This document shows, piece by piece, positions 1 through 64,000 of a DNA stretch of 64,000 nt; the stretch's first letter is position 1; each line of letters starts with the position of its first letter. The translations under genes were made by a program, and so were the position numbers. Below the pieces are notes generated by a model. It saw nothing but the letters and a program-made list of their open reading frames with translations. It did no database searches and was not told the DNA's origin. The stretch is from positions 249,501-313,500 of the forward strand of contig BOKP01000003.1 of the NCBI GenBank assembly GCA_016861045.1, written 5' to 3'. Origin of the DNA: Actinomycetes bacterium (GTDB lineage Bacteria; Actinomycetota; Thermoleophilia; Solirubrobacterales; 70-9).

Positions 1-2
1 AC

Positions 3-530
3 CGGAGCCTTCCGGGGCCGCCGCTTCCGCCGGGGGCCGCGGCCGCGGTGGGACCCGCGACGGCCGCTCCGGCCGAGCCGGCGACCCCCGCGCCCGCCGA
101 GCCGCCCCCGCCGCCGGCCGCCGTTCCGGCCGAGCCGCCCCCGCCGCAACCCGCGGCCCCCGGGCCGGCACCGTCACGGGCCGCGCCGGTCCAGGCGCCT
201 CCGACCGGCACCTACACGGACATCGTCGGCGCCCCTCCCCCGCCCCCGCCGGCCTCCGCCCCCGCCCCGCTGCCGCATCCACCGCCGCACCCGGAGCCCG
301 CCACCGGGCCGCCGCAGCCGACTCCGGAGGCCGCCGCCGCGGCCGCGGCGGCCCCCGTGGTTCCCGCCGGCGGCGACGGGCCCGAGCACGTGGCCGAGGC
401 GATCGACCATGCGCGCCGGCTCGCCGATGCCGGCAGCGACCGCGAGACGATCGCCAGCGTCCTCCGCCAGCTCTGGGGGGTCAGCGACCCCGACCCGATC
501 GTCGACCGCGTCCTCGGCGGGCGGCGCTGA
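3..530 (+). CDS. Proline/alanine-rich protein, C-terminal part (left-truncated)
   Basis: The frame is open to the left edge, so the true start lies outside the window; an internal GTG at 48 is not needed. About 115 visible residues are low-complexity Pro/Ala with PPPP runs, typical of an extended linker or wall-spanning segment. The last 50 or so residues form a normal, charged, probably helical domain (AEAIDHARRLADAG, then SVLRQLWG) ending in RR. No catalytic motif is visible and I do not recognise a family. The helical tail resembles small SHOCT-like C-terminal modules, but that is only an impression. Base composition matches the neighbourhood. Confidence 0.6.
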   Translation, partial: RSLPGPPLPPGAAAAVGPATAAPAEPATPAPAEPPPPPAAVPAEPPPPQPAAPGPAPSRAAPVQAPPTGTYTDIVGAPPPPPPASAPAPLPHPPPHPEPATGPPQPTPEAAAAAAAAPVVPAGGDGPEHVAEAIDHARRLADAGSDRETIASVLRQLWGVSDPDPIVDRVLGGRR

Positions 531-546
531 GCGCGAGGCCGGGCGC

Positions 547-711
547 TCAGCCCTCTTCGACGTCCCGGGAGGCGAGCAGGTAGGCCCCGATCGCGCCGCC
601 GATCAGCGCACCGGCGAGGGCGATGCCGCCGGCGACCCGGATCTGGCGGCCGAAGCGCCGGCGCACGACGTAGACGACGAGGCGCCCGATCGATTCGTAG
701 GCGAAGCTCAT
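547..711 (-). CDS. Small single-pass membrane protein, 54 aa
   Basis: The frame starts with ATG at 711 and ends with TGA at 547. The product begins MSFAYESIGRLVVYVVRRRF, followed by a basic stretch, a glycine/alanine-rich hydrophobic helix (about residues 26-47, GGIALAGALIGGAIGAYLLA) and an acidic tail. It is probably one transmembrane segment with a positively charged N-terminal side. It lies 9 bp downstream of argG on the same strand, so it may be co-transcribed. Function is unknown. The clean hydrophobic profile and tight spacing argue that it is real. Confidence 0.55.
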   Translation of the reverse strand: MSFAYESIGRLVVYVVRRRFGRQIRVAGGIALAGALIGGAIGAYLLASRDVEEG

Positions 712-720
712 GGCACGAGG

Positions 721-1977
721 CTAGCGGTCACGCCGCCGGACGGCGTGCGCCATCCGCGTCTGCAGCGAGAAGAGCTCGATGAAACCGGGGCTCGCGAGCT
801 GGCTGAACTCGCCGCCGGACTCGCTGAACCCGGCCAGGGACTTGTCGTAGAGGGCGTAAGGCGAGCTGCGGGCGACGACCGTGGCCGAGCCCTTGTAGAG
901 CTTCACCGTCACCTCGCCGGTGACGAACTCGTTGGCGGCGACCATGTAGGCGTCGAGGTCGGTGCGCAACGGCTCGTACCAGAGGCCCGCGTAGCAGAGG
1001 TACGCCCAGTGGTTGTCGAGCGACGCCTTGAAGTTGTTCTGGTGGATCGTCGAGACGAGCTTCTCGAGGTCCCTGTGCGCCGCGAGGATGATCGTCGCCG
1101 CCGGCACCTCGTAGATGTCGCGGACCTTGAGGCCGACGATCCGGTCCTCGATGTGGTCGACGATGCCGACCCCGTGCCGGCAGCCGGCCCCGGCGACGCG
1201 CTCGATCAGCTCGACGAGCGCGAGCTCGTCGCCGTCGAGCGAGGCAGGCCGGCCGGACTCGAAGCCGATCCGGACCAGCTCGGGCTCGTCCGGCGCCTCC
1301 TCGGGACGGGTGACGAGCCGGAAGACGTCGTCGGGGGGCGGCTGGTCGATCTCCTCGATCACCCTGCCCTCCGACGAGCGCCCCCAGAGGTTGTCGTCGA
1401 TCGAGTAGGGCGGCCTCTCGGTCCCGCCGGAGACCGGGATCCGGTGCTCGCGGGCGTAGGCGATCTCCTCCTCCCTCCCCATCTCCCACTCGCGGACCGG
1501 GGCGAGCACCCGCAGCTCGGGCGCGAGCGCCGCGATCGTCGCGTCGATCCGGACCTGATCATTCCCCTTGCCGGTGCAGCCGTGCGCGATCGTGTCGCAG
1601 CCGTGCTCGCGGGCGGCCGCGACGGCGACCTTCGCGATCAGCGGCCGCGCCAGCGCCGTGAACAGCGGATAGCCGCCGCCGTAGAGCGCGTTGGCACGGA
1701 TCGCGGGGGCGACGAAGTCGGCTGCGAACTCCTCGCGCGCATCGACGACCAGCGTCTCGACGGCGCCCATGTCGCGCGCCTTGGCGACGATCGCCTCCCA
1801 GTCCTCGCCGGGCTGCCCGAGCTCGACCGTCAGCGTCACCACCTCGGCCCCGTACTCGGCCTGGATCCAGTGCAGCATCACGCTCGTGTCGAGGCCGCCC
1901 GAGTACAGCAGCAGGACGCGCGCGACCTGCTCGGGGTCGGCCTGGTAGGCGGCGATCGGTCGGTGGCCGGCGCTCAC
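721..1977 (-). CDS. argG: Argininosuccinate synthase
   Basis: This enzyme joins citrulline and aspartate using ATP, the penultimate step of arginine synthesis, in the cytoplasm. The 418-aa length is close to the usual 400. The N-terminal PP-loop reads LLLYSGGLDTS near residue 25, and further family motifs follow (HGCTGKGNDQVR, then PYSIDDNLWG). The start used gives about 15 extra residues before the usual VLLLYSGG; a shorter start is possible. It stands apart from the argCJBD cluster at 35-39.6 kb, and no argF or argH is in the window. It is followed closely by the 54-aa membrane protein on the same strand and is divergent from the sortase gene. Confidence 0.95.
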   Translation of the reverse strand: MSAGHRPIAAYQADPEQVARVLLLYSGGLDTSVMLHWIQAEYGAEVVTLTVELGQPGEDWEAIVAKARDMGAVETLVVDAREEFAADFVAPAIRANALYGGGYPLFTALARPLIAKVAVAAAREHGCDTIAHGCTGKGNDQVRIDATIAALAPELRVLAPVREWEMGREEEIAYAREHRIPVSGGTERPPYSIDDNLWGRSSEGRVIEEIDQPPPDDVFRLVTRPEEAPDEPELVRIGFESGRPASLDGDELALVELIERVAGAGCRHGVGIVDHIEDRIVGLKVRDIYEVPAATIILAAHRDLEKLVSTIHQNNFKASLDNHWAYLCYAGLWYEPLRTDLDAYMVAANEFVTGEVTVKLYKGSATVVARSSPYALYDKSLAGFSESGGEFSQLASPGFIELFSLQTRMAHAVRRRDR

Positions 1978-2036
1978 GGGACGGGCAGTCTTGCAGGTGC
2001 CGGCCGCCGGACGGCGGCGATCGGCGATGATCCCCG

Positions 2037-2720
2037 GTGATGCGGCGAGCGGCCCGAATCGTGTCGGTGGCGCTGATCACGGCGGGCCTCGTGATCCTCG
2101 CCGACGTCGCAGCCACCCTGATCTGGAAGGAGCCGCTGTCGGCGGTCTACGCCCAGGTCCGCCAGAGCCAGGCGGCGGGAGAGCTCGACGCGGTCAGCGA
2201 CGAGTTCCTCGCCGACCCCGACGTCGCCGGCCTCGCGAGCGCCGACGCCACCGTGGCGCAACGCGCGCGACGGCTGGCCGACCTGTTCGAGCGCCGGCTC
2301 GCCGGCGGCGAGCCGATCGGCCGGATCCGGATCCCCGCGATCGACGCCGACTACGTCGTCATCCAGGGAACCGAGGAGGCCGACCTCGAGCTCGGGCCCG
2401 GCCACTATCCGGACACCGCGATCCCGGGCCAGGGGCGGACGGTCGCGATCGCCGGCCACCGGACGACCTACGGCGCACCGTTCAACCGGATCGACAGGGT
2501 CGACGTCGGCGACCCGATCGCGCTCGAGATGCCGTACGGACGCTTCACCTACGAGGTGACCTCGACCCGGATCGTCGATCCGGCCGACACCGGGATCGTC
2601 CGCGACATCGGGCGCGAGCGGCTCGTGCTCACCTCCTGCCACCCGCTCTACAGCGCCGCCCAGCGCTACGCGGTCTTCGCCGACCTGAAGCGGATCGACC
2701 TGGCCCCGCCCCGGGCCTAG
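2037..2720 (+). CDS. Class E-type sortase
   Basis: This is a membrane-anchored cysteine transpeptidase that cleaves a C-terminal sorting signal and attaches the protein to the cell wall. An N-terminal transmembrane helix (about residues 7-28) is followed by the sortase beta-barrel. The catalytic His is in IAGHRTTYGAPF, the Cys in LVLTSCHPLYS, and the Arg in AQRYAVFADL. The TSCHP...QRxxVFA pattern is that of class E enzymes. Start is GTG 2037 or ATG 2040. Its 3' end overlaps the convergent epimerase gene by 4 bp. A candidate substrate with an LPFTG signal is encoded at 22414-22701. Class E sortases are usually reported to prefer LAXTG, so the pairing is an inference. Confidence 0.9.
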   Translation: MMRRAARIVSVALITAGLVILADVAATLIWKEPLSAVYAQVRQSQAAGELDAVSDEFLADPDVAGLASADATVAQRARRLADLFERRLAGGEPIGRIRIPAIDADYVVIQGTEEADLELGPGHYPDTAIPGQGRTVAIAGHRTTYGAPFNRIDRVDVGDPIALEMPYGRFTYEVTSTRIVDPADTGIVRDIGRERLVLTSCHPLYSAAQRYAVFADLKRIDLAPPRA

Positions 2721-3673
2721 GATCGGGCGTCGAGCGCCGCCGCGGTCGCGGCGAGGCCGGCGTCGAGGCCGGTGGCAGGCGCCCACCCGAGGTCGCGGCG
2801 GGCCGCGGCGGGATCGATCGACACCCTCTGCACCTCGCCCTTGCGGGCCGGATGGTGCTCGACCTCGGCCTCGGCGCCGGTCGCGGCTGCGAGCATGCGG
2901 GCGAGGCCGAGGACGCTGGTCTCGATCCCGGTGCCGATGTTGTAGGGGCCCTCGATCGCGGTGCCGGCGGCGTCGAGCCGCCGCTCGGCGGCGATGATCG
3001 CGGCGACGACGTCGGCGACGTAGACGTAGTCGCGGGTCTGCTCGCCGTCGCCGAAGACCCGCAGCGCCGCGCCCTCCCGCAGCAGCCCGCAGAAGATCGC
3101 CACCACCCCGGCCTCCCCGTGCGGGTCCTGGCGGGGGCCGTAGACGTTCGCGAAGCGAAGCGCGACTCCGGGCAGCCCGTGCAGGCGCCGATAGAGGCCG
3201 AGGTAGACCTCGCCGCCGAGCTTGCTCGCCCCGTAGGCGGTCTCGGGCAGGCTCGGCTGCCGCTCGTCGAACGGCAACGGCCTCCCCTCCCCCTCGCCGT
3301 AGATCGCCCCGCCGGTCGAGGCGAACACGAGCGGAGCCGAGTGCCGGCGCGCCGCCTCGAGGACGGTGATCGTGCCGAGCACGTTGACCGTCGCGTCGAA
3401 CGCCGGGTCGGCGACCGCCCTGCGGACGTCCGCCTGTGCGGCGAGATGGAAGACGCGGTCGGGGGCGAACTCGTCGAAGGCCTCGTCGACCGCGGCGGCA
3501 TCGCGGATGTCGGCCTCGACGAGGGCGGCTCCCCGCGCGAGGGCCCGATCGAGGTTGCCGCGGCGGCCGGTCGAGAGGTCGTCGAGCGCGAGAACCTCGG
3601 CGCCGCCCTCGAGCAGCCCGTCGACGAGGTTCGAGCCGATGAAGCCGGCGCCCCCGGTGACCAGCGCCCTCAC
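2717..3673 (-). CDS. NAD-dependent sugar epimerase/dehydratase (UDP-glucose 4-epimerase-like)
   Basis: This is an extended short-chain dehydrogenase acting on a nucleotide sugar. The N-terminus is the Rossmann motif VTGGAGFIGSNL. The catalytic YxxxK appears as AYGASK near residue 147, and GPRQDPHG and VFGDGEQTRDYVYV are typical of GalE and UDP-glucuronate epimerase relatives. The 318-aa length is normal. The start is GTG at 3673, one base after the stop of the upstream glycosyltransferase gene, so translation is probably coupled. Context suggests it supplies an epimerised sugar nucleotide for the exopolysaccharide. The exact substrate cannot be read from the sequence. Confidence 0.9.
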   Translation of the reverse strand: MRALVTGGAGFIGSNLVDGLLEGGAEVLALDDLSTGRRGNLDRALARGAALVEADIRDAAAVDEAFDEFAPDRVFHLAAQADVRRAVADPAFDATVNVLGTITVLEAARRHSAPLVFASTGGAIYGEGEGRPLPFDERQPSLPETAYGASKLGGEVYLGLYRRLHGLPGVALRFANVYGPRQDPHGEAGVVAIFCGLLREGAALRVFGDGEQTRDYVYVADVVAAIIAAERRLDAAGTAIEGPYNIGTGIETSVLGLARMLAAATGAEAEVEHHPARKGEVQRVSIDPAAARRDLGWAPATGLDAGLAATAAALDARS

Positions 3674-3674
3674 G

Positions 3675-4865
3675 TCAACCGCTCGCCGGAGCCGCCGCCG
3701 GCTCGGGCTCGCCGCCGGCGACCTCGAGGATGAAGTCCGCCACGCGCATCGCCTCCCGCGGCAGGGTACGGGCCGAGACGTACTCGTGCCCGGCGTCGAC
3801 GAGGCGGGCCCGCAGCTCGGGGTCGGAGGCGATCTCGTTCAGCGCCGCCGCGGCGGCGTCGGGGTCGCCCGGCGGGATGAGCAGCACCGCGTCGCCGACG
3901 GCGGCGCGGATCCCGCCGACGTCGGTCGCCACGGTGGGCAGGCCGGCGGCGAACGCCTCGAGCAGGACCTGCGGCAGACCCTCGGTCCAGGAGACGTGGA
4001 GGAACGCGTGGCTGTCGCGATAGGCGCGCGCGAGCCCCTCGCCCTGGGCGACATATCCGCGCAGGTCGGCCTGCCCGGCGACCCCGAGCCGCTCGAGCTC
4101 GGCCTCGAGCGGCTCCTCCATCGGGCCCTCTCCGCACACGGTCAGCTTCCAGCGCGCACCGTCGGCGGCGAGGACCCGCAGCGCCCGCGCGAGCAGCAGC
4201 GGGTTCTTCTCCTCCTCGAGCCGGCCGACGCTGAGCACCCGCCGCTCTCCCTCCCAGGAGCGCTCCGACGCCGCGTCCGGGCTGACGATCTCGTCGGCCT
4301 CGACCAGCGAGACGGCGATCTCGAGCAGGGCCGGGCTCCGCGAGTAGGTCGTGGCGAGCTCGGGGCCGACCACGACGACCGGGTAGATCCGCGCCAGCGC
4401 CCGGAAGGAGAGGTCGATCACGGCGGCCATCGCCCGGATCCCGGGGCGCTTCGGGTAGCGGGCGCGGACGTAGGTCGGGTAGTCCTGGCGAACGCCGAGC
4501 ACGATCCGCTTGCGACGGGCGATCGCGAGCAGCGCGAAGACGACCGCGAACGGGTTCGGCCCGAGCAGCCAGACGCAGTCGAGGTCGGCGATCCCGTTCC
4601 AGAACCGGCGCATCGCCGTGCCGAGCGACCGCAGCGCATCGCGCGGGCGGCCGAGCGTCCGGTAGTAGGGAAGCGGGACGAAGTCGACCTCCGAGCCGAG
4701 CCTGTAGCGGGCCCGCGGAGACGTCGCGGGGTCGAGCCGCCCGAAGACGGCGAGACGGGCGAAGCGCGGCGCGAGGCGCGCGATGAAGACGACGAACGCG
4801 CGCTCCCCATAGGGCTCGCCGTCGCGAACGTGGTACGGATAGTCGGTGTAGACGCCGAGCCGCAT
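3675..4865 (-). CDS. Glycosyltransferase, GT4-like
   Basis: This is a GT-B fold enzyme that adds a sugar to a lipid-linked intermediate at the inner membrane face. The start at 4865 gives MRLGVYTDYPYHVRDGEPYG, the expected first beta strand; 16 residues further upstream in frame are rich in Thr/Pro and unlike a GT N-terminus. In the C-terminal half, SVGRLEEEKNP begins the donor domain, and EGLPQVLLEAFAAG is the family's E-x7-E motif binding the nucleotide sugar. It is 396 aa. It is followed after one base by the epimerase gene and lies divergent from the Wzz/kinase gene. Sugar specificity is unknown. Confidence 0.88.
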   Translation of the reverse strand: MRLGVYTDYPYHVRDGEPYGERAFVVFIARLAPRFARLAVFGRLDPATSPRARYRLGSEVDFVPLPYYRTLGRPRDALRSLGTAMRRFWNGIADLDCVWLLGPNPFAVVFALLAIARRKRIVLGVRQDYPTYVRARYPKRPGIRAMAAVIDLSFRALARIYPVVVVGPELATTYSRSPALLEIAVSLVEADEIVSPDAASERSWEGERRVLSVGRLEEEKNPLLLARALRVLAADGARWKLTVCGEGPMEEPLEAELERLGVAGQADLRGYVAQGEGLARAYRDSHAFLHVSWTEGLPQVLLEAFAAGLPTVATDVGGIRAAVGDAVLLIPPGDPDAAAAALNEIASDPELRARLVDAGHEYVSARTLPREAMRVADFILEVAGGEPEPAAAPASG

Positions 4866-4966
4866 CGGAGTAGAGTACGTGAGCGGTGGCCGAGCGTGGG
4901 TAAGGGATTGCACCTGTCCGAGCGCCTCATACCGCCGGGCAATCGGAGCCGATAATCCCCCGACGC

Positions 4967-6529
4967 ATGCGACAGATGAACGAGAGCCCCGCCACCTGGG
5001 TCGAGCCCCCGGACGAGCAGCAGAGCCTGAGGCGGTTCCTGGAGACGGTCAGGGAGCGGCTCTGGGTCGTCGTCGCCGCGGTGGTGATCACGACCGCGGC
5101 CGCCGTCCTCTACGTGGCGACCGCGGACAAGGTCTACGAGGCGGAGGCGCAGATCCAGGTCGTGCCGATCGACGATCCCGAGGGCCAGCTCTCGTCGCTC
5201 GGGCTGATCAACCAGTCCAGCGATCCGCTGCGTGCCGTGGAGACCGCCGTGGCGCTGATCACGAGCCGGGCCGCCGCCGAGCAGGTCGCCGACGAGGGCA
5301 ACCAGGATCGCACCGCCGACGCGGTCCTGCGCGACGTCTCCGCGGAGCCGATGGCCGAGAGCGACGTCGTCGTGCTGACGGCGCGCGCGCCGACCGCGAT
5401 CGGCGCCGCCGCGCTCGCCAACAACTTCGCCGAGGCCGCCCTGAAGGTGCGCGGGGACGTGCTCCGCGAGACGATCGACGATGAGCTGCCGGTCCTGAAC
5501 GCGCGCCTGCGCGAGCTCCCCCCCGGCATCGCCCGCGACACGATGGCGGCCAAGATCGCCCAGTTCGAGGCGCTGAAGCTGTCCGGGGATCCGACGCTGC
5601 GGATCATCGACCCGGCAGTCCCGCCCGGCGGCCCCGTCTCGCCGCGGCCCCTGCTCAGCATCATCGCCGGGATCCTCGCCGGGCTCGTGCTCGGAGTCGG
5701 GGCGGTGTTCGCACTGCGCATGCTGGACCCGCTGATCCGCCGCGAGGAGCAGGTCCGGGCCCGCTACCGGCTTCCGATCCTCGCCCGCGTCCCGCAGGAG
5801 CGGGGCGGGCCCAAGGACCGGCCGCTGGTCTGGAGCAACCTCGTCGGCGGCTCCGTCGAGGCCTACCGCACCCTGCGCGCGGTCCTCGCGGGCTCGGCCT
5901 CGCGCTCGCCGCGCGCCCCCTCGATCCTGATCTCGAGCCCCGGGCCCGGCGAGGGCAAGACGACGTCGGCGATATCGCTCGCGGCCTCGCTCGCCCTCAC
6001 CGACAAGCGGGTGATCCTGATCGAGGCCGACCTCCGGCGCCCGGCGATCGGCAAGGCCTTCAACATCAGCGTCTCGAGCGGCATCGTCAGCGTCCTCGCC
6101 GGCGAGGCGAAGCTCGAGGAATGCCTCGTCACCGCGCCGATCGGAGAGGGCCATCTCGGCCTCCTGCTGGCCGAGGAGTCGGGCGGCGCCGGAGCCGAGC
6201 TGCTGGCGCTGCCGAGCGCCCTCGACCTGCTCGACCAGGCGACGAAGCTCGCCGACGTCGTCGTCGTCGACTCCCCTCCGCTCGCGACCGTCGTCGACGC
6301 GCTGCCGCTGGCCCGCGCGGTCGACGAGGTCGTGATCGCGCTCAAGCTCGGCACCAGCCGCATTGACCGGACCCAGGAGCTGGCCGAGCTCCTCGCGGAC
6401 GCCGGGATCACCCCGGCGGGCTTCGTCCTGATCGGCGTCCCCGGCCACTCGAAGCCGTACTACGGCGATCCGAACCGGGAGCGGATCGTCGAGATGCATC
6501 CGACCCGGCCGGCCGCCAGCGCCGGCTGA
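4967..6529 (+). CDS. Chain-length determinant / tyrosine-kinase fusion protein (Wzc/CpsCD type)
   Basis: This inner-membrane protein controls exopolysaccharide chain length and assembly. The N-terminal part is a Wzz domain: a transmembrane helix (about residues 24-44, VVVAAVVITTAAAVLYVATA), an extracytoplasmic region, and a second helix (about 225-248, LLSIIAGILAGLVLGVGAVFAL). The cytoplasmic part is a BY-kinase-like ATPase with Walker A SPGPGEGKTTSA, Walker A' ILIEADLRRPAI and Walker B VVVVDSPPL. The C-terminus has only a YY pair (KPYYGDP), not a tyrosine-rich cluster, so classical autophosphorylation may be reduced. The O-antigen polymerase gene follows 8 bp downstream, forming a Wzz-Wzy unit. 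Confidence 0.92.
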   Translation: MRQMNESPATWVEPPDEQQSLRRFLETVRERLWVVVAAVVITTAAAVLYVATADKVYEAEAQIQVVPIDDPEGQLSSLGLINQSSDPLRAVETAVALITSRAAAEQVADEGNQDRTADAVLRDVSAEPMAESDVVVLTARAPTAIGAAALANNFAEAALKVRGDVLRETIDDELPVLNARLRELPPGIARDTMAAKIAQFEALKLSGDPTLRIIDPAVPPGGPVSPRPLLSIIAGILAGLVLGVGAVFALRMLDPLIRREEQVRARYRLPILARVPQERGGPKDRPLVWSNLVGGSVEAYRTLRAVLAGSASRSPRAPSILISSPGPGEGKTTSAISLAASLALTDKRVILIEADLRRPAIGKAFNISVSSGIVSVLAGEAKLEECLVTAPIGEGHLGLLLAEESGGAGAELLALPSALDLLDQATKLADVVVVDSPPLATVVDALPLARAVDEVVIALKLGTSRIDRTQELAELLADAGITPAGFVLIGVPGHSKPYYGDPNRERIVEMHPTRPAASAG

Positions 6530-6537
6530 GCCCGGGG

Positions 6538-7998
6538 ATGACGGCGGCAGCGCGGCCTCCGCTCGCGTGGCTCGCGGCGCTGCTCGCCGTCGGCCTCTTC
6601 ACCGCGGTCGGCTTCGTCGCCGGCGCCGAGCCGAAATTCGGCATCATCGCGGCGCTGGCGCTGGTCTACGCCCTGGTCGTCTTCACCAACCTCTCGGCCG
6701 CCCTGACGATCCTCGTGGTCATCGTCTTCGCGGAGTCGACGCCGCTGGCCGGCCCGGCCCTGAGCGCGACGAAGATCGCCGGCCTGCTGCTGACCCTCGG
6801 CTGGCTGGCCCGGATCGCGACCGACGGCGGCGATCGCCGGGCGACGGTGCTGCTCAGCGCCCACCCCGCCCTCTCCTACCTGCTCGCGCTGTTCATCGGC
6901 TGGATCGCGCTCAGCATCATCTGGGCGCAGGACGTCGCGCTCGCGCTCGACCGGGCGACGGTGTTCCTGCTCGTCGCGATCCTCTACCTGATCGTCTTCA
7001 CCGCCGTCCGCACCCGCCGGCAGGCGATCTGGGTACTCGGCGCGTTCGTGCTCGGGACGGCGATCACCGCCGCCTACGGCCTCATCCTCCGTCCCGACCC
7101 GAACAACCAGGCCGCCGAGCGGCTGGCCTCGACGATCGCGGACCCGAACTTCCTCGCCGCCATCCTCGTCGCCGGGATCGTCCTCGCCGGCGCCGGCTTC
7201 TTCGCCGCCCGCGGCCACCGCCTGCTCCAGCTCGGGGCCCTGACCGCGGTGGCGCTCTCCCTTGCCGCCTTCGTCCTCACCGGCTCTCGGGGCGGCATCG
7301 TCGGCCTCGGCGTCGCGCTGCTCGCGGCGGTCGCGTTCGGCGGTCGCTGGCGCCTGCGGATCGCGTTCGCGGCGATCACGGTGACCACCCTCGCGGTCGG
7401 CTACTACACGATGCTCGCGCCGCCGCTGTTGAAGGACCGGATCATGACCGCGACCGAGGGCGAGGTGAGCCGGGCCGACACGCGCTCGACGATCTGGACC
7501 GTGGCCTGGCGGATGGCGATGGACCACCCGATCAGCGGGGTCGGGGTCGGCAACTTCGAGGCCCGCTCGATCGATTACATCATCGAGCCCGGGACCACCT
7601 ACCGCACAGACCGCGTGATCGACAACCCCGGCGCCGCCCACAACAGCTACCTCGGCCCGCTGGCGGAGATCGGCATCGTCGGCCTCGCGCTGCTGCTGTC
7701 GATCCTCGCCTTCTCGCTGACCTGCGTCGTGCGGGCGGTCCGCCGCTTCGAGCGCAACCGCGACGGGCCGCTGGAGGTGCTCTCGCGAGGCCTGTTCATC
7801 GCGCTCATCGGGGTCCTCACCTCGGCGTTCTTCATCAGCGCCGAGTCGAACAAGTTCATCTGGCTGATGCTGGCGATGGGGCCGGCGCTGCTCGCCGTGG
7901 CCGAGAGCGGGGCTCCCGCCGCGCCTCCGGCCCGGTCCCCCGGCTACCGCCCGGCGCCGAGCTCGGCCGCGGTCAGACCGCTGGCGAGGCCCTCGTAG
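6538..7998 (+). CDS. O-antigen polymerase/ligase family membrane protein (Wzy/WaaL)
   Basis: This is a polytopic membrane protein of 486 aa with about 11-12 hydrophobic helices. Between the later helices lies the large periplasmic loop typical of the family, with a conserved signature: GVGVGNFEARS, then NPGAAHNSYLGPLAEIGIVGL. The H-N-S-Y-L motif is the Wzy_C hallmark. It should polymerise lipid-linked repeat units or ligate the polymer to an acceptor. It follows the Wzz/kinase gene by 8 bp. Its 3' end overlaps the convergent glycosyltransferase by 55 bp. A second family member is encoded at 22866-24917. Confidence 0.9.
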   Translation: MTAAARPPLAWLAALLAVGLFTAVGFVAGAEPKFGIIAALALVYALVVFTNLSAALTILVVIVFAESTPLAGPALSATKIAGLLLTLGWLARIATDGGDRRATVLLSAHPALSYLLALFIGWIALSIIWAQDVALALDRATVFLLVAILYLIVFTAVRTRRQAIWVLGAFVLGTAITAAYGLILRPDPNNQAAERLASTIADPNFLAAILVAGIVLAGAGFFAARGHRLLQLGALTAVALSLAAFVLTGSRGGIVGLGVALLAAVAFGGRWRLRIAFAAITVTTLAVGYYTMLAPPLLKDRIMTATEGEVSRADTRSTIWTVAWRMAMDHPISGVGVGNFEARSIDYIIEPGTTYRTDRVIDNPGAAHNSYLGPLAEIGIVGLALLLSILAFSLTCVVRAVRRFERNRDGPLEVLSRGLFIALIGVLTSAFFISAESNKFIWLMLAMGPALLAVAESGAPAAPPARSPGYRPAPSSAAVRPLARPS

Positions 7999-9128
7999 AT
8001 CCGCTCGACGGCGCGGACCGTGACGCCGATGTCGAACTCGGCGAGCTGCCGCTCGCGGGCGCCCGAGCCGAGCCGGGCCGCGAGGTCGCGGTCGCCGAGG
8101 AGGCGGGCGACCGCCGCGGCGAGCGCGGCGGGATCGCGGGGCTCGACGAGCATTCCCTCGGAGCCGTCCGCGACGATGTCGGGGATCCCTCCGACCCGGG
8201 TGGCGACGATCGGCAGCGCCGCCTGCATGTACTCGAGGACCGACAGCGGCGTCCCCTCGAAGTCGGACGAGCAGGCGGCGACGTCGAACTCCCCGATCAG
8301 GTCGCGGACGTCGTCGCGGTGACCGAGCATCACGACGGTCGCGGCGAGGCCGAGCTCCGCGATCCGGCGCTCGAGCGCCGGCCGCTCCGGCCCCTCGCCG
8401 ACGATCAGCACCCTGAGACCGTCGATGCGCCGGGCGAGGATCGCGGCGGCGTCGATCAGCACGTCGAGCGCCTTCTGCGGGCGCAGCGCGCAGACGGTCC
8501 CGACGATCGGCGCCTCCCTCCCGATCCCGAGCTCGCGCCTGACGTCGACGTCTCCGCGGGGCGGTGGCTCGGGGATCCCGTTGGGGACGAAGATCACCTT
8601 GGCCGGATCGATCCGCTCGACCTCGATCATCCTCCTGCGGTCGAGCTCGGAGACGGCGAGGAAGGCGTCGGCACGGGGGGCGATCAGGCGGCGGTCGAGG
8701 AGCTTCCGCAGCGGCTGCCCCTCGAAGGACCAGGTGTGCTCGTGGGCGACGATCGCCGGCGTCCGCGCCAGCGTCCCGAGAACGGCGGCCCAGACGTTGG
8801 AGCCGATCTTGTGTCCGTGCAGGACGTCGATCCCGTCGCGAAGCAGCCGCCACAGCGGCCGCCAGCTCAGGAGGTCGTAGGTGCCGCGCCGGCGCAGGGG
8901 AAGGAAGCCGACGCCGGCCCGCTCCAGCCCCGCCAGGGCGCCCGCCTCGGCGGCGGCACGCGCCCGCTCCTCGGACCAGCGCGAGACGCACAGCGTCGGC
9001 TCGAAGCGGTCGGGATCGAGCCGGAGCACGACCTCGCGGGCGAGGCGCTCGGCGCCGCCGGCGAGCCCGATCCCGTCGACGAGCGTCACCACCCGCAGCC
9101 TGCGCCCCTGTCCGTCGGCGTCGTGCAT
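7944..9128 (-). CDS. Glycosyltransferase, GT4-like
   Basis: This 394-aa GT-B glycosyltransferase shows an N-terminal RVVTLVDGIGLAGGAERL (acceptor domain, glycine-rich loop), HGHKIGSNVW, and a C-terminal donor domain with IVGEGPERPALE and the E-x7-E motif EGTPLSVLEYMQA. It is soluble or peripherally attached to the membrane. The start is ATG 9128, only 14 bp from the divergently transcribed C5-epimerase start at 9143, so the two may share a compact promoter region. It probably adds one sugar of the repeat unit. Donor and linkage are not predictable. Confidence 0.9.
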   Translation of the reverse strand: MHDADGQGRRLRVVTLVDGIGLAGGAERLAREVVLRLDPDRFEPTLCVSRWSEERARAAAEAGALAGLERAGVGFLPLRRRGTYDLLSWRPLWRLLRDGIDVLHGHKIGSNVWAAVLGTLARTPAIVAHEHTWSFEGQPLRKLLDRRLIAPRADAFLAVSELDRRRMIEVERIDPAKVIFVPNGIPEPPPRGDVDVRRELGIGREAPIVGTVCALRPQKALDVLIDAAAILARRIDGLRVLIVGEGPERPALERRIAELGLAATVVMLGHRDDVRDLIGEFDVAACSSDFEGTPLSVLEYMQAALPIVATRVGGIPDIVADGSEGMLVEPRDPAALAAAVARLLGDRDLAARLGSGARERQLAEFDIGVTVRAVERIYEGLASGLTAAELGAGR

Positions 9129-9142
9129 CTAGGATCCGCAGC

Positions 9143-10150
9143 ATGATGGCTCCCGCCGACGACGGCTCGCCGCCGGTGCGCGACGTCCCGATGCCGCCCG
9201 GGCGCCAGAGCGCCTTCGGCACGGCCGGCGATTTCGTCGCGCCGCCCGGCTCCCACGTCATCCCCGACGACCCTGCCGGCTACTACATCGACCTGCGGGC
9301 GAAGGCGGACACGCCGGATACTCCGCCGATCTGGTGGCCGCGGATGTCTACCGAGCCGCGGGTCGTGATCACCCAGTGGGGCCTGGGGTGCTGGGAGCAC
9401 TACCTTGCCGGCGACGGCGAGGAGTGGCTCGCGGCGGCGCGCTGGGCGGCCGACCGCCTGCTCGAGCAGCAGCACGCCGACGGGCCGCGGGCCGGCGGCT
9501 GGACGCACGACTACGCGTTCCGGCACACCTACCGCATCGATCCGCCCTGGATGTCGGGCATGGCCCAGGGCGAGGCGGCGAGCCTGCTCGTGCGGATCCA
9601 CCGCGAGACCGGCGCCGAGCGCTACGCGAGCGCGGCGGTGGCGGCGCTCGGGCCGATGCGGGTGCCGGTCACCGCCGGCGGCGTCGGCGGCAGCATCGAC
9701 GGCGGCTGGATCCCGGAGGAGTACCCGACCGACCCCCCCTCCCACGTGCTCAACGGCGCGATCTTCGGCGTCTGGGGGGCCTACGACGTGGCCGCCGCGC
9801 TCGGCGACGCCGACGCCGGCTCCCTCGCCCGCGAGGGGATCGAGACGGTCGCGTCGGCGCTGCACCGCTACGACACCGGATCGTGGTCGCGCTACGACCT
9901 CTTCCCGCATCCGATCGCCAACGTCGCGAGCCCGATGTACCACCGCCTGCACATCAGCCAGCTCCGGGCGATGTCGGCGATCAGCGACGACCCCCGCTTC
10001 CCCGCGACCGCCGAGCGGTTCGAGCGCTACGCCGATTCCAGGCCGGCCCTCGCCCGCGCCTACGCCCACAAGGTCGGCTTCCGGCTGCTCGTCCCCCGCA
10101 ACCGCTGGCTCGCCCATCGCCTTCCCTGGGCCCACCGGTCGGGCGCATGA
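9143..10150 (+). CDS. D-glucuronyl C5-epimerase family protein
   Basis: This 335-aa protein matches the C-terminal catalytic region of heparosan/heparan glucuronyl C5-epimerases, which flip D-glucuronate to L-iduronate in the polymer. Motifs in family order: WMSGMAQGEAASLLVR, EEYPTDPPSHVLNG (Tyr near 194), YDTGSWSRYDL (Tyrs near 243 and 251) and YHRLHISQLRAMS (Tyr near 266). The animal enzyme has near-identical blocks (EEYPTTPSS.VLNG, YDTGS...YDL, YHTTHINQL), including its active-site tyrosines; this comparison is from memory. The start is ATG 9143 (or 9146). There is no signal peptide, so it may act on lipid-linked units in the cytoplasm. Its stop overlaps the deacetylase start (ATGA). Confidence 0.9.
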   Translation: MMAPADDGSPPVRDVPMPPGRQSAFGTAGDFVAPPGSHVIPDDPAGYYIDLRAKADTPDTPPIWWPRMSTEPRVVITQWGLGCWEHYLAGDGEEWLAAARWAADRLLEQQHADGPRAGGWTHDYAFRHTYRIDPPWMSGMAQGEAASLLVRIHRETGAERYASAAVAALGPMRVPVTAGGVGGSIDGGWIPEEYPTDPPSHVLNGAIFGVWGAYDVAAALGDADAGSLAREGIETVASALHRYDTGSWSRYDLFPHPIANVASPMYHRLHISQLRAMSAISDDPRFPATAERFERYADSRPALARAYAHKVGFRLLVPRNRWLAHRLPWAHRSGA

Positions 10151-10905
10151 GCGACGTCCTCGCGCTCTGCTTCCACGCCGTCAGCCGCGACTGGCCGGCG
10201 GGGTTCTCGGTCCCGGCCGAGCAGATCGAGCGCCACGTCGCCGGCCTGCTCGACCGCGGCTACGTCGGCGCGACGTTCCGCGATGCCGTCCTGGACCCGC
10301 CCGCCGAGCGCACGCTCGCGGTCACCTTCGACGACGCCTACCGGTCCGTGTACGACAACGCCCGCCCCGTGCTGAGCTCGCTCGGGGTGCCCGCCACCGT
10401 CTTCGTGCCGACGGCCCTCGTCGGCGGCGAGCAGCCGATGGCCTGGCCCGGCACCGACCGCTGGCTCGGCTCCCCCTACGAGGGCGAGCTGACGCCGATG
10501 TCCTGGGACGAGCTCGGGGAGCTCGCCGAGCTCGGCTGGGAGCTCGGGTCGCACACGCGGACCCACCCTCGCCTGCCGACGATCGCCGCGACCGCGCTGC
10601 GCGAGGAGCTCGAGGGCTCGCGAGCCGACCTCGAGGAGCGGCTCGGAGCCCGCTGCGAGACGATCGCCTACCCCTACGGCGACTATGACGCCGCGGTGGT
10701 CGCCGCCGCCCGGCGGGCCGGGTTCGTCGCCGGTGGCGCCCTGGCCGGGCGGGTGCGCAGGCCGCAGGCGATGCTCTGGCCGCGGGTCGGGATCTACGGC
10801 AAGGACGGCGCCGTCCGCTTCCGCGTCAAGGCATCGCCGGCGATCCGCCGGCTGCGCGCCTCGCACCTCTGGCGGGCCCGCTTCCTGCTGCGACGGCGGC
10901 GGTGA
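10147..10905 (+). CDS. Polysaccharide deacetylase (NodB/CE4 family)
   Basis: The family hydrolyses N- or O-acetyl groups from sugars. Motif 1 is TFDDAY (family TFDDG; the catalytic base and metal Asp are kept and the final Gly is replaced by Ala). Motif 2 is SHTRTHPRL (the HxxxH zinc ligands), and AYPYGDYD gives the next conserved block. The 252-aa length is normal for a single domain and no signal peptide is evident. The start ATG 10147 overlaps the C5-epimerase stop by 4 bp, and the flippase start overlaps its own stop, so the three are translationally coupled. By analogy with heparan sulfate synthesis it could N-deacetylate the hexosamine before N-sulfation. That role is inferred. Confidence 0.9.
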   Translation: MSDVLALCFHAVSRDWPAGFSVPAEQIERHVAGLLDRGYVGATFRDAVLDPPAERTLAVTFDDAYRSVYDNARPVLSSLGVPATVFVPTALVGGEQPMAWPGTDRWLGSPYEGELTPMSWDELGELAELGWELGSHTRTHPRLPTIAATALREELEGSRADLEERLGARCETIAYPYGDYDAAVVAAARRAGFVAGGALAGRVRRPQAMLWPRVGIYGKDGAVRFRVKASPAIRRLRASHLWRARFLLRRRR

Positions 10906-12467
10906 GCGACGGGGGACGGCGCCGGGGCGGGCTGACCGGCACCGTGATCAGGGGGGTCAGCCTGGCGGGCGGCGGGTTCCTGCTCGGCCGGGCGATCACG
11001 CTCGTCACCTTCGTCGTCCTCGCCCGCCTGGTCACGCCCGAGGAGCTCGGCCAGTACACGTCGGGGTCGGTGCTCGTCGCCTTCGGCGTGATGCTGGCCG
11101 GGTCGGGAATGCTCGCGGCGCTGATCCACCGCGAGGACCGGCTCGACGAGGCGGCGTCCACCGCGACGGTGGCGACGGTCGGCGCCGGGGTCGTCCTCGC
11201 GCTGATCGGCCTCGCGAGCGCGCCGCTGATCGGCACCTTCTTCGGCAGTGCGACGGTCGGGGAGGTCGCCGCGGCGAGCGCCGGGATCCTCCTCCTACAG
11301 TCGGCGAGAACGGTCCCGAACGCGATCCTGCAACGGCGCTTCTCGTTCATGCGCCGGCTGATCGTCGAGCCGGTGGCGATGCTCGCCTTCGGCGTCGCAT
11401 CGATCGTCGCCACCTCGCAGGGCCTCGGCGTCTGGGGCCTCGTGATCGGGATGTACGCGCAGGCGGCCGCTGACGTCCTCCTCTCGTGGGGGCTGGTTCG
11501 CTGGCGCCCGCGGCTGCGACAGGTGTCGTTCGGGATGTGGCGGGAGCTGGTCGGCTACGGGCGCCACGTGCTGGCGGGCAGCACGATCCGCCGTTTCGGC
11601 GATCAGGTGCCGGTCCTCGTCAGCGGCGGCATGCTGAACCAGAGCTCGGTCGGGCAGCTCCAGTACGCGAACCGGATCGTCACGACCCCCTACTCGCTGC
11701 TGGTCGCCGGAATCGCCTACGTCATCTTCCCGGCGTTCGCGAGGATCGCCCGGGACCGTTCCCGCTTCCGGCCCGCCCTGCTGCAGACGCTGCGGTGGTC
11801 GTCGGTGGTCGCGATGCCGATGGGGCTGATCCTGGCGCCGCTCGGAGAGCCGCTGGCGATCATCGCCTTCGGGGAGCGCTGGAGCCTCGCGGGCGAGGTC
11901 ACCGCCGCGATCTGCCTCTACATCCCGGCCCAGGCGATCGCCGCCGAGATCGGCGAGGGGTTCAAGGCGGCGGGCATCCCGGCGAAGCGGACCCGCGTCA
12001 ACGCGATCGCGGTCGCTGCCGGCGGGCTGACGATGCTCGCGCTTACGCCCGCGCTCGGCCTGTTCGGCGTCGGCATCGGCATCTCGGTGGACGCCGTCGC
12101 CGGCGCGACGGTGGCGATCGCGCTCGCGAGGGGCGCGATGGAGATCCCCGTGCGCACGGTCCTCGCCGCCGTCGCCCCCGCGGCCGCCGCGGCGCTGCTG
12201 ATGATCGCCGTCCTGTTCCCGGTCGAGAACCTCCTCGTCCATGCCGCCGACCGCGGCACGGCGCTCGGGCTCGTCCTCCTGGCCGCCGAGGGGCTCCTCG
12301 GCGTCGCCATCTACCTGCTCGGCCTGCGGATCCTGGCGCCGGGCCTGGGAACCCAGCTCCGAGACCTGCTGCGCGAGGCGCGACGCCGGCCGGGAAGGGG
12401 CGCGGCGGGACGGGGGGCCGACGAGGAGCTGGTCGAGGAGGAGGGCGAGGGGCAGCTGCCCGGATGA
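10902..12467 (+). CDS. Polysaccharide flippase (Wzx, MATE-like superfamily)
   Basis: This 521-aa polytopic membrane protein has about 12-14 hydrophobic helices. The N-terminus, GTVIRGVSLAGGGFLLGRAITL followed by LVTPEELGQY, is typical of the polysaccharide-transport flippases that move undecaprenyl-linked repeat units across the membrane. The start is GTG 10902, overlapping the deacetylase stop (GTGA). Together with the Wzz-kinase and Wzy proteins encoded upstream and the initiating transferase downstream it makes a complete Wzx/Wzy pathway. The C-terminus is charged and low-complexity (a run of Glu before the end). It converges with the sulfotransferase operon 22 bp away. Confidence 0.92.
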   Translation: MSDGGRRRGGLTGTVIRGVSLAGGGFLLGRAITLVTFVVLARLVTPEELGQYTSGSVLVAFGVMLAGSGMLAALIHREDRLDEAASTATVATVGAGVVLALIGLASAPLIGTFFGSATVGEVAAASAGILLLQSARTVPNAILQRRFSFMRRLIVEPVAMLAFGVASIVATSQGLGVWGLVIGMYAQAAADVLLSWGLVRWRPRLRQVSFGMWRELVGYGRHVLAGSTIRRFGDQVPVLVSGGMLNQSSVGQLQYANRIVTTPYSLLVAGIAYVIFPAFARIARDRSRFRPALLQTLRWSSVVAMPMGLILAPLGEPLAIIAFGERWSLAGEVTAAICLYIPAQAIAAEIGEGFKAAGIPAKRTRVNAIAVAAGGLTMLALTPALGLFGVGIGISVDAVAGATVAIALARGAMEIPVRTVLAAVAPAAAAALLMIAVLFPVENLLVHAADRGTALGLVLLAAEGLLGVAIYLLGLRILAPGLGTQLRDLLREARRRPGRGAAGRGADEELVEEEGEGQLPG

Positions 12468-12489
12468 GCCCCGCGGCCGGCCGGCCCGG

Positions 12490-13395
12490 TCAGCCGAGCC
12501 AGCGCCGAACGTCGAGGCCGAGTAGCCCGTCGAGCTCGCCCGCCTCGAGCGCGGCCAGCTCCGCGAGCTCGGACCGGACGTCCTCGGCGAGCGGGGCCCG
12601 CCGGCCGACGCTCGTGTTCCAGCGGATCATCGCCCTCGCGACCCCGCGCCGCGCCCGCTCGCTCGTGACCCGGTGCAGGGCCGGCCGCAGCCACTCCGGA
12701 GGGCGCCTGACGAAGCGGCGCATCGCCCGGCTTCGGACCCGCGTGTTCGGGTTGACGATCTCGATGGTCGGCTCGAAGCCGGGGTCGACGCCGAGAAACC
12801 GGCAGGCAGCCCTGTAGGCGCCGAGGGTGTCGTCGCGGAAGTCGTCGTAGACGATCACGTGCAGGCGCTCGCGGCCGAAGACATCGAGGTAGCGGCGGAG
12901 CTGCTCGCCGTAGTGAACCGCCGAGCGGTACGAGCGCGGCGGGAATCCGGCGGGCGCGCCCGACCGCTCGCGCTCGGGATCGAGCCGGAAGGCCGCAGCG
13001 AAGTCCTCGACCGGCTCGATGCCGACGAACACGAACTGGGAATGCAGGGACGGAAGCATCTCGACCGGGCTCCGCAGCATCACGATGATCCTCGCCTCCG
13101 GCTCGAACTCCGCGATCTCGGCGGCCGCGCTGGCCGAGTACAGGTGCCAGACCGACGCCTCGCCCCGCAGGCGGGCATCCTGCAGACCCGCGAACAGCTC
13201 GATGAAGCGCTCCCGGCCCATCGGCTTCTGGCCGCGCCTCATCGCCATCCGCTCGGCCAGGTCGGTGGCGAACACGTGCGTCTCCTTGCGCGGGCACATG
13301 CCGATCTCGGGATGCTGGCCGAGGTAGTCGGCCATCGCGGTCGTCCCGCACTTGGGCGCGCCGACGATGAAGAAGTCCGGCCCCTTCAGGCTCAC
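12490..13395 (-). CDS. PAPS-dependent sulfotransferase (ST1)
   Basis: This enzyme transfers sulfate from PAPS to a hydroxyl or amine of a carbohydrate. The 5'-phosphosulfate-binding loop is FFIVGAPKCGTTAM near residue 8, with the catalytic-type Lys in PKCGTT. The 3'-phosphate-binding segment is IIVMLRSPVEMLPSLHSQF near residue 103, with Arg and Ser. Its 301-aa length fits the Sulfotransfer_1/3 families related to heparan sulfotransferases. There is no signal or membrane segment, so it is cytoplasmic. It is last in a five-gene minus-strand operon, and its start overlaps the ST2 stop by 4 bp. Substrate position (N-, 2-O, 6-O) cannot be told. Confidence 0.9.
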   Translation of the reverse strand: MSLKGPDFFIVGAPKCGTTAMADYLGQHPEIGMCPRKETHVFATDLAERMAMRRGQKPMGRERFIELFAGLQDARLRGEASVWHLYSASAAAEIAEFEPEARIIVMLRSPVEMLPSLHSQFVFVGIEPVEDFAAAFRLDPERERSGAPAGFPPRSYRSAVHYGEQLRRYLDVFGRERLHVIVYDDFRDDTLGAYRAACRFLGVDPGFEPTIEIVNPNTRVRSRAMRRFVRRPPEWLRPALHRVTSERARRGVARAMIRWNTSVGRRAPLAEDVRSELAELAALEAGELDGLLGLDVRRWLG

Positions 13396-14378
13396 CGCCC
13401 GGCACCCGCGAACGGTCGTGAGAGCGGCGTGCGCCCGACCGGGCGGCTCCCGACCCGCTCGCCGTAGCCGAGCGCCGCGAGCTCCGCCCCGATCAGCTCG
13501 TCGAGCAGCTCTCGCTCGGGCCCGCTCGCAGCCGCCGCGCCGCGATTCATGTCGCGGACCTCGACTCGGGTGTCGAGGAACTCATGGGGCTCGGCGGCCG
13601 CCGGCAGCTCGCAGAAGCTCGTCATCTCGTCGATCGTCGCGTGCGGGTCCGCCACGAAGTCCTCGTAGCGTATCTCCGCGTAGCGGTCGGGCACGCATCG
13701 CTTCGCCTCCGCGCGCGCCCCCCGCACGAGCTCCTGCCACTGCAGGGCGGCGAGCCCGAGCGGCGGCTCGCCGAGCTCGCGCCATCGATCGAGATCCGCC
13801 TCGCCGAGCACGCCCTCCCACGCGACCGACCGCTCGCGCCACGTGCCCGCCCAGAAGTCCACCTTCATCAGCGACCGTGCCACCGCCCTGCCGTCGCGGA
13901 TCACGTTCACGAAGAGCGCATCGGGGAAGGCGTCGGCGAGGAAGCCGATCCTGGCCGGCCCGGTGATCTTGGTCGCGAACCGGTCCTTGCCCTGATAGCG
14001 GATGAGCTTGCCGACCAGGGTGCGAAGCCCGGCCCGCTGCTCGGGGGTCGGCCGCTCGCCGACGAGCGCCTCGTAGACGAACCGCCTGCCCGCGTAGCGC
14101 TCCCAGATCGCGTAGCCCTCGACCGGGCCGATCCGGGCCTTCTCCCGCCAGCGCCGGGCCGAGTCGGACCTCATGATCGACTTCCGCGCCCACGGGGCGG
14201 CGTCGGCGAGCCGGGCCAGGACCGTGACCGACGGCCAGCCGGGAAGGCGGTTCAGGTGCTGCGTGAACCAGGCGAGATCCGGGCGCGCCGCGAACGTGTT
14301 GAAGATGACGGTCGTCCCGCTCCTCGGAGCGCCGACCACGAAGATCGGGCGCGAGGGCGGGTCCGGCCCTACCGGCAT
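13392..14378 (-). CDS. PAPS-dependent sulfotransferase (ST2)
   Basis: This 328-aa protein has a 5'-PSB loop FVVGAPRSGTTVIFNTF near residue 13 and a 3'-PB segment LFVNVIRDGRAVARSLMKVDFW in the middle. The PRSGTT form (Arg in place of Lys) is common in bacterial sulfotransferases. It has a longer central insertion than ST1 and is clearly not a recent duplicate of it. Its 5' end overlaps the ST3 gene by 10 bp and its 3' end overlaps ST1 by 4 bp, so the three are co-translated. It is a probable cytoplasmic carbohydrate sulfotransferase; its substrate is unknown. Confidence 0.88.
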   Translation of the reverse strand: MPVGPDPPSRPIFVVGAPRSGTTVIFNTFAARPDLAWFTQHLNRLPGWPSVTVLARLADAAPWARKSIMRSDSARRWREKARIGPVEGYAIWERYAGRRFVYEALVGERPTPEQRAGLRTLVGKLIRYQGKDRFATKITGPARIGFLADAFPDALFVNVIRDGRAVARSLMKVDFWAGTWRERSVAWEGVLGEADLDRWRELGEPPLGLAALQWQELVRGARAEAKRCVPDRYAEIRYEDFVADPHATIDEMTSFCELPAAAEPHEFLDTRVEVRDMNRGAAAASGPERELLDELIGAELAALGYGERVGSRPVGRTPLSRPFAGAGR

Positions 14379-15166
14379 GAGGGCCAGAGCTCCAGGTCGA
14401 TCTCGGGCACCGCCCGCGCCAGCGCCTCCGCGTCCTCGGCGAGGCTCGCCCGCATCTGCTCCGCGAGGGCGGCCGGGAGCTCGTGCGCCCGAGGACGGGC
14501 GGCGTCGGGCCGCCGCTCGATCGCGCCCGATCGCGGCGCGTCGAGGCCGAGGAACCGGAACGTGCGCTCGAGCTCGGCCTCGGGCTCGCGCACGCAGCGC
14601 TCGTACTGGAGGACGAGGACCCGGCCGCGGTCGAAGCGGCCCACGATCCGCTCGAGCTGCTCCGCGTAGCGGCTGCGCTGCAGCGCGTCACCCCTGATCA
14701 TCAGGCGCAGGTAGTCCCCGTTCGTCCGTCCCAGCTCCCGTCCCAGCACCCGCGTCTCGTGGGCCATGCCGGACAGGAATCGCTCCCAGGGATCCCGGAG
14801 GATGACCAGGACCTTGGCGTCGGGCGCGGAGGCGCTCAACAGCCGCGGGGTCCACGGGTCGTACATGTAGCGGGGGGTCCACTCCCCGGTCAGCGCGCCG
14901 TCGGGGCGCGGGAACAGGCGCCGGTACCCGGCTGCGTCGGCCGCCGTGAACTCGCGTCGCCAGAACCGATCGAAGTAGTGCCGCTCCTTGCCCCAGGGGG
15001 CGACGACGTCGGGGTGGCCCGTCAGCTGGCGAAACCACCACGAGGTCCCCGAGCGCTGCGCGCCGACCCCGACGAAGTCGGGAGCGCCCTCGCGCCAGCC
15101 CTTCGGAGCCTTCACCGGCAGGCCGAGGCGCCGGCGGACGCGCACCCGCGTGTCGATCCCGGCCAT
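14369..15166 (-). CDS. PAPS-dependent sulfotransferase (ST3), heparan-ST-like
   Basis: The start ATG 15166 shares its A with the upstream beta-helix stop (TGATG), which decides the start over an in-frame one 30 bp earlier. The 265-aa product has the 5'-PSB loop FVGVGAQRSGTSWWFRQL near residue 28, followed by KERHYFDR, and the 3'-PB VLVILRDPWERFLSGMAHE. The combination of RSGTSWW, KExHYFD and RDPxERxxSxM resembles heparan N-/3-O-sulfotransferases (KEVHFFD...RNPxxRxxSxY) more than ST1 and ST2 do. That makes it the best candidate for modifying a glycosaminoglycan-like chain. This is an inference from motifs. Confidence 0.88.
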   Translation of the reverse strand: MAGIDTRVRVRRRLGLPVKAPKGWREGAPDFVGVGAQRSGTSWWFRQLTGHPDVVAPWGKERHYFDRFWRREFTAADAAGYRRLFPRPDGALTGEWTPRYMYDPWTPRLLSASAPDAKVLVILRDPWERFLSGMAHETRVLGRELGRTNGDYLRLMIRGDALQRSRYAEQLERIVGRFDRGRVLVLQYERCVREPEAELERTFRFLGLDAPRSGAIERRPDAARPRAHELPAALAEQMRASLAEDAEALARAVPEIDLELWPSCR

Positions 15167-16176
15167 CAGCCGCGGGCCGCTCCCCCGGCCCCGCACGGAA
15201 AGGCGCCGACGAGCGCGGCGGCGTCCACCGTCGGAGCCTCGTAGCCGGGCCGAGCGACGGCGTTGCCGAACGTCAGCACCCCCTGCATCGACGGCTCCAG
15301 GCCGCTCCCCGGCGGAGAGCCCCCGTACTCGTCGGCCGTCGTCGCCAGGCAGTTGCCGATGGCGACGTTTCCCTCCCCGATCGGTCCCTGCCAGTGCGAC
15401 TCGATGTTGAAGCGGTCTCCGGAGCCGGTGATGATGTTGCCGGCGACCAGGTTGCGGTCGGACGAGCTGCTCCCGTCGCCCCCGAAGATCAGGCCGGAGC
15501 CGTTGCCGTCGATGACGTTGCCGACCACGACCGAGCCGTCGGCGTCGGGGTAGAGCTGGATCCCGCGGTCGGCGTTGCCGTAGATCAGGTTGCCGCTGAC
15601 GAGCGCACCCCGCGCGCCGGCGAGATAGATCCCGTGGTGGTGGTTGGTGGCCGGGAGGAGGCCGCAGTCGTGGATGACGTTTCCCTCGATCACCACCCGG
15701 CGCGGGGGAGGCTCCCCCCCGTAGTCGTTGACGCTGACGCAGATCGCCGTGTGCTCGTTGCTGATCTCGTTGCCGCGAAGGACCACGTCATCGGCATTGA
15801 TCGTCGGGCTGGGCTTGGCCTCCGGGTTGCGTCCGTCGAGGATCAGGTCCTGGACCACGGCCCGATCGCCGCCCGCATCGATCCAGAGGCGGCCGCTGAG
15901 CGTGGCGCTCTCACCCGGATAGCTGCTCAACAGGACCCCGGGAGCGCCGATCCTCGCGACGCCGGCGGCAACGTGGATGCCCTCGCGCAGGCAGCCGACC
16001 TCGCCCGGCCCCAGGCCGGCCACGAACGCGACCACGTCTCCACCGGCCGCGAGCGTGCGGTCGCAGCCGAGGGCGGCGTCGCCGGTCGGCGCGGCGGTCG
16101 CCTCCGGGGCCGCCGCGGCTCCGAGGACGGCGGCGGCGAGCGCGACGGGGAGCAGACGTTGCGGGCGGCGTCCCAT
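15166..16176 (-). CDS. Secreted right-handed parallel beta-helix protein (no RTX tail)
   Basis: The start ATG 16176 gives a signal peptide: MGRRPQRLLPVALAAAV, a hydrophobic core, then an A-rich cleavage region. The mature part is a parallel beta-helix with repeated N/G/V-rich rungs (VVLRGNEISN, VVIEGNVIHDCG, ALVSGNLIYGNADRG, VVVGNVIDGNG, LVAGNIITGSG). Motifs shared with its upstream paralogue are PATNHHHGIY, RGIQLYPDADGS and ESHWQGPIG. The fold is used by polysaccharide lyases, alginate-type C5-epimerases and glycan hydrolases. It is 336 aa. It sits in an operon before three sulfotransferases, so an extracellular action on the sulfated polymer is likely. The catalytic type is not determinable from sequence. 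Confidence 0.85.
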   Translation of the reverse strand: MGRRPQRLLPVALAAAVLGAAAAPEATAAPTGDAALGCDRTLAAGGDVVAFVAGLGPGEVGCLREGIHVAAGVARIGAPGVLLSSYPGESATLSGRLWIDAGGDRAVVQDLILDGRNPEAKPSPTINADDVVLRGNEISNEHTAICVSVNDYGGEPPPRRVVIEGNVIHDCGLLPATNHHHGIYLAGARGALVSGNLIYGNADRGIQLYPDADGSVVVGNVIDGNGSGLIFGGDGSSSSDRNLVAGNIITGSGDRFNIESHWQGPIGEGNVAIGNCLATTADEYGGSPPGSGLEPSMQGVLTFGNAVARPGYEAPTVDAAALVGAFPCGAGGAARG

Positions 16177-16232
16177 CGCGCCTGCAGCGTAACGGGATGC
16201 CCACCACCCGCACCCCGCTGGCGTCGCCGCCC

Positions 16233-17603
16233 TCAGCCGTTGCGACGGACGACGCGGCGCTCGCAGCCGCGCACCCGGTCCTTGGGCTCGACCGTGGCCC
16301 GGTCGCGGCCGCTTCCGCACTTGACGATGTCGCGACGGCCGTTCACCGAGCGGATCCGGTCGCGGCCGAACCCGCCGAGCAGGCAGTCCGGCCCGCCCTG
16401 GCCGCCGACGATCCTGTCCGAGCCCCAGCGACCGGCGAGGCGATCGCTGCCGGCGCCGCCGACCAGGCGGTCGCGGCCCTGGCCGCCGACCAGGTACCGG
16501 CGGCCGGCGCCGGCGCCGCCAGGCTGGCAGGGCGAAACGGCGGCGGTCGGCGGCGGGTCGCTCGACGGCAACCTCGGCAGCTCGCCCTCGATGACGCCGG
16601 CGCAGGGGCTGCCCGGCCCGATCGAGTAATCGCCGGATCCGGGGTCCGCGTAGCGGGGATCGGCGACGATGTTGCCGTCGGCCCGAGCCCCGCTCATCTC
16701 CGGCTGGATCCCGCTGTTCTCCGGCGTGCCCGACCTGCTGTCGAGCTCGGTCCAGACGCAGTTCTCGCGGGCGACGTTGCCGGAGCCGACCGGTCCCTGC
16801 CAGTGCGACTGGACGTTCCAGCGGATCGTCGAGCCGGTGATCACGTTGTTGGCGACGAGGTTGTCGTCCGAGGACGAGGTCGGGCCGCCGCCGAAGATCA
16901 CGCCCTCGCCGTTGCCGTCGATGACGTTTCCGGTCACGATCGAGCCGTCGGCGTCGGGGTAGAGCTGGACGCCGCGATCGGCGTTGCCGTAGATCACGTT
17001 GCCCCTGATCACGGTGCCGCGGGCGTGGGCGACGTAGATGCCGTGATGGTGGTTGGTCGCCGGGAGCTGGCCGCAGTCGTGAATGACGTTGTTCTCGATC
17101 AGCACGTCCTGCGTCGGCCCCAGGTCCTTGTAGCTGGTGACGCTGACGCAGATCCCCTGGTGGTGGTTGGTGATGTCGTTGCCGCGGAGGACGACGTCGT
17201 CGGCGTAGATCAGCGGCCCCTGGAGCCCGTCTTCGTTGCGGCCGTCGAGGTTCAGGTTCTCGGCGACGGCGCCGTCGGCCATGTAGTTGAAGCGAAGCTG
17301 ACCGCGCAGGGTGGCGCGCTCGCCGGGGTAGCTGCTCAGCGTCACCCCCGGGTTCTTCACCAGGAACTGCCGGTCGACGTAGGTGCCGGCGCGCAGGCAT
17401 CCGGTCTCGCCGCTCCGCAGGCGCTCGAGCAGGACGTTGACGTCGGCGAGGGGGGCCTCCTCGGTGCCGGCGGCGGCGTCGGAGCCCCCGGGGGCCGCGA
17501 CGAGGTCGCATCCCGATGCCGCCGCGGCATCGGTGCTCGCCGCGATCCCCGCTGCCGCGATGGCTGCGAGTCCGGCCGATGCGATCTTCCTGAGCGCTGA
17601 GAT
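16233..17603 (-). CDS. Secreted beta-helix protein with C-terminal RTX-like repeats; probable ATC start
   Basis: The signal peptide is encoded upstream of the first ATG/GTG/TTG codon. Reading upstream in frame gives KIASAGLAAIAAAGIAAS, and the only initiation-like site is an ATC at 17603 placed 7 nt after GGAAGG. Starting at the GTG at 17360 would remove the signal peptide and the first rungs. The body (to about residue 350) is a parallel beta-helix very similar to the downstream paralogue (PATNHHHGIY, RGVQLYPDADGS, QSHWQGPVG). The C-terminal 90 residues carry glycine/Asp nonapeptide-like repeats (GGQGRDRLVGGAGSDRL) resembling calcium-binding RTX modules. Beta-helix plus RTX is the layout of AlgE mannuronan C5-epimerases, though many other enzymes use it. 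Confidence 0.8.
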   Translation of the reverse strand: MSALRKIASAGLAAIAAAGIAASTDAAAASGCDLVAAPGGSDAAAGTEEAPLADVNVLLERLRSGETGCLRAGTYVDRQFLVKNPGVTLSSYPGERATLRGQLRFNYMADGAVAENLNLDGRNEDGLQGPLIYADDVVLRGNDITNHHQGICVSVTSYKDLGPTQDVLIENNVIHDCGQLPATNHHHGIYVAHARGTVIRGNVIYGNADRGVQLYPDADGSIVTGNVIDGNGEGVIFGGGPTSSSDDNLVANNVITGSTIRWNVQSHWQGPVGSGNVARENCVWTELDSRSGTPENSGIQPEMSGARADGNIVADPRYADPGSGDYSIGPGSPCAGVIEGELPRLPSSDPPPTAAVSPCQPGGAGAGRRYLVGGQGRDRLVGGAGSDRLAGRWGSDRIVGGQGGPDCLLGGFGRDRIRSVNGRRDIVKCGSGRDRATVEPKDRVRGCERRVVRRNG

Positions 17604-17770
17604 ATCCGATCCTTCCGTCCGGGCGGGGAGCCCTGGTCCCAGTTGGCTATCGACGGCTGCGGAGCGCCCCGAAGCGGCCCGGGCCGATCCGGACGGACGT
17701 CCACCGCCGCCCGGCCCGTGGGCGTCCCGCCGCCCGCCCCTGCCCCGCGCCCCCTGTTAGCTTGCGGTCG

Positions 17771-18655
17771 ATGGAGGCCAGCGGAACGGGGCAGCGCCCG
17801 GTGATCGTCGTCGGCACCGGCCGTTGCGGCTCGACGTTCCTGCACCGCCTGCTGGCCTTCCACGAGCAGCTCGGGTGGCTGTCGACGTTCAACGAGACGT
17901 TTCCTCACCGCCACCGGCTCTCGGCCTTCTCACGGCTCTACGCCGCGCCGCTGCCGCAGCGGGTCAAGGAGATGAAGGCGTTCCCGAAGCCGTTCGAGGC
18001 CTACCGCTTCTGGGAGACCTACCTGCCGGGCTTCTCGCGGCGGGAGAGCCCCCAGGTCCCGGAGGAGATCGACGCGGCCTGGATCGGGCCGGTGCGCGCG
18101 GCGACGCGGCGCGTCCTCCGCTTCCACGGTCGCGAGCGGCTCCTCGTCAAGGTGACCGGCTGGGCGCGGATCGCGTACTTCGACCGGATCTACCCCGACG
18201 CCCGGTTCGTCTTCCTCCAGCGCGACCCGCGCTCGGTCGTGAGCTCCTGGATCAAGGCCGGCTGGCTCGACGTGACCAGCCCACCCGACGGACCGAGCTG
18301 GCAGTGGGGACCCGTGCCGGACGAGTACATGGCCGCCTGGAGCGAGCTCGGCGGCGGCCCGCAGCTCTCGACGGCGCTGAAGATCCGCCTCGACCTCGAC
18401 GACATCGCCGCCAACTCCGCCCTCCTCCCCGGTCGCGTCCACGAGCTCACCTACGAGGACCTGATCACCGAGCCGGAGCCGGCGCTGCGGGGGCTGTGCC
18501 GCTTCGCGGAGCTGCCCTGGACGCCCGCGTTCGAGCGCAGGATCGCGGCGACCGAGTTCTACGACTCGACACGGACCTGGGAGAAGCACCTGAGCGCCGC
18601 CGAGGGCGACCGGGTGCTCGAGTTCATGCAACGCACCGACCGCGCGCCGGCTTGA
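17771..18655 (+). CDS. PAPS-dependent sulfotransferase (ST4)
   Basis: This 294-aa protein starts at ATG 17771 (an in-frame TTG 9 bp earlier is less likely). The 5'-PSB loop is VIVVGTGRCGSTFLHRLL near residue 11 and the 3'-PB segment is FVFLQRDPRSVVSSWIKAGW. No membrane segments are seen. The gene is divergent from the five-gene beta-helix/sulfotransferase operon across a 167-bp gap. It overlaps the next gene by 4 bp (TTGA), so it is translated together with the DGCHRL protein. It is a probable carbohydrate sulfotransferase acting with ST1-ST3; its own target is unknown. Confidence 0.88.
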   Translation: MEASGTGQRPVIVVGTGRCGSTFLHRLLAFHEQLGWLSTFNETFPHRHRLSAFSRLYAAPLPQRVKEMKAFPKPFEAYRFWETYLPGFSRRESPQVPEEIDAAWIGPVRAATRRVLRFHGRERLLVKVTGWARIAYFDRIYPDARFVFLQRDPRSVVSSWIKAGWLDVTSPPDGPSWQWGPVPDEYMAAWSELGGGPQLSTALKIRLDLDDIAANSALLPGRVHELTYEDLITEPEPALRGLCRFAELPWTPAFERRIAATEFYDSTRTWEKHLSAAEGDRVLEFMQRTDRAPA

Positions 18656-19392
18656 GCGCGGTCGGGCGCAGGGCGCGTCGCCTCCTGCGCCGCGCCTCGG
18701 TGAGGACCGCGGCCGGGACCGAGCCGGTCCGGATCGACGATCTGATCAGCCCGCTGCGCTACGACGTCCTCGTCCGCCGGCGCTTTCTCGACCGCATCGC
18801 CGCCGCCTCGGGGCCCGCCGACGTCGACGCCGCCGTCGCATCGCCCGCGGGCCGCGACTACCGCTCCTGGTTCGAGGGGATCGTGATTCGGCGCTTCCAC
18901 CCCGAGCTCGCCGGCACCGCGGACGCCGTCGAGCGCGCATTCGCCGAACGGGTGCGACGCTCGGTCGCCCTCTGCGAGAGCTTCGCGGCCGCCGGCTACG
19001 ACCCGGCTGGGCCGCTGCTGCTCCGCTCCGGGCGCCGGATCGCGGCGACCGCCACCGGCAAGCGCATCGAGCGTCGCCTGTTCGTCGGCGACGGCTGTCA
19101 CCGGCTGGCGCTGCTGCGCCGCGACGGCGCCACCGCGCTCCAGCCCGACGCCTACCGCGTCGAGATCACCCCCACCCTGGCGCCGCTCGACAACACCGCC
19201 GAGCTGATCCCCCTGCTCGGGCTGCGCCCCCGCCCCTACTTCCGGTTCCTCGCGCTCGCCTACGCGCCCGGAACCGGATGCGACACCGAGGAGCGGCTGC
19301 GCCGGCACGTCGCCGCCGAACGGCCGGATCGGCTCCTCGAGCTCGAGAGCGTCCTGCGCATCGACCTGCCGCTGCTCGACGCGGTTCCGTAG
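18652..19392 (+). CDS. Uncharacterised protein with ParB-like GxHR motif, coupled to ST4
   Basis: The start is TTG 18652, overlapping the ST4 stop (TTGA). The product is 246 aa with a basic N-terminus (RRARRLLRRASVR). Near residue 147 it has FVGDGCHRLALLRRDG, close to the D-G-x-H-R-L loop of ParB/sulfiredoxin-like folds, followed by a strand with ALQPDAYRVE. No signal peptide or transmembrane segment is visible. Similar GxHR domains are found in nucleases, kinases and phosphotransferases, so the fold does not fix a function. Coupling to a sulfotransferase suggests a role in the same glycan pathway. I do not recognise a named family. Confidence 0.75.
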   Translation: MSAVGRRARRLLRRASVRTAAGTEPVRIDDLISPLRYDVLVRRRFLDRIAAASGPADVDAAVASPAGRDYRSWFEGIVIRRFHPELAGTADAVERAFAERVRRSVALCESFAAAGYDPAGPLLLRSGRRIAATATGKRIERRLFVGDGCHRLALLRRDGATALQPDAYRVEITPTLAPLDNTAELIPLLGLRPRPYFRFLALAYAPGTGCDTEERLRRHVAAERPDRLLELESVLRIDLPLLDAVP

Positions 19393-19404
19393 GGGGTTTC
19401 AGGC

Positions 19405-20967
19405 TCAGGAGCGTGGCTTGCCGAAGTCCCGGAGCAGGGCCGGGACGGTCATCAGGATGATCTTGAAGTCGAGCCACGGCGACCGGTTCTCGATGTAGTA
19501 GTTGTCCCACTCGACCCGATCGGCGATCGACGTGTTGCCGCGCAGGCCCTGGACCTGCGACCAGCCCGTGATCCCCGACTTGACCCGGTGGCGATCGGCG
19601 TAGCGGTAGACGGACTCGTCGAAGAGCTGGACGTAGCTCGGTCGCTCGGGGCGCGGTCCGACGAGCGACATGTCGCCGCGGAGGACGTTGAAGAGCTGCG
19701 GCAGCTCGTCGATCGAGCTGCGGCGCAGGAACGTGCCGGTGCGGGTCCGCCGGTCAACCCCCTCGACGCCGCCGGGGGCCACGTCACGAGTCACGGCGTC
19801 CGACTCCGTCTCGGCATGCTCGTGCGGCTCGGGCTCGCGCATGGTCCTGAACTTGAGGACGTCGAACTCCTTGCCGTCGAGGCCGACCCGGGCCTGCCGG
19901 AACAGCACCGGACGGCCGAGGGTGAGGAGCGTCGCCAGGCCCGCTAGCAGCAGCAGCGGCGAGGTGATCAGGATCGCGAACGCGGCGAAGACCCGGTCGA
20001 ACCCGTACTTGAGGGCGTACTGCCAGCCCTGCGGGTCGCTCGCGCGCACGGAGACGATCGGGATGCCCCCGATCCGCTCCAGCTCGAGGTCGTCGGTCAC
20101 GCCCTCGAAGAGGCGCGGCAGGACCGATACGGTGACGCCGCTCGCCTGGCAGCGTCGCAACAGGTCGAGCTCCGCCTGGTGGGAGCTCGTCGAGAAGCTG
20201 ACGACGACGTGCGAGACCCGGAGCTCCTCGATCGCGTCCTCGAGCCCCGGCCCGAACAGGCGCTCTCCGCCGCGCTCGACCGGACTGGAGCCGAGCACGG
20301 GAACCGGGGGCGCGTCGCCCTCGCGGTCCTCGAGCGGATCGTCGTCGATGAACGCGACCGGCCGCAGCCCGAACTCGGGGCGGTCGAGGAGCCGGCTGGC
20401 GAACTGCCTGCCGACCGCCCCGGCGCCGATGATCAGCGCCCGCTCGCCGACGACGCCCTCACGGCGCCTGCGCATCTCGACGATGTGGCGACCGCCCCGG
20501 GCCGCGATCACGTAGGTCGACGCGAAGATCCAGGCCCGGGCCGCCTGCGCGGCGGCGTCCGGGTTGTCGAAGACCAGCACCCGCCCGAAGGTCATGCACA
20601 TCGCGACGATCGCCGTCGCGGCGACGATCGACCGCGCGTCCTCGAGGAAGTGGCTCGCGAACGAGAACCGGTAGAGGCCGAAGTAGACGAGGACGGCGAG
20701 GACGAGCACGCAGAAGACCGCCAGCGAGAAGATGTCGGTTCTGAGGCTCGCCGCGGGGGCGCTGATCACCGATGCCAGCGCCGCGAGCGCCAGCATCGCC
20801 GCGTCGATGCCGAAGCTCGTCGCGTCGAACAGCGGCGGCCCGGCGCTCGGAGCACGACGCGGCCTGCGCACGCCGATCAGGTCGGCCGGGCGCCGTCGCG
20901 CGGGCGCGTGGTTCGGCGGGACGTCGGCGACCCCCCGTACGTCGATCGATGAGCTGCTCCTGGCCAT
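19405..20967 (-). CDS. Exopolysaccharide initiating polyprenyl-phosphate sugar phosphotransferase
   Basis: This WbaP/WcaJ-type enzyme places the first sugar phosphate on undecaprenyl phosphate. Start ATG 20967 is preferred: AGGA lies about 9 nt upstream, while the ATG 42 bp earlier lacks a ribosome site. The 520-aa product has a basic N-terminus, four hydrophobic helices (to about residue 155), an NAD-binding-like cytoplasmic domain (ALIIGAGAVGRQFA), a fifth helix, and the catalytic C-terminal domain with VLFRQARVGLDGKEFDVLKFRTM, SIDELPQLFNVLRGDMSLVGPRP and SGITGWSQVQG. This enzyme defines the Wzx/Wzy pathway here. It is divergent from the glycosyltransferase at 21107. Confidence 0.95.
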   Translation of the reverse strand: MARSSSSIDVRGVADVPPNHAPARRRPADLIGVRRPRRAPSAGPPLFDATSFGIDAAMLALAALASVISAPAASLRTDIFSLAVFCVLVLAVLVYFGLYRFSFASHFLEDARSIVAATAIVAMCMTFGRVLVFDNPDAAAQAARAWIFASTYVIAARGGRHIVEMRRRREGVVGERALIIGAGAVGRQFASRLLDRPEFGLRPVAFIDDDPLEDREGDAPPVPVLGSSPVERGGERLFGPGLEDAIEELRVSHVVVSFSTSSHQAELDLLRRCQASGVTVSVLPRLFEGVTDDLELERIGGIPIVSVRASDPQGWQYALKYGFDRVFAAFAILITSPLLLLAGLATLLTLGRPVLFRQARVGLDGKEFDVLKFRTMREPEPHEHAETESDAVTRDVAPGGVEGVDRRTRTGTFLRRSSIDELPQLFNVLRGDMSLVGPRPERPSYVQLFDESVYRYADRHRVKSGITGWSQVQGLRGNTSIADRVEWDNYYIENRSPWLDFKIILMTVPALLRDFGKPRS

Positions 20968-21052
20968 CCGTGTCGTCCTATCGGCGGCTCGTCCCGGTTC
21001 CTCAATCATTGAAAGGCGGTGATCCCGAGCTGTTCCTTCCTCGCGCTCCCGC

Positions 21053-21085
21053 GGCCCCGGCGAGACGTTTCAAGGTTCCGGGGCC
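21053..21085. repeat. Inverted repeat in divergent promoter region
   Basis: An 8-bp perfect inverted repeat (GGCCCCGG at 21053-21060, CCGGGGCC at 21078-21085, 17-bp spacer) lies in the 139-bp gap between the divergent initiating transferase and the glycosyltransferase gene at 21107. A 9-bp palindrome, CAATCATTG, is at 21004-21012. Either could be an operator or an RNA hairpin in the 5' leader of the 21107 gene. No promoter elements are confidently recognised. Confidence 0.35.
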
Positions 21086-21106
21086 TCGGCGGCGAAGGGG
21101 ACCCGG

Positions 21107-22321
21107 ATGCGGGTCCTGATCCTCAGCCAGCACTTCGTCCCGGAGGTGACGGCCGCCCGTTTCAGGATAGAGCCATTCGTCGATGCGCTGCGCGGGTCCG
21201 GGCACGAAGTCGAGGTCGTGTGCGCGGTCCCGAACCACCCCGAGGGCGTGATCGACCCCCGCTTTCGCGGTCGGCCCCTGGTCCGGCAGCGGGCGCCGGG
21301 GCTCGCCGTCGACTACGTCTGGGTCAGGGTGGCGCCCGAGAAGACGATGCGCACCCGGCTCGAGCTCTACGGCTCCTACGCGGCGATGGCGGTCGCGGTC
21401 GGCGTCGCCGCCCGGCGCCCCGACGTCGTCCTCGCGAGCTCGCCGCCGCTCACGGTCGGCCTGGCCGGCGCCCTCGTCGCCGCCCGTCACCGCGTCCCCT
21501 GGGTGCTCGACGTCCGCGACCTCTGGCCCAAGGCCGCGATCGTCCTCGGCGAGCTCAGCTCGCCGCGGTCGATCGCGGCCGCCGAGCGCCTCGAGCGCTG
21601 GCTCTATCGCCGGGCGAGCCTGATCACCACCGTGACCGAGCCGTTCCGCCGTCACATCGCCGAGCGCGCGCCCTCCGAAGCGAGGATCGAGGTCCTGCCG
21701 AACGGCACCACCCGGGCGTGGATCGAGCGCGGCCGCGGGCGGCCCGACCGGGCGGCGATCGGGATGCCGGCGGATCGCTTCGTCTGGGCCTACGCGGGAA
21801 ACCTCGGCCTCTACCACGGCCTCGATACGGCGATGGACGCCGCCGAGCTGCTCGGCGAGGGCTACCAGCTTCACCTGATCGGCCACGGCCCGCTCCGCGA
21901 CGAGCTCGAGCGCCGGGCCGCGGAGCTGCCCCCGGGCCGGGTCCGGCTCGAAGGGTTGATGTCGCCCGACGCCGCCGCCGAGCGCCTGCTCGCGGCCGAC
22001 GCCCTGCTGGTCGCGCTTCGCGCCTCGCTCGACGACGTCGTCTCCTCCAAGCTCTTCGACTACTGCGCCCTGGGGCGGCCGGTGATCGTCGCCGCGACGG
22101 GCGAGACACGGCGGCTGGCGGAGGGAGCAGCCCTGCTGGCGGCGCCGGAGGACCCCGTCGCGATGGCGGACGCGGTCCGGACGCTGCGCGACGACCCCGA
22201 GCTCGGGCGGCGCCTCGGCGAGCGGGCGCGGGAGCTCGCCGCCGGCTACCTCCGCGAGGCGCAGGCGCAGCGGCTCGTGAGCGAGCTCGAGGCGCTCACG
22301 TCGACCGCCGACTCCCGATAG
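21107..22321 (+). CDS. Glycosyltransferase, WbuB-like GT4
   Basis: This 404-aa GT-B enzyme begins MRVLILSQHFVPEVTAARFR and continues with VCAVPNHPEG, the N-terminal signature of the WbuB subgroup (fucosamine/acetamidosugar transferases). Further blocks are LDVRDLWPKAAIVLGEL, EVLPNGT and the donor-site SSKLFDYCALGRPVI. It probably adds the second sugar after the initiating phosphosugar transferase, whose gene is divergent next door. The N-acetylaminosugar bias of WbuB relatives would fit a hexosamine-containing repeat. That is only suggestive. Confidence 0.9.
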   Translation: MRVLILSQHFVPEVTAARFRIEPFVDALRGSGHEVEVVCAVPNHPEGVIDPRFRGRPLVRQRAPGLAVDYVWVRVAPEKTMRTRLELYGSYAAMAVAVGVAARRPDVVLASSPPLTVGLAGALVAARHRVPWVLDVRDLWPKAAIVLGELSSPRSIAAAERLERWLYRRASLITTVTEPFRRHIAERAPSEARIEVLPNGTTRAWIERGRGRPDRAAIGMPADRFVWAYAGNLGLYHGLDTAMDAAELLGEGYQLHLIGHGPLRDELERRAAELPPGRVRLEGLMSPDAAAERLLAADALLVALRASLDDVVSSKLFDYCALGRPVIVAATGETRRLAEGAALLAAPEDPVAMADAVRTLRDDPELGRRLGERARELAAGYLREAQAQRLVSELEALTSTADSR

Positions 22322-22413
22322 CGGTCAGTTCTTCGGATTTCTTGGTGCTCGTTCGTGGGACCCGGGCACGGCCGCTCCAGACGGCAGCACCCGGCATCAC
22401 CGGTGTCCGGTTT

Positions 22414-22701
22414 CTAGACCGCGTCCTCGCGACGGGCGGCCATCCGAGCCATCCCGAACCCTCCGAGCAGCAGCAGCAGGCCACCGCCGGCAAGCAGCTC
22501 GAGGTCGAGACCCGTGAACGGCAGCGCGCTGCTGTTCTCGGCCGCGCCCGGATCGGACGCCTCGCCGCCGGCAACCGACCCGGCGACCTCGCCACCCTGG
22601 CCCCCGTAGGTGCCTACCGATGAGTTGTTCGCGAATGCCGCGGGCGCAAGCGCAAGCGCAACGACCAGGACAATCGTGCTGAGAATCATTCTCGACTTCA
22701 C
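22414..22701 (-). CDS. Small LPXTG-type cell-wall-anchored surface protein
   Basis: The start GTG 22701 is preceded by GAGGGAG. The 95-aa preprotein has a signal peptide (KSRMILSTIVLVVALALAPAA, cleavage near AFA-NN) and a mature Gly/Ser/Glu-rich segment of only about 35 residues. It then carries the sorting signal LPFTG at residues 60-64, a hydrophobic helix rich in Leu/Gly, and a positively charged tail (RMAARRE). This is the canonical arrangement for sortase anchoring. The mature part is too short for an enzyme, so it may act as a wall-linked tether or acceptor. The only sortase in the window is at 2037-2720. Confidence 0.8.
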   Translation of the reverse strand: MKSRMILSTIVLVVALALAPAAFANNSSVGTYGGQGGEVAGSVAGGEASDPGAAENSSALPFTGLDLELLAGGGLLLLLGGFGMARMAARREDAV

Positions 22702-22733
22702 GAAGACTCCCTCGTGATCTTCCAGCGACCGGC

Positions 22734-22762
22734 CATTTACCCCCGGGTGCTGTAACTGACAA
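22734..22762 (-). promoter_or_regulatory. Candidate promoter of the LPXTG gene
   Basis: On the minus strand, TTGTCA (22757-22762) and TAAATG (22734-22739) are separated by 17 bp. They resemble sigma70-type -35 and -10 boxes and lie about 33 bp before the GTG start. The stretch is AT-richer than its surroundings. This is a pattern match only. Confidence 0.4.
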
Positions 22763-22822
22763 TTTGGCCGACCGACAAACCGACGAACGGTGCCGGCGCC
22801 CGGGGGAACGGTGCGGGCATGA

Positions 22823-22847
22823 TTGCACACCCGCAAGGGTGTGGCAA
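22823..22847 (-). terminator. Hairpin downstream of the second Wzy gene
   Basis: TTGCACACCC (22823-22832) and GGGTGTGGCAA (22837-22847) form a stem with one bulge around the loop GCAA, starting 18 bp after the stop of the gene at 22866. There is no T-tract. It is likely a transcription terminator or 3' stabiliser separating that gene from the LPXTG gene. Confidence 0.5.
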
Positions 22848-22865
22848 GGAGGTCCCCGCCCGCCG

Positions 22866-24917
22866 CTACTCGCTGCAATAACGCGTGCCCTGCGACGGCC
22901 CGACCCGCGAGCAGACGCGCGCGACCAGGGCCCGGTCGATCGCGACGCCGGTGAGCGGATCGTCGCCGCGGGCGCGCCGCAGCGCAGCGGCGATCAGCGG
23001 CTCGTCCGGGTTCAGCGACCTCGCTTCGCGCAACCGGGCGACCCCCGCTTCGCGCCGTCCGGCGGCGATGTCGAGCGTGCCGAGCTCGAGCAGCGCGTAC
23101 CAGTTCGTCGGCTCGCGCTCGGACGCGCGGGCGAACGCCGCCCGGGCCGCCCCGTCGTCGCCGTCGCGGATCGCGATCGTTCCGGCGACGAGGTCGGGAC
23201 GCGCCGAAAGCGGGTTCAGCTCCCGCGCGGAATCGAGCCGCGAGAGGGCCTTCTCGGGATCCGCCGGCCAGCCTGCCGCGGCGCTGTCGGTGAGACGCGC
23301 CGACAGCCAGGGGAAGGCCAGCGAGGCGGCCGCCGCCACCGCGGCGGCCGTGACGAGGACGGCGATCCCGGCGCGGGCCGGGCGCCCAAGCGGCGCCGCC
23401 GGGGCCACCGGCTCGCGGGTCCGCAGCCCGCCGCCGGCGATGCCGAGCCATGCCAGCACCGGCATCGCGATCGCGGCGAACGTCCAAAGCCAGTCGCCGC
23501 CGCTGTGGAGGAGGAAGTACGCGGCGGTCGCGATCGCGATCGCGGCGACCCCGCGGGCGAGCGGGTCGGGCGCCCGCGCCCGGGTCCGGAGCGCGGCCCC
23601 GGCCGCCGCCACGACGAAGCCGGCGAACAGGAGCGTGCCGACGAGGCCGGTACCGGCGAGGAGGCGGATCGGGAGGCTGTGGGGATAGAACGGCTCCTCG
23701 GTCGTGTCGCGGTCCCGCAGGTAGCCGACAGCGAAGTTCTCGGCCCCCTCGCCGAGCAGGGGCGCGGTGGCGAACTCGTCATCGAGGGCGACGCGCCAGA
23801 AGTCGTAGCGACCGCTGCCGAGGTCGCCGCTGAACCGCGAGGAGCCGAAGCCGCCCTTGTCGTAGTCGCCCTTGAAGTCCGCCCAGCGGTCGCCCGCCCA
23901 GTCGACCGGGTCGCCGACCGCCGCGACGGCGATCCCGATCCCGACCGCAGCGGCGGCGATGCTGACGACAACGCCCGCCCGACCGGCAACGCGGGCGGTC
24001 GCCTCGTCGACCTCGACGCGGCGGTCGACCAGGGCGATGACGGTCCCGGCGGCGAGCAGGCCCGCGCAGGCGAGCAGCATCGCCTCGGCGGCGGCCGTGA
24101 AGGCGGCGCCAACGTCGCCACCGTCGGAGGCGACGGCGAATACGTCGAGGATCGCCGGGGCAGCGAGAGCCGTCGCCGCCAGCGCGAGGAAGAGGAAGAC
24201 GAACGCGCGGATCCGGTTCGGCGTCACCAGCATGTAGACGAGGAGCGCGAACCCGATCACGAGAAGCGACGCCCTGCTCTGCGGCATCAGCGCGAGCTGG
24301 ACGAGGAAGCCGGCGACGGAGAGCAGCAGGCCGCGCATGAACCAGGGCACCTCGCGCCTGGAGGCGAGGTGGACCGCGGGCCAGAAGCCGCCGATGAACA
24401 ACGCCGCGACAGCGTTCGGGTAGCCGGTCGGCTCGGCGAGCCGACCGTTGACGAGCGCCAGCGCCGCCTCCCCCGAGCCGGCGGCGTCGACCAGGATGAT
24501 CGCCCCGACGGCGGCGAGCCCGAGTGCGTAGAGCCCGAGGACGATCGCGGCCGAACCGGCGCGCCAGGCGACGACGGTGAAGCCGGCGTACACGAACAGG
24601 TAGGCGAGCGCACGGTTGGCGCCGTCCCAGGCGGTCCCCTCCACCTCCGCCCAGGCGATCGAGGCGAAGCTCCAGGCGACGAACGCCGCCAGCAGGAGCA
24701 TCGCGGCCCGGGCCCACGGGTCGAGCTCGCGCAGCCGTCGCCGGTAGGCGAGGCCCGCCGCGACGAGCAGGCCGAGCATGAACAGGCCCGCCGGGGCCCA
24801 GCTCGTGATCTCCCATCCGCCCTGCGAGGCGGCGAGGACGATGAACGCCGACGCTCCGAGCAGGCCGGCGATCAACTCCGGCCGGCGCCCGAGCGCGGCA
24901 AGGCGATCCTCGACCAT
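22866..24917 (-). CDS. O-antigen ligase/polymerase family protein with C-terminal TPR-like region
   Basis: This 683-aa membrane protein has about 13 hydrophobic helices up to residue 520. The long periplasmic loop carries the Wzy_C-like region (RFSGDLGSGRYDFWRVALDD, LLGEGAENFAVGY, EPFYPHSLPIRLLAGTGLVG; compare the H-S of the HNSYL motif). The C-terminal 160 residues are helical, with TPR-like periodicity (ARAAFARASEREPTNWYALLELG, then LREARSLNPDEP). Such Wzy-TPR proteins usually polymerise or ligate surface glycans, sometimes glycosylating proteins. Together with 6538-7998 it makes two family members in one locus, so one may polymerise and the other attach the chain. Confidence 0.88.
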   Translation of the reverse strand: MVEDRLAALGRRPELIAGLLGASAFIVLAASQGGWEITSWAPAGLFMLGLLVAAGLAYRRRLRELDPWARAAMLLLAAFVAWSFASIAWAEVEGTAWDGANRALAYLFVYAGFTVVAWRAGSAAIVLGLYALGLAAVGAIILVDAAGSGEAALALVNGRLAEPTGYPNAVAALFIGGFWPAVHLASRREVPWFMRGLLLSVAGFLVQLALMPQSRASLLVIGFALLVYMLVTPNRIRAFVFLFLALAATALAAPAILDVFAVASDGGDVGAAFTAAAEAMLLACAGLLAAGTVIALVDRRVEVDEATARVAGRAGVVVSIAAAAVGIGIAVAAVGDPVDWAGDRWADFKGDYDKGGFGSSRFSGDLGSGRYDFWRVALDDEFATAPLLGEGAENFAVGYLRDRDTTEEPFYPHSLPIRLLAGTGLVGTLLFAGFVVAAAGAALRTRARAPDPLARGVAAIAIATAAYFLLHSGGDWLWTFAAIAMPVLAWLGIAGGGLRTREPVAPAAPLGRPARAGIAVLVTAAAVAAAASLAFPWLSARLTDSAAAGWPADPEKALSRLDSARELNPLSARPDLVAGTIAIRDGDDGAARAAFARASEREPTNWYALLELGTLDIAAGRREAGVARLREARSLNPDEPLIAAALRRARGDDPLTGVAIDRALVARVCSRVGPSQGTRYCSE

Positions 24918-24985
24918 CTTCGGCTCAGCCGGTCCCGGCGCTCGACCTCACGACGGTGAGCTTATTCGGGTCGGCGCCGGAGCCG

Positions 24986-26866
24986 TCAGCCCCCGAGCTG
25001 CACCCACTTGGCGACCGAGGGAACGCCCTTGCCGTTGAGGACGAACAGCATGTAATAGCCGGGCGGCGCTACCCCGGGGCTCGGCGGAGTCCTCACCTCG
25101 AGCCCCTTGTACCCGCGCTTCTTCCCCTTCCTTCCGGTCACCTTCTTCACCTTCGTCCGCAACGGGACGAGGCGCTGGTTCATGTCGTTGCCGTGGGTGG
25201 TCGCCGCGGGCGCCATCAGCACGGCGGTGGTCGCCCTGGGGCCCTTCGTCCTGACCTTGATGCGCTGGTTCCAGCCCGCGCGCTTCGGGGCCTTCTTGAT
25301 CACCGGGCGCCTGCCCTTGAAGAGGTACGGAGGCGAATAGATCTCGGCGGTGTCGGTGAGGCTGTTCTCCCCGTTGGGCTCGAGCGGGTGCTTGTTGTCA
25401 CCGCCGGAGAAGACCCTGCCGTCGGGAAGCAGGACGGCGGTGGCGTGGTAGCCGCGATCCTCCATCTGCGCCGGGCCGAGACGCCACTTCCGGCTGTCGG
25501 GATCGTAGACCTCGACCTGGCGGCGGGCGCCGTCGGAATCGATCCTGTAGACGCCGTCCTCCTCGTTCTCGCCGTAGCCGCCGCCGACGGTCACCATCGA
25601 GCGGTCCGGGAGCAGCACGGTGTTCTGGTAGTCGCGGCTGATGTTGAGCGGGCTGCCCGCCTTCCAGCCCCGCTCGGGGTGCCGGAGGTCGATCGTCTCG
25701 GTGGTCTCCGACGGCAGCCGGGACCCGTCCGGCAGCGGCAGCCCGCCGATGCCGCCGAGCATCGTCACCTTCCAGGACCCGCGCGGGCCGCCCGGCTCGA
25801 GGACCGCGTTGCCGCCGTTGCGCTGCTCGAGGCTGCGCGGCAGCTCCGTCCAGGTGATCGGCTTGCCGGGGTCGCGCGCGTCGATCAGGGCCGCGTGCTT
25901 GGGCAGCGGGCCGGCGACGGCGACCCGCTCGTCGGGCAGCATGAACATGTGCGGATAGAGGAGCCCCGTCGGCAGCGTCACCTCGGGGTGCAGGCTGAAC
26001 GAGCCGACGCTCTCGGACCCCGAGCCGGGTTGGAAGACCTCGAGGTCGTAGTTGAAGATCTTCCCCGGCGCCTGGTCACCGTAGCCGCCCATCGTGATCG
26101 TGCGGCCGTCGGCGAGCATCACCTGGGTCGGATACCAGCGCCCGTCGCTCATCTGCGGCTGCTGCGTCCAGCGCTCCGTCCACGGGTTGAAGGTGAACGC
26201 CCGGTTCAGTCCCGCCCACTCCGGATAGGCGGGATCGGAGCGGTTCGGGAGGACCAGGTTGCCGCCGGTCACGAGCACCTCGCCGTTGGGCAGCAGCGAC
26301 TGGCCTGAGCAGTAGATCGGCGCCACGCCCGGCGGCTGCGGCCCGGCGCCGTCAGGATCGACGACCGGCGGCGGAACGTTGGTGAACGCGGCCGGCCCGT
26401 AGCCCTTCGAGGGGTCCCAGAGCGTCCCGTTTCCGACGTTCGGCGGCTCGGGCGGGAATCCCCAGTAGAGCACCTTGCCGGTCGGCAGCAGCACCGCGTG
26501 GATCGCGAACGATCTCGGCAGCGCGAACGGGCCGTGGGTCCAGCGTCCGATCTCGCTCGCGGGGGCCCGCGCCGCCGTCCGCCGCGCGAGCAGCCGTGAC
26601 CGGCGCCGTTCGCCGCGCAGCGCCTGGCGCCGTTCGCGCAGCGTCATCGCGCGCCAGCGCCGCAGCTCGCGGCGCTCGTCGCGTCGCTGCTCGGCATGCT
26701 CGGCGGCATGCTCGGGACCGAGGACCTCGGCCTCGTAGGCGCGCAGCTCGGCCTCGGGGAGATCGTCGGGCGCGTCGGTCCCGTGAGCCTGCGCGATGCC
26801 GGCCGGAATCGTCAGCGAAACGACGATCGCGGCGCACATCCCGGCGCCTCTTCTCCCGATCCCCAC
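24986..26866 (-). CDS. Secreted galactose-oxidase-like copper radical oxidase (AA5/GlxA-like)
   Basis: This enzyme oxidises a primary alcohol of a sugar or glycan to an aldehyde using a Cu centre with a Tyr-Cys cofactor. The signal peptide ends at AQA-HG (the start could be GTG 26866, TTG 26884 or ATG 26839). A Kelch-type propeller (DGRTITMGGYG, LPDRSMVTVGGGY) is followed by the immunoglobulin-like 'early set' domain. All expected copper-site residues are present, numbered from 26866: Cys186 (IYCSGQS), Tyr245 (RWYPTQ), Tyr473-His474 (RGYHATA) and His558 (TTHGNDMNQRLVPL). It should therefore be redox-active. In Streptomyces, GlxA works with a glycan synthase; a similar extracellular role on the polymer here is inferred. 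Confidence 0.85.
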   Translation of the reverse strand: MGIGRRGAGMCAAIVVSLTIPAGIAQAHGTDAPDDLPEAELRAYEAEVLGPEHAAEHAEQRRDERRELRRWRAMTLRERRQALRGERRRSRLLARRTAARAPASEIGRWTHGPFALPRSFAIHAVLLPTGKVLYWGFPPEPPNVGNGTLWDPSKGYGPAAFTNVPPPVVDPDGAGPQPPGVAPIYCSGQSLLPNGEVLVTGGNLVLPNRSDPAYPEWAGLNRAFTFNPWTERWTQQPQMSDGRWYPTQVMLADGRTITMGGYGDQAPGKIFNYDLEVFQPGSGSESVGSFSLHPEVTLPTGLLYPHMFMLPDERVAVAGPLPKHAALIDARDPGKPITWTELPRSLEQRNGGNAVLEPGGPRGSWKVTMLGGIGGLPLPDGSRLPSETTETIDLRHPERGWKAGSPLNISRDYQNTVLLPDRSMVTVGGGYGENEEDGVYRIDSDGARRQVEVYDPDSRKWRLGPAQMEDRGYHATAVLLPDGRVFSGGDNKHPLEPNGENSLTDTAEIYSPPYLFKGRRPVIKKAPKRAGWNQRIKVRTKGPRATTAVLMAPAATTHGNDMNQRLVPLRTKVKKVTGRKGKKRGYKGLEVRTPPSPGVAPPGYYMLFVLNGKGVPSVAKWVQLGG

Positions 26867-26944
26867 GGGATCAGGGTAGCGCAAGCACGGGGCGCGGACG
26901 CCGGTTGCCGCCGCGTCCGGGCCGGGCCGGGATTCGGTTCCGGC

Positions 26945-28447
26945 TCAGCCCCGCGGCGACCAGCCGGCCAGGGTCCGGCGGTCGATCTTGCCGGAGCCGA
27001 TCCGGGGCAGCTCGGCGTGGATCACGATCCGCTTCGGGACCATGTGGCTCTCGAGCGACCCGGCGCAGTGGCGCTTGAGCGCCTTCGCCTCGAGCTCGAC
27101 GCCGGGCTCCGCCGAGACGTGCGCGTGCACGGCCTCGCCGAGGAGGTCGTCGGGGACGCCGACCACGGCCGCGTCGCGGACCCCGGGGAAGGCGTGGAGG
27201 ACGTCCTCGACCTCGCGCGGCGCGACCTTCTGCCCGCGTGACTTGATGATGTCGTCGCGGCGGCCGACGAAGTACAGGTAGCCGCGCTCGTCGGCGCGAA
27301 ACAGGTCGCCCGTCGCCAGCACCCGCTCCCAGGGCCAGCGGCCGGGACGGAGCTTGCGATCGGTGGCCGCCTCGTTCCCCCAGTAGCCCTGCATCACGTG
27401 GGGGCCCCTGACCATCAGCTCGCCGACGACGCCGGGGGCGGCGACCTCCCCGTCCTCGTCCTCGACCCAGGCCTCGGTGCCGGGGATCGCCGTCCCGACC
27501 GAGTCCGGATGCTCGTCGACCTCCTCCGGGTCGAGCCGGCAGACCCGCTGGCACTCGGTCTGCCCGTACATGAGGTAGAGCCGTGCGTCGGGGAAGGCGG
27601 AGCGGACGGCGCGGACGACCGGCGTCGGCAGGCCGGCTCCGGCGTTGGTCAGGCAGCGCAGATGGGGCAGCTCGTGCTCGCCGATCCCTGGCAGCGACAG
27701 CAGGAGCTGGTAGATCGTCGGCACCGCGGCGAAGCCGGTGATCTCCCGCTCCTCGAGGAGCTGGACGATGCGGCCGCCGGCGCCGAACCCCGATTCGAGC
27801 ACGAGCGTCGCCCCGAGGCGGACGCAGGTCAGCATCTGGTAGAGCCCGTAGCCGAAGTAGAGCGGCAGGACGCAGAGGATCCGGTCGGAGGGCTCCATGT
27901 CGATGCTCTCGATGATCGAGTCGGCGACGAACGACATGTTGCCGTGGGTGAGCGTCACCCCCTTCGGCTCGCCCGTCGAGCCGGACGTGTAGATGACGGC
28001 GGCGAGATCGGGGGCGACCATCGGCGCGAAGCCGCCCTCCCCCCCGGACGCGGGCGTCGCGTCCCCGGCGACGACGACCGCCCCGTCCGGCACCGCCGCG
28101 ACGACCTTCTCCCGGGTCGCGGCCTCGCAGACGACGACGGCGGCGCCGACGTCGGCGACGATCCGCTCGAGCTTCGCCGGCACGATCTCGGGGCTGATCG
28201 GCGAGAACGCGGCGCCGGCCCGGAGGACCGCGTAGACGGCGGCGGCCATCGGGATCCCGTTCGACATGACGATCGCCACCCGGTCTCCCCGCCCGACTCC
28301 GAGCCGGCGCAGCTCGAAGGCGGCGGCGTCGACGCGCTCGTCGAGGGCGGCGTAGGTGACGGAGTCGTCCGCGGTGACGATCGCGGCGTGCTCGGGCCGG
28401 GCCGCCGCCGTGGCCCGCAGGTCGTCGGCGAGGACCCTCGGTCTCAG
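26945..28447 (-). CDS. AMP-forming acyl-CoA/acyl-ACP ligase (ANL superfamily); probable CTG start
   Basis: The enzyme activates a carboxylic acid with ATP and loads it on CoA or a carrier protein. Blocks in order: TYAALDERVD, IYTSGSTGEPKGV (P-loop), MYGQTEC (A5), GELMVRGP, ATGDLFR, VGRRDDIIKSRGQKV and GSGKIDRRTL (catalytic Lys). The first ATG/GTG/TTG falls at about residue 61, inside the conserved N-terminal domain. A CTG at 28447, overlapping the ACP stop as CTGA, gives the normal 500-aa length (reads LRPRVLADDLRATAAARPEH). The similarity is to benzoate-CoA-ligase-like and exosortase-associated acyl ligases. Its natural partner is the ACP encoded just upstream. Confidence 0.9.
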   Translation of the reverse strand: MRPRVLADDLRATAAARPEHAAIVTADDSVTYAALDERVDAAAFELRRLGVGRGDRVAIVMSNGIPMAAAVYAVLRAGAAFSPISPEIVPAKLERIVADVGAAVVVCEAATREKVVAAVPDGAVVVAGDATPASGGEGGFAPMVAPDLAAVIYTSGSTGEPKGVTLTHGNMSFVADSIIESIDMEPSDRILCVLPLYFGYGLYQMLTCVRLGATLVLESGFGAGGRIVQLLEEREITGFAAVPTIYQLLLSLPGIGEHELPHLRCLTNAGAGLPTPVVRAVRSAFPDARLYLMYGQTECQRVCRLDPEEVDEHPDSVGTAIPGTEAWVEDEDGEVAAPGVVGELMVRGPHVMQGYWGNEAATDRKLRPGRWPWERVLATGDLFRADERGYLYFVGRRDDIIKSRGQKVAPREVEDVLHAFPGVRDAAVVGVPDDLLGEAVHAHVSAEPGVELEAKALKRHCAGSLESHMVPKRIVIHAELPRIGSGKIDRRTLAGWSPRG

Positions 28448-28719
28448 GACCCCGCCCGCTTGCGCTCGACGTAACGGGCGATCGCGTCGACCGAGCCGAA
28501 GTTCTCCTCGGTGATCTCGACGTCCTTGACGCCGACCGCGTAGCGCGCCTCGACCTCCTCGACGATCTCGACGAAGCCGAGCGAGTCGACGATCCCGGCA
28601 GCCAGCAGCTCCTGGTCGTCGGCGAGCTCCGCGTCGGGATCCAGGTAGAGGAAGTTGTCCTCGATGAACGCCCGCATCTCGCTGCGGACGTCGTCGCCAC
28701 CATCGGCTGCTGCGCTCAT
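28444..28719 (-). CDS. Acyl carrier protein
   Basis: This 91-aa acidic four-helix carrier carries a phosphopantetheine on Ser46 in the motif GIVDSLGFVEIV. The start ATG 28719 overlaps the asparagine-synthase-like stop by 4 bp, and its stop overlaps the ligase start, so all are translated together. It is not near fatty acid synthesis genes. It is a dedicated carrier for an acyl or aminoacyl group activated by the adjacent ligase. Confidence 0.9.
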   Translation of the reverse strand: MSAAADGGDDVRSEMRAFIEDNFLYLDPDAELADDQELLAAGIVDSLGFVEIVEEVEARYAVGVKDVEITEENFGSVDAIARYVERKRAGS

Positions 28720-30695
28720 GAAACCTCACTCATCGATTGGTCGACCGTGCGGTCGATTCTTACCGCCGGAGCGGCTGTCTCGGCGGGATGATCGCCGGAA
28801 GCGGCGACGAACGCCTCGTGCCAGAGCTGGGTCGAGAGGATCCCGACCAGCGCCATCCCCTCGCGGACTCCAGTCGCGCGGCCGCTGCGACAGCGCCGCA
28901 GCAGCCCCTCGACCCGGCGCGGCTCCCAGATGCCGACGGCCTCCAGGGCCGCCGGCGCCAGCGCCTCCTCGACCCAGCCGGGCGCGCCGGGGGTGAAGAA
29001 CGGGACGACCTCCGGCGCCCGGTACGGCTGCTTGCGCCGGGCCGAGATCGACGCCGGCAGGAGCTCCTCCGCGAGCCGGCGCAGGGCGACCTTGTCGCTC
29101 GTCGCGGTCAGCTTCTCCTCCTCCGACAGCGCGACCGAGCGACCGTAGACGCGATGGTCGAGGAACGGGTAGCGCCCCTCGACCGCGTGCGCCATCGCCA
29201 CGCGGTCGCCCTGGGCGGCCAGCAGGTAGGGCTCGAGCAGGGTCGTGACCTCGAGCCAGGCGGCGCGCTCGAGCGGCTCCCAGCCGGCGAAGCCGTCCGG
29301 GAGCTCGTCGCGGAGCGGCGCCAGCGCCCCCTCGACGCTGAGGCCGGCGGCGACGTCATCGCGGTAGAAGGAGCGCACCCAGGCGGTCGAGTCGATCCTC
29401 GTCCTGTGCGAGGCGAGGGGGTCGTCGCCGGCTCCCGCCTCGAGCAGGAACCGCGCCCAGCCCGGTCCACGGCGGGCGCCGCTGGGGCCGAGGTGCGGGT
29501 AGAGCTCGGCGAGGAGCTCCATCGCCCGCTCGGGGTCGCCCCGGTGGCGATCGCGAATCGCCACCTCCTTGAACAGGTCGTAGCCCCAGAAGAGCTCGTC
29601 CGCGCCCTCGCCCGTGACCACGACCTTGAGATCGTGGGCGTGGACCTCGCGGGCGAGCAGGTAGAGCGGAACCGGGGCCGTCCGCACCAGCGGCGTCTCG
29701 GCATGGCGGATGACGTCGGGAAAGGCCGCCGCGATCTCGGCGGCGCCGGCCTCGACGACGTGGTGGCGGGTGCCGAGCGCGCCCGCCACGAGCTCCTGCT
29801 CCGCCCGCTCGTCGTAGGCGGGGTCGTCGAAGGCGACGGAGAACGTCCGCAGCTCCCCCTCCTTCTCGACCTGCGCCAGGGCGCTGATCAGGCTCGAGTC
29901 GAGCCCGCCCGAGAGGTAGGCGCCGACCGGCACGTCCGCCCGCAGCCGCAGGGAGACGCTGTCCCGCAGGACGGGCTCGAGGCCCTCGAAGCCGGGCTCG
30001 GCGGCGGGCTGGCCCGGCCCGGCCCGCCACCAGCGCCGCCGCTCGACGATCTCGCCCCGCTCCCAGACGAGCAGGCCGCCGGGCTCGAGCTGGCTGACGC
30101 CCGCGAACGCCGTTCGGGGCGCCTGCGGCGCCCACAGGGCGAAGACCTGGTCGAGGCCGGCGAGGTCGACCGCAGCGCGGACCTCGCCCGACGCGAACAG
30201 CGCCTTCGCCTCCGAGCCGAAGACGATGCCGCCGTCGTCGCGGTGCGAGTAGCTCAACGGCCGCACGCCGAAGCGGTCGCGGATCAGGGTCAGCCGCCGC
30301 CGCCGCGGCTGCCACCAGGCGAGCGCGAACTGCCCGTTGAGGCGGTCGAGACCGCTGAGCCCCTCGCGCTCGAGCAGCGCGTGGACGACCTCGGTGTCGC
30401 TCCGCGTCCGGAAACGGACGCCCTGCGCGCGGAGCCGCTCACGGAGCTCGGGGTGGTTGTAGACCTCGCCGTTGTAGACGAGGACGCTGCCCGCCTCGTC
30501 GCCGATCAGCGGCTGCCAGCCGTGCTCGAGGTCGACGATCGAAAGCCGGGTCGAGACGAGCCCCGCGCCCGGGTCGAGCAGGAGGCCGAAGCCGTCCGGC
30601 CCGCGATGGCGGATCGAGCGCGCCATTCGCAGCAGCGCCGCCTCCCCGACCGCCTCCCCCGGATCGGCGCGGACGATCCCCGCGATCCCGCACAC
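28716..30695 (-). CDS. Asparagine synthase-like glutamine amidotransferase
   Basis: A class II glutaminase domain (Cys2 in MCGIAGIVR) is followed by an ATP-pyrophosphatase synthetase domain (AYLSGGLDSSLISAL near residue 262, then GEGADELFWGYD). The length, 659 aa, fits the AsnB family. In polysaccharide and exosortase clusters, AsnB relatives often amidate uronic acids or other carboxylates instead of aspartate. The placement here, between an NAD-synthase-like gene and an ACP/ligase pair, supports a dedicated amidation role. The product could be free asparagine only if the context is coincidental. The start ATG 30695 is one base from the preceding stop. Confidence 0.88.
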   Translation of the reverse strand: MCGIAGIVRADPGEAVGEAALLRMARSIRHRGPDGFGLLLDPGAGLVSTRLSIVDLEHGWQPLIGDEAGSVLVYNGEVYNHPELRERLRAQGVRFRTRSDTEVVHALLEREGLSGLDRLNGQFALAWWQPRRRRLTLIRDRFGVRPLSYSHRDDGGIVFGSEAKALFASGEVRAAVDLAGLDQVFALWAPQAPRTAFAGVSQLEPGGLLVWERGEIVERRRWWRAGPGQPAAEPGFEGLEPVLRDSVSLRLRADVPVGAYLSGGLDSSLISALAQVEKEGELRTFSVAFDDPAYDERAEQELVAGALGTRHHVVEAGAAEIAAAFPDVIRHAETPLVRTAPVPLYLLAREVHAHDLKVVVTGEGADELFWGYDLFKEVAIRDRHRGDPERAMELLAELYPHLGPSGARRGPGWARFLLEAGAGDDPLASHRTRIDSTAWVRSFYRDDVAAGLSVEGALAPLRDELPDGFAGWEPLERAAWLEVTTLLEPYLLAAQGDRVAMAHAVEGRYPFLDHRVYGRSVALSEEEKLTATSDKVALRRLAEELLPASISARRKQPYRAPEVVPFFTPGAPGWVEEALAPAALEAVGIWEPRRVEGLLRRCRSGRATGVREGMALVGILSTQLWHEAFVAASGDHPAETAAPAVRIDRTVDQSMSEVS

Positions 30696-30696
30696 G

Positions 30697-31665
30697 TCAG
30701 GACTCCGGCGAGAACACCACGGCCGGGGCGTGCAGGTACGCGGTGGCGGTCCGCCGGCGATCGATCTCCGCGTAGGCGACGCCGACCTCCTCGGCGCTCA
30801 TCCCGACCCGCGCGGCGAGATCGGCCGGGTCGGTCCCGTGCTCGTGACCCCACATCAGCTCGTCCATGCGCTCGTAGGAGTAGCCGAAGTAGAACTCCTC
30901 CTGTGTCTGCGGCAACGAGAACGTCTCGGTGGTCGGCTGCCGCGACGTGATCGCCTCGGGCAGGCCGAGCTCGCGGGCCACGGCGTAGACCTGGCCCTTG
31001 TAGAGGCCGGCGATCGGCTTCACGTCGGCGAGGCCGTCACCGCCCTTGACGAAGAACCCCTGGTCGTACTCGAGCAGGTTCGGGGTTCCGATCACCGCGT
31101 AGGAGAGCCGATCGGCCCAGGTGTACTCGCGCAGCTTGCGGACCCGCTGCTTCATGTTCGTCGCGGCCAGCAGCGACAGGTAGGCCTCGGCCGGCATCCG
31201 GCGCTGCTCCCGCGTGCCGTCCGGCCGTTCGACGACGAGCGAGAACACCGTGATCGAGGCCGACGGGGCCGAGCGGACCAACTTGTGCTTCCAGCTCGGC
31301 TCGTAGTCGGGGAAGACCTCCCGGATCGCCTCGTCGCGCTGCTCGTAGCAGCCGAGCCCCTCGAGCGCCGCGGTGATCGGCTCCTCGATGCTGTCGGCGC
31401 CGAGCGCCTGCGCCAGCTCGAGCGCGAGGTCGGAGGAGGCGTCGCCGACGTCGCGCTCGGGGAGCCGCAGGAGTCGCACCCGCTCGGGGCCGAGGGCGCG
31501 AACGCAGATCCCCGCGGCGGCGCTCGAGTCGATGCCGCCGGAGGTGGCGACGACGGCGCCGCGACGGCCGAGGCCGCGGACCGCACGCGCCGTCTCGACC
31601 GCGAGCCGATCGATGCAGGCGGCGGCGTCGAAGCCGTCCAGCGGGCCGCTCGGAGCGCTGCTCAT
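30697..31665 (-). CDS. NAD synthase-like ATP pyrophosphatase
   Basis: This adenine-nucleotide alpha-hydrolase of 322 aa has a PP-loop VVATSGGIDSSAAAG near residue 40. The NadE-like block NMKQRVRKLREYTWADRL precedes VIGTPNLLEYDQGFFVKGGDG and KGQVYAVARELGLPEAI, which match the NadE deamido-NAD binding and ATP regions. It lacks an N-terminal nitrilase domain, so ammonia must come from elsewhere. It begins an operon with the AsnB-like, ACP and ligase genes, and a housekeeping NadE would not be expected there. It may serve a specialised amidation or ligation, but genuine NAD synthase activity remains possible. It is divergent from the GNAT gene, 29 bp away. Confidence 0.82.
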   Translation of the reverse strand: MSSAPSGPLDGFDAAACIDRLAVETARAVRGLGRRGAVVATSGGIDSSAAAGICVRALGPERVRLLRLPERDVGDASSDLALELAQALGADSIEEPITAALEGLGCYEQRDEAIREVFPDYEPSWKHKLVRSAPSASITVFSLVVERPDGTREQRRMPAEAYLSLLAATNMKQRVRKLREYTWADRLSYAVIGTPNLLEYDQGFFVKGGDGLADVKPIAGLYKGQVYAVARELGLPEAITSRQPTTETFSLPQTQEEFYFGYSYERMDELMWGHEHGTDPADLAARVGMSAEEVGVAYAEIDRRRTATAYLHAPAVVFSPES

Positions 31666-31694
31666 GGCGGCAAGTCTAGGTAGATTGCGCCGCC

Positions 31695-32750
31695 ATGGGG
31701 GACATCCGAGCGTTGGAGCGGGCGGATCTTCCCGCGGTGATGGCCCTGCTGCGGGAGGGCCTGCCGGGCTTCCCGCTGGACGAGGAGGGGCTCGCCGCCG
31801 CGGCCTTGGAAGACCCCTGGCGCGACGAGGAGCTTCCCTCCCTGGTCGCGACCGAGTCGGGCCGGGTGGTCGGCTTCATCCGCTCCCAGGCCCGGCCGAT
31901 GCTGTTCGACGGCCGCGCCGTCCGCGGCGTCTGCCTCAGCGACCTCGTCGTCTCGCCCGGGCACCGGCGGGGAGCGGCCGGCGCGATGCTCCTCGGCCGG
32001 CTGCTCAAGGGTCCGCAGGACGTCAGCTGGTCGGATTCGGCGACCGACTTCGTCGTCCGCGCCTGGCGGACGTTCGGAGGCCACGTCGACCATGCCCGCG
32101 CCGCCGACTTCATGCTCGTCCTGCGCCCGCTCAGGTGGATCGCGGCCATCGCCGCCGCCCGCGTCCGCGGCCGCGACGTCGGTCGCGCCCTGATGCCCGT
32201 CGGGGCCCTCCCCGCCCACGCCGCCGGGCCGCGCATCAGCGGCCACCGGGCACCGGAGCAGGAGCCCGGCGTCAGCGGCGAGGACGCCGGCCCGGCGGCG
32301 ATCGCGGCGGCGCTGCCGGCGATCCGCGGTCGCGTGCGGCTCATGGTCGACTGGGACGAGCCGCAGCTCGCGGCGACGCTCCGGCGGATCGAAGCCCTCG
32401 GCGGCGACCTCATCGTCCGGCTCGTCCGCCGTGGCGAGGCCCCGATCGGCTGGTACGCGTGCCTGTCGCGCCGGGGCGGGGCCGCCCGCGTCCTCCACCT
32501 CGCGGCCGACGAGCGCGCGGTCGGCGCCGTCTTCTCCGACCTCGTGGCGGCCGCGGCCGCGGCCGGGGCCACGGTTCTCACCGGCCGGGCGGAGCCGCAC
32601 CTGGAGCGGCCGCTGCGGGAGCGCCTCGCCGCCGTCGGCTTCGCCTGGCGCCCGGTGATCCGGGCGCGCGACCCCGAGCTCGCCTCGGCGCTGGCGACCG
32701 GAGCCTCGCTGCTGACCCGGCTCGACGGGGAGCTGTCCCGGGTTCACTGA
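31695..32750 (+). CDS. GNAT-family N-acetyltransferase, two-domain
   Basis: The first GNAT half of this 351-aa protein contains IRALERADLPAVMALLREG, then LSDLVVSPGHRRGAAGAMLL, the acetyl-CoA binding R/Q-x-x-G-x-A loop (GHRRGAAGAM). The C-terminal half is a weaker second GNAT-like region. It could acetylate an amino sugar or an acyl intermediate of the adjacent ACP/ligase operon, from which it is separated by only 29 bp on the opposite strand. The 3' end overlaps the convergent aldo/keto reductase by 7 bp. The substrate is not predictable. Confidence 0.75.
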   Translation: MGDIRALERADLPAVMALLREGLPGFPLDEEGLAAAALEDPWRDEELPSLVATESGRVVGFIRSQARPMLFDGRAVRGVCLSDLVVSPGHRRGAAGAMLLGRLLKGPQDVSWSDSATDFVVRAWRTFGGHVDHARAADFMLVLRPLRWIAAIAAARVRGRDVGRALMPVGALPAHAAGPRISGHRAPEQEPGVSGEDAGPAAIAAALPAIRGRVRLMVDWDEPQLAATLRRIEALGGDLIVRLVRRGEAPIGWYACLSRRGGAARVLHLAADERAVGAVFSDLVAAAAAAGATVLTGRAEPHLERPLRERLAAVGFAWRPVIRARDPELASALATGASLLTRLDGELSRVH

Positions 32751-33625
32751 TCGCGCCGGGAGCCCCCGCCGAGACGCCGCCAGAGCGTCCGCCGCACCCG
32801 TCGCACCCGCCCGCGCGGGGTCCACCACGGCCGCTCGACCGCGATCGCCGCGCCGCCGGTGCGGTCGAGCGCGTCGAGGCGGGCGATGTCCTCGGCGGTG
32901 AGCTCGAAGTCGAAGATCGCCGCGTTCTCCCCGATCCGCTCGCGGTGGACCGACTTCGGGATCACGGCGACCGCGCGCTCGATCGACCAGCGCAGGAGGA
33001 TCTGGGCGGGGGTGCGCCGATGCTGGCGCGCGACGGCGGCCAGGGTCGGATCGTCGAGCTCGCGGCCGTGGGTGAGCGACCCGTAGCCCTCGACCTCGAC
33101 CCCGCGGGCCCGACACCCCTCGAGCAGCAGCCGCCGATAGCGGAAGGGGCTGAACTGGACCTGGTTGACCGCGGGCCTGACCGACCCCGCGGCGAGCAGC
33201 GAATCGAGCTCGTCGAGGCTGAAGTTGCTGACGCCGATGCTGCGGGCGAGCCCGCTCTCGAGCGCCCGCTCCATCGCCGGCCAGGCGCGCCGCGGGCCGC
33301 CGCGCGGGTTGTGGACCAGGTAGAGGTCCACCTCGCCGATCCCGAGCCGCCCGAGGCTGCGCTCGAGCTCGGCCACCGGGTCGTCCCGCCCGGTGGCGAA
33401 CTTCGTCGTCACGAAGACGTCCTCACGGGCCAGGCCGCTCCGCTGCAGCGCCCGACCGACGTCGGCCTCGTTCCCGTAGGCCTGCGCGGTGTCGACGTGG
33501 CGGTAGCCGGCCTCCAGCGCCCAGCCCACCGCCTCCTCGGTGGCCGCCCCGGCGGGGATCTGGAAGACGCCGAACCCGAGCAGCGGCATCGCCACCCCGG
33601 GCGCGATCTCGATCTCGCGTCGCAC
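32744..33625 (-). CDS. Aldo/keto reductase
   Basis: This NADPH-dependent reductase has a TIM barrel and 293 aa. Start motifs are MPLLGFGVFQIP and VDTAQAYGNEADVGRAL (catalytic Asp/Tyr, AYGNE). The Lys is in VFVTTKFATG and the His in DLYLVHNPRG. GVSNFSLDELDSLL and the C-terminal IPKSVHRERIGENAAIFDF fit the DkgA/prostaglandin-F-synthase-like AKR5 group. It is cytoplasmic and the physiological carbonyl substrate is unknown. It is probably not a dedicated polysaccharide enzyme. Confidence 0.92.
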   Translation of the reverse strand: MRREIEIAPGVAMPLLGFGVFQIPAGAATEEAVGWALEAGYRHVDTAQAYGNEADVGRALQRSGLAREDVFVTTKFATGRDDPVAELERSLGRLGIGEVDLYLVHNPRGGPRRAWPAMERALESGLARSIGVSNFSLDELDSLLAAGSVRPAVNQVQFSPFRYRRLLLEGCRARGVEVEGYGSLTHGRELDDPTLAAVARQHRRTPAQILLRWSIERAVAVIPKSVHRERIGENAAIFDFELTAEDIARLDALDRTGGAAIAVERPWWTPRGRVRRVRRTLWRRLGGGSRRDQ

Positions 33626-33642
33626 CGTCGCGGCGCGCCCGC

Positions 33643-34008
33643 TCAGGGGCTGATGCCGCCCGACCCGGTGTCCGTCGTCGTGGTCTCCGTGGTCGTCGAC
33701 GTCGTCGTCGGCGCCGTCGTGGTCGTGGTCGTCGTCGGCGCCGTCGTGGTCGTGGTCGTCGTCGGCTCGGTCGTCTCGCTGGTCGTCGTCGGCTCGGTCG
33801 TGGTCGGCGCCGTCGTCGTGCTCGCGCCGTCGCCGCCGCCCGCGAGGGCGATCACGGCGATCACGAGCCCGATCACGAGCGCCGCGACGAGCCCGATCGC
33901 GACCTTCTGGCCGGCGCTCTTGCCGCCGCCGTCGTCGCGGTCGGGGCCGCGGGCGCCGCGGCGACCGTCGTCGTCGGGGGGCATCACCCTGGTCGGATCC
34001 TCGTTCAT
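33643..34008 (-). CDS. Membrane-anchored protein with long Thr-rich tail
   Basis: The 121-aa product has a charged cytoplasmic N-terminus (RRGARGPDRDDGGGK) and one transmembrane helix (about 32-53, VAIGLVAALVIGLVIAVIALAGG). About 65 extracellular residues follow, dominated by threonine runs (TTTTTTTAPTTTTTTTAPTTT). The tail is encoded by a simple-sequence DNA stretch. It resembles a mucin-like stalk or an O-glycosylation target and has no catalytic domain. It lies just downstream of the aldo/keto reductase start, same strand. Confidence 0.65.
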   Translation of the reverse strand: MNEDPTRVMPPDDDGRRGARGPDRDDGGGKSAGQKVAIGLVAALVIGLVIAVIALAGGGDGASTTTAPTTTEPTTTSETTEPTTTTTTTAPTTTTTTTAPTTTSTTTETTTTDTGSGGISP

Positions 34009-34047
34009 GCCCGTCAGTCTATGCGCCCCGACCGACCGATCCCCGCA

Positions 34048-34092
34048 CCTGGGTCATCTGACCACGACATGGCGGGGTTGAGATGACCCGGG
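34048..34092. repeat. Inverted repeat after the arg/glycosyltransferase operon
   Basis: CCTGGGTCATCT (34048-34059) and AGATGACCCGGG (34081-34092) match as an inverted repeat at 11 of 12 positions with a 21-bp spacer. A third copy of the core, GGTGACCCGGG, is at 34150-34160. The 185-bp gap 34009-34193 lies downstream of the long trmH-to-glycosyltransferase operon and upstream of the Thr-rich protein. The repeat could be a terminator hairpin without a T-tract, or an operator. Confidence 0.4.
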
Positions 34093-34193
34093 TCGGATGG
34101 CAGGGCCGGCCAAGGCCATCGCCATCCCGCCCCGTCATGGTGGGATCCGGGTGACCCGGGACGGGTGTAGCCGGCGGCGGGAGCCGGGGCGGG

Positions 34194-35291
34194 TCAGGCG
34201 GCGAGCAGCTCGGCGTAGACCCCCTCGGTCCCGGCGATCATCCGCTCCCGCGTGAAGCGCTCACGGACCCGTGCCGCGGCGGCGTCCCCGTAGCGGCGCG
34301 CGGTCGCGCGGTCGCCGAGCAGCTCGACCACGGCCGCCGCCAGCGCCGCCGCGTCGCCGGCCGGGACGACGCGCCCGCTGCGGCCCTCGACGATCGCCTC
34401 GGTCGAGCCGCCGGCATCGGTGACCACGCAAGGGCACGCGAGCGACATGGCCTCGAGGATCCCGTACGGAAACGACTCGGCGAGCGCCGGATTGACGAAC
34501 ACGTCGCCGGCGCCGAGCAGGCCCGCGACCTCGTCGACGTGCCCGGCCAGGAGCACGCTGCCGGCGAGCCCGAGCCGGTCGCGGGCCGCCTCGGCCTCGG
34601 CCCGGTCGGGCCCCTCGCCGGCGACGATCAGCCGCGCCCCCGGGCACGCCGCCAGGATCGCCGCCATCGCCTCGAGCAGGATCGGCACGCCCTTGCGCGA
34701 GAAGAGCTCGGAGACGGCGACGACCAGCGGGCCGGCGCCGGCGAACGCGGCCAGGCGCGGCTCGAGCGGGGCCGGCTCGAGCGGCACGATGCCGTTGTGG
34801 ACGACGCGGGCACGATCGCCGGCCCCGAGCCCGATCGCGATCCGGCGCTCGGCCTCGCAGACGCAGAGGACGCGGGTGGTGAGCGGCATCAGGCCGCGCT
34901 CGAGCGCCGCGTAGAGCAGCCCCGCCGGCGTGCGGCCGCCGCCCTCCTCGAAGGCGTAGCGGTGCGGGGTGTGCACGAGCGGCGTCCCCGGCGCCGCGGC
35001 CCGGGCGAGGCGGGCGACGGCGCCGGCCTGGGCGCCGTGGGCGTGAATCAGGTCGGGCCGGAAGGAGCGGTAGGCGCGACCGACGGCGCGGATGGCGCCG
35101 AGGGTCGCGGCCGGCGCCGGCGAGCGCGGGATCGCGACGTCGGCGTGGGGTACGGCGAAGCCGCCGCCGGGGCCGTCGGGGCCGACGACCACCACCTCGT
35201 GGCCGCGCTCGGCGAGTGCGGTGGCGAGGATCCGCACGTGTCCGAAGGTGCCGCCCGTGCGCGGACGGAACACCTGCAGGATCCGCGCCAC
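34194..35291 (-). CDS. Glycosyltransferase, GT4-like
   Basis: This 365-aa GT-B enzyme has an N-terminal ILQVFRPRTGGTFGHVR, HAHGAQAGAVARL, and a C-terminal donor domain with IVAGEGPDRAEAEAA and the E-x7-E motif ESFPYGILEAMSLA. It follows argD by 12 bp and so sits at the end of the trmH-pheST-arg operon rather than in the exopolysaccharide units. It may nevertheless serve the same polymer. Specificity is unknown. Confidence 0.9.
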   Translation of the reverse strand: MARILQVFRPRTGGTFGHVRILATALAERGHEVVVVGPDGPGGGFAVPHADVAIPRSPAPAATLGAIRAVGRAYRSFRPDLIHAHGAQAGAVARLARAAAPGTPLVHTPHRYAFEEGGGRTPAGLLYAALERGLMPLTTRVLCVCEAERRIAIGLGAGDRARVVHNGIVPLEPAPLEPRLAAFAGAGPLVVAVSELFSRKGVPILLEAMAAILAACPGARLIVAGEGPDRAEAEAARDRLGLAGSVLLAGHVDEVAGLLGAGDVFVNPALAESFPYGILEAMSLACPCVVTDAGGSTEAIVEGRSGRVVPAGDAAALAAAVVELLGDRATARRYGDAAAARVRERFTRERMIAGTEGVYAELLAA

Positions 35292-35303
35292 GCCGGCCCC
35301 GGC

Positions 35304-36518
35304 TCAGCCCGCGACGGCGTCGAGCGCCGCCCGCAGGCGCGAGATCCCCTCCGCGAGGTCTCCCGCCTCGATCGTCAGCGGCGGCAGCAGCCGGATAGTC
35401 GACTCGTTCGGGGCGTTGACGACGGCGCCGTTGGCGAGCGCCGCCGCGGCGACCGCGGTCGCGTCGACGCCGGCGGCGAGTCCGACGCCGACCATCAGCC
35501 CCCGCCCGCGCAGCGCGGCGACGGCGGCATGCCCGGCGAGCCCGGCCTCGAGCTCGGCGCCACGCTCGGCCACGTTCGCCAGCGTCGCCGGGTCGGAGAG
35601 CAGATCGAGCGCGGCCAGGGCCGCGCGGGCGCAGACAGGCCCGCCCGCGAACGTCGAGCCGTGCTCGCCGAGGCCGAGGCCCTCGCCGACCACCGGCGCC
35701 GTCACGCAGGCGCCGACCGGCAGCCCGCCGCCGAGCGCCTTCGCGCTCGTCATCACGTCCGGCGTCACCGGTCCCGCCTGGTAGGCCCACAGCGTCCCGG
35801 TCCGCCCCATCCCGGTCTGAACCTCGTCGTAGACGAGCAGGGCCCCGCTGCGGTCGCAGGCGGCGCGCGCGACGATGAGCATCTCGTCGGCGATCGGATG
35901 GACCCCGGCCTCGCCCTGGATCGGCTCGAGCATCACCGCGGCAGTCGATTCGCCGACCGCCGCCGCAAGCGCAGCGGGATCGTCGCGCGGCACGGCGACG
36001 AAGCCCGGTGGCAGCGGCCCGAAGAGGTCCTCGCGGGCGAGCCGCGACGTCGCCGCCAGCGCCGCCAGCGTGCGACCGTGGAAGCCATGGTCGAGGACGA
36101 CGATCTCGGGGCGGTCGATGCCGCGGGCGTGGGCGCGGCGGCGCGCCAGCTTGATCGCGCACTCGTTCGCCTCCGCCCCCGAGTTGCAGAGGAAGGCGCG
36201 GCCGCCGAGCGACGACTCGACCAGGCGCTCGCCGAGCAGGATCGCGGGCTCCGAGTAGAACAGGTTCGACGCCCCCCCGAACGCCGCCGCCTGCTCGGCG
36301 ATCGCGGCGACGATCCGCGGGTTGCAGTTGCCGGCGTTGTGGACCGACAGGCCGCTGAAGAGATCGACGTAGGAGCGGCCCTCGGCATCGCGGAGCGTCG
36401 CCGCCTCGCCGCCGACGAACTCGACCGGCGCCCGCCGGTAGGTCGGCATCGCATAGCGCGCCTCCGCCTCCCGCAGGAGCTCCAGCCGCGCCTCCGCGGC
36501 GCCCGCGGGAGTGCTCAC
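35304..36518 (-). CDS. argD: Acetylornithine aminotransferase
   Basis: This PLP enzyme converts N-acetylglutamate semialdehyde to N-acetylornithine. It is 404 aa. VDLFSGLSVHNAGN starts the class III fold, FLCNSGAEANECAIKLAR binds the cofactor phosphate, LVYDEVQTGMGRTG holds the cofactor-binding Asp-type region, and the Schiff-base Lys is in TSAKALGGGLP. The start is GTG 36518, overlapping the argB stop (GTGA). It is part of the argCJBD block. No odd features. Confidence 0.95.
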   Translation of the reverse strand: MSTPAGAAEARLELLREAEARYAMPTYRRAPVEFVGGEAATLRDAEGRSYVDLFSGLSVHNAGNCNPRIVAAIAEQAAAFGGASNLFYSEPAILLGERLVESSLGGRAFLCNSGAEANECAIKLARRRAHARGIDRPEIVVLDHGFHGRTLAALAATSRLAREDLFGPLPPGFVAVPRDDPAALAAAVGESTAAVMLEPIQGEAGVHPIADEMLIVARAACDRSGALLVYDEVQTGMGRTGTLWAYQAGPVTPDVMTSAKALGGGLPVGACVTAPVVGEGLGLGEHGSTFAGGPVCARAALAALDLLSDPATLANVAERGAELEAGLAGHAAVAALRGRGLMVGVGLAAGVDATAVAAAALANGAVVNAPNESTIRLLPPLTIEAGDLAEGISRLRAALDAVAG

Positions 36519-37393
36519 GGCGTCACCTTGGTGCCGATCCCCGCGTCGGTGAAGAGCTCGAGCAGGAGGCTGTGCGGCCGCCGGCCGTCGAGGATGTGGG
36601 CCGACTGGGCGCCGCCGCCGATCGCCTCGACGCAGGCCGCGAGCTTCGGGCGCATGCCCCCGCTCATCGCCGGCAGCGCCGCCTCGACCTCGGCCACCGT
36701 CGCAAGCGAGACGAGCGTCTCCGGATCGTCGGCATCCTCGCGCCAGCCCTCGACGTCGGTCAGGAAGATCGCCTTGTAGGCGGGCAGCGCCGCGGCGACC
36801 TTGCCGGCGGCGCTGTCGGCGTTGACGTTGTAGGAGCGCCCCTCGCGGTCGGACCCGGCGCCGGCGATCACCGGGATGAAGTCGGAGGCGATGTGGTTGA
36901 GGACGCCGACGTCGACGCTCTCGATCCGGCCGACGAAGCCGACGACGTCCGACTCGGCGACCGGCTGGACGTCGAACATCGCGCCGTCCTCGCCCGACAG
37001 GCCGACCGCCGGCTGGCCGAGCCGGTTGAGGCGCTGGACGATGTCCGAGTTGATCTTTCCGAGCAGCACCATCTTCGCCACCTCGACGGTCTCGGCGTCG
37101 GAGACGCGGAGGCCGTCGACGAACTCGACCTCGATCCCGAGCCGCTCCATGTAGCGGCTGATGTCGGGCCCGCCGCCGTGGACGATGACCGGGTCGAGCC
37201 CGACGTACTTGAGCAGGACGACGTCGCGGGCGAACTCGTCACGCGCGGCGGCGCTCCGCATCGCCGCTCCGCCGTACTTGATGACGACGGTGCGCCCGTG
37301 GAACTCCCTGATGTAGGGCAGCGCCTCGAGCAGCGTCTCGACGCTGCCCGCGGCTGCGGCCGCGCGCTCGTCGGCGGTCTTCCGGTCGGTCAT
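36515..37393 (-). CDS. argB: Acetylglutamate kinase
   Basis: This 292-aa amino-acid kinase phosphorylates N-acetylglutamate, the regulated step. Start ATG 37393 overlaps the argJ stop (ATGA). Motifs: VVIKYGGAAMRS (ATP site), DPVIVHGGGPDISRYMERLG (substrate), NVNADSAAGKVAAAL and SGGMRPKLAACVEAIGGG (catalytic Lys). Residues before VVIKYGG form the N-terminal helix associated with hexameric, arginine-inhibited forms, so feedback inhibition is plausible. Confidence 0.95.
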   Translation of the reverse strand: MTDRKTADERAAAAAGSVETLLEALPYIREFHGRTVVIKYGGAAMRSAAARDEFARDVVLLKYVGLDPVIVHGGGPDISRYMERLGIEVEFVDGLRVSDAETVEVAKMVLLGKINSDIVQRLNRLGQPAVGLSGEDGAMFDVQPVAESDVVGFVGRIESVDVGVLNHIASDFIPVIAGAGSDREGRSYNVNADSAAGKVAAALPAYKAIFLTDVEGWREDADDPETLVSLATVAEVEAALPAMSGGMRPKLAACVEAIGGGAQSAHILDGRRPHSLLLELFTDAGIGTKVTP

Positions 37394-38619
37394 GTCGTGT
37401 ACTCCGCGTTGATCCTGATGTACTCGTGGGTGAGGTCGCTGAAGAAGACGTGCGCCGCCCCCTCGCCCCGCCCGAGGGCGACCGAAAGCTCGGCCTCGGA
37501 GGAGTCGCCGCCGAGCTCGGCGGCGTCGATCCGGTCCGGCCCGAGCTCGGCGAGCTCGACGCCCGCCAGGGCCTGGCCGGCAGCCTGGGCGATCCGGCCC
37601 CAGTTCGGGTCGTGCCCGTAGAGCGCGGTCTTGACCAGCGGCGAGTTCGCGATCGCCCGGGCGACGCGCTCGGCCTCGGCGCGGGTGGCTGCCTCGCGGA
37701 CGGCGATCCGGCCGACCCGGCTCGCGCCCTCGCCGTCGGCGACGATCGCCAGCGCGAGCTGCAGCAGCACCGCCTCGAGCAGGCCGCCGGGGAGCGGCTC
37801 GCCGCCGGCGCCGCTCGCCTGCAGCAACACGGTGTCGTTGGTGCTCATCTGCCCGTCCACGGTGATCCGCTCGAACGAGGCGGCGACTGCCTCGCGCAGC
37901 GCCCGCTCGGGGTCGGGGACGACGGCGTCGGTCTGGATGAAGCAGAGCATGGTCGCGTAGCCCGGCTCGATCATCCCGGCCCCCTTCGCCTGCGCCGACA
38001 CCGTCACCCCGCCGGCCCGGACGCAGCACCGCTTCGGCCCGGCGTCGGTGGTCATTATCGCCTCCGAGAAGCTCGCGCCGCCCCCGGACCCGAGCGTGGC
38101 CGCCGCCCGGTCGATGCCCTCGAGGACGAGGTCGAGGCGCAGCGGCACGCCGATCGTCCCGGTCTCCGCGACCGCGACCGCGGACGCGTCGAGGCCCAGC
38201 GCCGCCGCGCCGCGCTCCTGCATCGCGATCGCGTCGGCGTAGCCGCGCTCGCCGGTCGCCGCGTTGGCGTTGCCCGAGTTGACCACCGCCGCCCGGATCG
38301 CGCCCTCCTTGCAGCGCTCGCGGCAGACGCGGACCGGCGCGGCGGCCGCGGCGTTGCGGGTGAGCAGCAGCGCCGAGGAGACCGCGCGCTGGTCGCAGGC
38401 GACGATGCCGACGTCGGTCCCGCCATCGGCCTTGAGGCCGCAGGCGACCCCCGCCGCCCGGAACCCCGGCGCGAGACCGGCCGGATCGAGCTCATCGATC
38501 CCTTCCGGCACCTCGACCCACCGCGACCGGAAGAACCGCCCGGAAGGACGCTGCCCGCTGCCCGCTGCCCGCTGCCCGCTCTCAGCCACGGCCTCCGGCC
38601 TCCGGCCTCCGGCCCTCAC
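37390..38619 (-). CDS. argJ: Bifunctional glutamate N-acetyltransferase / ornithine acetyltransferase
   Basis: This Ntn-type enzyme recycles the acetyl group in arginine synthesis. It self-cleaves before a Thr in the motif KGAGMIEPGYATMLCF. Other blocks are PGFRAAGVACGLK and NSGNANAATGERG. The GTG at 38619 overlaps the argC stop (GTGA) and gives 409 aa. The first 34 residues (RAGGRRPEAVAESGQRAAGS...) are encoded by heptanucleotide repeats and are not typical of the family. A GTG about 36 codons further in (reading VPEGIDELD) would give the usual N-terminus. Which start is used is unclear. Confidence 0.93.
   Translation of the reverse strand: MRAGGRRPEAVAESGQRAAGSGQRPSGRFFRSRWVEVPEGIDELDPAGLAPGFRAAGVACGLKADGGTDVGIVACDQRAVSSALLLTRNAAAAAPVRVCRERCKEGAIRAAVVNSGNANAATGERGYADAIAMQERGAAALGLDASAVAVAETGTIGVPLRLDLVLEGIDRAAATLGSGGGASFSEAIMTTDAGPKRCCVRAGGVTVSAQAKGAGMIEPGYATMLCFIQTDAVVPDPERALREAVAASFERITVDGQMSTNDTVLLQASGAGGEPLPGGLLEAVLLQLALAIVADGEGASRVGRIAVREAATRAEAERVARAIANSPLVKTALYGHDPNWGRIAQAAGQALAGVELAELGPDRIDAAELGGDSSEAELSVALGRGEGAAHVFFSDLTHEYIRINAEYTT
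38551..38614. repeat. Heptanucleotide tandem repeats at the argC-argJ junction
   Basis: Four perfect copies of CTGCCCG (38551-38578) are followed, after 11 bp, by three perfect copies of GGCCTCC (38590-38610) plus a partial fourth. They lie inside the 5' end of argJ as annotated from its overlap with argC. A 7-bp unit is not a multiple of three, so a change in copy number would shift the frame between the GTG at 38619 and the argJ body. Confidence 0.85.
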
Positions 38620-39650
38620 CAGAGCCCCTCCCGCTCGTCGAGCCCCAGCATCAGGTTCAAGTTCTGGATCGCCTGCCCCGCAGCCCCCTTCCAGAGGTTG
38701 TCGATCGCGGCGAACGCCAGCACCCTGCCGCCGCCGTCGCGGGCGACGTGGATCCGGCAGAGGTTCGAGTCGCGGACCTCGCGCACGCCCGGCGGCCGGT
38801 CGATCACCTCGACGAACGGCTCGTCCCGGTAGCGGTCGCGGTAGAGCCGCTCCAGCTCTGCCGCCTCGAGCGGCCGCCGGGTGCGCACGTAGCAGCTCGC
38901 GAGCTCGCCCTGGTCGAGCGGCAGCAGGTGCGGGACGAACGTCAGCGTCGGCGCCTCGCCGCCGGCCAGCGCCGCGAGCTCCTGGGCGATCTCGGGCTCG
39001 TGCCGGTGCCCCCCGACCCCGTAGGGGGTCGCGTTCTCGGTCAGGCTCGTGAAGCTGAGCCGCTCGCCGCCACCGCGGCCGGCGCCCGATACGCCCGACT
39101 TCGCGTCGATGACGACGTCCTCGATCAGCCCCGCGGCGGCGAGCGGCGCCAGCGCGAGCACGGCGGCCGTGGGGTAGCAGCCCGGGTTGGCGACCAGGCC
39201 CGCCTCGCGGATCCGCTCGCGGTGGAGCTCGGGCAGCCCGTAGACGGCCTCGCCGAGCAGCTCGGGCGCGGCAAGCTCCCCATACCAGGTGCGATAGACG
39301 TAAGGGTCGCGGAGGCGGAAGTCGGCCGAGAGGTCGACGACCAGCAGGCCGAGCCCGCGAAGCGCGGACACGACCGGCGCCGACGCGTGATGGGGGTAGG
39401 CGACGATCGCCGCCTCACAGCCCTCGACCGCGTCGATGTCGAGCTCGGTCAGGACGAGGTCGACCCCGTAGCGCGGATACAGGTCGGCGATCCGCGTCCC
39501 CGCCTCGGATCTCGACGTCGCCTCCCGCAGCTCGAGCCTCGGGTGGCGCCAGACGAGCTCGGCTGCGAGCGCCCCCGCGTAGCCGGAGGCGCCGGCGACG
39601 AGCACGCCCGCCACCGGCTCGTCGCTGAGCGGCTGGCTCCGGTCAGCCAC
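38616..39650 (-). CDS. argC: N-acetyl-gamma-glutamyl-phosphate reductase
   Basis: This NADPH-dependent reductase forms N-acetylglutamate semialdehyde. Its 344 aa include VLVAGASGYAGALAAEL (nucleotide binding), the catalytic Cys in LVANPGCYPTAAVLAL, and a His near GVGGHRHEPEI. The start at 39650 overlaps the end of pheT by 8 bp, placing arginine genes directly in a pheST operon. It is followed by argJ with a 4-bp overlap. Confidence 0.95.
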   Translation of the reverse strand: MADRSQPLSDEPVAGVLVAGASGYAGALAAELVWRHPRLELREATSRSEAGTRIADLYPRYGVDLVLTELDIDAVEGCEAAIVAYPHHASAPVVSALRGLGLLVVDLSADFRLRDPYVYRTWYGELAAPELLGEAVYGLPELHRERIREAGLVANPGCYPTAAVLALAPLAAAGLIEDVVIDAKSGVSGAGRGGGERLSFTSLTENATPYGVGGHRHEPEIAQELAALAGGEAPTLTFVPHLLPLDQGELASCYVRTRRPLEAAELERLYRDRYRDEPFVEVIDRPPGVREVRDSNLCRIHVARDGGGRVLAFAAIDNLWKGAAGQAIQNLNLMLGLDEREGLW

Positions 39651-42102
39651 GGAGCCGCGCTCCTGTCGCCTCGAGAGCGGCGACGATCCGTGCCCGCAGC
39701 GGCTCCACCTCGGCGTCGGTCAGGGTCCGGTCCGGGGCGCGGAAAGCGAGCCGCAGAGCGAGGCTGCGCTTCCCCGCGGGAACCTGCTCGCCCGCGTAGA
39801 CGTCGAAGACCTCGGCGCTCTCGAGGAGCTCGCCGCCCGCCTCGAGGACGGCCGCCCGGATCGTTCCGGCGTCGAGGTCGGCGTCCCCGACCACCGCGAT
39901 GTCCTCGGCGACGGCCGGGTGCGTCGTGACGTCCTCGTAGATCTCCTCCCCGGCAGCCGAGCCGGCGAGGAGCGGCTCGAGGTCGAGCTCGAGCGCCGCC
40001 CCCGACCGGGCTCCGATCCGCTCCAGGAGCTGTGGATGAAGCTCGCCGACCCAACCCGCGCCCGAGCCGCCGACGCGGACCGCGGCGGCGCGTGCCGGAT
40101 GCAGGAAGGCGCGCCGCGTGGGCGCGAAGCCGACATCCACCCCGAGCGCGGCGGCGACCAGCTCGACGATGCCCTTGGCATCGTAGAAGTCGACCGGCCG
40201 GTCGTCCGCCCGCCAGCCGGCCCGCCCGCCGACGCCGGCGAGGACCGCGGCGATGCGGTGCGGCTCGGCGACCGGCGCCGGCCGCGAGCCCGCGAAGCCG
40301 CCGCGGAGCGGCGCGGCGCCGGTCGGCGCCCGCTCGGGCAGGTAGGCGCGGCCGGACTCGAACAGCGCAACCCGGTCGGTGCCGTGTGCGAGATTGCGGG
40401 CGGCGACGGCCAGCAGGCCCCCGACCAGATCCGTCCTCATCACCGCCTGCTCCTCCGAGAGCGGGTTGTGGAGCGAGACCGGCGACCGCTCGGCGAGCCC
40501 CGGGACGCCGCCGCGGTCTCGGTCGACGAAGCTCCAGGTGACCGCCTCGTCGAGCCCGGCGTCACGCAGCAGGTCCTCGATCCGGCGCAGCAGGCGCTGG
40601 TGGCGGGCGAGCCCGCCGACCGCGCCGCCGCCGGGCAGCGTCGCGGGGAGATGCTCGTCGAGGCCATGCACACGCGCGACCTCCTCGATCAGGTCGATCT
40701 CGCGAACGACATCGAACCGGCGATCGGCCGGCACCGTGACCTCGAGCGCGCCCCCGGCGTCGCTCTCGACCGCGAATCCGAGCCGGTCGAGGTACTCGCC
40801 GGCCCGGTCCGGCGCGATCCTCATCCCGAGCAGGGCGTCGGCGCGCTCGGGCCGGTATCCGACCGTGAGCGGATCCATCGATCGCGGCCGCGAGTCGACG
40901 TCGATCGTCCCCGGCGCCAGCCGTGCTCCGCAGAGCTCGACCATCAGCTTCGCCGCGACCCGCTGCGCCCGCATCGCCAGGTCGGGATGGAGCTGCTTCT
41001 CGAACCGGGTCGATGCCTCCGAGCGGAGGGCGAGGAGGTTCGACGTGCGGAGGATGTTGACCCCGTCCCAGGTCGCGACCTCGAGCAGCACCCTCGTCGT
41101 CCCCTCCGACACCTCCGACACCTGACCGCCCATGATCCCCGCCAGCCCGGTCGGGCCGGAGCGATCGCAGACGACGACGCTCTCGCCGTCGAGGGAGCGC
41201 TCGACGCCGTCGAGCGTGGTCATCCGCTCGCCGGGGGCGGCCGTCCTGACGATGATCTCGCCGCCGGGGACCAGGTCGAGGTCGAAGGCGTGAAGCGGCT
41301 GGCCGGTGAGCAGCATCACGTAGTTGGTGATGTCGACGACGTTGTTGATCGGCCGCTGCCCGGCGGCGGTCAGGCGCGCCTTCAGCCACAGCGGCGAGGG
41401 GCCGACGATGACGTCGGTGAATGCCCGCGCCGTGAAGCGCGGGCAGAGCTCGGGGACCTCGACCGCGACCGACGCGAGCGCGGCGACGCCATCGGTCCCG
41501 GTCGGCTCGGCATCGTCGCCCCACGGCGCCGGGGCCAGCGCCGCCCCGGTGATCGCGTGCAGCTCGCGGGCGATCCCGTAGATCCCGAGGCAGTCGGGCC
41601 GGTTCGGCGTGATCTCGAGATCGAGGACGGTCTCGGCGATCGCGATGACGTCGGCGAGCGCGGTGCCCGGCCCGGCTCCGGCGCCGTCGAGGACGACGAT
41701 CCCGTCGGCGTCGTCGCCGACCTCCATCTCCGCCTCGGAGAGGATCATCCCGGCGGACTCAACCCCGCGCAGCTTCGCCTTGCGCAGCTTCGTCCCGTCG
41801 GCGAGGACGGCGCCGGGCAGCGCCACCGCGACGGTCTGGCCGGCGGCCACGTTCGGGGCGCCGCAGACGATCGTCCGCGACTCGCCCTGCCCGGCGTCGA
41901 CCGTACAGACGCGGAGCCGGTCGGCGTTCGGGTGCGGCTCGGCGGCGAGCACGCGGCCGATGACGAAGCCGTCGCCGGACGGCGCCCCGACGCGGCCGAC
42001 CCGCTCGACCTCGGTGCCCGTCATCGACAGGCGCTCGGCGAGCGCCGCCGCCTCGAGCCCGGGGTCGCAGTAGGAGCGCAGCCATGTCAGCGGGGCCTTC
42101 AC
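39643..42102 (-). CDS. pheT: Phenylalanyl-tRNA synthetase beta subunit
   Basis: This 819-aa subunit forms the alpha2-beta2 enzyme with PheS. GTG 42102 (reads VKAPLTWLRSYCDPG) overlaps the pheS stop and is the expected N-terminus. The EMAP/tRNA-binding domain has RVLAAEPHPNADRLRVC near residue 45. B3/B4 editing, B5 (EYLDRLGFAV) and the core domain follow, ending with the ferredoxin-like anticodon-binding domain (YEDVTTHPAVAEDIAVVG, SLALRLAFRAPDRTLTDAEV). It is complete and of ordinary length. It is translationally coupled to both pheS and argC. Confidence 0.96.
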   Translation of the reverse strand: MKAPLTWLRSYCDPGLEAAALAERLSMTGTEVERVGRVGAPSGDGFVIGRVLAAEPHPNADRLRVCTVDAGQGESRTIVCGAPNVAAGQTVAVALPGAVLADGTKLRKAKLRGVESAGMILSEAEMEVGDDADGIVVLDGAGAGPGTALADVIAIAETVLDLEITPNRPDCLGIYGIARELHAITGAALAPAPWGDDAEPTGTDGVAALASVAVEVPELCPRFTARAFTDVIVGPSPLWLKARLTAAGQRPINNVVDITNYVMLLTGQPLHAFDLDLVPGGEIIVRTAAPGERMTTLDGVERSLDGESVVVCDRSGPTGLAGIMGGQVSEVSEGTTRVLLEVATWDGVNILRTSNLLALRSEASTRFEKQLHPDLAMRAQRVAAKLMVELCGARLAPGTIDVDSRPRSMDPLTVGYRPERADALLGMRIAPDRAGEYLDRLGFAVESDAGGALEVTVPADRRFDVVREIDLIEEVARVHGLDEHLPATLPGGGAVGGLARHQRLLRRIEDLLRDAGLDEAVTWSFVDRDRGGVPGLAERSPVSLHNPLSEEQAVMRTDLVGGLLAVAARNLAHGTDRVALFESGRAYLPERAPTGAAPLRGGFAGSRPAPVAEPHRIAAVLAGVGGRAGWRADDRPVDFYDAKGIVELVAAALGVDVGFAPTRRAFLHPARAAAVRVGGSGAGWVGELHPQLLERIGARSGAALELDLEPLLAGSAAGEEIYEDVTTHPAVAEDIAVVGDADLDAGTIRAAVLEAGGELLESAEVFDVYAGEQVPAGKRSLALRLAFRAPDRTLTDAEVEPLRARIVAALEATGARLRG

Positions 42103-43220
42103 CGGAACTGCTCCAGCATCCGGACGTCGTTCTCGAAGAACATGCGCAGGTCGGGGACGCCGTGCTTGAGCATCGCGATCCGCTCGATCCCCATGCCGAA
42201 GGCGAATCCCTGGACGTGATCGGGGTCGTATCCGCGGTCGCGGACGAACCCGAACACGTTCGGGTCGACCATGCCCGCGCCGAGGATCTCGAGCCAGCCG
42301 GTCCCCTTGCAGAGCCCGCAGCGCTCGCGATCGAGCTCGCCGCTGCCGCCGCATCGGAAGCAGGAGACGTCGACCTCGACGCTGGGCTCGGTGAACGGGA
42401 AGAAGTGCGGGCGGATCCGGACGTCGCGCTCCTCCCCGAAGACCGCGCGGGCGAAGGTCAGAAGCGTCCCGTGGAGGTCCGCCAGCGTGATCCCGTCGCC
42501 GACCGCGAGGCCCTCGACCTGGCTGAACATCGGCGTGTGGGTCGCGTCGGAGTCGCGCCGGTAGACGCGTCCCGGGACGATGATGAAGATCGGCGGCTCG
42601 GCGTCCTCCATCGCCCGGACCTGCATCGGCGAGGTGTGGGTCCGCAGCAGCACGTCACGCGGGCCCGGCGGCGCGGTCAGCGGCGCCCCGTCGGAGCCGT
42701 AGAGCTCGACGCCGTCCCCGAGCGATGCGGGATCGACGTAGAAGGTGTCCTGGAGCATCCGCGCCGGGTGTCCGGGTGGATGGTTGAGCGCCGTGAAGTT
42801 GTAGTAGTCGTGCTCGACCTCGGGGCCCTCCGCGATCCGGTAGCCGAGGCCGATGAAGATGTCTTCGATCTCGCGCCGGGTCCGGGTCAGCGGATGCAGG
42901 TGGCCGAGCCTGACCGGCGGCGTCCCGGGCAGCGTCACGTCGATCGCCTCCGCCGCCAGCCGCCGATCCAGCTCGGACCGCTCGTGCCGGGCCGCCGCCT
43001 CCTCGACCAGCCCCTCAAGCTCGCGACGGACCTCGTTGCCGGCCTTGCCGACCGGACCGCGCTCGGCGGCGGGGAGCTCCCCGATCCCGCGCAGGATCGT
43101 CGTCAGCTCGGCCTTCCGGCCGAGGTAGCGAACCCGCGCCTCCTCGACCGCGGCGGCGTCGGCGGCCGCCGCGATCGCGGCGCGTCCTTCGTCCCGTATC
43201 CGCTCGATCCGATCCAGCAT
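42099..43220 (-). CDS. pheS: Phenylalanyl-tRNA synthetase alpha subunit
   Basis: This 373-aa catalytic subunit has an N-terminal coiled coil (residues 1-90), then class II motifs: HPLTRTRREIEDIFIGLGY, NHPPGHPARMLQDTFYVD, LLRTHTSPMQVRAM (motif 2 region), FHQ-type region replaced by SQVEGLAVGDGITLADL, and the C-terminal GFAFGMGIERIAMLKHG. A four-Cys patch (SCFRCGGSG...CGLCKGTG, about 287-307) may bind zinc, an insertion seen in some PheS proteins. The start ATG 43220 overlaps the trmH stop by one base (TGATG). pheT follows with a 4-bp overlap. Confidence 0.96.
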   Translation of the reverse strand: MLDRIERIRDEGRAAIAAAADAAAVEEARVRYLGRKAELTTILRGIGELPAAERGPVGKAGNEVRRELEGLVEEAAARHERSELDRRLAAEAIDVTLPGTPPVRLGHLHPLTRTRREIEDIFIGLGYRIAEGPEVEHDYYNFTALNHPPGHPARMLQDTFYVDPASLGDGVELYGSDGAPLTAPPGPRDVLLRTHTSPMQVRAMEDAEPPIFIIVPGRVYRRDSDATHTPMFSQVEGLAVGDGITLADLHGTLLTFARAVFGEERDVRIRPHFFPFTEPSVEVDVSCFRCGGSGELDRERCGLCKGTGWLEILGAGMVDPNVFGFVRDRGYDPDHVQGFAFGMGIERIAMLKHGVPDLRMFFENDVRMLEQFR

Positions 43221-43942
43221 CAGTCACCGACCCCCGCGACGGCGAGCGACGATATCCGCTGCAGCGCGATCGCCGCCGCCGCCGCCACGTTGAGCGACTC
43301 CGCCGGACCCCGCAGCGGGATCGTCGCCGTCGCGTCGCAGCCGTGCACGACCTCGCCCGGCAGCCCGCTGCGCTCGGCGCCGAGGCAGAGGGTCGGCTCC
43401 ACGGCGAGCTCCGCGATCGCGGCGTCGAGGTCGGCGCCCCCGTGGGCCACGAGGCCGAGGCGGGGCGCCGGCGTCGCGGCGAAGGCGGCGCGGGCGGGCG
43501 GGCGGGCGAGCACCGCGCCCATGCTCGAGCGGACCGCCTTCGGTGAGTACGGGTCGGCGCAACCGGGCCCGAGCGCGACCCGGGCCCCGGTGAGGGCGGC
43601 CGCCGTGCGGATGACGGTGCCGACGTTGCCGGGATCGGACACCCCGTCGAGATAGACCCGCGGCGGCTCCCCTGCCGGGGCCGTGGGGATCTCCCAGATC
43701 GCGATCGCCCGGCTTCCGGAGCCGAGCGCCGACGCCGCGTCGAGCAGGCGCGGCTCGACCTCGGCCCCGGCGATGCCGCTGCCGGCGGCGACGAGGACGT
43801 CGACCGGGGAGCGGCCCGCCTCGAGGCCGGCGGCGAGGAGGTCCTCGCCATCGCTGACGAACAGCCCCTCGCGCTCGCGCCAGCGGCGGTTGCGGAGCTT
43901 GCGGACGAGCTTCAGCTTCTCGTTGTCACGGCTGGTGATCAC
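43220..43942 (-). CDS. TrmH/SpoU-family RNA 2'-O-methyltransferase
   Basis: This 240-aa SPOUT methyltransferase has an N-terminal substrate-binding domain (ITSRDNEKLKLVRKLRNRRWREREGLF) and a knotted catalytic domain: VYLDGVSDPGNVGTVIRTAAA (motif 1), LCLGAERSGLPGEVV (motif 2) and IPLRGPAESLNVAAAAAIAL (motif 3). It methylates rRNA or tRNA ribose with SAM. The position before pheS is common in bacteria. It is first in the long operon, 26 bp downstream of nothing but the rplT terminator region. Confidence 0.93.
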   Translation of the reverse strand: MITSRDNEKLKLVRKLRNRRWREREGLFVSDGEDLLAAGLEAGRSPVDVLVAAGSGIAGAEVEPRLLDAASALGSGSRAIAIWEIPTAPAGEPPRVYLDGVSDPGNVGTVIRTAAALTGARVALGPGCADPYSPKAVRSSMGAVLARPPARAAFAATPAPRLGLVAHGGADLDAAIAELAVEPTLCLGAERSGLPGEVVHGCDATATIPLRGPAESLNVAAAAAIALQRISSLAVAGVGD

Positions 43943-44024
43943 TGCGGTCCTGCTGTCGTGTCATTCGGTTCGCCTCCCGTTGCCCTTCCTTCCGCCGTCC
44001 TCCAGTCTCGCCGCCCGCGTCAAC

Positions 44025-44051
44025 AAAAAAGGCGGCCACCAAAGGACCGCC
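44025..44051 (-). terminator. Rho-independent terminator after rplT
   Basis: On the minus strand a 7-bp stem, GGCGGTC (44045-44051) with GGCCGCC (44031-44037), one G-T pair included, encloses a 7-nt loop and is followed by six T (44025-44030). It sits 26 bp after the rplT stop and ends the rpmI-rplT transcript before trmH. A run of six T is striking in this GC-rich DNA. Confidence 0.88.
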
Positions 44052-44076
44052 CGGGAGATCGTCGCTTCGGCCGCGG

Positions 44077-44433
44077 CTACGCCACGGCCTCCCGGGCCAC
44101 CTCGGCGAATCGGCGGAACGCGTCGGGGTCGTTGACGGCGATGTCGGCCAGCATCTTGCGGTTGACCTCGACTCCGGCCTCGCCGAGGCCGTGGATCAGC
44201 TCCGAGTAGCTGAGCCCGTTCTGGCGGGCCGCGGCGTTGATCCGGGTGATCCAGAGACGGCGGAACTCGCGCTTGCGGTTGCGCCGGTCGCGGTAGGCGT
44301 ACTGGCCCGACCGCATCACCTGCTCGTTCGCGAAGCGGTAGCTGGAGTGCTTGCGGCCGTAGTAGCCCTTCGCCCGCGCCAGGGTCTTCTTCCGGCGCCG
44401 TCGCCGCGCGACCGCGTTGGTGGCCCGCGGCAC
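44077..44433 (-). CDS. rplT: 50S ribosomal protein L20
   Basis: This 118-aa basic 23S rRNA-binding protein is needed early in large subunit assembly. Start GTG 44433 gives [25 protein letters not shown], the exact family N-terminus, followed by [20 protein letters not shown] and the C-terminal [12 protein letters not shown]. It is two bases after rpmI and followed by an intrinsic terminator. Confidence 0.97.
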
Positions 44434-44435
44434 GG

Positions 44436-44636
44436 CTACCTCCCCTTCCCGAGCAGCTCGTCGACGCGCCCGCGATCGGGCGCAGCGATCGCCACCGGCC
44501 GCTTCATCCGCCGCTTCCGCTTCGGCGACTTCTTCTCGAGGATGTGGCTCGAGTAGGCGCGACGCCCGCGGAGCTTGCCGCCGGCCGTCCGCTTGAAGCG
44601 CTTCTTGGCGCCCGAATGGGTCTTCATCTTCGGCAT
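44436..44636 (-). CDS. rpmI: 50S ribosomal protein L35
   Basis: This 66-aa basic protein starts [20 protein letters not shown] (ATG 44636; a second ATG 12 bp upstream is not part of the family N-terminus). The block [19 protein letters not shown] is typical. It is immediately followed by rplT. In most bacteria infC precedes it directly; here two regulatory genes lie in between. Confidence 0.96.
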
Positions 44637-44921
44637 CGGACGGGACATTGAAGCAGAGACCCGCCGGCGCGCGTCGCCGAAGGGCCGGGCGCTGGGCCCG
44701 ATTCCGTCCCCGATCTCCGCCCAGCGGCTGCCCCGACGGTGAGCGACGGCCTGTGCCACCCGAAGGATGCGCTGCTGGTGTGCCAAGCGTGGATCTCGGC
44801 GGCGCAGAGACAGTGAGTGCGACGAGACGGTCGCACACCGACCCGAACGTGGATATCGGCGATCGCCGGCGGTCGAATGCGACGAACAGCACGCCGGCTG
44901 TTGGCCGGAGGCGGATCGATG
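44637..44921. other. Gap between rpmI and the anti-sigma gene
   Basis: In 285 bp I see no convincing gene. It should contain the rpmI-rplT promoter and any L20-type leader, but no consensus -10/-35 pair or known leader structure is evident. Base composition is less GC-rich than the flanking operons. Confidence 0.4.
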
Positions 44922-45452
44922 CTAGGGCCCTGTCGAGCCCGAATCTCCGCTGATGCGCTCCAGATACAAGGGCTCACCGTCCTCCGAGCGGCCGACGAAG
45001 CCAATCGCTTCCTCCCGACTCGTCCCGCCACCGCTCTCGAGCTCGCCGCTTTCGAGCGCGGCTCGCCGCCGCTCGAGGGCCTCCAGCAGATTGAGCGTCT
45101 GATCCACCTCGGCTCCTACGGGACAGGTCGCGAGCACGAGCCCTTCCGCGCTCAGCCCCCGCTCTGCAACCACTCCGAACAGCTCGGGGCAGTCCTCCGC
45201 AGCGACGAGCAGGTCGTCGTCGCGCCCCAGCTCGGCTGCAACCGCGACGCCGGCGGGCACCACCAGCAATGCGGCGATCAACGCCAATCCACGCCTCCCT
45301 GGTCGCAGAAACCTGCGAACGGCCCCGCGATCAGATTGGGCAGCGGCCAGAAGCCGCCCGCGCGCGGCCGCCCGCGCAGCTTCATTCTCGCCTCCTTCCG
45401 GCTTGGTGACCTCGCGGATCATCTCGTCGATATGCGAATCATCCACTTGCAT
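44922..45452 (-). CDS. Putative anti-sigma factor, single-pass membrane protein
   Basis: The 176-aa product has an acidic N-terminus ([17 protein letters not shown]) and a basic helix ([29 protein letters not shown]). One transmembrane segment follows (about 54-72, [19 protein letters not shown]), then an extracellular domain with two Cys (EDCPELF, LATCPVG). No zinc-binding HxxxCxxC is visible, so it is not a ZAS-type anti-sigma. Its start overlaps the 3' end of the ECF sigma gene by 14 bp, the usual sigma/anti-sigma arrangement. The pair of external Cys could sense oxidation. The assignment rests on position and topology. Confidence 0.7.
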
Positions 45453-46002
45453 TCACTCCTTCGGGTGCGAGCGCCTCGGATAGCTGCCGTCTGGCGCGAT
45501 TGAGCCTCGACTTCACCGTTCCCGGCGGCACGCCCAACGCCAGAGCAATCTCGGGGTACGTCAGCTCAGCGACCGCCTGCAGCATCAGGGCGTCCCGATC
45601 GCCGGGCTCGAGCGTGGCGATCGCCGCGGCGAGTGCATTGCGAGCCAGCGACGCATCGGCGCGGGCAACTGCGTCCTCAATCCCATCGTCGATCGGACTC
45701 GGCGGGGCGCGCCGGTAGGCCTGCATGCGACGACGCTCGTCCCGGCGGTGGCGGCCGAGCAGGTTCGTGGTGATACCGAAAAGCCATGGCCGGGCGGACG
45801 GGTAAGCGAGGTCGTAGTCGAATCGGCGCTCGAAGGCGACCAGGAACGTCTCCGCAGCGACCTCTTCCGCGAGCGCGGCTGGCAGGCGGCGGGCAAGGTA
45901 GTCGCGAATCGCGCCGTAATGGCGATCGAAGACCTCGGCGAATGCTGCCGGCCTCTCAAGAGCCGCGCGGATCACACTCGTATCGGTCTGATCCATCACC
46001 AT
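45439..46002 (-). CDS. ECF RNA polymerase sigma factor
   Basis: This 187-aa protein has Region 2 (FAEVFDRHYGAIRDYLARRL, AEEVAAETFLVAFERRFDYD, ARPWLFGITTNLLGRHRRDE) and Region 4 (LEPGDRDALMLQAVAELTYPEIALALGVPPGTVKSRLNRARRQL). Start ATG 46002 follows GAGGA by a few bases; earlier in-frame ATGs lack a ribosome site. The ribosome site and the first base of the start codon lie in one arm of a perfect 9-bp inverted repeat, suggesting translational control. It should direct stress-type transcription and is probably restrained by the adjacent membrane protein. The pair interrupts infC-rpmI. Confidence 0.92.
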   Translation of the reverse strand: MVMDQTDTSVIRAALERPAAFAEVFDRHYGAIRDYLARRLPAALAEEVAAETFLVAFERRFDYDLAYPSARPWLFGITTNLLGRHRRDERRRMQAYRRAPPSPIDDGIEDAVARADASLARNALAAAIATLEPGDRDALMLQAVAELTYPEIALALGVPPGTVKSRLNRARRQLSEALAPEGVNASG

Positions 46003-46031
46003 CTCAGTCCTCATTGTCCGCTGGACTGAGA
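46002..46031 (-). promoter_or_regulatory. Perfect hairpin covering the sigma-factor ribosome site
   Basis: On the minus strand TCTCAGTCC (46023-46031) pairs perfectly with GGACTGAGA (46002-46010) across a 12-nt loop. The downstream arm contains part of the Shine-Dalgarno sequence and the A of the start codon. In RNA this would hide the ribosome site. As DNA it could be a dyad operator. Confidence 0.65.
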
Positions 46032-46205
46032 ACGGTTCACGCTCGGTTGGACCGGCCCAGCCAGCGTCCGCGAGGTTGCAGCGCAGCACCCCGCGCGCGC
46101 TGCTGCCGGTCCCGCGTCGTGAAGGCGTCGACCAGGACCGGGCGGGACAGGATTCCCAGGGCCGCCGGCGGCCCTTGCCCCTTCGCTACCGGTCGCCGCC
46201 GGCCG

Positions 46206-46763
46206 CTAAGCGCCGGCGACCTTGCCGGGGGCGAGGACCATGTGCATGTTGCGGCCCTCCTGCTGCGGCGCCTGCTCGACGGTGGCGAGCTCGCCGAGGT
46301 CCTCGTTGAGCCGCTCCAAGAGCGCCCGCCCGCGCTCCGGGTGGGCCTGCTCGCGGCCCCGGAACATGATCGTCACCTTGACTTTGTCCCGCTTGTTGAG
46401 GAAGCGCTCGACGTGGCCCTTCTTCGTCTCGTAGTCGTGGTCGGCGATCTTCGGCCGCAGCTTGATCTCGCGGACGTTGACCTGCTGCTGGTGCTTGCGC
46501 GCTTGCTTGGCCTTCTGCTCCTGCTCGTACTTGTACTTCGAATAGTCGAGCAGGCGGCAGACCGGCGGGCGCGAGTCGGGGGCGACCTCGACGAGGTCGA
46601 GATCGGCCTCGCGGGCGATCCGGCGTGCCTCGTCGGTCGCGACCACCCCGATCTGCTCGCCGTCGGCGCCGATCAGGCGCACCTTCGGCACGCGGATCCG
46701 GTCGTTGATCCGAGTCGGGTCCCGGTCGGGAGGACGCCGGTCGAAGCGTCGCGGAACCGGCAC
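46206..46763 (-). CDS. infC: Translation initiation factor IF-3
   Basis: This 185-aa factor binds the 30S subunit and checks start-codon pairing. Family blocks: [78 protein letters not shown] and the C-terminal MHMVLAPGK. The start is GTG 46763; IF-3 genes often use rare starts and no good Shine-Dalgarno is seen here. It lies downstream of thrS on the same strand and upstream of the inserted sigma/anti-sigma pair. Confidence 0.96.
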
Positions 46764-47108
46764 TAGAAGATGGTTGGTCCCGCGGGATCGTACGCGCCGG
46801 GGCGCACGGCACCGAGCCGGGCGTGGTCGGGCGACGGGCGCGTGACCGGAAGGCACGGGCGAGGAGCACGGGCGCGAAGCGGCGATGCGTGTCCGTGCGT
46901 CATTCGCGCGTGCGGGGTCGCGGGGTCAGCCATCTCGGGAGGAGCGATCGCTGGCCGTCAAGCCGCCAACGCAGAGTGGTCGGGACGAGGGATGCGCAAG
47001 GGCACGGGCGCTCAGGTGCGGCGCGACGTGGGCTCGGCTGCTGGCATCGCGCGGCAGTATACGGGCCGGCGCCGGGAAACGCGAGGTCCGCGGCCGTTGC
47101 GCCGCGGC
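46764..47108. other. 345-bp gap between thrS and infC
   Basis: I see no gene here. It must hold the infC promoter and 5' leader. A TATACT element (47056-47061, minus strand) stands out from the GC-rich background as a candidate -10 box, but no clear -35 is at 16-18 bp. No T-box-like or riboswitch structure is recognised. Confidence 0.4.
47056..47061 (-). promoter_or_regulatory. Candidate -10 box for infC
   Basis: The minus-strand hexamer TATACT is close to the TATAAT consensus. It lies 48 bp after the thrS stop and about 293 bp before the infC start, so infC would have a long leader. There is no matching -35 box, so support is weak. Confidence 0.35.
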
Positions 47109-49049
47109 TCACTCCCCGCCCGCGCCGATCCGGGCCGCGAACGCCCCCGCGCCCATCGTCCCGAGGTCGCCGTCGGCGTGGGAGCGAACCGCCGCTCCCC
47201 CTGCCTCGAGCTCGCGGTCGCCGACGACGAGCATGTAGGGGACCTTCGCGAGCTCGGCGTCGCGGATCTTGCGGCCGACCGACTCGCCGCGATCGTCAAC
47301 GCGGGCGCGGACCCCGAGCGCGGCGAGCTCCGCTCCGAGCGCTCGGGCCGCGTCGCCGTGGCGGTCGGCGACGGGCAGGATCGCGGCCTGCGTCGGCGCC
47401 AGCCAGTCGGGGAAGCGCCCGCCGTAGTGCTCGATCAGGATCCCGGCGAACCGCTCCATCGAGCCGAGCAGGGCTCGATGGATCATGAGCGGCCGGTGGT
47501 CGCGGTTGTCGGCGCCCTGGTAGGTGAGGTCGAAGCGCTCGGGCATGAAGAAGTCGAGCTGGCAGGTCCCGAGCTGCCACGAGCGCCCGAGGGCATCGGT
47601 GACGTGGAAGTCGATCTTCGGGCCGTAGAAGGCCCCGTCGCCGGGATTGACGCGATGCTCGCGTCCGATCCGCTCGAGCGCGTCGCGCAGCATCCCCTCC
47701 GCCTCCTCCCACTCCTCGTCGCTGCCGATCGACTTCTCGGGGCGGGTCGAGAGCTCGACGTCGACCTTGTCGAAGCCGAACCGCGCGTAGAGCTCGTCGA
47801 TCGCGGAGACGATCTCGACGATCTCGTCGGCGGCCTGCTCGCGGGTGCAGTAGACGTGGGCGTCGTCCTGGGTGAAGGCGCGGACGCGAAGCAGGCCGTG
47901 GAGGACGCCCTCGCGCTCGTAGCGGGAGACGCGGCCGAACTCGGCCAGCCGCAACGGCAGCTCGCGGTAGGAGTGGCGCCCGTCGGCGAAGACGAGGCAG
48001 GCGCCGGGGCAGTTCATCGGCCGGATCGCGAACCGGCGCGCGTGCTCGTCGCGCTCCCGCTCGGACGGCTCGGCGAAGAACATGTTCTCGCGGTAGTTGT
48101 CGTAGTGGCCGGAGCGGTGCCAGAGCTGCTCGTCGAGGATCTGCGGGGTGTCGATGCGGAGGTAGCCACGCTTGTCGAGCTGGGCTCTGACCTCGGCCTC
48201 GACCAGGTCGAGCAGGACCGTGCCCTGGGGCAGCCAGAACGGCATCCCCGGGGACTCCTCGCGGAACATGAACAGCCCGAGCTCGGGCCCGAGCCGGCGA
48301 TGGTCGCGCGCCCTCGCCTGCTCGATCCGCTCGAGGTGGGCCGAGAGGTCTTTCCTGGAGAAGAACGCGGTCCCGTAGATCCTGGTCAGCATCCGCCGCG
48401 TCTCGTCCCCGCGCCAGTAGGCGCCGGCGACCGAGCCCAGCTTCACCGCCTCGATCCGCCCCGTCGAGGGCGCGTGCGGGCCCTTGCAGAGGTCGGTGAA
48501 GGGGCCGTTGCGGTACAGCGAGACGGTCTCGACGCCCTCGTCGCGGACGAGGTCCTCGATCAGCTCGACCTTGTAGGGCTGCTCCTCTCCCCGGAAGCGC
48601 TCGAGCGCCTCGGCGACGGCGATGTCGGCGCGCTCGAACGTCTCGTCGGCCGCGATGTGCTCGGCCATCCGCTCCTCGATCCGCCCGAGATCGGACTCGG
48701 AGACCGTGACGCCGTCGGGAAACTCGAAGTCGTAGTAGAAGCCGCTCTCGATCGGCGGCCCGATCGAGACCTTCGTCCCCGGGTAGAGCTCGCAGACCGC
48801 CGTCGCCATCACGTGGGCGGCGTCGTGGCGGATCAGCTCCAGCGCGCCCTCGCTCATCGCCGTCACGATCTCGATCCGCTCGCCGTCCGCGAGCGGCGCC
48901 GCCAGGTCGCGGATCTCGCCGTCGACCCGGACGGCGAGCGCGGCCCTCGCGAGCCCGGGGCCGATCGCGGCGGCGGCGTCGGCGCCGCTCGCCCCCGCCT
49001 CGAGCTCGAGCGGGGTCCCGTCGGGGAGGGTGACGGTCAGCTTCGCCAT
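47109..49049 (-). CDS. thrS: Threonyl-tRNA synthetase
   Basis: This 646-aa class II enzyme starts at ATG 49049 (MAKLTVTLPDGTPLELEAGA) with the TGS domain. The editing domain follows, with zinc-type HDAAHVMATAVCELYP (about residue 75) and the YYDFEFPDG block. The catalytic core has SRYEREGVLHGLLRVRAFTQDDAHVYC, RPMNCPGACL and PGDGAFYGPKIDFHVTDALGRSWQLGTCQLDFFMP, and the C-terminal anticodon domain ends with VGDRELEAGGAAVR. It is complete and heads the thrS-infC segment. It is divergent from the GH26-like gene across 76 bp. Confidence 0.97.
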   Translation of the reverse strand: MAKLTVTLPDGTPLELEAGASGADAAAAIGPGLARAALAVRVDGEIRDLAAPLADGERIEIVTAMSEGALELIRHDAAHVMATAVCELYPGTKVSIGPPIESGFYYDFEFPDGVTVSESDLGRIEERMAEHIAADETFERADIAVAEALERFRGEEQPYKVELIEDLVRDEGVETVSLYRNGPFTDLCKGPHAPSTGRIEAVKLGSVAGAYWRGDETRRMLTRIYGTAFFSRKDLSAHLERIEQARARDHRRLGPELGLFMFREESPGMPFWLPQGTVLLDLVEAEVRAQLDKRGYLRIDTPQILDEQLWHRSGHYDNYRENMFFAEPSERERDEHARRFAIRPMNCPGACLVFADGRHSYRELPLRLAEFGRVSRYEREGVLHGLLRVRAFTQDDAHVYCTREQAADEIVEIVSAIDELYARFGFDKVDVELSTRPEKSIGSDEEWEEAEGMLRDALERIGREHRVNPGDGAFYGPKIDFHVTDALGRSWQLGTCQLDFFMPERFDLTYQGADNRDHRPLMIHRALLGSMERFAGILIEHYGGRFPDWLAPTQAAILPVADRHGDAARALGAELAALGVRARVDDRGESVGRKIRDAELAKVPYMLVVGDRELEAGGAAVRSHADGDLGTMGAGAFAARIGAGGE

Positions 49050-49125
49050 CGGCCGCATGCTACGGACGACGGGCCGGCGCCCGCCCGGCGGCGGGAAGGG
49101 CCGGCGACGGCCTATCGTCCCGCCG

Positions 49126-50205
49126 GTGACCCGGCTCGCGCTGATGGCCTCGCTCACCCTGCTTGCGGCCGGGGGCGCGGCCGGCGCCGGGGCGGATGTC
49201 CTGAAGCCGCCCGCCGGGGGGCGGATCTACCACGCCGCCAACGCCGGGTTCGGCGGACCCGAGGACCGAGTCACCGTGCGTCGGATCCACCACTTCGAGC
49301 GGGCGGCCGCCAAGCGGATCGCGTGGGCATACTTCTCCGACAACTGGATCGGGGGGATCAGCTTCCCGATCCGCCAGGCGAGGGCGATCCGGGCCGCCGG
49401 CCGGACCCCGTTCATCCGGATGATGCCGCGGTCGAGCTTCCGGGCCGGTGGGCCCGATCGGCGTTATGCGATGCAGAGCATCGCCGCCGGGCGCTGGGAT
49501 CGGCCCCGTCCGGGTTCCGGCGGCCTGATCCGGTGGTGCCGTCGCGCGGCCGCGCTCGGCGATCCGCTCCTGGTCGAGTTCGGGACGGAGGTCAACGGCT
49601 CCTGGTTCCCCTGGAACGGCCGCTGGAACGGCGGCGGGCGCCGCGACGGCTACGGCGATCCGGCGAGCGCTGACGGGCCGGAGCGCTTCCGCGACGCCTA
49701 CCGCCACATCGTCGACGTCTGCGACTCCGAGGGCGCGGAGAACATCACCTGGTTCTTCCACGTCGACGCCGCCGGGGCGCCGGGCGCCGCCTGGAACGAC
49801 ATCGCCGCCTACTACCCGGGCGATGCCTACGTCGACTGGATCGGCGTCTCCGCCTACGGATCGCTGCGCCCAGACTACGGATGGCGGAGCTTCCGCCGGG
49901 TCTACGGGCGGGCCCGAGCGGAGCTGCGAGCGCTGGGCGGGAAGCCGATCGCGGTCCTCGAGACCGGGGTCCGCGAGGATCGCGGCTCCCCCGGGCGGAA
50001 GGCCCGCTGGACCGCCCGGATGCTGCGCGATGCCCGCCGGCGGTTCCCGGAGATCGCCGCGATCTCGTGGTGGAACGAGCGCTACCGCGACAACGGCTTC
50101 GCCGTCGATCTCAGGATCGACTCCTCCGCGTCCGCCCGTCGCGCCTACCGCCGCGGCGTCCGCGGACGGGCCTACGCGACCCGGGCGCGGTTCGCGCCGG
50201 GTTGA
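49126..50205 (+). CDS. Secreted GH26-like glycoside hydrolase (beta-mannanase fold)
   Basis: Start GTG 49126 gives a signal peptide (TRLALMASLTLLAAGGAAGAGA). The 359-aa protein has a TIM barrel with the GH26 acid/base block FGTEVNGSWFPW (family HEMNGxWFPW; here Thr replaces the His before Glu) and a candidate nucleophile Glu in IAVLETGVRED near residue 280. VDWIGVSAYGS is also typical. Substrate could be mannan or a related beta-glycan, including the organism's own polymer. Loss of the His may change activity. It is convergent with the membrane protein downstream. Confidence 0.82.
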   Translation: MTRLALMASLTLLAAGGAAGAGADVLKPPAGGRIYHAANAGFGGPEDRVTVRRIHHFERAAAKRIAWAYFSDNWIGGISFPIRQARAIRAAGRTPFIRMMPRSSFRAGGPDRRYAMQSIAAGRWDRPRPGSGGLIRWCRRAAALGDPLLVEFGTEVNGSWFPWNGRWNGGGRRDGYGDPASADGPERFRDAYRHIVDVCDSEGAENITWFFHVDAAGAPGAAWNDIAAYYPGDAYVDWIGVSAYGSLRPDYGWRSFRRVYGRARAELRALGGKPIAVLETGVREDRGSPGRKARWTARMLRDARRRFPEIAAISWWNERYRDNGFAVDLRIDSSASARRAYRRGVRGRAYATRARFAPG

Positions 50206-50276
50206 CCCCGCCCCCAGCGCCGGACCGCCGCCGCCACCGGTGGCCGAAGCTCGGGTGCGGGCCCTCGCGCCGACGG

Positions 50277-52112
50277 CTACCCGGCGTCCTCGACCACCCG
50301 CCAGAGCACGACCCGGTTGGCGCTGCCGATCCGCTTCAGATCCTCGAACGGGGGTTCCTGCGCGCCGCCGACGACGAGGACCCTGCTGACCCCGGCCGGC
50401 GGCTCGCCCCCGCCGGGGAGCGCGGCCACCGTCGCCGCCGACGCGCCGCGCAGCTCCCAGCCGAAGAACTCGGCGCCGCGCTGGTCGGCGACCGTGTCGG
50501 CCGGCGCGAGCAGCAGCGTCGGCTCGCCCGCGAACCGGTTGCTGAGCTTGCGGACCCCGGGCGTGTAGTCGTCGGGGCCGACCGGGGCGTTGACCAGCAC
50601 GAGCGCGCTCGACAACGCGGCGGCGACGACGAAGGCGAGCCCGCCGGCTGCCACGATGCGACTCCACCGCTCCCGCAGCGGGACAAGTGCGGCCCGGTCG
50701 AGGGCGGCCCAGGCGGCGATCAGCATCACCGGCGACGCCGCCATCTGCAGCGCCTTCGCCGCGGTGTAGGGGGTGCTCGCGATCCGCGCCGCGAGCCAGA
50801 TCGCGGCCGCCGCGGCGAGCGCCGCCAGCAGCGCCGTCTCGCCCCGGCGCGCTGCCGCGACGACGCCGAACGCCAACGCCAAGGCGCCGAGCAGGGCGCC
50901 GAGCCAGAAGACGGGTGCAGGCACGGCGCCGTCGCCGGGCTCGACCCGGAAATCGCCGCTCGGCCAGATCCCGAAGACCGAGGCCGGGTTGACCTGCCCG
51001 AACAGGTTGCCGAGATCGTTGTCGTAGGCGGGAAGCCGCGCCGGGCGGCGCCCGCGGCCGCCGTCGCCGCCCGCCCCGCCGCCGCCGGGGGTCGATCCCG
51101 GGGCCCGCTCGGCGACGGCGCCGACGCTGGTGCCGAACTTCGTGATCCGGTCGAGCTCCGGGGCCGCTGCGACGGCGAGAACGACGGCGCCGGCGAGGAG
51201 GGCCGGCAGGAGGGCGATGACCGCCGCACGGCCCGCACCGCCGCGGACGAGCCCGGCGAGGACCCAAAGCACGAGGGCGAGCCCGAGCCAGGCGAGTCCC
51301 GGCCAGCTGTACACGTAGAGCGCCCCGGCCGCGATCACGGCCGGGGCGAGCAGCGCGAGGGCGCCGCGGCCGGCGCGTTCGGGCGCCAGCGCCAAGTCCC
51401 GCAGCAGCAGCGCGAAGCCGATCAGGAAGGCCGCTTCGTAGAGCTCCTTGAAGGCGCCCTGGGCGAGGTAGCTGGCAGCCAGGTAGGCGAGGGCGGCGAG
51501 CGTCGCGACCGTGAGGGCGCGCGCCCGCGAGAGCCGGCCGAGCGCGGCGCCGAGCGTGACCGCGACGACCACGGGCACGGCGATCGTCACCCCGGTGAAG
51601 GCGATCGTCAGGTCCGCTCCGAGCTCGGCGGCGGCGGCGGCGAGCGCGTGCGGTCCGAGCGGGTAGCCGTTGCGGACGAGGCTCGGGCTCAGCCCTTCGG
51701 GGTCGGCGAGCCAGTCGGCCGCGAACAGGTGCTGGGACATGTCGACGTTGAAGCCGGTGCCGAGGACGCCGAGATGTCCCTCGACGGCGAACGGGATCGA
51801 TGTCGCGAGCAGGACAGCGATCGCCGCCGGCGCCGGCGCCGCCAGGTCCGGGCGGACGCCTTCGAGCCGGCGCGCGGCGAAGGCCCCGGCGACGACCGCG
51901 AGCCCGAGCAGGACGAGGAGGGTGGTCAGCCCGTGCCCCGGCAGCCGCACCGTCCACCACGCCACCGCCGCCGCGGCGGCGAGCCCGACCACGGGCGCTG
52001 TCGGAGCGAGCCGGCGGGCGCCGGCGGCGGCGAGGATCCCCGCGCCGATCGCGCTCGATGCAGCGACCAGGGCGGCCGCGGTGACGTAGGTTCCGAGAGC
52101 GTCCGCGAGCAC
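50277..52112 (-). CDS. Polytopic membrane protein, GT-C-like
   Basis: This 611-aa protein has about 12-14 hydrophobic helices. A first periplasmic loop contains FNVDMSQHLFAADWLADPEG (Asp-rich, as in GT-C glycosyltransferases that use polyprenyl-phosphate sugars) and YPLGPHALAAA. A Gly-rich linker near residue 335 is followed by more helices and a soluble C-terminal segment of about 100 residues. I do not recognise a precise family. It could be a mannosyl- or other sugar transferase for wall glycans. It is 22 bp downstream of the acyl-CoA dehydrogenase stop... on the opposite side its stop faces the GH26-like gene. Confidence 0.72.
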   Translation of the reverse strand: MLADALGTYVTAAALVAASSAIGAGILAAAGARRLAPTAPVVGLAAAAAVAWWTVRLPGHGLTTLLVLLGLAVVAGAFAARRLEGVRPDLAAPAPAAIAVLLATSIPFAVEGHLGVLGTGFNVDMSQHLFAADWLADPEGLSPSLVRNGYPLGPHALAAAAAELGADLTIAFTGVTIAVPVVVAVTLGAALGRLSRARALTVATLAALAYLAASYLAQGAFKELYEAAFLIGFALLLRDLALAPERAGRGALALLAPAVIAAGALYVYSWPGLAWLGLALVLWVLAGLVRGGAGRAAVIALLPALLAGAVVLAVAAAPELDRITKFGTSVGAVAERAPGSTPGGGGAGGDGGRGRRPARLPAYDNDLGNLFGQVNPASVFGIWPSGDFRVEPGDGAVPAPVFWLGALLGALALAFGVVAAARRGETALLAALAAAAAIWLAARIASTPYTAAKALQMAASPVMLIAAWAALDRAALVPLRERWSRIVAAGGLAFVVAAALSSALVLVNAPVGPDDYTPGVRKLSNRFAGEPTLLLAPADTVADQRGAEFFGWELRGASAATVAALPGGGEPPAGVSRVLVVGGAQEPPFEDLKRIGSANRVVLWRVVEDAG

Positions 52113-52134
52113 GAAGAGCGCGGGCGCGCCGGCG

Positions 52135-53295
52135 TCAGCGGCTCAGCGCGCGGGCGATGACGACGCGCTGGATCTCGTTTGTGCCCTCGTAGATCTGAGT
52201 GATCTTCGCGTCCCGCATCATCCGCTCCAGCGGGTACTCGCTGACGTAGCCGTAGCCGCCGAGCACCTGGACCCCCTCGACGGTGACCTCCATCGCCGTA
52301 TCGGAGGCGAACAGCTTCGCCATCGAGCTGTACTGCGCCTTGTCGGGGTCGCCGCGATCGATCTTCGCGCATGCCGTGTACAGCAGCTCGCGCGCTGCCG
52401 CGGTCTTCGTCGCCATGTCGGCGAGCTTGAACTGGATCCCCTGCAGCTCGAAGATCGGCTTGCCGAACGCGATCCGCTCCTTCGCGTAGCGGACCGCGTA
52501 GTCGGTCGCGCCCTGGGCGATGCCGACCGCCTGCGCGGCGGCGCCGAGGCGGGTCCGCTCGAGCGTGCCGAGCGCGACGGCGAGCCCGCGCCCGACCTCG
52601 CCGATCACGTTCGCGGCCGGGACGCGGACGTCCTCGAGGACCGGCGATCCGGTCGGCGACCCCTTGATCCCGAGCTTGTGCTCGAGCCCGGCGATCGAGA
52701 AGCCGGGGCGGTCCTTCTCGACGACGAAGGCGGTCACCCGGCGGTTGTCGCGATCGGTGACCGCGAAGACGACGTAGAAGTCCGCGATCCCCGAGTTCGT
52801 GATCCAGTTCTTGCCGCCGTTGATGACCCACTCATCGCCGTCGGCGACCGCGGTCGTCCGCATCGCCGCCGGGTCGGAGCCGGCCTCGGGCTCGCTCAGA
52901 GCGAACGCCGGCGACCACTCGCCGCTCGCGCACCGCGGCAGGAAGCGCTCCTTGAGCTCGTCGGAGCCGAAGAGCTGGATCGGGAGCGTGCCCAGCTCCT
53001 GGACCATCAGGATCAGCGCGCTCGAGGCGCAGGCCGTGGCGATCTCCTCGACCGCGATCTGCTGCATCAGCGTCCCGGTCCCGGTCCCGCCGTACTCGGC
53101 CGGGAAGGGCAGGCCGAGGATGTCGTGGGAGGCGAGCAGCTCGCGCACGTCCCACGGGTACTCGCCGGTCTCGTCGATCGCGGCCGCGCGCGGCGCGATC
53201 CGCTCCCGGGCCAGCTTCCGGACCAGATCGCGGAAGTCGCGCAGCTCCTCGGGGACCTCGTAGACCCCGGCTCCGGCACCTGCCACGTCGCTCAT
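52135..53295 (-). CDS. Acyl-CoA dehydrogenase
   Basis: This FAD enzyme, 386 aa, oxidises acyl-CoA thioesters in the cytoplasm. Start ATG 53295 (MSDVAGAGAGVYEVPEELRD). Motifs: FPAEYGGTGTGTLMQQIAVEEIA, AFALSEPEAGSDPAAMRT (FAD/substrate), WITNSGIADFYVVFA, RTRLGAAAQAVGIAQGA, and the C-terminal DAKITQIYEGTNEIQRVVIAR carrying the catalytic Glu (YEGTNEI). It is typical of short-chain/butyryl or isobutyryl-type enzymes. It lies 22 bp upstream of the membrane protein gene on the same strand. Confidence 0.94.
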   Translation of the reverse strand: MSDVAGAGAGVYEVPEELRDFRDLVRKLARERIAPRAAAIDETGEYPWDVRELLASHDILGLPFPAEYGGTGTGTLMQQIAVEEIATACASSALILMVQELGTLPIQLFGSDELKERFLPRCASGEWSPAFALSEPEAGSDPAAMRTTAVADGDEWVINGGKNWITNSGIADFYVVFAVTDRDNRRVTAFVVEKDRPGFSIAGLEHKLGIKGSPTGSPVLEDVRVPAANVIGEVGRGLAVALGTLERTRLGAAAQAVGIAQGATDYAVRYAKERIAFGKPIFELQGIQFKLADMATKTAAARELLYTACAKIDRGDPDKAQYSSMAKLFASDTAMEVTVEGVQVLGGYGYVSEYPLERMMRDAKITQIYEGTNEIQRVVIARALSR

Positions 53296-53385
53296 CCCGC
53301 GGAGCCTATCCCGACCCGGCGCGGGCCGGGTGGCGGAGGTCCGGCGCGGCCGCCCGGCGGCCCAGGTACCGTGGCGGCGGGCGTT

Positions 53386-54285
53386 ATGCGGAATCCGGCG
53401 TCGAAGGGGAAGCGGTCGCTCGCCGCGGCGGCGGCCCTCGCGGCTGCCGTCACCGTCGGGGCCGGGCCGGCCGGGATCGGGGGCGCGGCCGTCGAGCGCG
53501 CCCCCTTCATCGCCCCCGTCGACCGCGCCCGGGCCGAGGTCTGGGCTGTCGGCGACGGCGCCGACGGGAGCGACGAGAGCATCGCGGTGGCGCGGATGAT
53601 CGCCGGCAGCGATCCCGACCGCTTCCTCTACCTCGGCGACGTCTACCCGCGCGGGACCGCCGAGGACTTCGCCGAGCGCTACGAGCCCTCCTACGGCCGC
53701 CTCGCCGCGATCACGGCGCCGACGATCGGCAACCACGAGGACGACAACCGCGCCGTCGGCTACGACCCCTACTGGCGCGCGGCCCACGGGCGGACGCCGC
53801 CGAGCTACTACGCGTTCCGGGTCGCCGGCTGGAAGTTGATCAGCCTCGACTCGCAGATCGACTACGACCCCGGATCGCCGCAGATCGAATGGCTGCGACG
53901 CCGGCTCCGCGGACCGGGCAACTGCCGGATCGCATTCTGGCACCGGCCCCGCTTCAACGCCGGCACCAACCACACCGGCGGCGACGGCAGCATCGCCGCC
54001 CTCTGGGACGCACTCCAGGGAGAGGCCCGCCTCGTCATCAACGGGCACGAGCACAACATGCAGCGGCAGGCCCCGACGCAGGGCATCGTCCAGCTCATCT
54101 CCGGCGCCGGCGGCGACAGGCAGTACGGCCTCGACCGGAGCTACCCCGGCCTCCGCTTCGCCGCAAACAGCACCCCCGGCGCCCTTCGGCTCCGCCTCGC
54201 CCCGCGCCGCGCCCGCTTCGCGTTCGTGGCGGTGGACGGCCGCATCCTCGACTCCGGAACCCGCCACTGCAAGCGCCGGGGCTGA
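53386..54285 (+). CDS. Secreted metallophosphoesterase (purple-acid-phosphatase-like)
   Basis: Start ATG 53386 gives a basic N-terminus and a hydrophobic Ala-rich signal (SLAAAAALAAAVTVGAG). The calcineurin-like fold shows the metal ligands in order: AVGDGADGS, YLGDVYPRG, TIGNHEDDN, FWHRPRF and VINGHEHNMQR. It is 299 aa and probably exported, cleaving phosphomonoesters or diesters outside the membrane. It resembles secreted 'metallophosphoesterase family' proteins found in soil actinobacteria. It is convergent with the VOC gene. Confidence 0.88.
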   Translation: MRNPASKGKRSLAAAAALAAAVTVGAGPAGIGGAAVERAPFIAPVDRARAEVWAVGDGADGSDESIAVARMIAGSDPDRFLYLGDVYPRGTAEDFAERYEPSYGRLAAITAPTIGNHEDDNRAVGYDPYWRAAHGRTPPSYYAFRVAGWKLISLDSQIDYDPGSPQIEWLRRRLRGPGNCRIAFWHRPRFNAGTNHTGGDGSIAALWDALQGEARLVINGHEHNMQRQAPTQGIVQLISGAGGDRQYGLDRSYPGLRFAANSTPGALRLRLAPRRARFAFVAVDGRILDSGTRHCKRRG

Positions 54286-54321
54286 GGCCCGGGCCGGCTG
54301 GCCGTCGGAGCTACCCCCGGA

Positions 54322-54759
54322 TCAGCCGAGCTCCTCGGCGAGCCCGACGATGATGCCCTCGGGGCCGCGCACGAAGCAGAGCCGGTAGACGTCCTCATAC
54401 CGCGCGATCTCGCCGACGAGCTCGGCGCCGTGGCCGCGCAGGCGAGCGACGGCGTCGTCGAGATCGTCGACGGCGAACATGATTCGGCGTATGCCCAGCG
54501 CGTTCGACGGGGCGTTTTCCGGCTCCGCCCTGACCGCCGGCGGCGTGTGGAACCTCGACAGCTCGACCCGGCCGTGACCGTCCGGGGTCCGCATCATGGC
54601 GATGTCGGCACGGACGCCTTCGAGCCCGACGGTCTGGTCGACCCACGGCCCCTCCACCGTCGTCTCGACCTCCAGCTCCATTCCGATCTCGGCGAAGAAC
54701 GCCTTGGCGACCTCGAGGTCATCGACAACGATGAGCACGTTGTCCATCCGCCGAATCAC
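54322..54759 (-). CDS. VOC (glyoxalase/bleomycin-resistance) superfamily protein
   Basis: This 145-aa protein has two beta-alpha-beta-beta-beta halves: MDNVLIVVDDLEVAKAFFAEIGM begins the first, and RRIMFAVDDLDDAVARLRGHGAEL the second, ending with YRLCFVRGPEGIIVGLAEELG. The metal-type ligand Glu is in GIIVGLAE. The fold serves glyoxalases, dioxygenases and resistance proteins; the substrate is unknown. Start is GTG 54759 (or ATG 54747). It is next to the tRNA-Val gene. Confidence 0.85.
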   Translation of the reverse strand: MIRRMDNVLIVVDDLEVAKAFFAEIGMELEVETTVEGPWVDQTVGLEGVRADIAMMRTPDGHGRVELSRFHTPPAVRAEPENAPSNALGIRRIMFAVDDLDDAVARLRGHGAELVGEIARYEDVYRLCFVRGPEGIIVGLAEELG

Positions 54760-54779
54760 GGTCGCGTGAGATTACGAGA

Positions 54780-54852
54780 TGGGCGTTACTGGGCTCGAAC
54801 CAGTGACCTCCAGCTTGTCGAGCTGGCGCTCTCCCAACTGAGCTAAACGCCC
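54780..54852 (-). tRNA. tRNA-Val(GAC), C33 variant
   Basis: A complete cloverleaf of 72 nt plus discriminator A on the minus strand. Acceptor GGGCGTT/AACGCCC, D arm GCTC/GAGC, anticodon stem CCAGC/GCTGG, and T arm ACTGG-TTCGAGC-CCAGT all pair. The anticodon loop is TCGACAA, so positions 34-36 are GAC (valine), but position 33 is C, not the near-universal T. CCA is not encoded. Confidence 0.9.
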
Positions 54853-54922
54853 GCGAGCCGCCAAATCTAGCAGCGCGCCCGCCGTGGCCCAGGGGAGGCG
54901 CCGCCGCATTAGGCTTGCCGTG

Positions 54923-56176
54923 ATGGAGGGCAAGGAACTCGACGTCGTCGTCCTCGGAGCCACCGGCGTCACCGGGCGCCGCGTGGCTGCCTACCTAGCC
55001 GAGCGCGCGGCCGAGGAGGGGGTTCGCTGGGGGGCCGCGGCGCGGGACAGCTCCAAGCTCGCGCGCGTCCTCGCCGAGGTCGGCGCCGGCGGCGGCGAGG
55101 AGATCGAGGCCGACGCCGGCGACCCCGCCTCGCTCGCGACACTGGCGCGGCGGGCGGCGGTCGTCCTCAACCTCGTCGGCCCCTACACCCTCCACGCTCG
55201 ACCGGTGATCGCCGCCTGCGTCGAGGCCGGCTCCCACTACCTCGACCTGACCGGAGAGATCCCGTTCGTGCGGACGATCCTGCGCGACTTCGACGCCGCC
55301 GCCCGCGAAGCTGGCATCGCGATCGTGCAGACGTGCGGCTTCGAAGCCCTGCCGCCCGATCTCGCGGTGCTGCTCGCCGCCGAGGCGGCGCGCGAGCGCT
55401 GGGGGGAGGAGCTCGCAACGGTCGACCTCGAGGTCCGGGTCAAGGCCCCTCCCGGCCTGCCCCGTCCCTCCGACGGGGTCTCCGGCGGCACGAGCCAGAG
55501 CATGGTCGCGGTCACCGCCGATCCCGACGCGGCCGTCGCGGCCGACCCGGCGGCGCTGATCGAGGATCCGGCTCGGGCCGCGCGGGTGCGGGACGCGAGC
55601 CCGATCGAGGTCGGGGTCCGGCGTGCCGGCCCGGCCGTGATCGCCCCGATGGCCCCGGCCGCGTTCATCAACCCGGCGGTGATCCAGCGGACGGCCGAGC
55701 TCACCGCCGCCGACGGCTCCGCGCCCCCGTTTCGCTACCGCGAGGGGTTCGCGCTCGACGGCGGCGCCGCGACCCTGCCGGCCCGGCTCGCGATCGCCGG
55801 CGCGCTGGCGGCGACGCAGGCGGGGATGCGCCGGACGCTCCTCGCCGGACCGGGCACCCGCCGCCGCGTCAGCTCCCTGCTCGGTCGGCTCCTCCCCTCC
55901 TCCGGCTTCGGCCCCGACCCCGGCCGGCTCGAGGGCTGGCGCTGGAGCCTGCGCGTCGAGGCCGCGACGCGGGGCGGGCAACGCGTCTCGGTGTCGGCCG
56001 AGGCGGATGGCCACCCGGGCTATCTGACCACGGCGCGGATCCTCGGCGAGGCGGGGCTCGTCGTCGCCGCCGAGCCGCCGCCCGGAGGGGGCTGTCTGAC
56101 CCCGGCGGCGGCGCTCGGGTCCGCCTCCGCCCCGCGCTTCGGGCGCGCCGGCCTGCGCTTCGGGGTGGCCGGGTAG
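54923..56176 (+). CDS. Saccharopine-dehydrogenase-like NAD(P)-binding protein (trans-acting enoyl reductase type)
   Basis: Start ATG 54923 gives MEGKELDVVVLGATGVTGRRVAAYLAE, a Rossmann GxTGxTG-type nucleotide site. VVLNLVGPYTLHARPVIAACVEAGSHYLDLTGEIPFVRTI and GFEALPPDLAVLLAAEAA are characteristic of the family that includes mycobacterial trans-acting enoyl reductase. The protein is 417 aa and has no clear membrane segments. It may reduce a lipid intermediate, but the family has mixed annotation. It is convergent with the arylsulfotransferase gene, 13 bp away. Confidence 0.85.
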   Translation: MEGKELDVVVLGATGVTGRRVAAYLAERAAEEGVRWGAAARDSSKLARVLAEVGAGGGEEIEADAGDPASLATLARRAAVVLNLVGPYTLHARPVIAACVEAGSHYLDLTGEIPFVRTILRDFDAAAREAGIAIVQTCGFEALPPDLAVLLAAEAARERWGEELATVDLEVRVKAPPGLPRPSDGVSGGTSQSMVAVTADPDAAVAADPAALIEDPARAARVRDASPIEVGVRRAGPAVIAPMAPAAFINPAVIQRTAELTAADGSAPPFRYREGFALDGGAATLPARLAIAGALAATQAGMRRTLLAGPGTRRRVSSLLGRLLPSSGFGPDPGRLEGWRWSLRVEAATRGGQRVSVSAEADGHPGYLTTARILGEAGLVVAAEPPPGGGCLTPAAALGSASAPRFGRAGLRFGVAG

Positions 56177-56189
56177 CTCCGCCCGGTTC

Positions 56190-57908
56190 CTAGCGCGGGT
56201 GCTGGGCGTTCATCCCGGCTCGCAGCTCGGCGCGGGTGAGCTTCCCGGCCGGGACCGCATCGGCGCGGTAGGAGAACGTGCCGGGGAACTCGAGGACGAA
56301 GGTCCGTGATCCATCGGGCGCGAACTCGCTGACGGGGTGGGGAGTCGACAGGAGGCCGCCCCAGGCCATCATCCAGCTTCCGCTCGCCGATCGCCGCGCC
56401 GACCCGCAACAGACCGCCGAGGGGACATCCGGGTCGCCGACCGCCTCGAGCAGGGTTGCGGTCCCGGCGTCCTCGTCGATCTCGTAGCGGACCGCGCGCG
56501 GCGGCCGCCCCTGCCCCTGGCCGTTGTCGAACGCGGTCAGGGTCCCGTCCGCGTTGACGCGCGCGTAGTGCTGGCCGCCGAGCGGGTTCGACGCGTGGGG
56601 ATCACCGAGGACCGTGAGGCTCTCCGGCGTCGGCGTCCCGCCGAGCTTCCAGAGCACCTCGCCGGTGTCGCGGTCGATCTCGTAGATGCCGTCCGTGTGC
56701 CGCAGCGAGATCACCACCGAGTCGGCGGTGGCGTCCATCGAGTTGATGTGGACGATGTCGTACTCGTTGTCTTCGGCCTGAGGGATCGCGTAGTCGCCCC
56801 ACCAGTGGTCCGTCTCCTCGAGGCCGACGTGGTCCTTGCTGTTCCAGGACCAGACGAGGTCGCCGTCGGGCTCGACCTCCTGCAGCTCGGCGTCGAGCGC
56901 GATCCCGTCCGGAGGCCCGCCGTAGGCGGTCATGTCGATCGGGTTCGCCCGCGGCTTGTAGCTCATCAGCATGTAGTTGCCGTTCGGCAGGAGCTGCAGG
57001 TCGTGGGAGTCGAGCTCGGTGCCGACCGTCCGCAGGGTGTTGAGCAGGTTGCCGTCGAGGTCGCGGATGTAGTAGCGGTCGTTGGCGGACACGGCGAGGG
57101 TGCCGTCGGGCAGGAGCTTGAAATCGCCCGGCTTGATCGGGTCGTGGCGCCACCAGACCGGGACGCCGTTGCCGTCGAACATCACCGCGTACTGGCGCGG
57201 CGTCACCAGGTACCACTTCTGCTGCGCCGGCCCGTACTCGGTGAAGGTCCAGTCGGGGAAGTCGTTCGGCAGGCAGCGGACGTGGTAGGTCGAGGTACCT
57301 ACGTCGGTGTCGGTCGCCAGCTCGAACTCCTGGCCGGACGCGAGCGGGACCGTGGTCGTGAAGGTGCCGTTGCGGGCCGGGCCGCCATCGACCGCGACCG
57401 CGGTGTCGACGGGGGCCTCGACCGTCACGTCGACGGGGCCGTTGTTGCAGCGGGTGACGTAATCGGGCACCTGCGGGTCGAAGTCGGGGTAGAGATCGGG
57501 GGCGGCGGTGATCTCGAGCTCCGCGGGGCCCGCGCCGGTCGTGAACGCGTAGTCGATGCCGCAGACCGGGTGCTCGCTCTTGGCGCAGAGCCGGTAGTGG
57601 TACTTCGTCTCGGGGTCGAGCCCGGTCAGTTCCTCGGAGACCGGGTGGCCGTCGCGGTCGCTGATCGTGATCGCGCGGTGGGTCGTCTCCGAGCCGTAGC
57701 TCTTCGTCGGCCCGTACTCGAACCAGTAGGTCGACGCACCGTCCTCGGTATCGGCGACGAGGCCGGTCACCGTCGCCGTCGTCGCGCCGACGTCGGTCGC
57801 CGGCTGGGTGACGCCGAAGGCGCAGCCGCCGAAGAGGAGGGCGGCGAGGATCACGAGGACGGCGGCGGCCCCCGGCCGCCGCGATCGGATGCTCCGCCCT
57901 TCGCTCAT
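56190..57908 (-). CDS. Arylsulfotransferase (ASST) family lipoprotein
   Basis: Start ATG 57908 follows GGGGAG. A lipoprotein signal (AAVLVILAALLFGGC, lipobox LFGGC) anchors it outside the membrane. An N-terminal fibronectin-like domain (VTGLVADTEDGASTYWFEYG, about 40-110) and a cadherin-like sandwich (about 120-210) precede a beta-propeller of the ASST type. Conserved histidines lie in DSHDLQLLPNGNYML and DIVHINSMD, like the sulfohistidine site of PAPS-independent aryl sulfotransferases. The 572-aa length is typical. It could move sulfate between phenolic donors and acceptors, but such propellers are also found in proteins without that activity. Confidence 0.82.
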   Translation of the reverse strand: MSEGRSIRSRRPGAAAVLVILAALLFGGCAFGVTQPATDVGATTATVTGLVADTEDGASTYWFEYGPTKSYGSETTHRAITISDRDGHPVSEELTGLDPETKYHYRLCAKSEHPVCGIDYAFTTGAGPAELEITAAPDLYPDFDPQVPDYVTRCNNGPVDVTVEAPVDTAVAVDGGPARNGTFTTTVPLASGQEFELATDTDVGTSTYHVRCLPNDFPDWTFTEYGPAQQKWYLVTPRQYAVMFDGNGVPVWWRHDPIKPGDFKLLPDGTLAVSANDRYYIRDLDGNLLNTLRTVGTELDSHDLQLLPNGNYMLMSYKPRANPIDMTAYGGPPDGIALDAELQEVEPDGDLVWSWNSKDHVGLEETDHWWGDYAIPQAEDNEYDIVHINSMDATADSVVISLRHTDGIYEIDRDTGEVLWKLGGTPTPESLTVLGDPHASNPLGGQHYARVNADGTLTAFDNGQGQGRPPRAVRYEIDEDAGTATLLEAVGDPDVPSAVCCGSARRSASGSWMMAWGGLLSTPHPVSEFAPDGSRTFVLEFPGTFSYRADAVPAGKLTRAELRAGMNAQHPR

Positions 57909-58220
57909 GAGTGCTCCCCTCGCGGGCCCCGGCCCGCATGCCTCGCTGGACATCGCCCTTTCCCGCGCGCAGCCAAACACAAGCGAGAAGCGGCAACAAG
58001 GGCTCTATGTATCGCGCAACGGAGTGCTGCAACTGCGCGGCCCCCGACTTCTTCGGGGCCCACCGGCGGCGACCGGCCTCGCCGGCGGGCGGAACCGGCT
58101 CGAGCATCCCCGTGGCGAGCTCACGCTCGTTGATCCGGCCCCCGGCGCGGAGGGTGGTCGCTCCCTCGCGCTCGGGGTGCTCCGCGGAGCACCCCGGCGC
58201 CCGCGGGATCGACCGGCCCA
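57909..58220. other. 312-bp leader/intergenic region with hairpins
   Basis: No convincing gene. It lies upstream of the arylsulfotransferase gene and downstream of tRNA-Cys (both minus). Two adjacent stems (CGCGCA/TGCGCG and GGCCCC/GGGGCC, about 58014-58060) suggest structured RNA, and a 24-bp perfect palindrome follows at 58173-58196. No known riboswitch is recognised. Confidence 0.45.
58173..58196. terminator. Perfect 24-bp palindrome after tRNA-Cys
   Basis: CGGGGTGCTCCG followed at once by its exact reverse complement, CGGAGCACCCCG. It lies 25 bp beyond the 3' end of the minus-strand tRNA-Cys gene and could terminate that transcript, though no T-tract follows. With no loop bases it could also be a dimeric operator. 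Confidence 0.5.
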
Positions 58221-58291
58221 AGGCGCCTGCCGGAATCGAACCGGCGTACGCGGCTTTGCAGGCCGCTGCGTAGCCACTCCGCCAAGGCGCC
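58221..58291 (-). tRNA. tRNA-Cys(GCA)
   Basis: Minus strand, 70 nt plus discriminator T. Acceptor GGCGCCT/AGGCGCC, anticodon stem GCGGC/GCCGC with loop CTGCAAA (T33, anticodon GCA), T arm GCCGG-TTCGATT-CCGGC. U73 is the cysteine identity base. CCA is not encoded. Confidence 0.95.
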
Positions 58292-58351
58292 GCGGCACGC
58301 AAGCGTACCCGCCCGGCGCCGCGTCCCGGTCGCGAAGGTAGATTGGCGGCG

Positions 58352-59320
58352 ATGGATCGCTCCCGGAGGCGGCTCGGCACGGTGCTCGCGGTCATCGCGC
58401 TCGCCGTGGCGGGCACGGTGCTCGCAGCCACCGCCGATGCCCGGATCAAGCGCTGCAACGGGCAGAGGGTCCTCTGCGACCAGCCCTTCAACGAGATCGT
58501 GCTCGCTGGCGCCCACAACGCGATGTCGGCCGATTCGCTCGGCTGGGTGTTGCCGAACCAGTCGATCGCGATCCCCGACCAGCTCCAGCTCGGGATCCGG
58601 GCGCTGCTGATCGACACCTACTACGGCGTCGCCACCGGCGCCGGCACCGTCGTCAACGCCGACGCCTCCGACCCCGGCGCGCGCACCTACCTCTGCCACG
58701 TCCTCTGCCAGCTCGGCGCCTCGCGGCTGGCGCCGGTGCTGCGCCAGATCCGCCGCTTCCTGCGCAACCGGCCGAACAACGTGCTGCTGATCGACAACGA
58801 GGACTACATTTCCCCGCCCGCGTTCGCGGCCGCGATGCGCCGCAGCGGCCTGCTCGACTACGCCTACCGCGGGCCGACCGACGCATGGCGGACGCCGCGC
58901 TGGATGATCCGCCAGCGCCAGCAGGTGGTCCTGCTCGCCGACAACGACGCCGGCGACTACCCCTGGTACCACCGGACCTACCAGGGGATCCTCCAGGAGA
59001 CCCCCTACACCTTCCCGAGCCCGGACCTGCTGATCGAGCCGGCGAGCTGGAAGGCGAGCTGCGGCCCCAACCGCGGCGACGTGACGGGGTCGATGTTCCT
59101 GATGAACCACTGGTCGCCGCCGACCGCTCCGGTCCGGCCCGACCTCGATGCGGCGGCGAAGGTGAACGCGCGCCCGGTGATCGTCGGCCGGGCCGAGGAG
59201 TGCGCCCGGGTCCGTGGCCGCCTGCCCTCGATCATCGCCGCCGACCAGGTCACCGCCGGCGACCTGCGGGGTGCGGTCCGTGACCTGAACGGGATCGTGG
59301 CCGGGGCCGCCTCGCCCTGA
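58352..59320 (+). CDS. Secreted PI-PLC X-domain-like protein
   Basis: Start ATG 58352 (an in-frame TTG 9 bp earlier is less likely). Signal peptide: RRRLGTVLAVIALAVAGTVLAATADA. The TIM-barrel-like domain begins with FNEIVLAGAHNAMSAD, the first catalytic-His motif of PI-specific phospholipase C, followed by IPDQLQLGIRALLIDTYYG. A second His occurs in YLCHVLCQLG, then VLLIDNEDYISP. Four or more Cys could form disulfides. It is 322 aa. Such proteins in actinobacteria are annotated as phospholipase-C-like; the substrate is not established. Confidence 0.82.
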   Translation: MDRSRRRLGTVLAVIALAVAGTVLAATADARIKRCNGQRVLCDQPFNEIVLAGAHNAMSADSLGWVLPNQSIAIPDQLQLGIRALLIDTYYGVATGAGTVVNADASDPGARTYLCHVLCQLGASRLAPVLRQIRRFLRNRPNNVLLIDNEDYISPPAFAAAMRRSGLLDYAYRGPTDAWRTPRWMIRQRQQVVLLADNDAGDYPWYHRTYQGILQETPYTFPSPDLLIEPASWKASCGPNRGDVTGSMFLMNHWSPPTAPVRPDLDAAAKVNARPVIVGRAEECARVRGRLPSIIAADQVTAGDLRGAVRDLNGIVAGAASP

Positions 59321-59342
59321 AGCCCGCCCGGCCTCCGGCGTC

Positions 59343-59361
59343 TCTAATCGCCGTCTAATCG
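59343..59361 (+). promoter_or_regulatory. Candidate response-regulator operator, direct repeat with 11-bp period
   Basis: TCTAATCG occurs at 59343-59350 and again at 59354-59361, exactly one 11-bp step apart, 55 bp before the PepSY gene. Tandem half-sites at 11 bp are typical for OmpR/PhoB regulators, and one is encoded in this operon. A matching pair lies at 61936-61953. Confidence 0.65.
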
Positions 59362-59416
59362 TCCCCGGACAGGCTCGTGCCGACGTGAGCGGAGACGACA
59401 GGAGGAGGAACTCGAG

Positions 59417-59854
59417 ATGAGCAGGATCGGATGGCCCCTCGCCGCGGTGATCGCCGCCCTCGTGATCGCGGTGGCGATCCTCGCCGGCGCCCTGATCGCC
59501 GGTGGCGACGGCGATGACGAGGACGGGCCGGAGATCGCCACGGTCACCGTCCCGGCTCAGCCCGCCGGGGTAACGGGGGGCGCGGAGGGGGCCGCGACCG
59601 CGCCCCAGGGCGTCGGCCCCGCCGACGCCGACCCCGACGACCGGCCCCTCGGCTCGGCCGAGGCGGGCCGGGCCGGTCGCGCCGCGATCGCCGCGGTCGG
59701 GGGCGGCACCGTGGTCGAAGTCGATCGCTCCGACGATCCCGGCGAGGCGTACGAGGTCGAGGTCCTCACCGACCGCGGCGAGATCGACGTCGCCCTCGAT
59801 CACAATCTGAGGCGTGTTCCGAACGCGGCATACGAGGACTCCTACGGCGACTGA
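59417..59854 (+). CDS. Membrane-anchored PepSY-like protein
   Basis: This 145-aa protein has an N-terminal transmembrane helix (about 7-29, PLAAVIAALVIAVAILAGALIAGG), a Pro/Ala/Asp-rich linker, and a C-terminal PepSY-like domain (AGRAAIAAVGGGTVVEVDRSDD, then AYEVEVLTDRGEIDVALDHNLR). PepSY domains often inhibit peptidases or modulate sensors outside the membrane. It follows a good ribosome site (GGAGGAGG) and precedes the response regulator by 15 bp, a common PepSY/two-component arrangement. Confidence 0.85.
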   Translation: MSRIGWPLAAVIAALVIAVAILAGALIAGGDGDDEDGPEIATVTVPAQPAGVTGGAEGAATAPQGVGPADADPDDRPLGSAEAGRAGRAAIAAVGGGTVVEVDRSDDPGEAYEVEVLTDRGEIDVALDHNLRRVPNAAYEDSYGD

Positions 59855-59869
59855 CCCGGGGGCGGCGCG

Positions 59870-60544
59870 ATGCGCGTCCTGATCGTCGAGGACGAGGCGA
59901 AGCTCGCCCGCCTGATTCGGACCGGGCTCGAGGAGCGCGGCTTCGCCGTGGACGTCGCCGGCACCGGCGAGGACGCGCTCTGGATGGCCGGCTCGACACC
60001 GTACGAGGCGATCGTCCTCGACGTCATGCTCCCCGGCATCGACGGCTTCGAGACCTGCCGGCGGCTCCGCGAGGACGAGGTGTGGACGCCGATCGTGATG
60101 CTGACCGCGCGCGATGCGATCGCCGACCGGGTCGGCGGGCTCGACGGCGGCGCCGACGACTACCTGACGAAGCCCTTCGCCTTCCCCGAGCTCGAGGCCC
60201 GGCTGCGGGCCCTCGCGCGCCGCGGCGGCGAGCCGCGCCCGGCGGTGCTGCGGGCGGACGGGCTGGCCCTCGACCCCGCCTCGCGCACGGTCGAGCGGGA
60301 CGGCGAGCCGATCCAGCTCTCCCCGACCGAGTTCGCGATGCTGGAAGCGTTCATGCGCAGGCCGGGGATCGTCCTCTCGCGGCTGCACCTGCTCGAGCTC
60401 GTCTGGGACAACGCCTACGAGAACCGCTCGAACGTCGTCGACGTCTACGTGCGCTACCTGCGGGCGAAGATCGACGAGCCGTTCGGGACGGACTCGATCG
60501 AGACGATCCGCGGGGCCGGCTACCGGCTGCGGGCGGGAGCATGA
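59870..60544 (+). CDS. OmpR/PhoB-family response regulator
   Basis: This 224-aa protein has a receiver domain (acidic pair E7-D8, phospho-acceptor Asp51 in IVLDVMLPG, Thr in MLTARDA, Lys in LTKPFAF) and a C-terminal winged helix (IQLSPTEFAMLEAFMRRPGIVLSR, VDVYVRYLRAKID, IRGAGYRLRA). It is a transcription factor activated by phosphorylation. The sensor kinase gene follows with a 4-bp overlap (ATGA). Probable targets are the operon itself and the secreted protein gene at 62004, whose upstream regions share 11-bp direct repeats. Confidence 0.96.
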   Translation: MRVLIVEDEAKLARLIRTGLEERGFAVDVAGTGEDALWMAGSTPYEAIVLDVMLPGIDGFETCRRLREDEVWTPIVMLTARDAIADRVGGLDGGADDYLTKPFAFPELEARLRALARRGGEPRPAVLRADGLALDPASRTVERDGEPIQLSPTEFAMLEAFMRRPGIVLSRLHLLELVWDNAYENRSNVVDVYVRYLRAKIDEPFGTDSIETIRGAGYRLRAGA

Positions 60545-61929
60545 GCTCGCGGATTGCGGCGATCCCGATCCGGCTCCGGCTGGCGTTGGGCTTCGCCGTC
60601 GTGATGGCGGTCGTCCTCGCGGCGGTCGGCGCCTTCGTCTACCTGCGGACCGGCTCCGACCACGACGCGCAGATCTCGCGCGAGCTCGGCGCGCGGATGG
60701 CCGGCGTCGTCGCGATCGTCCGCGACGACGGCGACGACCTCGGCGACCCCGAGCAGGATCCGCTCGGCCGCGTCGATGCCGCCGGCCTCGTCCAGGTGCT
60801 CGGTCCCGACCGGCGGGTCGCCGATGCCACCGACGACGCCTACCTGACGACGCCGCTGCTCGGCCCCGCCGAGACGAGGCGACTGCTCGACGGCGAGGTC
60901 GATGCCTACGACGTCGACGCGCCCGGCGGCCCGATGCGCGTGATCGCCGCCCGCAGCCAGGACGACGGCGTCCCCTACACGATCTACGTCGCCGCTTCCA
61001 CGGCCGAGCGGGACGAGGCGCTCTCCAACCTCCTGGCGCTGCTGCTGATCGGCGGCCCGGCGGCGCTCCTCGCCTCGACGCTGGCCGCCTACGGGGTCGC
61101 GACCGCGGCCCTGCGACCGGTCGACGCGATGCGCCGCCGCGCCGCCGCGATCAGCTCCGAGGAGCCCGGCGCACGGCTGCCGGTCGGCGCCGCCGACGAC
61201 GAGATCGCCGAGCTCGGCCGGACCCTGAACGAGATGCTGGGCCGGCTCGAGACGGCGATCGACCGCGAGCGCCGCCTCGTCGCCGACGCCAGCCACGAGC
61301 TGCGGACCCCGCTGGCGATCCTCAAGGCCGAGGTCGAGCTCGCCCTGGCGGAAGGGCGGAGCGTCGACGAGCTCCGGGCGGCGCTGCGCTCGAGCGGCGA
61401 GGAGGTCGACCGGCTCGCCGAGCTCGCCGACGACCTGCTGGTCCTCGCCCGCGCCGACGAGGGCCGGCTTCCCCTGCACCCCGAGCGGGTCGCCGTCCGC
61501 GAGCTGGTCGAGCGTGTCGGTCGCGGCTTCGAGGCGCGGCTGGGCGGCCGCCGGCTCACCTGCGCGGTTCCGGGCCGGCTCGTCCTCGAGGCCGATCCGC
61601 TCCGGGTCGAGCAGGCGCTGACCAACCTGATCGACAACGCCGCCCGCCACGGCGAGGGCACGATCGCCGTCGCGGCGAGCGCCGCCGGCGATCGTGTCGA
61701 GCTGACCGTCCGCGACGAGGGCGCGGGCTTCCCGGACGAGCTCCTCGAACGCGCGACGGAGCGCTTCGCCCGGGCCGGCGACGGCGGCGCCGGGTCGGGG
61801 CTGGGGCTGGCGATCGCCGAGTCGATCGCGATCGCGCACGGAGGCTCGCTCGAGGTGGCCAACGATGGCGGCGCCCGGGTCACGATCGTGCTGCCGAGGG
61901 CGGCAAGCCACCCGCTCGTCGCCTCCTGA
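60541..61929 (+). CDS. Sensor histidine kinase
   Basis: This 462-aa membrane kinase has helix 1 (about 14-36, LALGFAVVMAVVLAAVGAFVYL), an extracellular domain of about 125 residues, helix 2 (about 164-187), a HAMP linker, the H-box VADASHELRTPLAIL with the phospho-His, the N-box LTNLIDNAARHG, and G-boxes (DEGAGFPDEL, GSGLGLAIAE). It phosphorylates the coupled response regulator. The signal sensed is unknown; the upstream PepSY protein could tune it. Confidence 0.95.
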   Translation: MSSRIAAIPIRLRLALGFAVVMAVVLAAVGAFVYLRTGSDHDAQISRELGARMAGVVAIVRDDGDDLGDPEQDPLGRVDAAGLVQVLGPDRRVADATDDAYLTTPLLGPAETRRLLDGEVDAYDVDAPGGPMRVIAARSQDDGVPYTIYVAASTAERDEALSNLLALLLIGGPAALLASTLAAYGVATAALRPVDAMRRRAAAISSEEPGARLPVGAADDEIAELGRTLNEMLGRLETAIDRERRLVADASHELRTPLAILKAEVELALAEGRSVDELRAALRSSGEEVDRLAELADDLLVLARADEGRLPLHPERVAVRELVERVGRGFEARLGGRRLTCAVPGRLVLEADPLRVEQALTNLIDNAARHGEGTIAVAASAAGDRVELTVRDEGAGFPDELLERATERFARAGDGGAGSGLGLAIAESIAIAHGGSLEVANDGGARVTIVLPRAASHPLVAS

Positions 61930-61935
61930 TCGGTC

Positions 61936-61953
61936 CTAATCGGCCTCTAATCC
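61936..61953 (+). promoter_or_regulatory. Candidate response-regulator operator before the secreted repeat protein
   Basis: CTAATCG (61936-61942) and CTAATCC (61947-61953) are one 11-bp step apart, 50 bp before the ATG at 62004. The arrangement and sequence copy the site at 59343-59361. A weaker third half-site, CTGATCG, is at 61926-61932. Confidence 0.65.
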
Positions 61954-62003
61954 GGCCCCTGCAACCTCCGGTCGGCAATCAACGACCGTAGGAGGCAACT
62001 GAG

Positions 62004-62336
62004 ATGAAGAAGCTGGGAGCCGTCGCGCTCACCGCCATCGGCGTCGCCCTCGCGAGCATCGCGATGGCGGTGCCGGCGACCGCCGCGGCGGCAGGCGTCC
62101 ACAAGGCCGCCGAGCAGGAGTGCAAGCTCGAGCGCGCCACCGACACGCGCGAGTTCGTCAACCAGTACGGCGGCAAGGGCAAGCGGGCCCTGAAGCGCTG
62201 CATCCGGCACGAGAAGCGCAGCGCCAAGCGGGACTGCAAGGAGGAGCGTGCCACCGACACGCGCGAGTTCGTCAACCAGTACGGCGGCAAGGGCAAGCGG
62301 GCCCTGAAGCGCTGCATGATCGACGAGATCCGCTGA
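62004..62336 (+). CDS. Small secreted Cys-containing protein with duplicated 38-residue unit
   Basis: The 110-aa preprotein has a signal peptide (KKLGAVALTAIGVALASIAMAVPATAAAA). The mature part is two near-identical units: C-x-(L/E)ERATDTREFVNQYG, then GGKGKRALKRCM or RCI, each with two Cys and many basic residues. The repeat is also near-identical in DNA, so the duplication is probably recent. Highly basic and Cys-paired, it could bind the anionic polymer or act as a small defence peptide. It follows the two-component operon, has a ribosome site (GGAGG) and a likely regulator site. Confidence 0.85.
   Translation: MKKLGAVALTAIGVALASIAMAVPATAAAAGVHKAAEQECKLERATDTREFVNQYGGKGKRALKRCIRHEKRSAKRDCKEERATDTREFVNQYGGKGKRALKRCMIDEIR
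62121..62317. repeat. Tandem 83-bp near-identical repeat inside the secreted protein gene
   Basis: Bases 62121-62203 recur at 62235-62317 (offset 114 bp, 38 codons). They differ at few positions, including a Leu to Glu codon change and a silent cgc/cgt change. The near-identity at third positions indicates a recent duplication or gene conversion. Confidence 0.85.
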
Positions 62337-62350
62337 GCCGGGGCGGGCCG

Positions 62351-62385
62351 GACGAAGCCGGGGGCCTGCGGCCCCCGGCTTCGTC
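62351..62385. terminator. Hairpin terminator after the secreted repeat protein
   Basis: GACGAAGCCGGGGGCC (62351-62366) pairs perfectly with GGCCCCCGGCTTCGTC (62370-62385) around a 3-nt loop, a very stable 16-bp stem. It lies 14 bp past the stop of the gene at 62004 and before the end of the opposite-strand GFA gene, so it may work for both. There is no T-tract. Confidence 0.75.
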
Positions 62386-62427
62386 GTGCTCGGGGTCGGT
62401 GGACGGGTCGGCGAGTCCCGTCGGCGC

Positions 62428-62817
62428 TCAGGCCGGCGGCGCCTCGGCGAACTGCGGCGCGTCGCCGCCGATCTCGTGCCAGTCGGCCTTGTAGGCGACC
62501 TGCAGGTGGAAGCTCGGCTCGAGATCGAGGTCGCGCATCAGCCCCGCGGCCACGAAGTACTTCTCGCCGAGGTCGTCGTAGAGGCTCGATCCGCACCTGC
62601 TGCAGAAGTTGCGCGGCGCGAACTCGCTCTCGTACCGCGTGACCAGGTCCTCGCCCTTGGTGAACCTGAAGTTCTCCTTCGCGACGACGACGCCCGCGAG
62701 GCTCGACCCCGTCCACCGCTGACAGCGCGTGCAGTGGCAGTAGCCCAGCGACTCCGGATCCTGGACCTCGTACTCGACGGCGCCGCACAGGCACGCCCCC
62801 TTGAGCGTCTTGGCCAT
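62428..62817 (-). CDS. GFA family protein (glutathione-dependent formaldehyde-activating-like)
   Basis: Start ATG 62817 follows GGAGGAGGG. The 129-aa zinc-binding protein has KGACLCGAVEYEV, YCHCTRCQRWTGSS and FCSRCGSSLYD, the cysteine pairs of the Mss4-like GFA fold. Members bind zinc and some form S-hydroxymethyl adducts, but most are of unknown function. It is cytoplasmic. It faces the repeat-protein gene tail to tail. Confidence 0.9.
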   Translation of the reverse strand: MAKTLKGACLCGAVEYEVQDPESLGYCHCTRCQRWTGSSLAGVVVAKENFRFTKGEDLVTRYESEFAPRNFCSRCGSSLYDDLGEKYFVAAGLMRDLDLEPSFHLQVAYKADWHEIGGDAPQFAEAPPA

Positions 62818-62918
62818 GACGAACCCTCCTCCGGTTGGCGTTGAACGATCCCGGGGCAACGCTACCACCGGCGAGCCCGTGCGCCGCGATCGAGGGGCCG
62901 GAGTTGCCGGGCGCCCGG

Positions 62919-62932
62919 TTAGGTATCCCTAA
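62919..62932. promoter_or_regulatory. Palindrome TTAGG-N4-CCTAA, operator-like
   Basis: TTAGG (62919-62923) and CCTAA (62928-62932) form a 14-bp dyad in the gap before the small gene at 62955. The half-sites resemble iron-regulator (DtxR/IdeR) boxes, TTAGGTTAGG..CTAACCTAA, but the spacing is shorter. It lies 22 bp before the ATG, so binding would block transcription. Confidence 0.4.
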
Positions 62933-62954
62933 CACGCTGCTAGGCTACGGTCCG

Positions 62955-63167
62955 ATGCCACCCGGGCGCTGCTGCCGATCGACCCCGCGATGCCGCCGCT
63001 GCCCACTGCGGACGGTGGCGGAGACGCCGACCGGGACCGGGTCCCCCACCCCCGCCCACATGCGCGGCCTGCCCGAGTCGCTGTGGAAGTACGAGCCGCT
63101 TCTGCGCGCGAGCTGGGAGCGCCGGCGGTCGGAGGCCACAGCGCCCGCCGCCGACCGCGCCGCCTGA
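62955..63167 (+). CDS. Small Cys-rich protein, 70 aa, uncharacterised
   Basis: Start ATG 62955 (the frame extends upstream, but the palindrome and TAGGCT sit there). The N-terminus has a Cys/Arg cluster (PGRCCRSTPRCRRCPL), which could bind a metal. The second half has LPESLWKYEPLLRASWERRR, amphipathic and charged. No signal peptide. No family recognised; the frame could be fortuitous in GC-rich DNA. It converges with the ferritin gene, whose stop is 2 bp away. Confidence 0.42.
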   Translation: MPPGRCCRSTPRCRRCPLRTVAETPTGTGSPTPAHMRGLPESLWKYEPLLRASWERRRSEATAPAADRAA

Positions 63168-63168
63168 C

Positions 63169-63675
63169 TCAGTCGGCCTCGGCGTCGCCGAGCTTGTCGC
63201 CCTCGCGATAGACGAACTCGTCGAGCATCATCGGGAAGTCCTCGAGCCGCTCGGCGACCTCGAGCAGCGACCCCATCCGCGACTCCTCCTCGACCTGCTC
63301 GGCGATGAACCAGTGCAGGAACACCTCGCTCGCGCTATCGCGGGTCTCCCGGGCGATGTCGAAGAGCTCGTGGATCGCGACCGTGTTCGACCGCTCCTGC
63401 TCGAGCGCCAGGCGAACGGGCTCGACGTGGTCCTTGAACTCGTCGATCGGGGCGGCGATCTCGGTCAGCTTCGGCCGCGTGCCCGAGTCGATCAGGTAGG
63501 CGACCATCTTCGCCGCGTGCTCGCGCTCCTCCTCGGCCTGCTCGTTGAACAGCCGGGCCAGGTTCGGGTAAGTCGCGGCGTCGTAGTAGGAGGCGATCGC
63601 CACGTACTGGTGCGCGGCGGCGTACTCCCGGCCGATCTGCTCGTTGAGGGCGTCGATCAATCGCTCGGAGGGCAT
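63169..63675 (-). CDS. Ferritin-like iron storage protein
   Basis: Start ATG 63675 (MPSERLIDALNEQIGREYAAAHQYVAIAS). The 168-aa four-helix bundle has the diiron ligands in order: E in QIGREYAAAHQY, E and H in NEQAEEEREHAAKM, and E in HWFIAEQVEEESRM. That is the bacterial non-haem ferritin (Ftn) pattern. It oxidises Fe(II) and stores it in a 24-mer. It may be under metal regulation, but no clear operator is seen in its upstream region. Confidence 0.93.
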   Translation of the reverse strand: MPSERLIDALNEQIGREYAAAHQYVAIASYYDAATYPNLARLFNEQAEEEREHAAKMVAYLIDSGTRPKLTEIAAPIDEFKDHVEPVRLALEQERSNTVAIHELFDIARETRDSASEVFLHWFIAEQVEEESRMGSLLEVAERLEDFPMMLDEFVYREGDKLGDAEAD

Positions 63676-63744
63676 GGCCCGATCATCCCAGATCCGCCGC
63701 TGGGCCGGCGGCGACACGCGCTGCCTCCCTCCCTCGCGGTCGGG

Positions 63745-63780
63745 GCCCGCGCTCGCCGCCCGAGGGCGGCAAGCGCGGGC
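63745..63780. terminator. Hairpin after the amidohydrolase gene
   Basis: GCCCGCGCTCGCCGCC (63745-63760) pairs with GGCGGCAAGCGCGGGC (63765-63780) around CGAG, 16 bp with one mismatch. It lies 41 bp past the minus-strand amidohydrolase stop. There is no T-tract. Confidence 0.65.
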
Positions 63781-63820
63781 CCGCCGGGTCTCGTGATGGC
63801 CTCCCCGCTCAGCCCCCTCG

Positions 63821-64000
63821 CTACGGCGCCTGGGGCTGCTGGTAGACGGTCTCGCCGGCGACCATGGTCCGAAGCACCTGCGTGGATTCGATCTCCAGCA
63901 GCTCGGTCTCCAGCGGATTCCGATCGACGACCACGATGTCGGCGTCCTTTCCGGGCACCAGGGAGCCCACCCGCTTGTCCAGGCCGAGCTGCCGGGCCGA
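63821..64000 (-). CDS. Amidohydrolase, C-terminal fragment (cut by window edge)
   Basis: The frame runs to the right edge and ends at a TAG (63821). The visible 59 residues read SARQLGLDKRVGSLVPGKDADIVVVDRNPLE and end with VAGETVYQQPQAP. The block GSLVPGKDADIVVVD is the typical C-terminal beta-sandwich of the metal-dependent amidohydrolase superfamily (imidazolonepropionase/dihydroorotase/N-acyl-amino acid amidohydrolase relatives). The metal site is outside the window, so the exact enzyme cannot be named. Confidence 0.85.
   Translation of the reverse strand, partial: SARQLGLDKRVGSLVPGKDADIVVVDRNPLETELLEIESTQVLRTMVAGETVYQQPQAP

What the first reader, a model, noticed from the sequence alone, without database searches (positions are those of the whole stretch)
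9143..12467. C5-epimerase, deacetylase and flippase genes translationally coupled
The three genes overlap by 4 bp each (ATGA, GTGA). None of epimerase or deacetylase has an evident signal peptide, so both may act on the cytoplasmic lipid-linked repeat before the flippase exports it. That order of modification before export would differ from the Golgi pathway, where polymer is modified after synthesis.
Basis: partly seen in the sequence, partly recalled or inferred. Interest (0 to 1): 0.7.

Follow-up and report, generated by a model that had tools for sequence, protein, structure and literature searches.

The report
Uronate epimerase–deacetylase pair beside a flippase
An uncultured actinobacterium carries a short cousin of the animal heparan-sulfate epimerase, joined by overlapping genes (and in one relative by outright fusion) to a sugar deacetylase and next to a glycan flippase, which suggests that the sugar chain's building block is remodelled inside the cell before export rather than after the chain is made, as in animals.

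Summary
Confirmed: three + strand genes, epimerase 9143-10150, CE4 deacetylase 10147-10905 and MOP flippase 10902-12467, overlap by ATGA and GTGA. Such overlaps are ordinary here (4 of 27 same-strand neighbours), but this one is conserved: ATGA/GTGA joins epimerase to deacetylase in six further Thermoleophilia genomes, and in a seventh the two are one 612-aa open frame. The epimerase is a GlcE-type catalytic domain: all five human catalytic residues kept, AlphaFold model Z 32.5 to human GlcE against 15 for the next family. Neither enzyme has a signal peptide, unlike nine longer PF06662 paralogues of the same order. The surroundings hold Wzz, Wzy, an initiating transferase and GT4 enzymes; signal-less GlcE-type epimerases sit in such clusters in many phyla. 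Best reading: cytoplasmic deacetylation and C5-epimerisation of the lipid-linked repeat before the flip. Location is well supported; the lipid-linked substrate is inferred. The order is not unprecedented: archaeal Agl32, with a different active site, does this to a lipid-linked tetrasaccharide. The sulfotransferases nearby are not conserved with the pair, so 'heparan-sulfate-like' is not established. New variant of a known kind.

The parts
9143..10150 (+). short GlcE-type D-glucuronyl C5-epimerase, 335 aa, no signal peptide; catalytic E193, Y194, N204, Y251, Y266 (human E499, Y500, N510, Y560, Y578)
10147..10905 (+). CE4 (NodB-fold) polysaccharide/oligosaccharide N-deacetylase, 252 aa, no signal peptide; TFDD from residue 60, SHTRTH from 135
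10902..12467 (+). MOP-family flippase (Wzx/TuaB-like), 521 aa, about 10 hydrophobic segments by a simple hydropathy count
10147..10150 (+). ATGA stop-start overlap, epimerase to deacetylase; ATGA or GTGA in six other genomes
10902..10905 (+). GTGA stop-start overlap, deacetylase to flippase; conserved in two congeneric genomes
9130..9135 (+). TAGGAT, -10-like element 7 bases before ATG 9143; possible leaderless promoter of the three-gene operon, same motif in L056 and L057
   Evidence: function inferred
7944..9128 (-). GT4 glycosyltransferase divergent from the operon, conserved beside the epimerase in most Thermoleophilia loci
6538..7998 (+). Wzy-like polymerase (Wzy_C)
4967..6529 (+). Wzz-type chain-length protein with tyrosine-kinase-like ATPase domain
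3675..4913 (-). GT4 glycosyltransferase
12490..13395 (-). sulfotransferase 1
13392..14378 (-). sulfotransferase 2
14369..15196 (-). sulfotransferase 3
17762..18655 (+). sulfotransferase 4
19405..21009 (-). initiating phosphoglycosyltransferase (Bac_transf)
21107..22321 (+). GT4 glycosyltransferase

Best explanation
The three genes are the modify-and-flip step of a Wzx/Wzy polysaccharide pathway in a Solirubrobacterales bacterium. GT4 enzymes build a repeat with glucuronate and an N-acetylhexosamine on undecaprenyl diphosphate at the inner face of the membrane (inferred). The CE4 enzyme removes an N-acetyl group and the GlcE-type epimerase turns the GlcA of the same oligosaccharide into IdoA, both in the cytoplasm (location supported, substrate inferred). 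The MOP flippase then exports the finished repeat and Wzy polymerises it outside (family assignment shown, step inferred). Overlap and, in one relative, fusion keep the two enzymes together in amount and place.
For: Coordinates and families. All five GlcE catalytic residues are present (residues named in PMC13308652); the E499, N510 and Y560 equivalents are invariant in 72 relatives, the Y578 equivalent is kept in 71 and the Y500 equivalent in 57. Model pLDDT 90, Z 32.5 to human GlcE over 268 residues, next family 15.4. CE4 metal and base motifs intact. No signal peptide or membrane segment in the window enzymes or in the epimerase of 12 of 13 close orthologues, the exception lying far upstream of any plausible start. 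Epimerase-deacetylase overlap in seven genomes counting the window, fusion in an eighth whose junction has no stop in any frame and no start-stop tetranucleotide. Wzz, Wzy, PGT and GT4 genes around and around most orthologues. Over all phyla the short epimerase lies directly beside a same-strand GT4, flippase or deacetylase gene in 49 of 72 loci. UDP-glucose dehydrogenase family in the genome. Precedents: Agl32 on a lipid-linked glycan; HfsH predicted to act on lipid-linked or polymerised substrate.
Against: No activity, glycan structure or localisation is known. Human GlcE needs about six sugars and an N-sulfated neighbour; a lipid-linked repeat may be shorter, and the sulfotransferases are not conserved with the pair. 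Some orthologous epimerases have no deacetylase in the stretch examined (L035, L061), so the pair is not obligatory. The only tested bacterial homologue, from Bermanella, acts on polymeric substrate in vitro. The flippase is next to the pair in only four of the loci seen.
Confidence: 0.6

Rival explanations
1. Both enzymes act in the cytoplasm, but on a polymer assembled there (as heparosan of E. coli K5 is) or on free oligosaccharides, and not on the lipid-linked repeat.
For: GlcE-type enzymes tested so far act on polymer. Cytoplasmic location is all the sequence really shows.
Against: The cluster is Wzx/Wzy with Wzz and an initiating PGT, in which polymerisation is outside the membrane; no synthase or capsule ABC exporter was recognised among the cluster genes scanned.
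Confidence: 0.15
2. The enzymes reach the cell surface by a route without a recognisable signal and modify polymer after synthesis, like AlgG/AlgE, IcaB or PgaB.
For: Known bacterial C5-epimerases of alginate and deacetylases of PNAG work outside the cytoplasm. Nearest NCBIfam hits of the deacetylase include IcaB and PgaB, though far below cut-off.
Against: No signal in window or close orthologues, whereas nine PF06662 paralogues of the same order do carry N-terminal hydrophobic segments, so the order exports such proteins by the usual route when needed. Seven of those nine have lost the catalytic Glu.
Confidence: 0.07
3. Epimerase and deacetylase share an operon but act on different sugars or different glycans; the overlap is only gene packing.
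For: 4-bp overlaps are common in the window; some orthologous loci have one gene without the other next to it.
Against: Overlap kept in seven genomes of at least two GTDB families, and a true fusion in an eighth.
Confidence: 0.1
4. The PF06662 protein here is not a glucuronate epimerase but uses the same alpha/alpha barrel on another uronate or linkage.
For: Only one bacterial member is reported as assayed; specificity cannot be read from catalytic residues.
Against: All five GlcE catalytic residues and 29-36% identity to GlcE over the domain.
Confidence: 0.08

Closest known systems
Eukaryotic GlcE (heparan sulfate D-glucuronyl C5-epimerase; PDB 6HZZ, 4PW2)
   Same: Catalytic alpha/alpha domain, five catalytic residues, PF06662
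   Different: 335 aa with no Golgi anchor; the matched 268 residues map onto GlcE 156-616 with a large part of GlcE unmatched; C-terminal extension beyond GlcE's end (residues 306-335); lies in a Wzx/Wzy cluster
Bermanella marisrubri C5-epimerase RED65_08024 (Raedts 2013)
   Same: Bacterial GlcE-type enzyme, the only one reported as assayed (as cited)
   Different: Acts in vitro on desulfated heparin/HS polymer; its native target unknown; sequence not compared here
Halobacterium salinarum Agl32
   Same: C5-epimerisation of GlcA in a lipid-linked glycan before membrane crossing
   Different: Archaeal N-glycosylation; Agl32 lacks GlcE catalytic residues, the window enzyme has them
Caulobacter HfsH
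   Same: CE4 deacetylase of a wzy pathway with predicted lipid-linked or polymer substrate
   Different: No epimerase partner reported; match to the HfsH model is well below NCBIfam cut-off (36.7 of 400 bits)
Heparan sulfate pathway (NDST, GlcE, O-sulfotransferases)
   Same: Deacetylation and C5-epimerisation, with sulfotransferases nearby in this genus
   Different: Polymer-level in the Golgi; CE4 enzyme instead of NDST; sulfotransferases not conserved with the pair

Membership tests
PF06662 GlcE-type C5-epimerase catalytic domain | Pfam match above curated cut-off | tested here: met
   148.5 bits against 23.3
PF06662 GlcE-type C5-epimerase catalytic domain | catalytic residues equivalent to human E499, Y500, N510, Y560, Y578 | tested here: met
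   E193, Y194, N204, Y251, Y266
PF06662 GlcE-type C5-epimerase catalytic domain | fold of the GlcE alpha domain | tested here: met
   Z 32.5, rmsd 2.9 over 268 residues; next family Z 15.4
PF06662 GlcE-type C5-epimerase catalytic domain | GlcA to IdoA activity | not testable with these tools
   needs an assay
Golgi heparan-sulfate GlcE | N-terminal membrane anchor and lumenal location | tested here: not met
   no hydrophobic N-terminal segment
CE4 polysaccharide deacetylases | NodB domain (PF01522) and Asp-Asp/His-His motifs | tested here: met
   88.1 bits against 23.1; TFDD, SHTRTH
Wzx/Wzy polysaccharide pathway | MOP flippase, Wzy polymerase, Wzz and initiating PGT in one cluster | tested here: met
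Heparan sulfate biosynthetic pathway | N-sulfation of deacetylated glucosamine coupled to epimerisation | tested here: inconclusive
   four sulfotransferases nearby, N-sulfation unassigned, none found in most orthologous loci
Heparan sulfate biosynthetic pathway | modification of finished polymer | not testable with these tools
   needs biochemistry
Agl32 family | active site without GlcE catalytic residues | tested here: not met
   all five are present (Agl32 property from PMC13308652); the Agl32 sequence itself was not compared
Secreted polysaccharide deacetylases IcaB/PgaB | secretion signal | tested here: not met
   protein begins at the first strand of the NodB domain, no N-terminal hydrophobic leader

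The most novel reading that the evidence does not exclude
Short, signal-less GlcE-type epimerases form a broad bacterial class that makes IdoA in lipid-linked repeats before flipping in Wzx/Wzy pathways of many phyla; in Thermoleophilia the class is joined to a CE4 deacetylase to give an IdoA next to a free amino sugar, without need for N-sulfation.
Probability: 0.4. Interest if true: 0.7.

Novelty: new variant of a known kind. Interest (0 to 1): 0.5.

Why it matters
Iduronate in animals arises in finished polymer, and the one tested bacterial GlcE-type enzyme has no known native target. A compact enzyme tied to a deacetylase and a flippase gives a concrete, testable case of heparan-type chemistry done before export, a natural fused catalyst that might make IdoA-containing oligosaccharides, and a view of the GlcE catalytic domain without its Golgi additions.

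Tried and rejected
Heparan-sulfate-like reading tested by looking for sulfotransferases in orthologous loci: found only in congeners and L060. Searched for papers on PF06662 and on iduronic acid with Wzy: none seen describing this arrangement in the library held, which lacks most subscription journals, including Raedts 2011 and 2013 and Debarnot 2019. Considered an upstream start giving the epimerase a signal: the in-frame extension from 8564 is Arg-rich antisense of the GT4 gene, and TAGGAT before ATG 9143 argues for that start. Considered an assembly frameshift as cause of the L058 fusion: no stop or start-stop tetranucleotide in any frame at the junction. A CE4 motif regex missed divergent deacetylases (L059, L073 fail the regex but match the HMM), so the HMM was used for the Thermoleophilia counts; for other phyla absence of CE4 rests on weak tests. 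AlphaFold model of the L058 fusion (mean pLDDT 88, pTM 0.67) gave two domains with a low-confidence linker; no claim is made on their relative placement.

Full report
What is there. The window (about 74% GC) lies in a 2.7 Mb genome; the closest named relatives are Conexibacter and Solirubrobacterales MAGs. At 9143-12467 on the + strand three genes run head to tail: a C5-epimerase, a CE4 deacetylase and a MOP flippase, with ATGA at 10147-10150 and GTGA at 10902-10905.

Is the overlap more than chance? By itself, no: 4 of 27 same-strand neighbours in the window overlap by exactly 4 bp. The weight comes from conservation. Among relatives found in whole genomes and in a scan of one genome per species, the epimerase is directly followed by the deacetylase with ATGA or GTGA in L056, L057, L062, L063, L064 and L065; the first four alone span two GTDB families. 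In L058 the two are one open frame of 612 aa; the junction DNA has no stop in any of the three frames and no start-stop tetranucleotide, so a single lost base would not explain it. The deacetylase-flippase overlap is kept in the two congeners (L056, L057), and the flippase follows the deacetylase with a gap in L062.

What the epimerase is. PF06662 at 148.5 bits. Alignment to human and zebrafish GlcE puts E193, Y194, N204, Y251, Y266 on human E499, Y500, N510, Y560, Y578, the residues named as catalytic in PMC13308652. The 72-sequence alignment keeps E193, N204 and Y251 in all, Y266 in 71 and Y194 in 57 (mostly Phe otherwise). The AlphaFold model (pLDDT 90) matches human GlcE at Z 32.5 over 268 residues, rmsd 2.9; the next family, cellobiose 2-epimerases, is at 15.4. 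The match spans GlcE 156-616 while the protein has only 335 residues, so a large part of GlcE is missing; that this is the beta-hairpin and barrel part is an inference from the published domain description. Residues 306-335 extend beyond GlcE's C-terminus.

Where the enzymes work. Neither enzyme shows an N-terminal hydrophobic leader. For the epimerase the same holds in 12 of the 13 closest orthologues (L056-L068); the flagged one (L059) has its segment some 300 residues upstream of the domain, beyond any plausible start. By contrast nine longer PF06662 proteins of the same order (L043-L051) all have N-terminal hydrophobic segments, several plainly signal-peptide-like, and seven of the nine have replaced the catalytic Glu by Ile, Leu, Met or Gln. 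So the order has an exported branch, mostly without the GlcE glutamate, and a non-exported branch with an intact site. The simple hydropathy measure stands in for a signal-peptide predictor, which was not available.

Pathway. Around the operon lie Wzz with a kinase-type ATPase (4967), Wzy (6538), GT4 genes (3675, 7944, 21107) and an initiating PGT (19405), and most of these recur beside the orthologues. Over all phyla the short epimerase is adjacent, on the same strand, to a GT4, flippase or deacetylase gene in 49 of 72 loci, and 51 of 72 loci hold a flippase, Wzy, PGT or Wzz gene (HMMs grown from the window proteins, so these are lower bounds). In Actinopolymorpha rutila (L077) the GT4 gene overlaps the epimerase by 4 bp. 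The genome has UDP-glucose-dehydrogenase-family proteins and APS kinase. In Wzx/Wzy pathways the repeat is assembled on its lipid in the cytoplasm before flipping (established knowledge, restated in PMC6372794), so cytoplasmic enzymes in such a cluster most simply act on the lipid-linked repeat. This last step is inference.

What is known. [quoted passage not shown] Agl32 lacks the GlcE catalytic residues, so the present enzyme would be a different solution to the same order of events. Caulobacter HfsH is predicted to act on lipid-linked or polymerised substrates. The one assayed bacterial GlcE homologue worked on polymer in vitro and its own target is unknown.

Sulfation. Four sulfotransferases lie near the operon and three of them recur in congeners, but no sulfotransferase was found in the other Thermoleophilia loci with the pair (stretches of 12-21 kb). 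The conserved unit is epimerase plus deacetylase; if GlcE's need for an N-sulfated neighbour does not hold here, a free amine may serve instead, which is a testable guess.

Verdict.

Noticed in passing
window 9130-9143: TAGGAT 7 bases before ATG 9143, kept in L056 and L057, with TAnnnT-like stretches in some other relatives: possible leaderless promoter, with only 14 bases between divergent start codons (9128 and 9143).
   Followed up: partly
window 10031-10150 and 10771-10905: Basic C-terminal tails on epimerase (net +7 in last 40 residues) and deacetylase (net +13 in last 45), with conserved patterns (FRLLVPRN..LA.RLPW; FR.K.SPA.RRLR); the epimerase tail lies beyond GlcE's C-terminus. Perhaps contact with the membrane or the lipid diphosphate.
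   Followed up: partly
L043-L051: PF06662 paralogues with N-terminal hydrophobic segments in related genomes, seven of nine without the catalytic Glu: probably a different activity under the same Pfam name.
   Followed up: partly
L058:9896-11734: Natural in-frame epimerase-deacetylase fusion of 612 aa.
   Followed up: yes
window 22866-24917: Second Wzy_C protein with a TPR tail in the same cluster, besides Wzy at 6538.
   Followed up: no
window 16233-17360: NosD/beta-helix protein with an RTX-like repeat, recurring near the epimerase in many Thermoleophilia loci; might act on the same polysaccharide outside the cell.
   Followed up: no
window 24986-26884: Galactose-oxidase-like protein with an N-terminal hydrophobic segment next to the polysaccharide cluster.
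   Followed up: no
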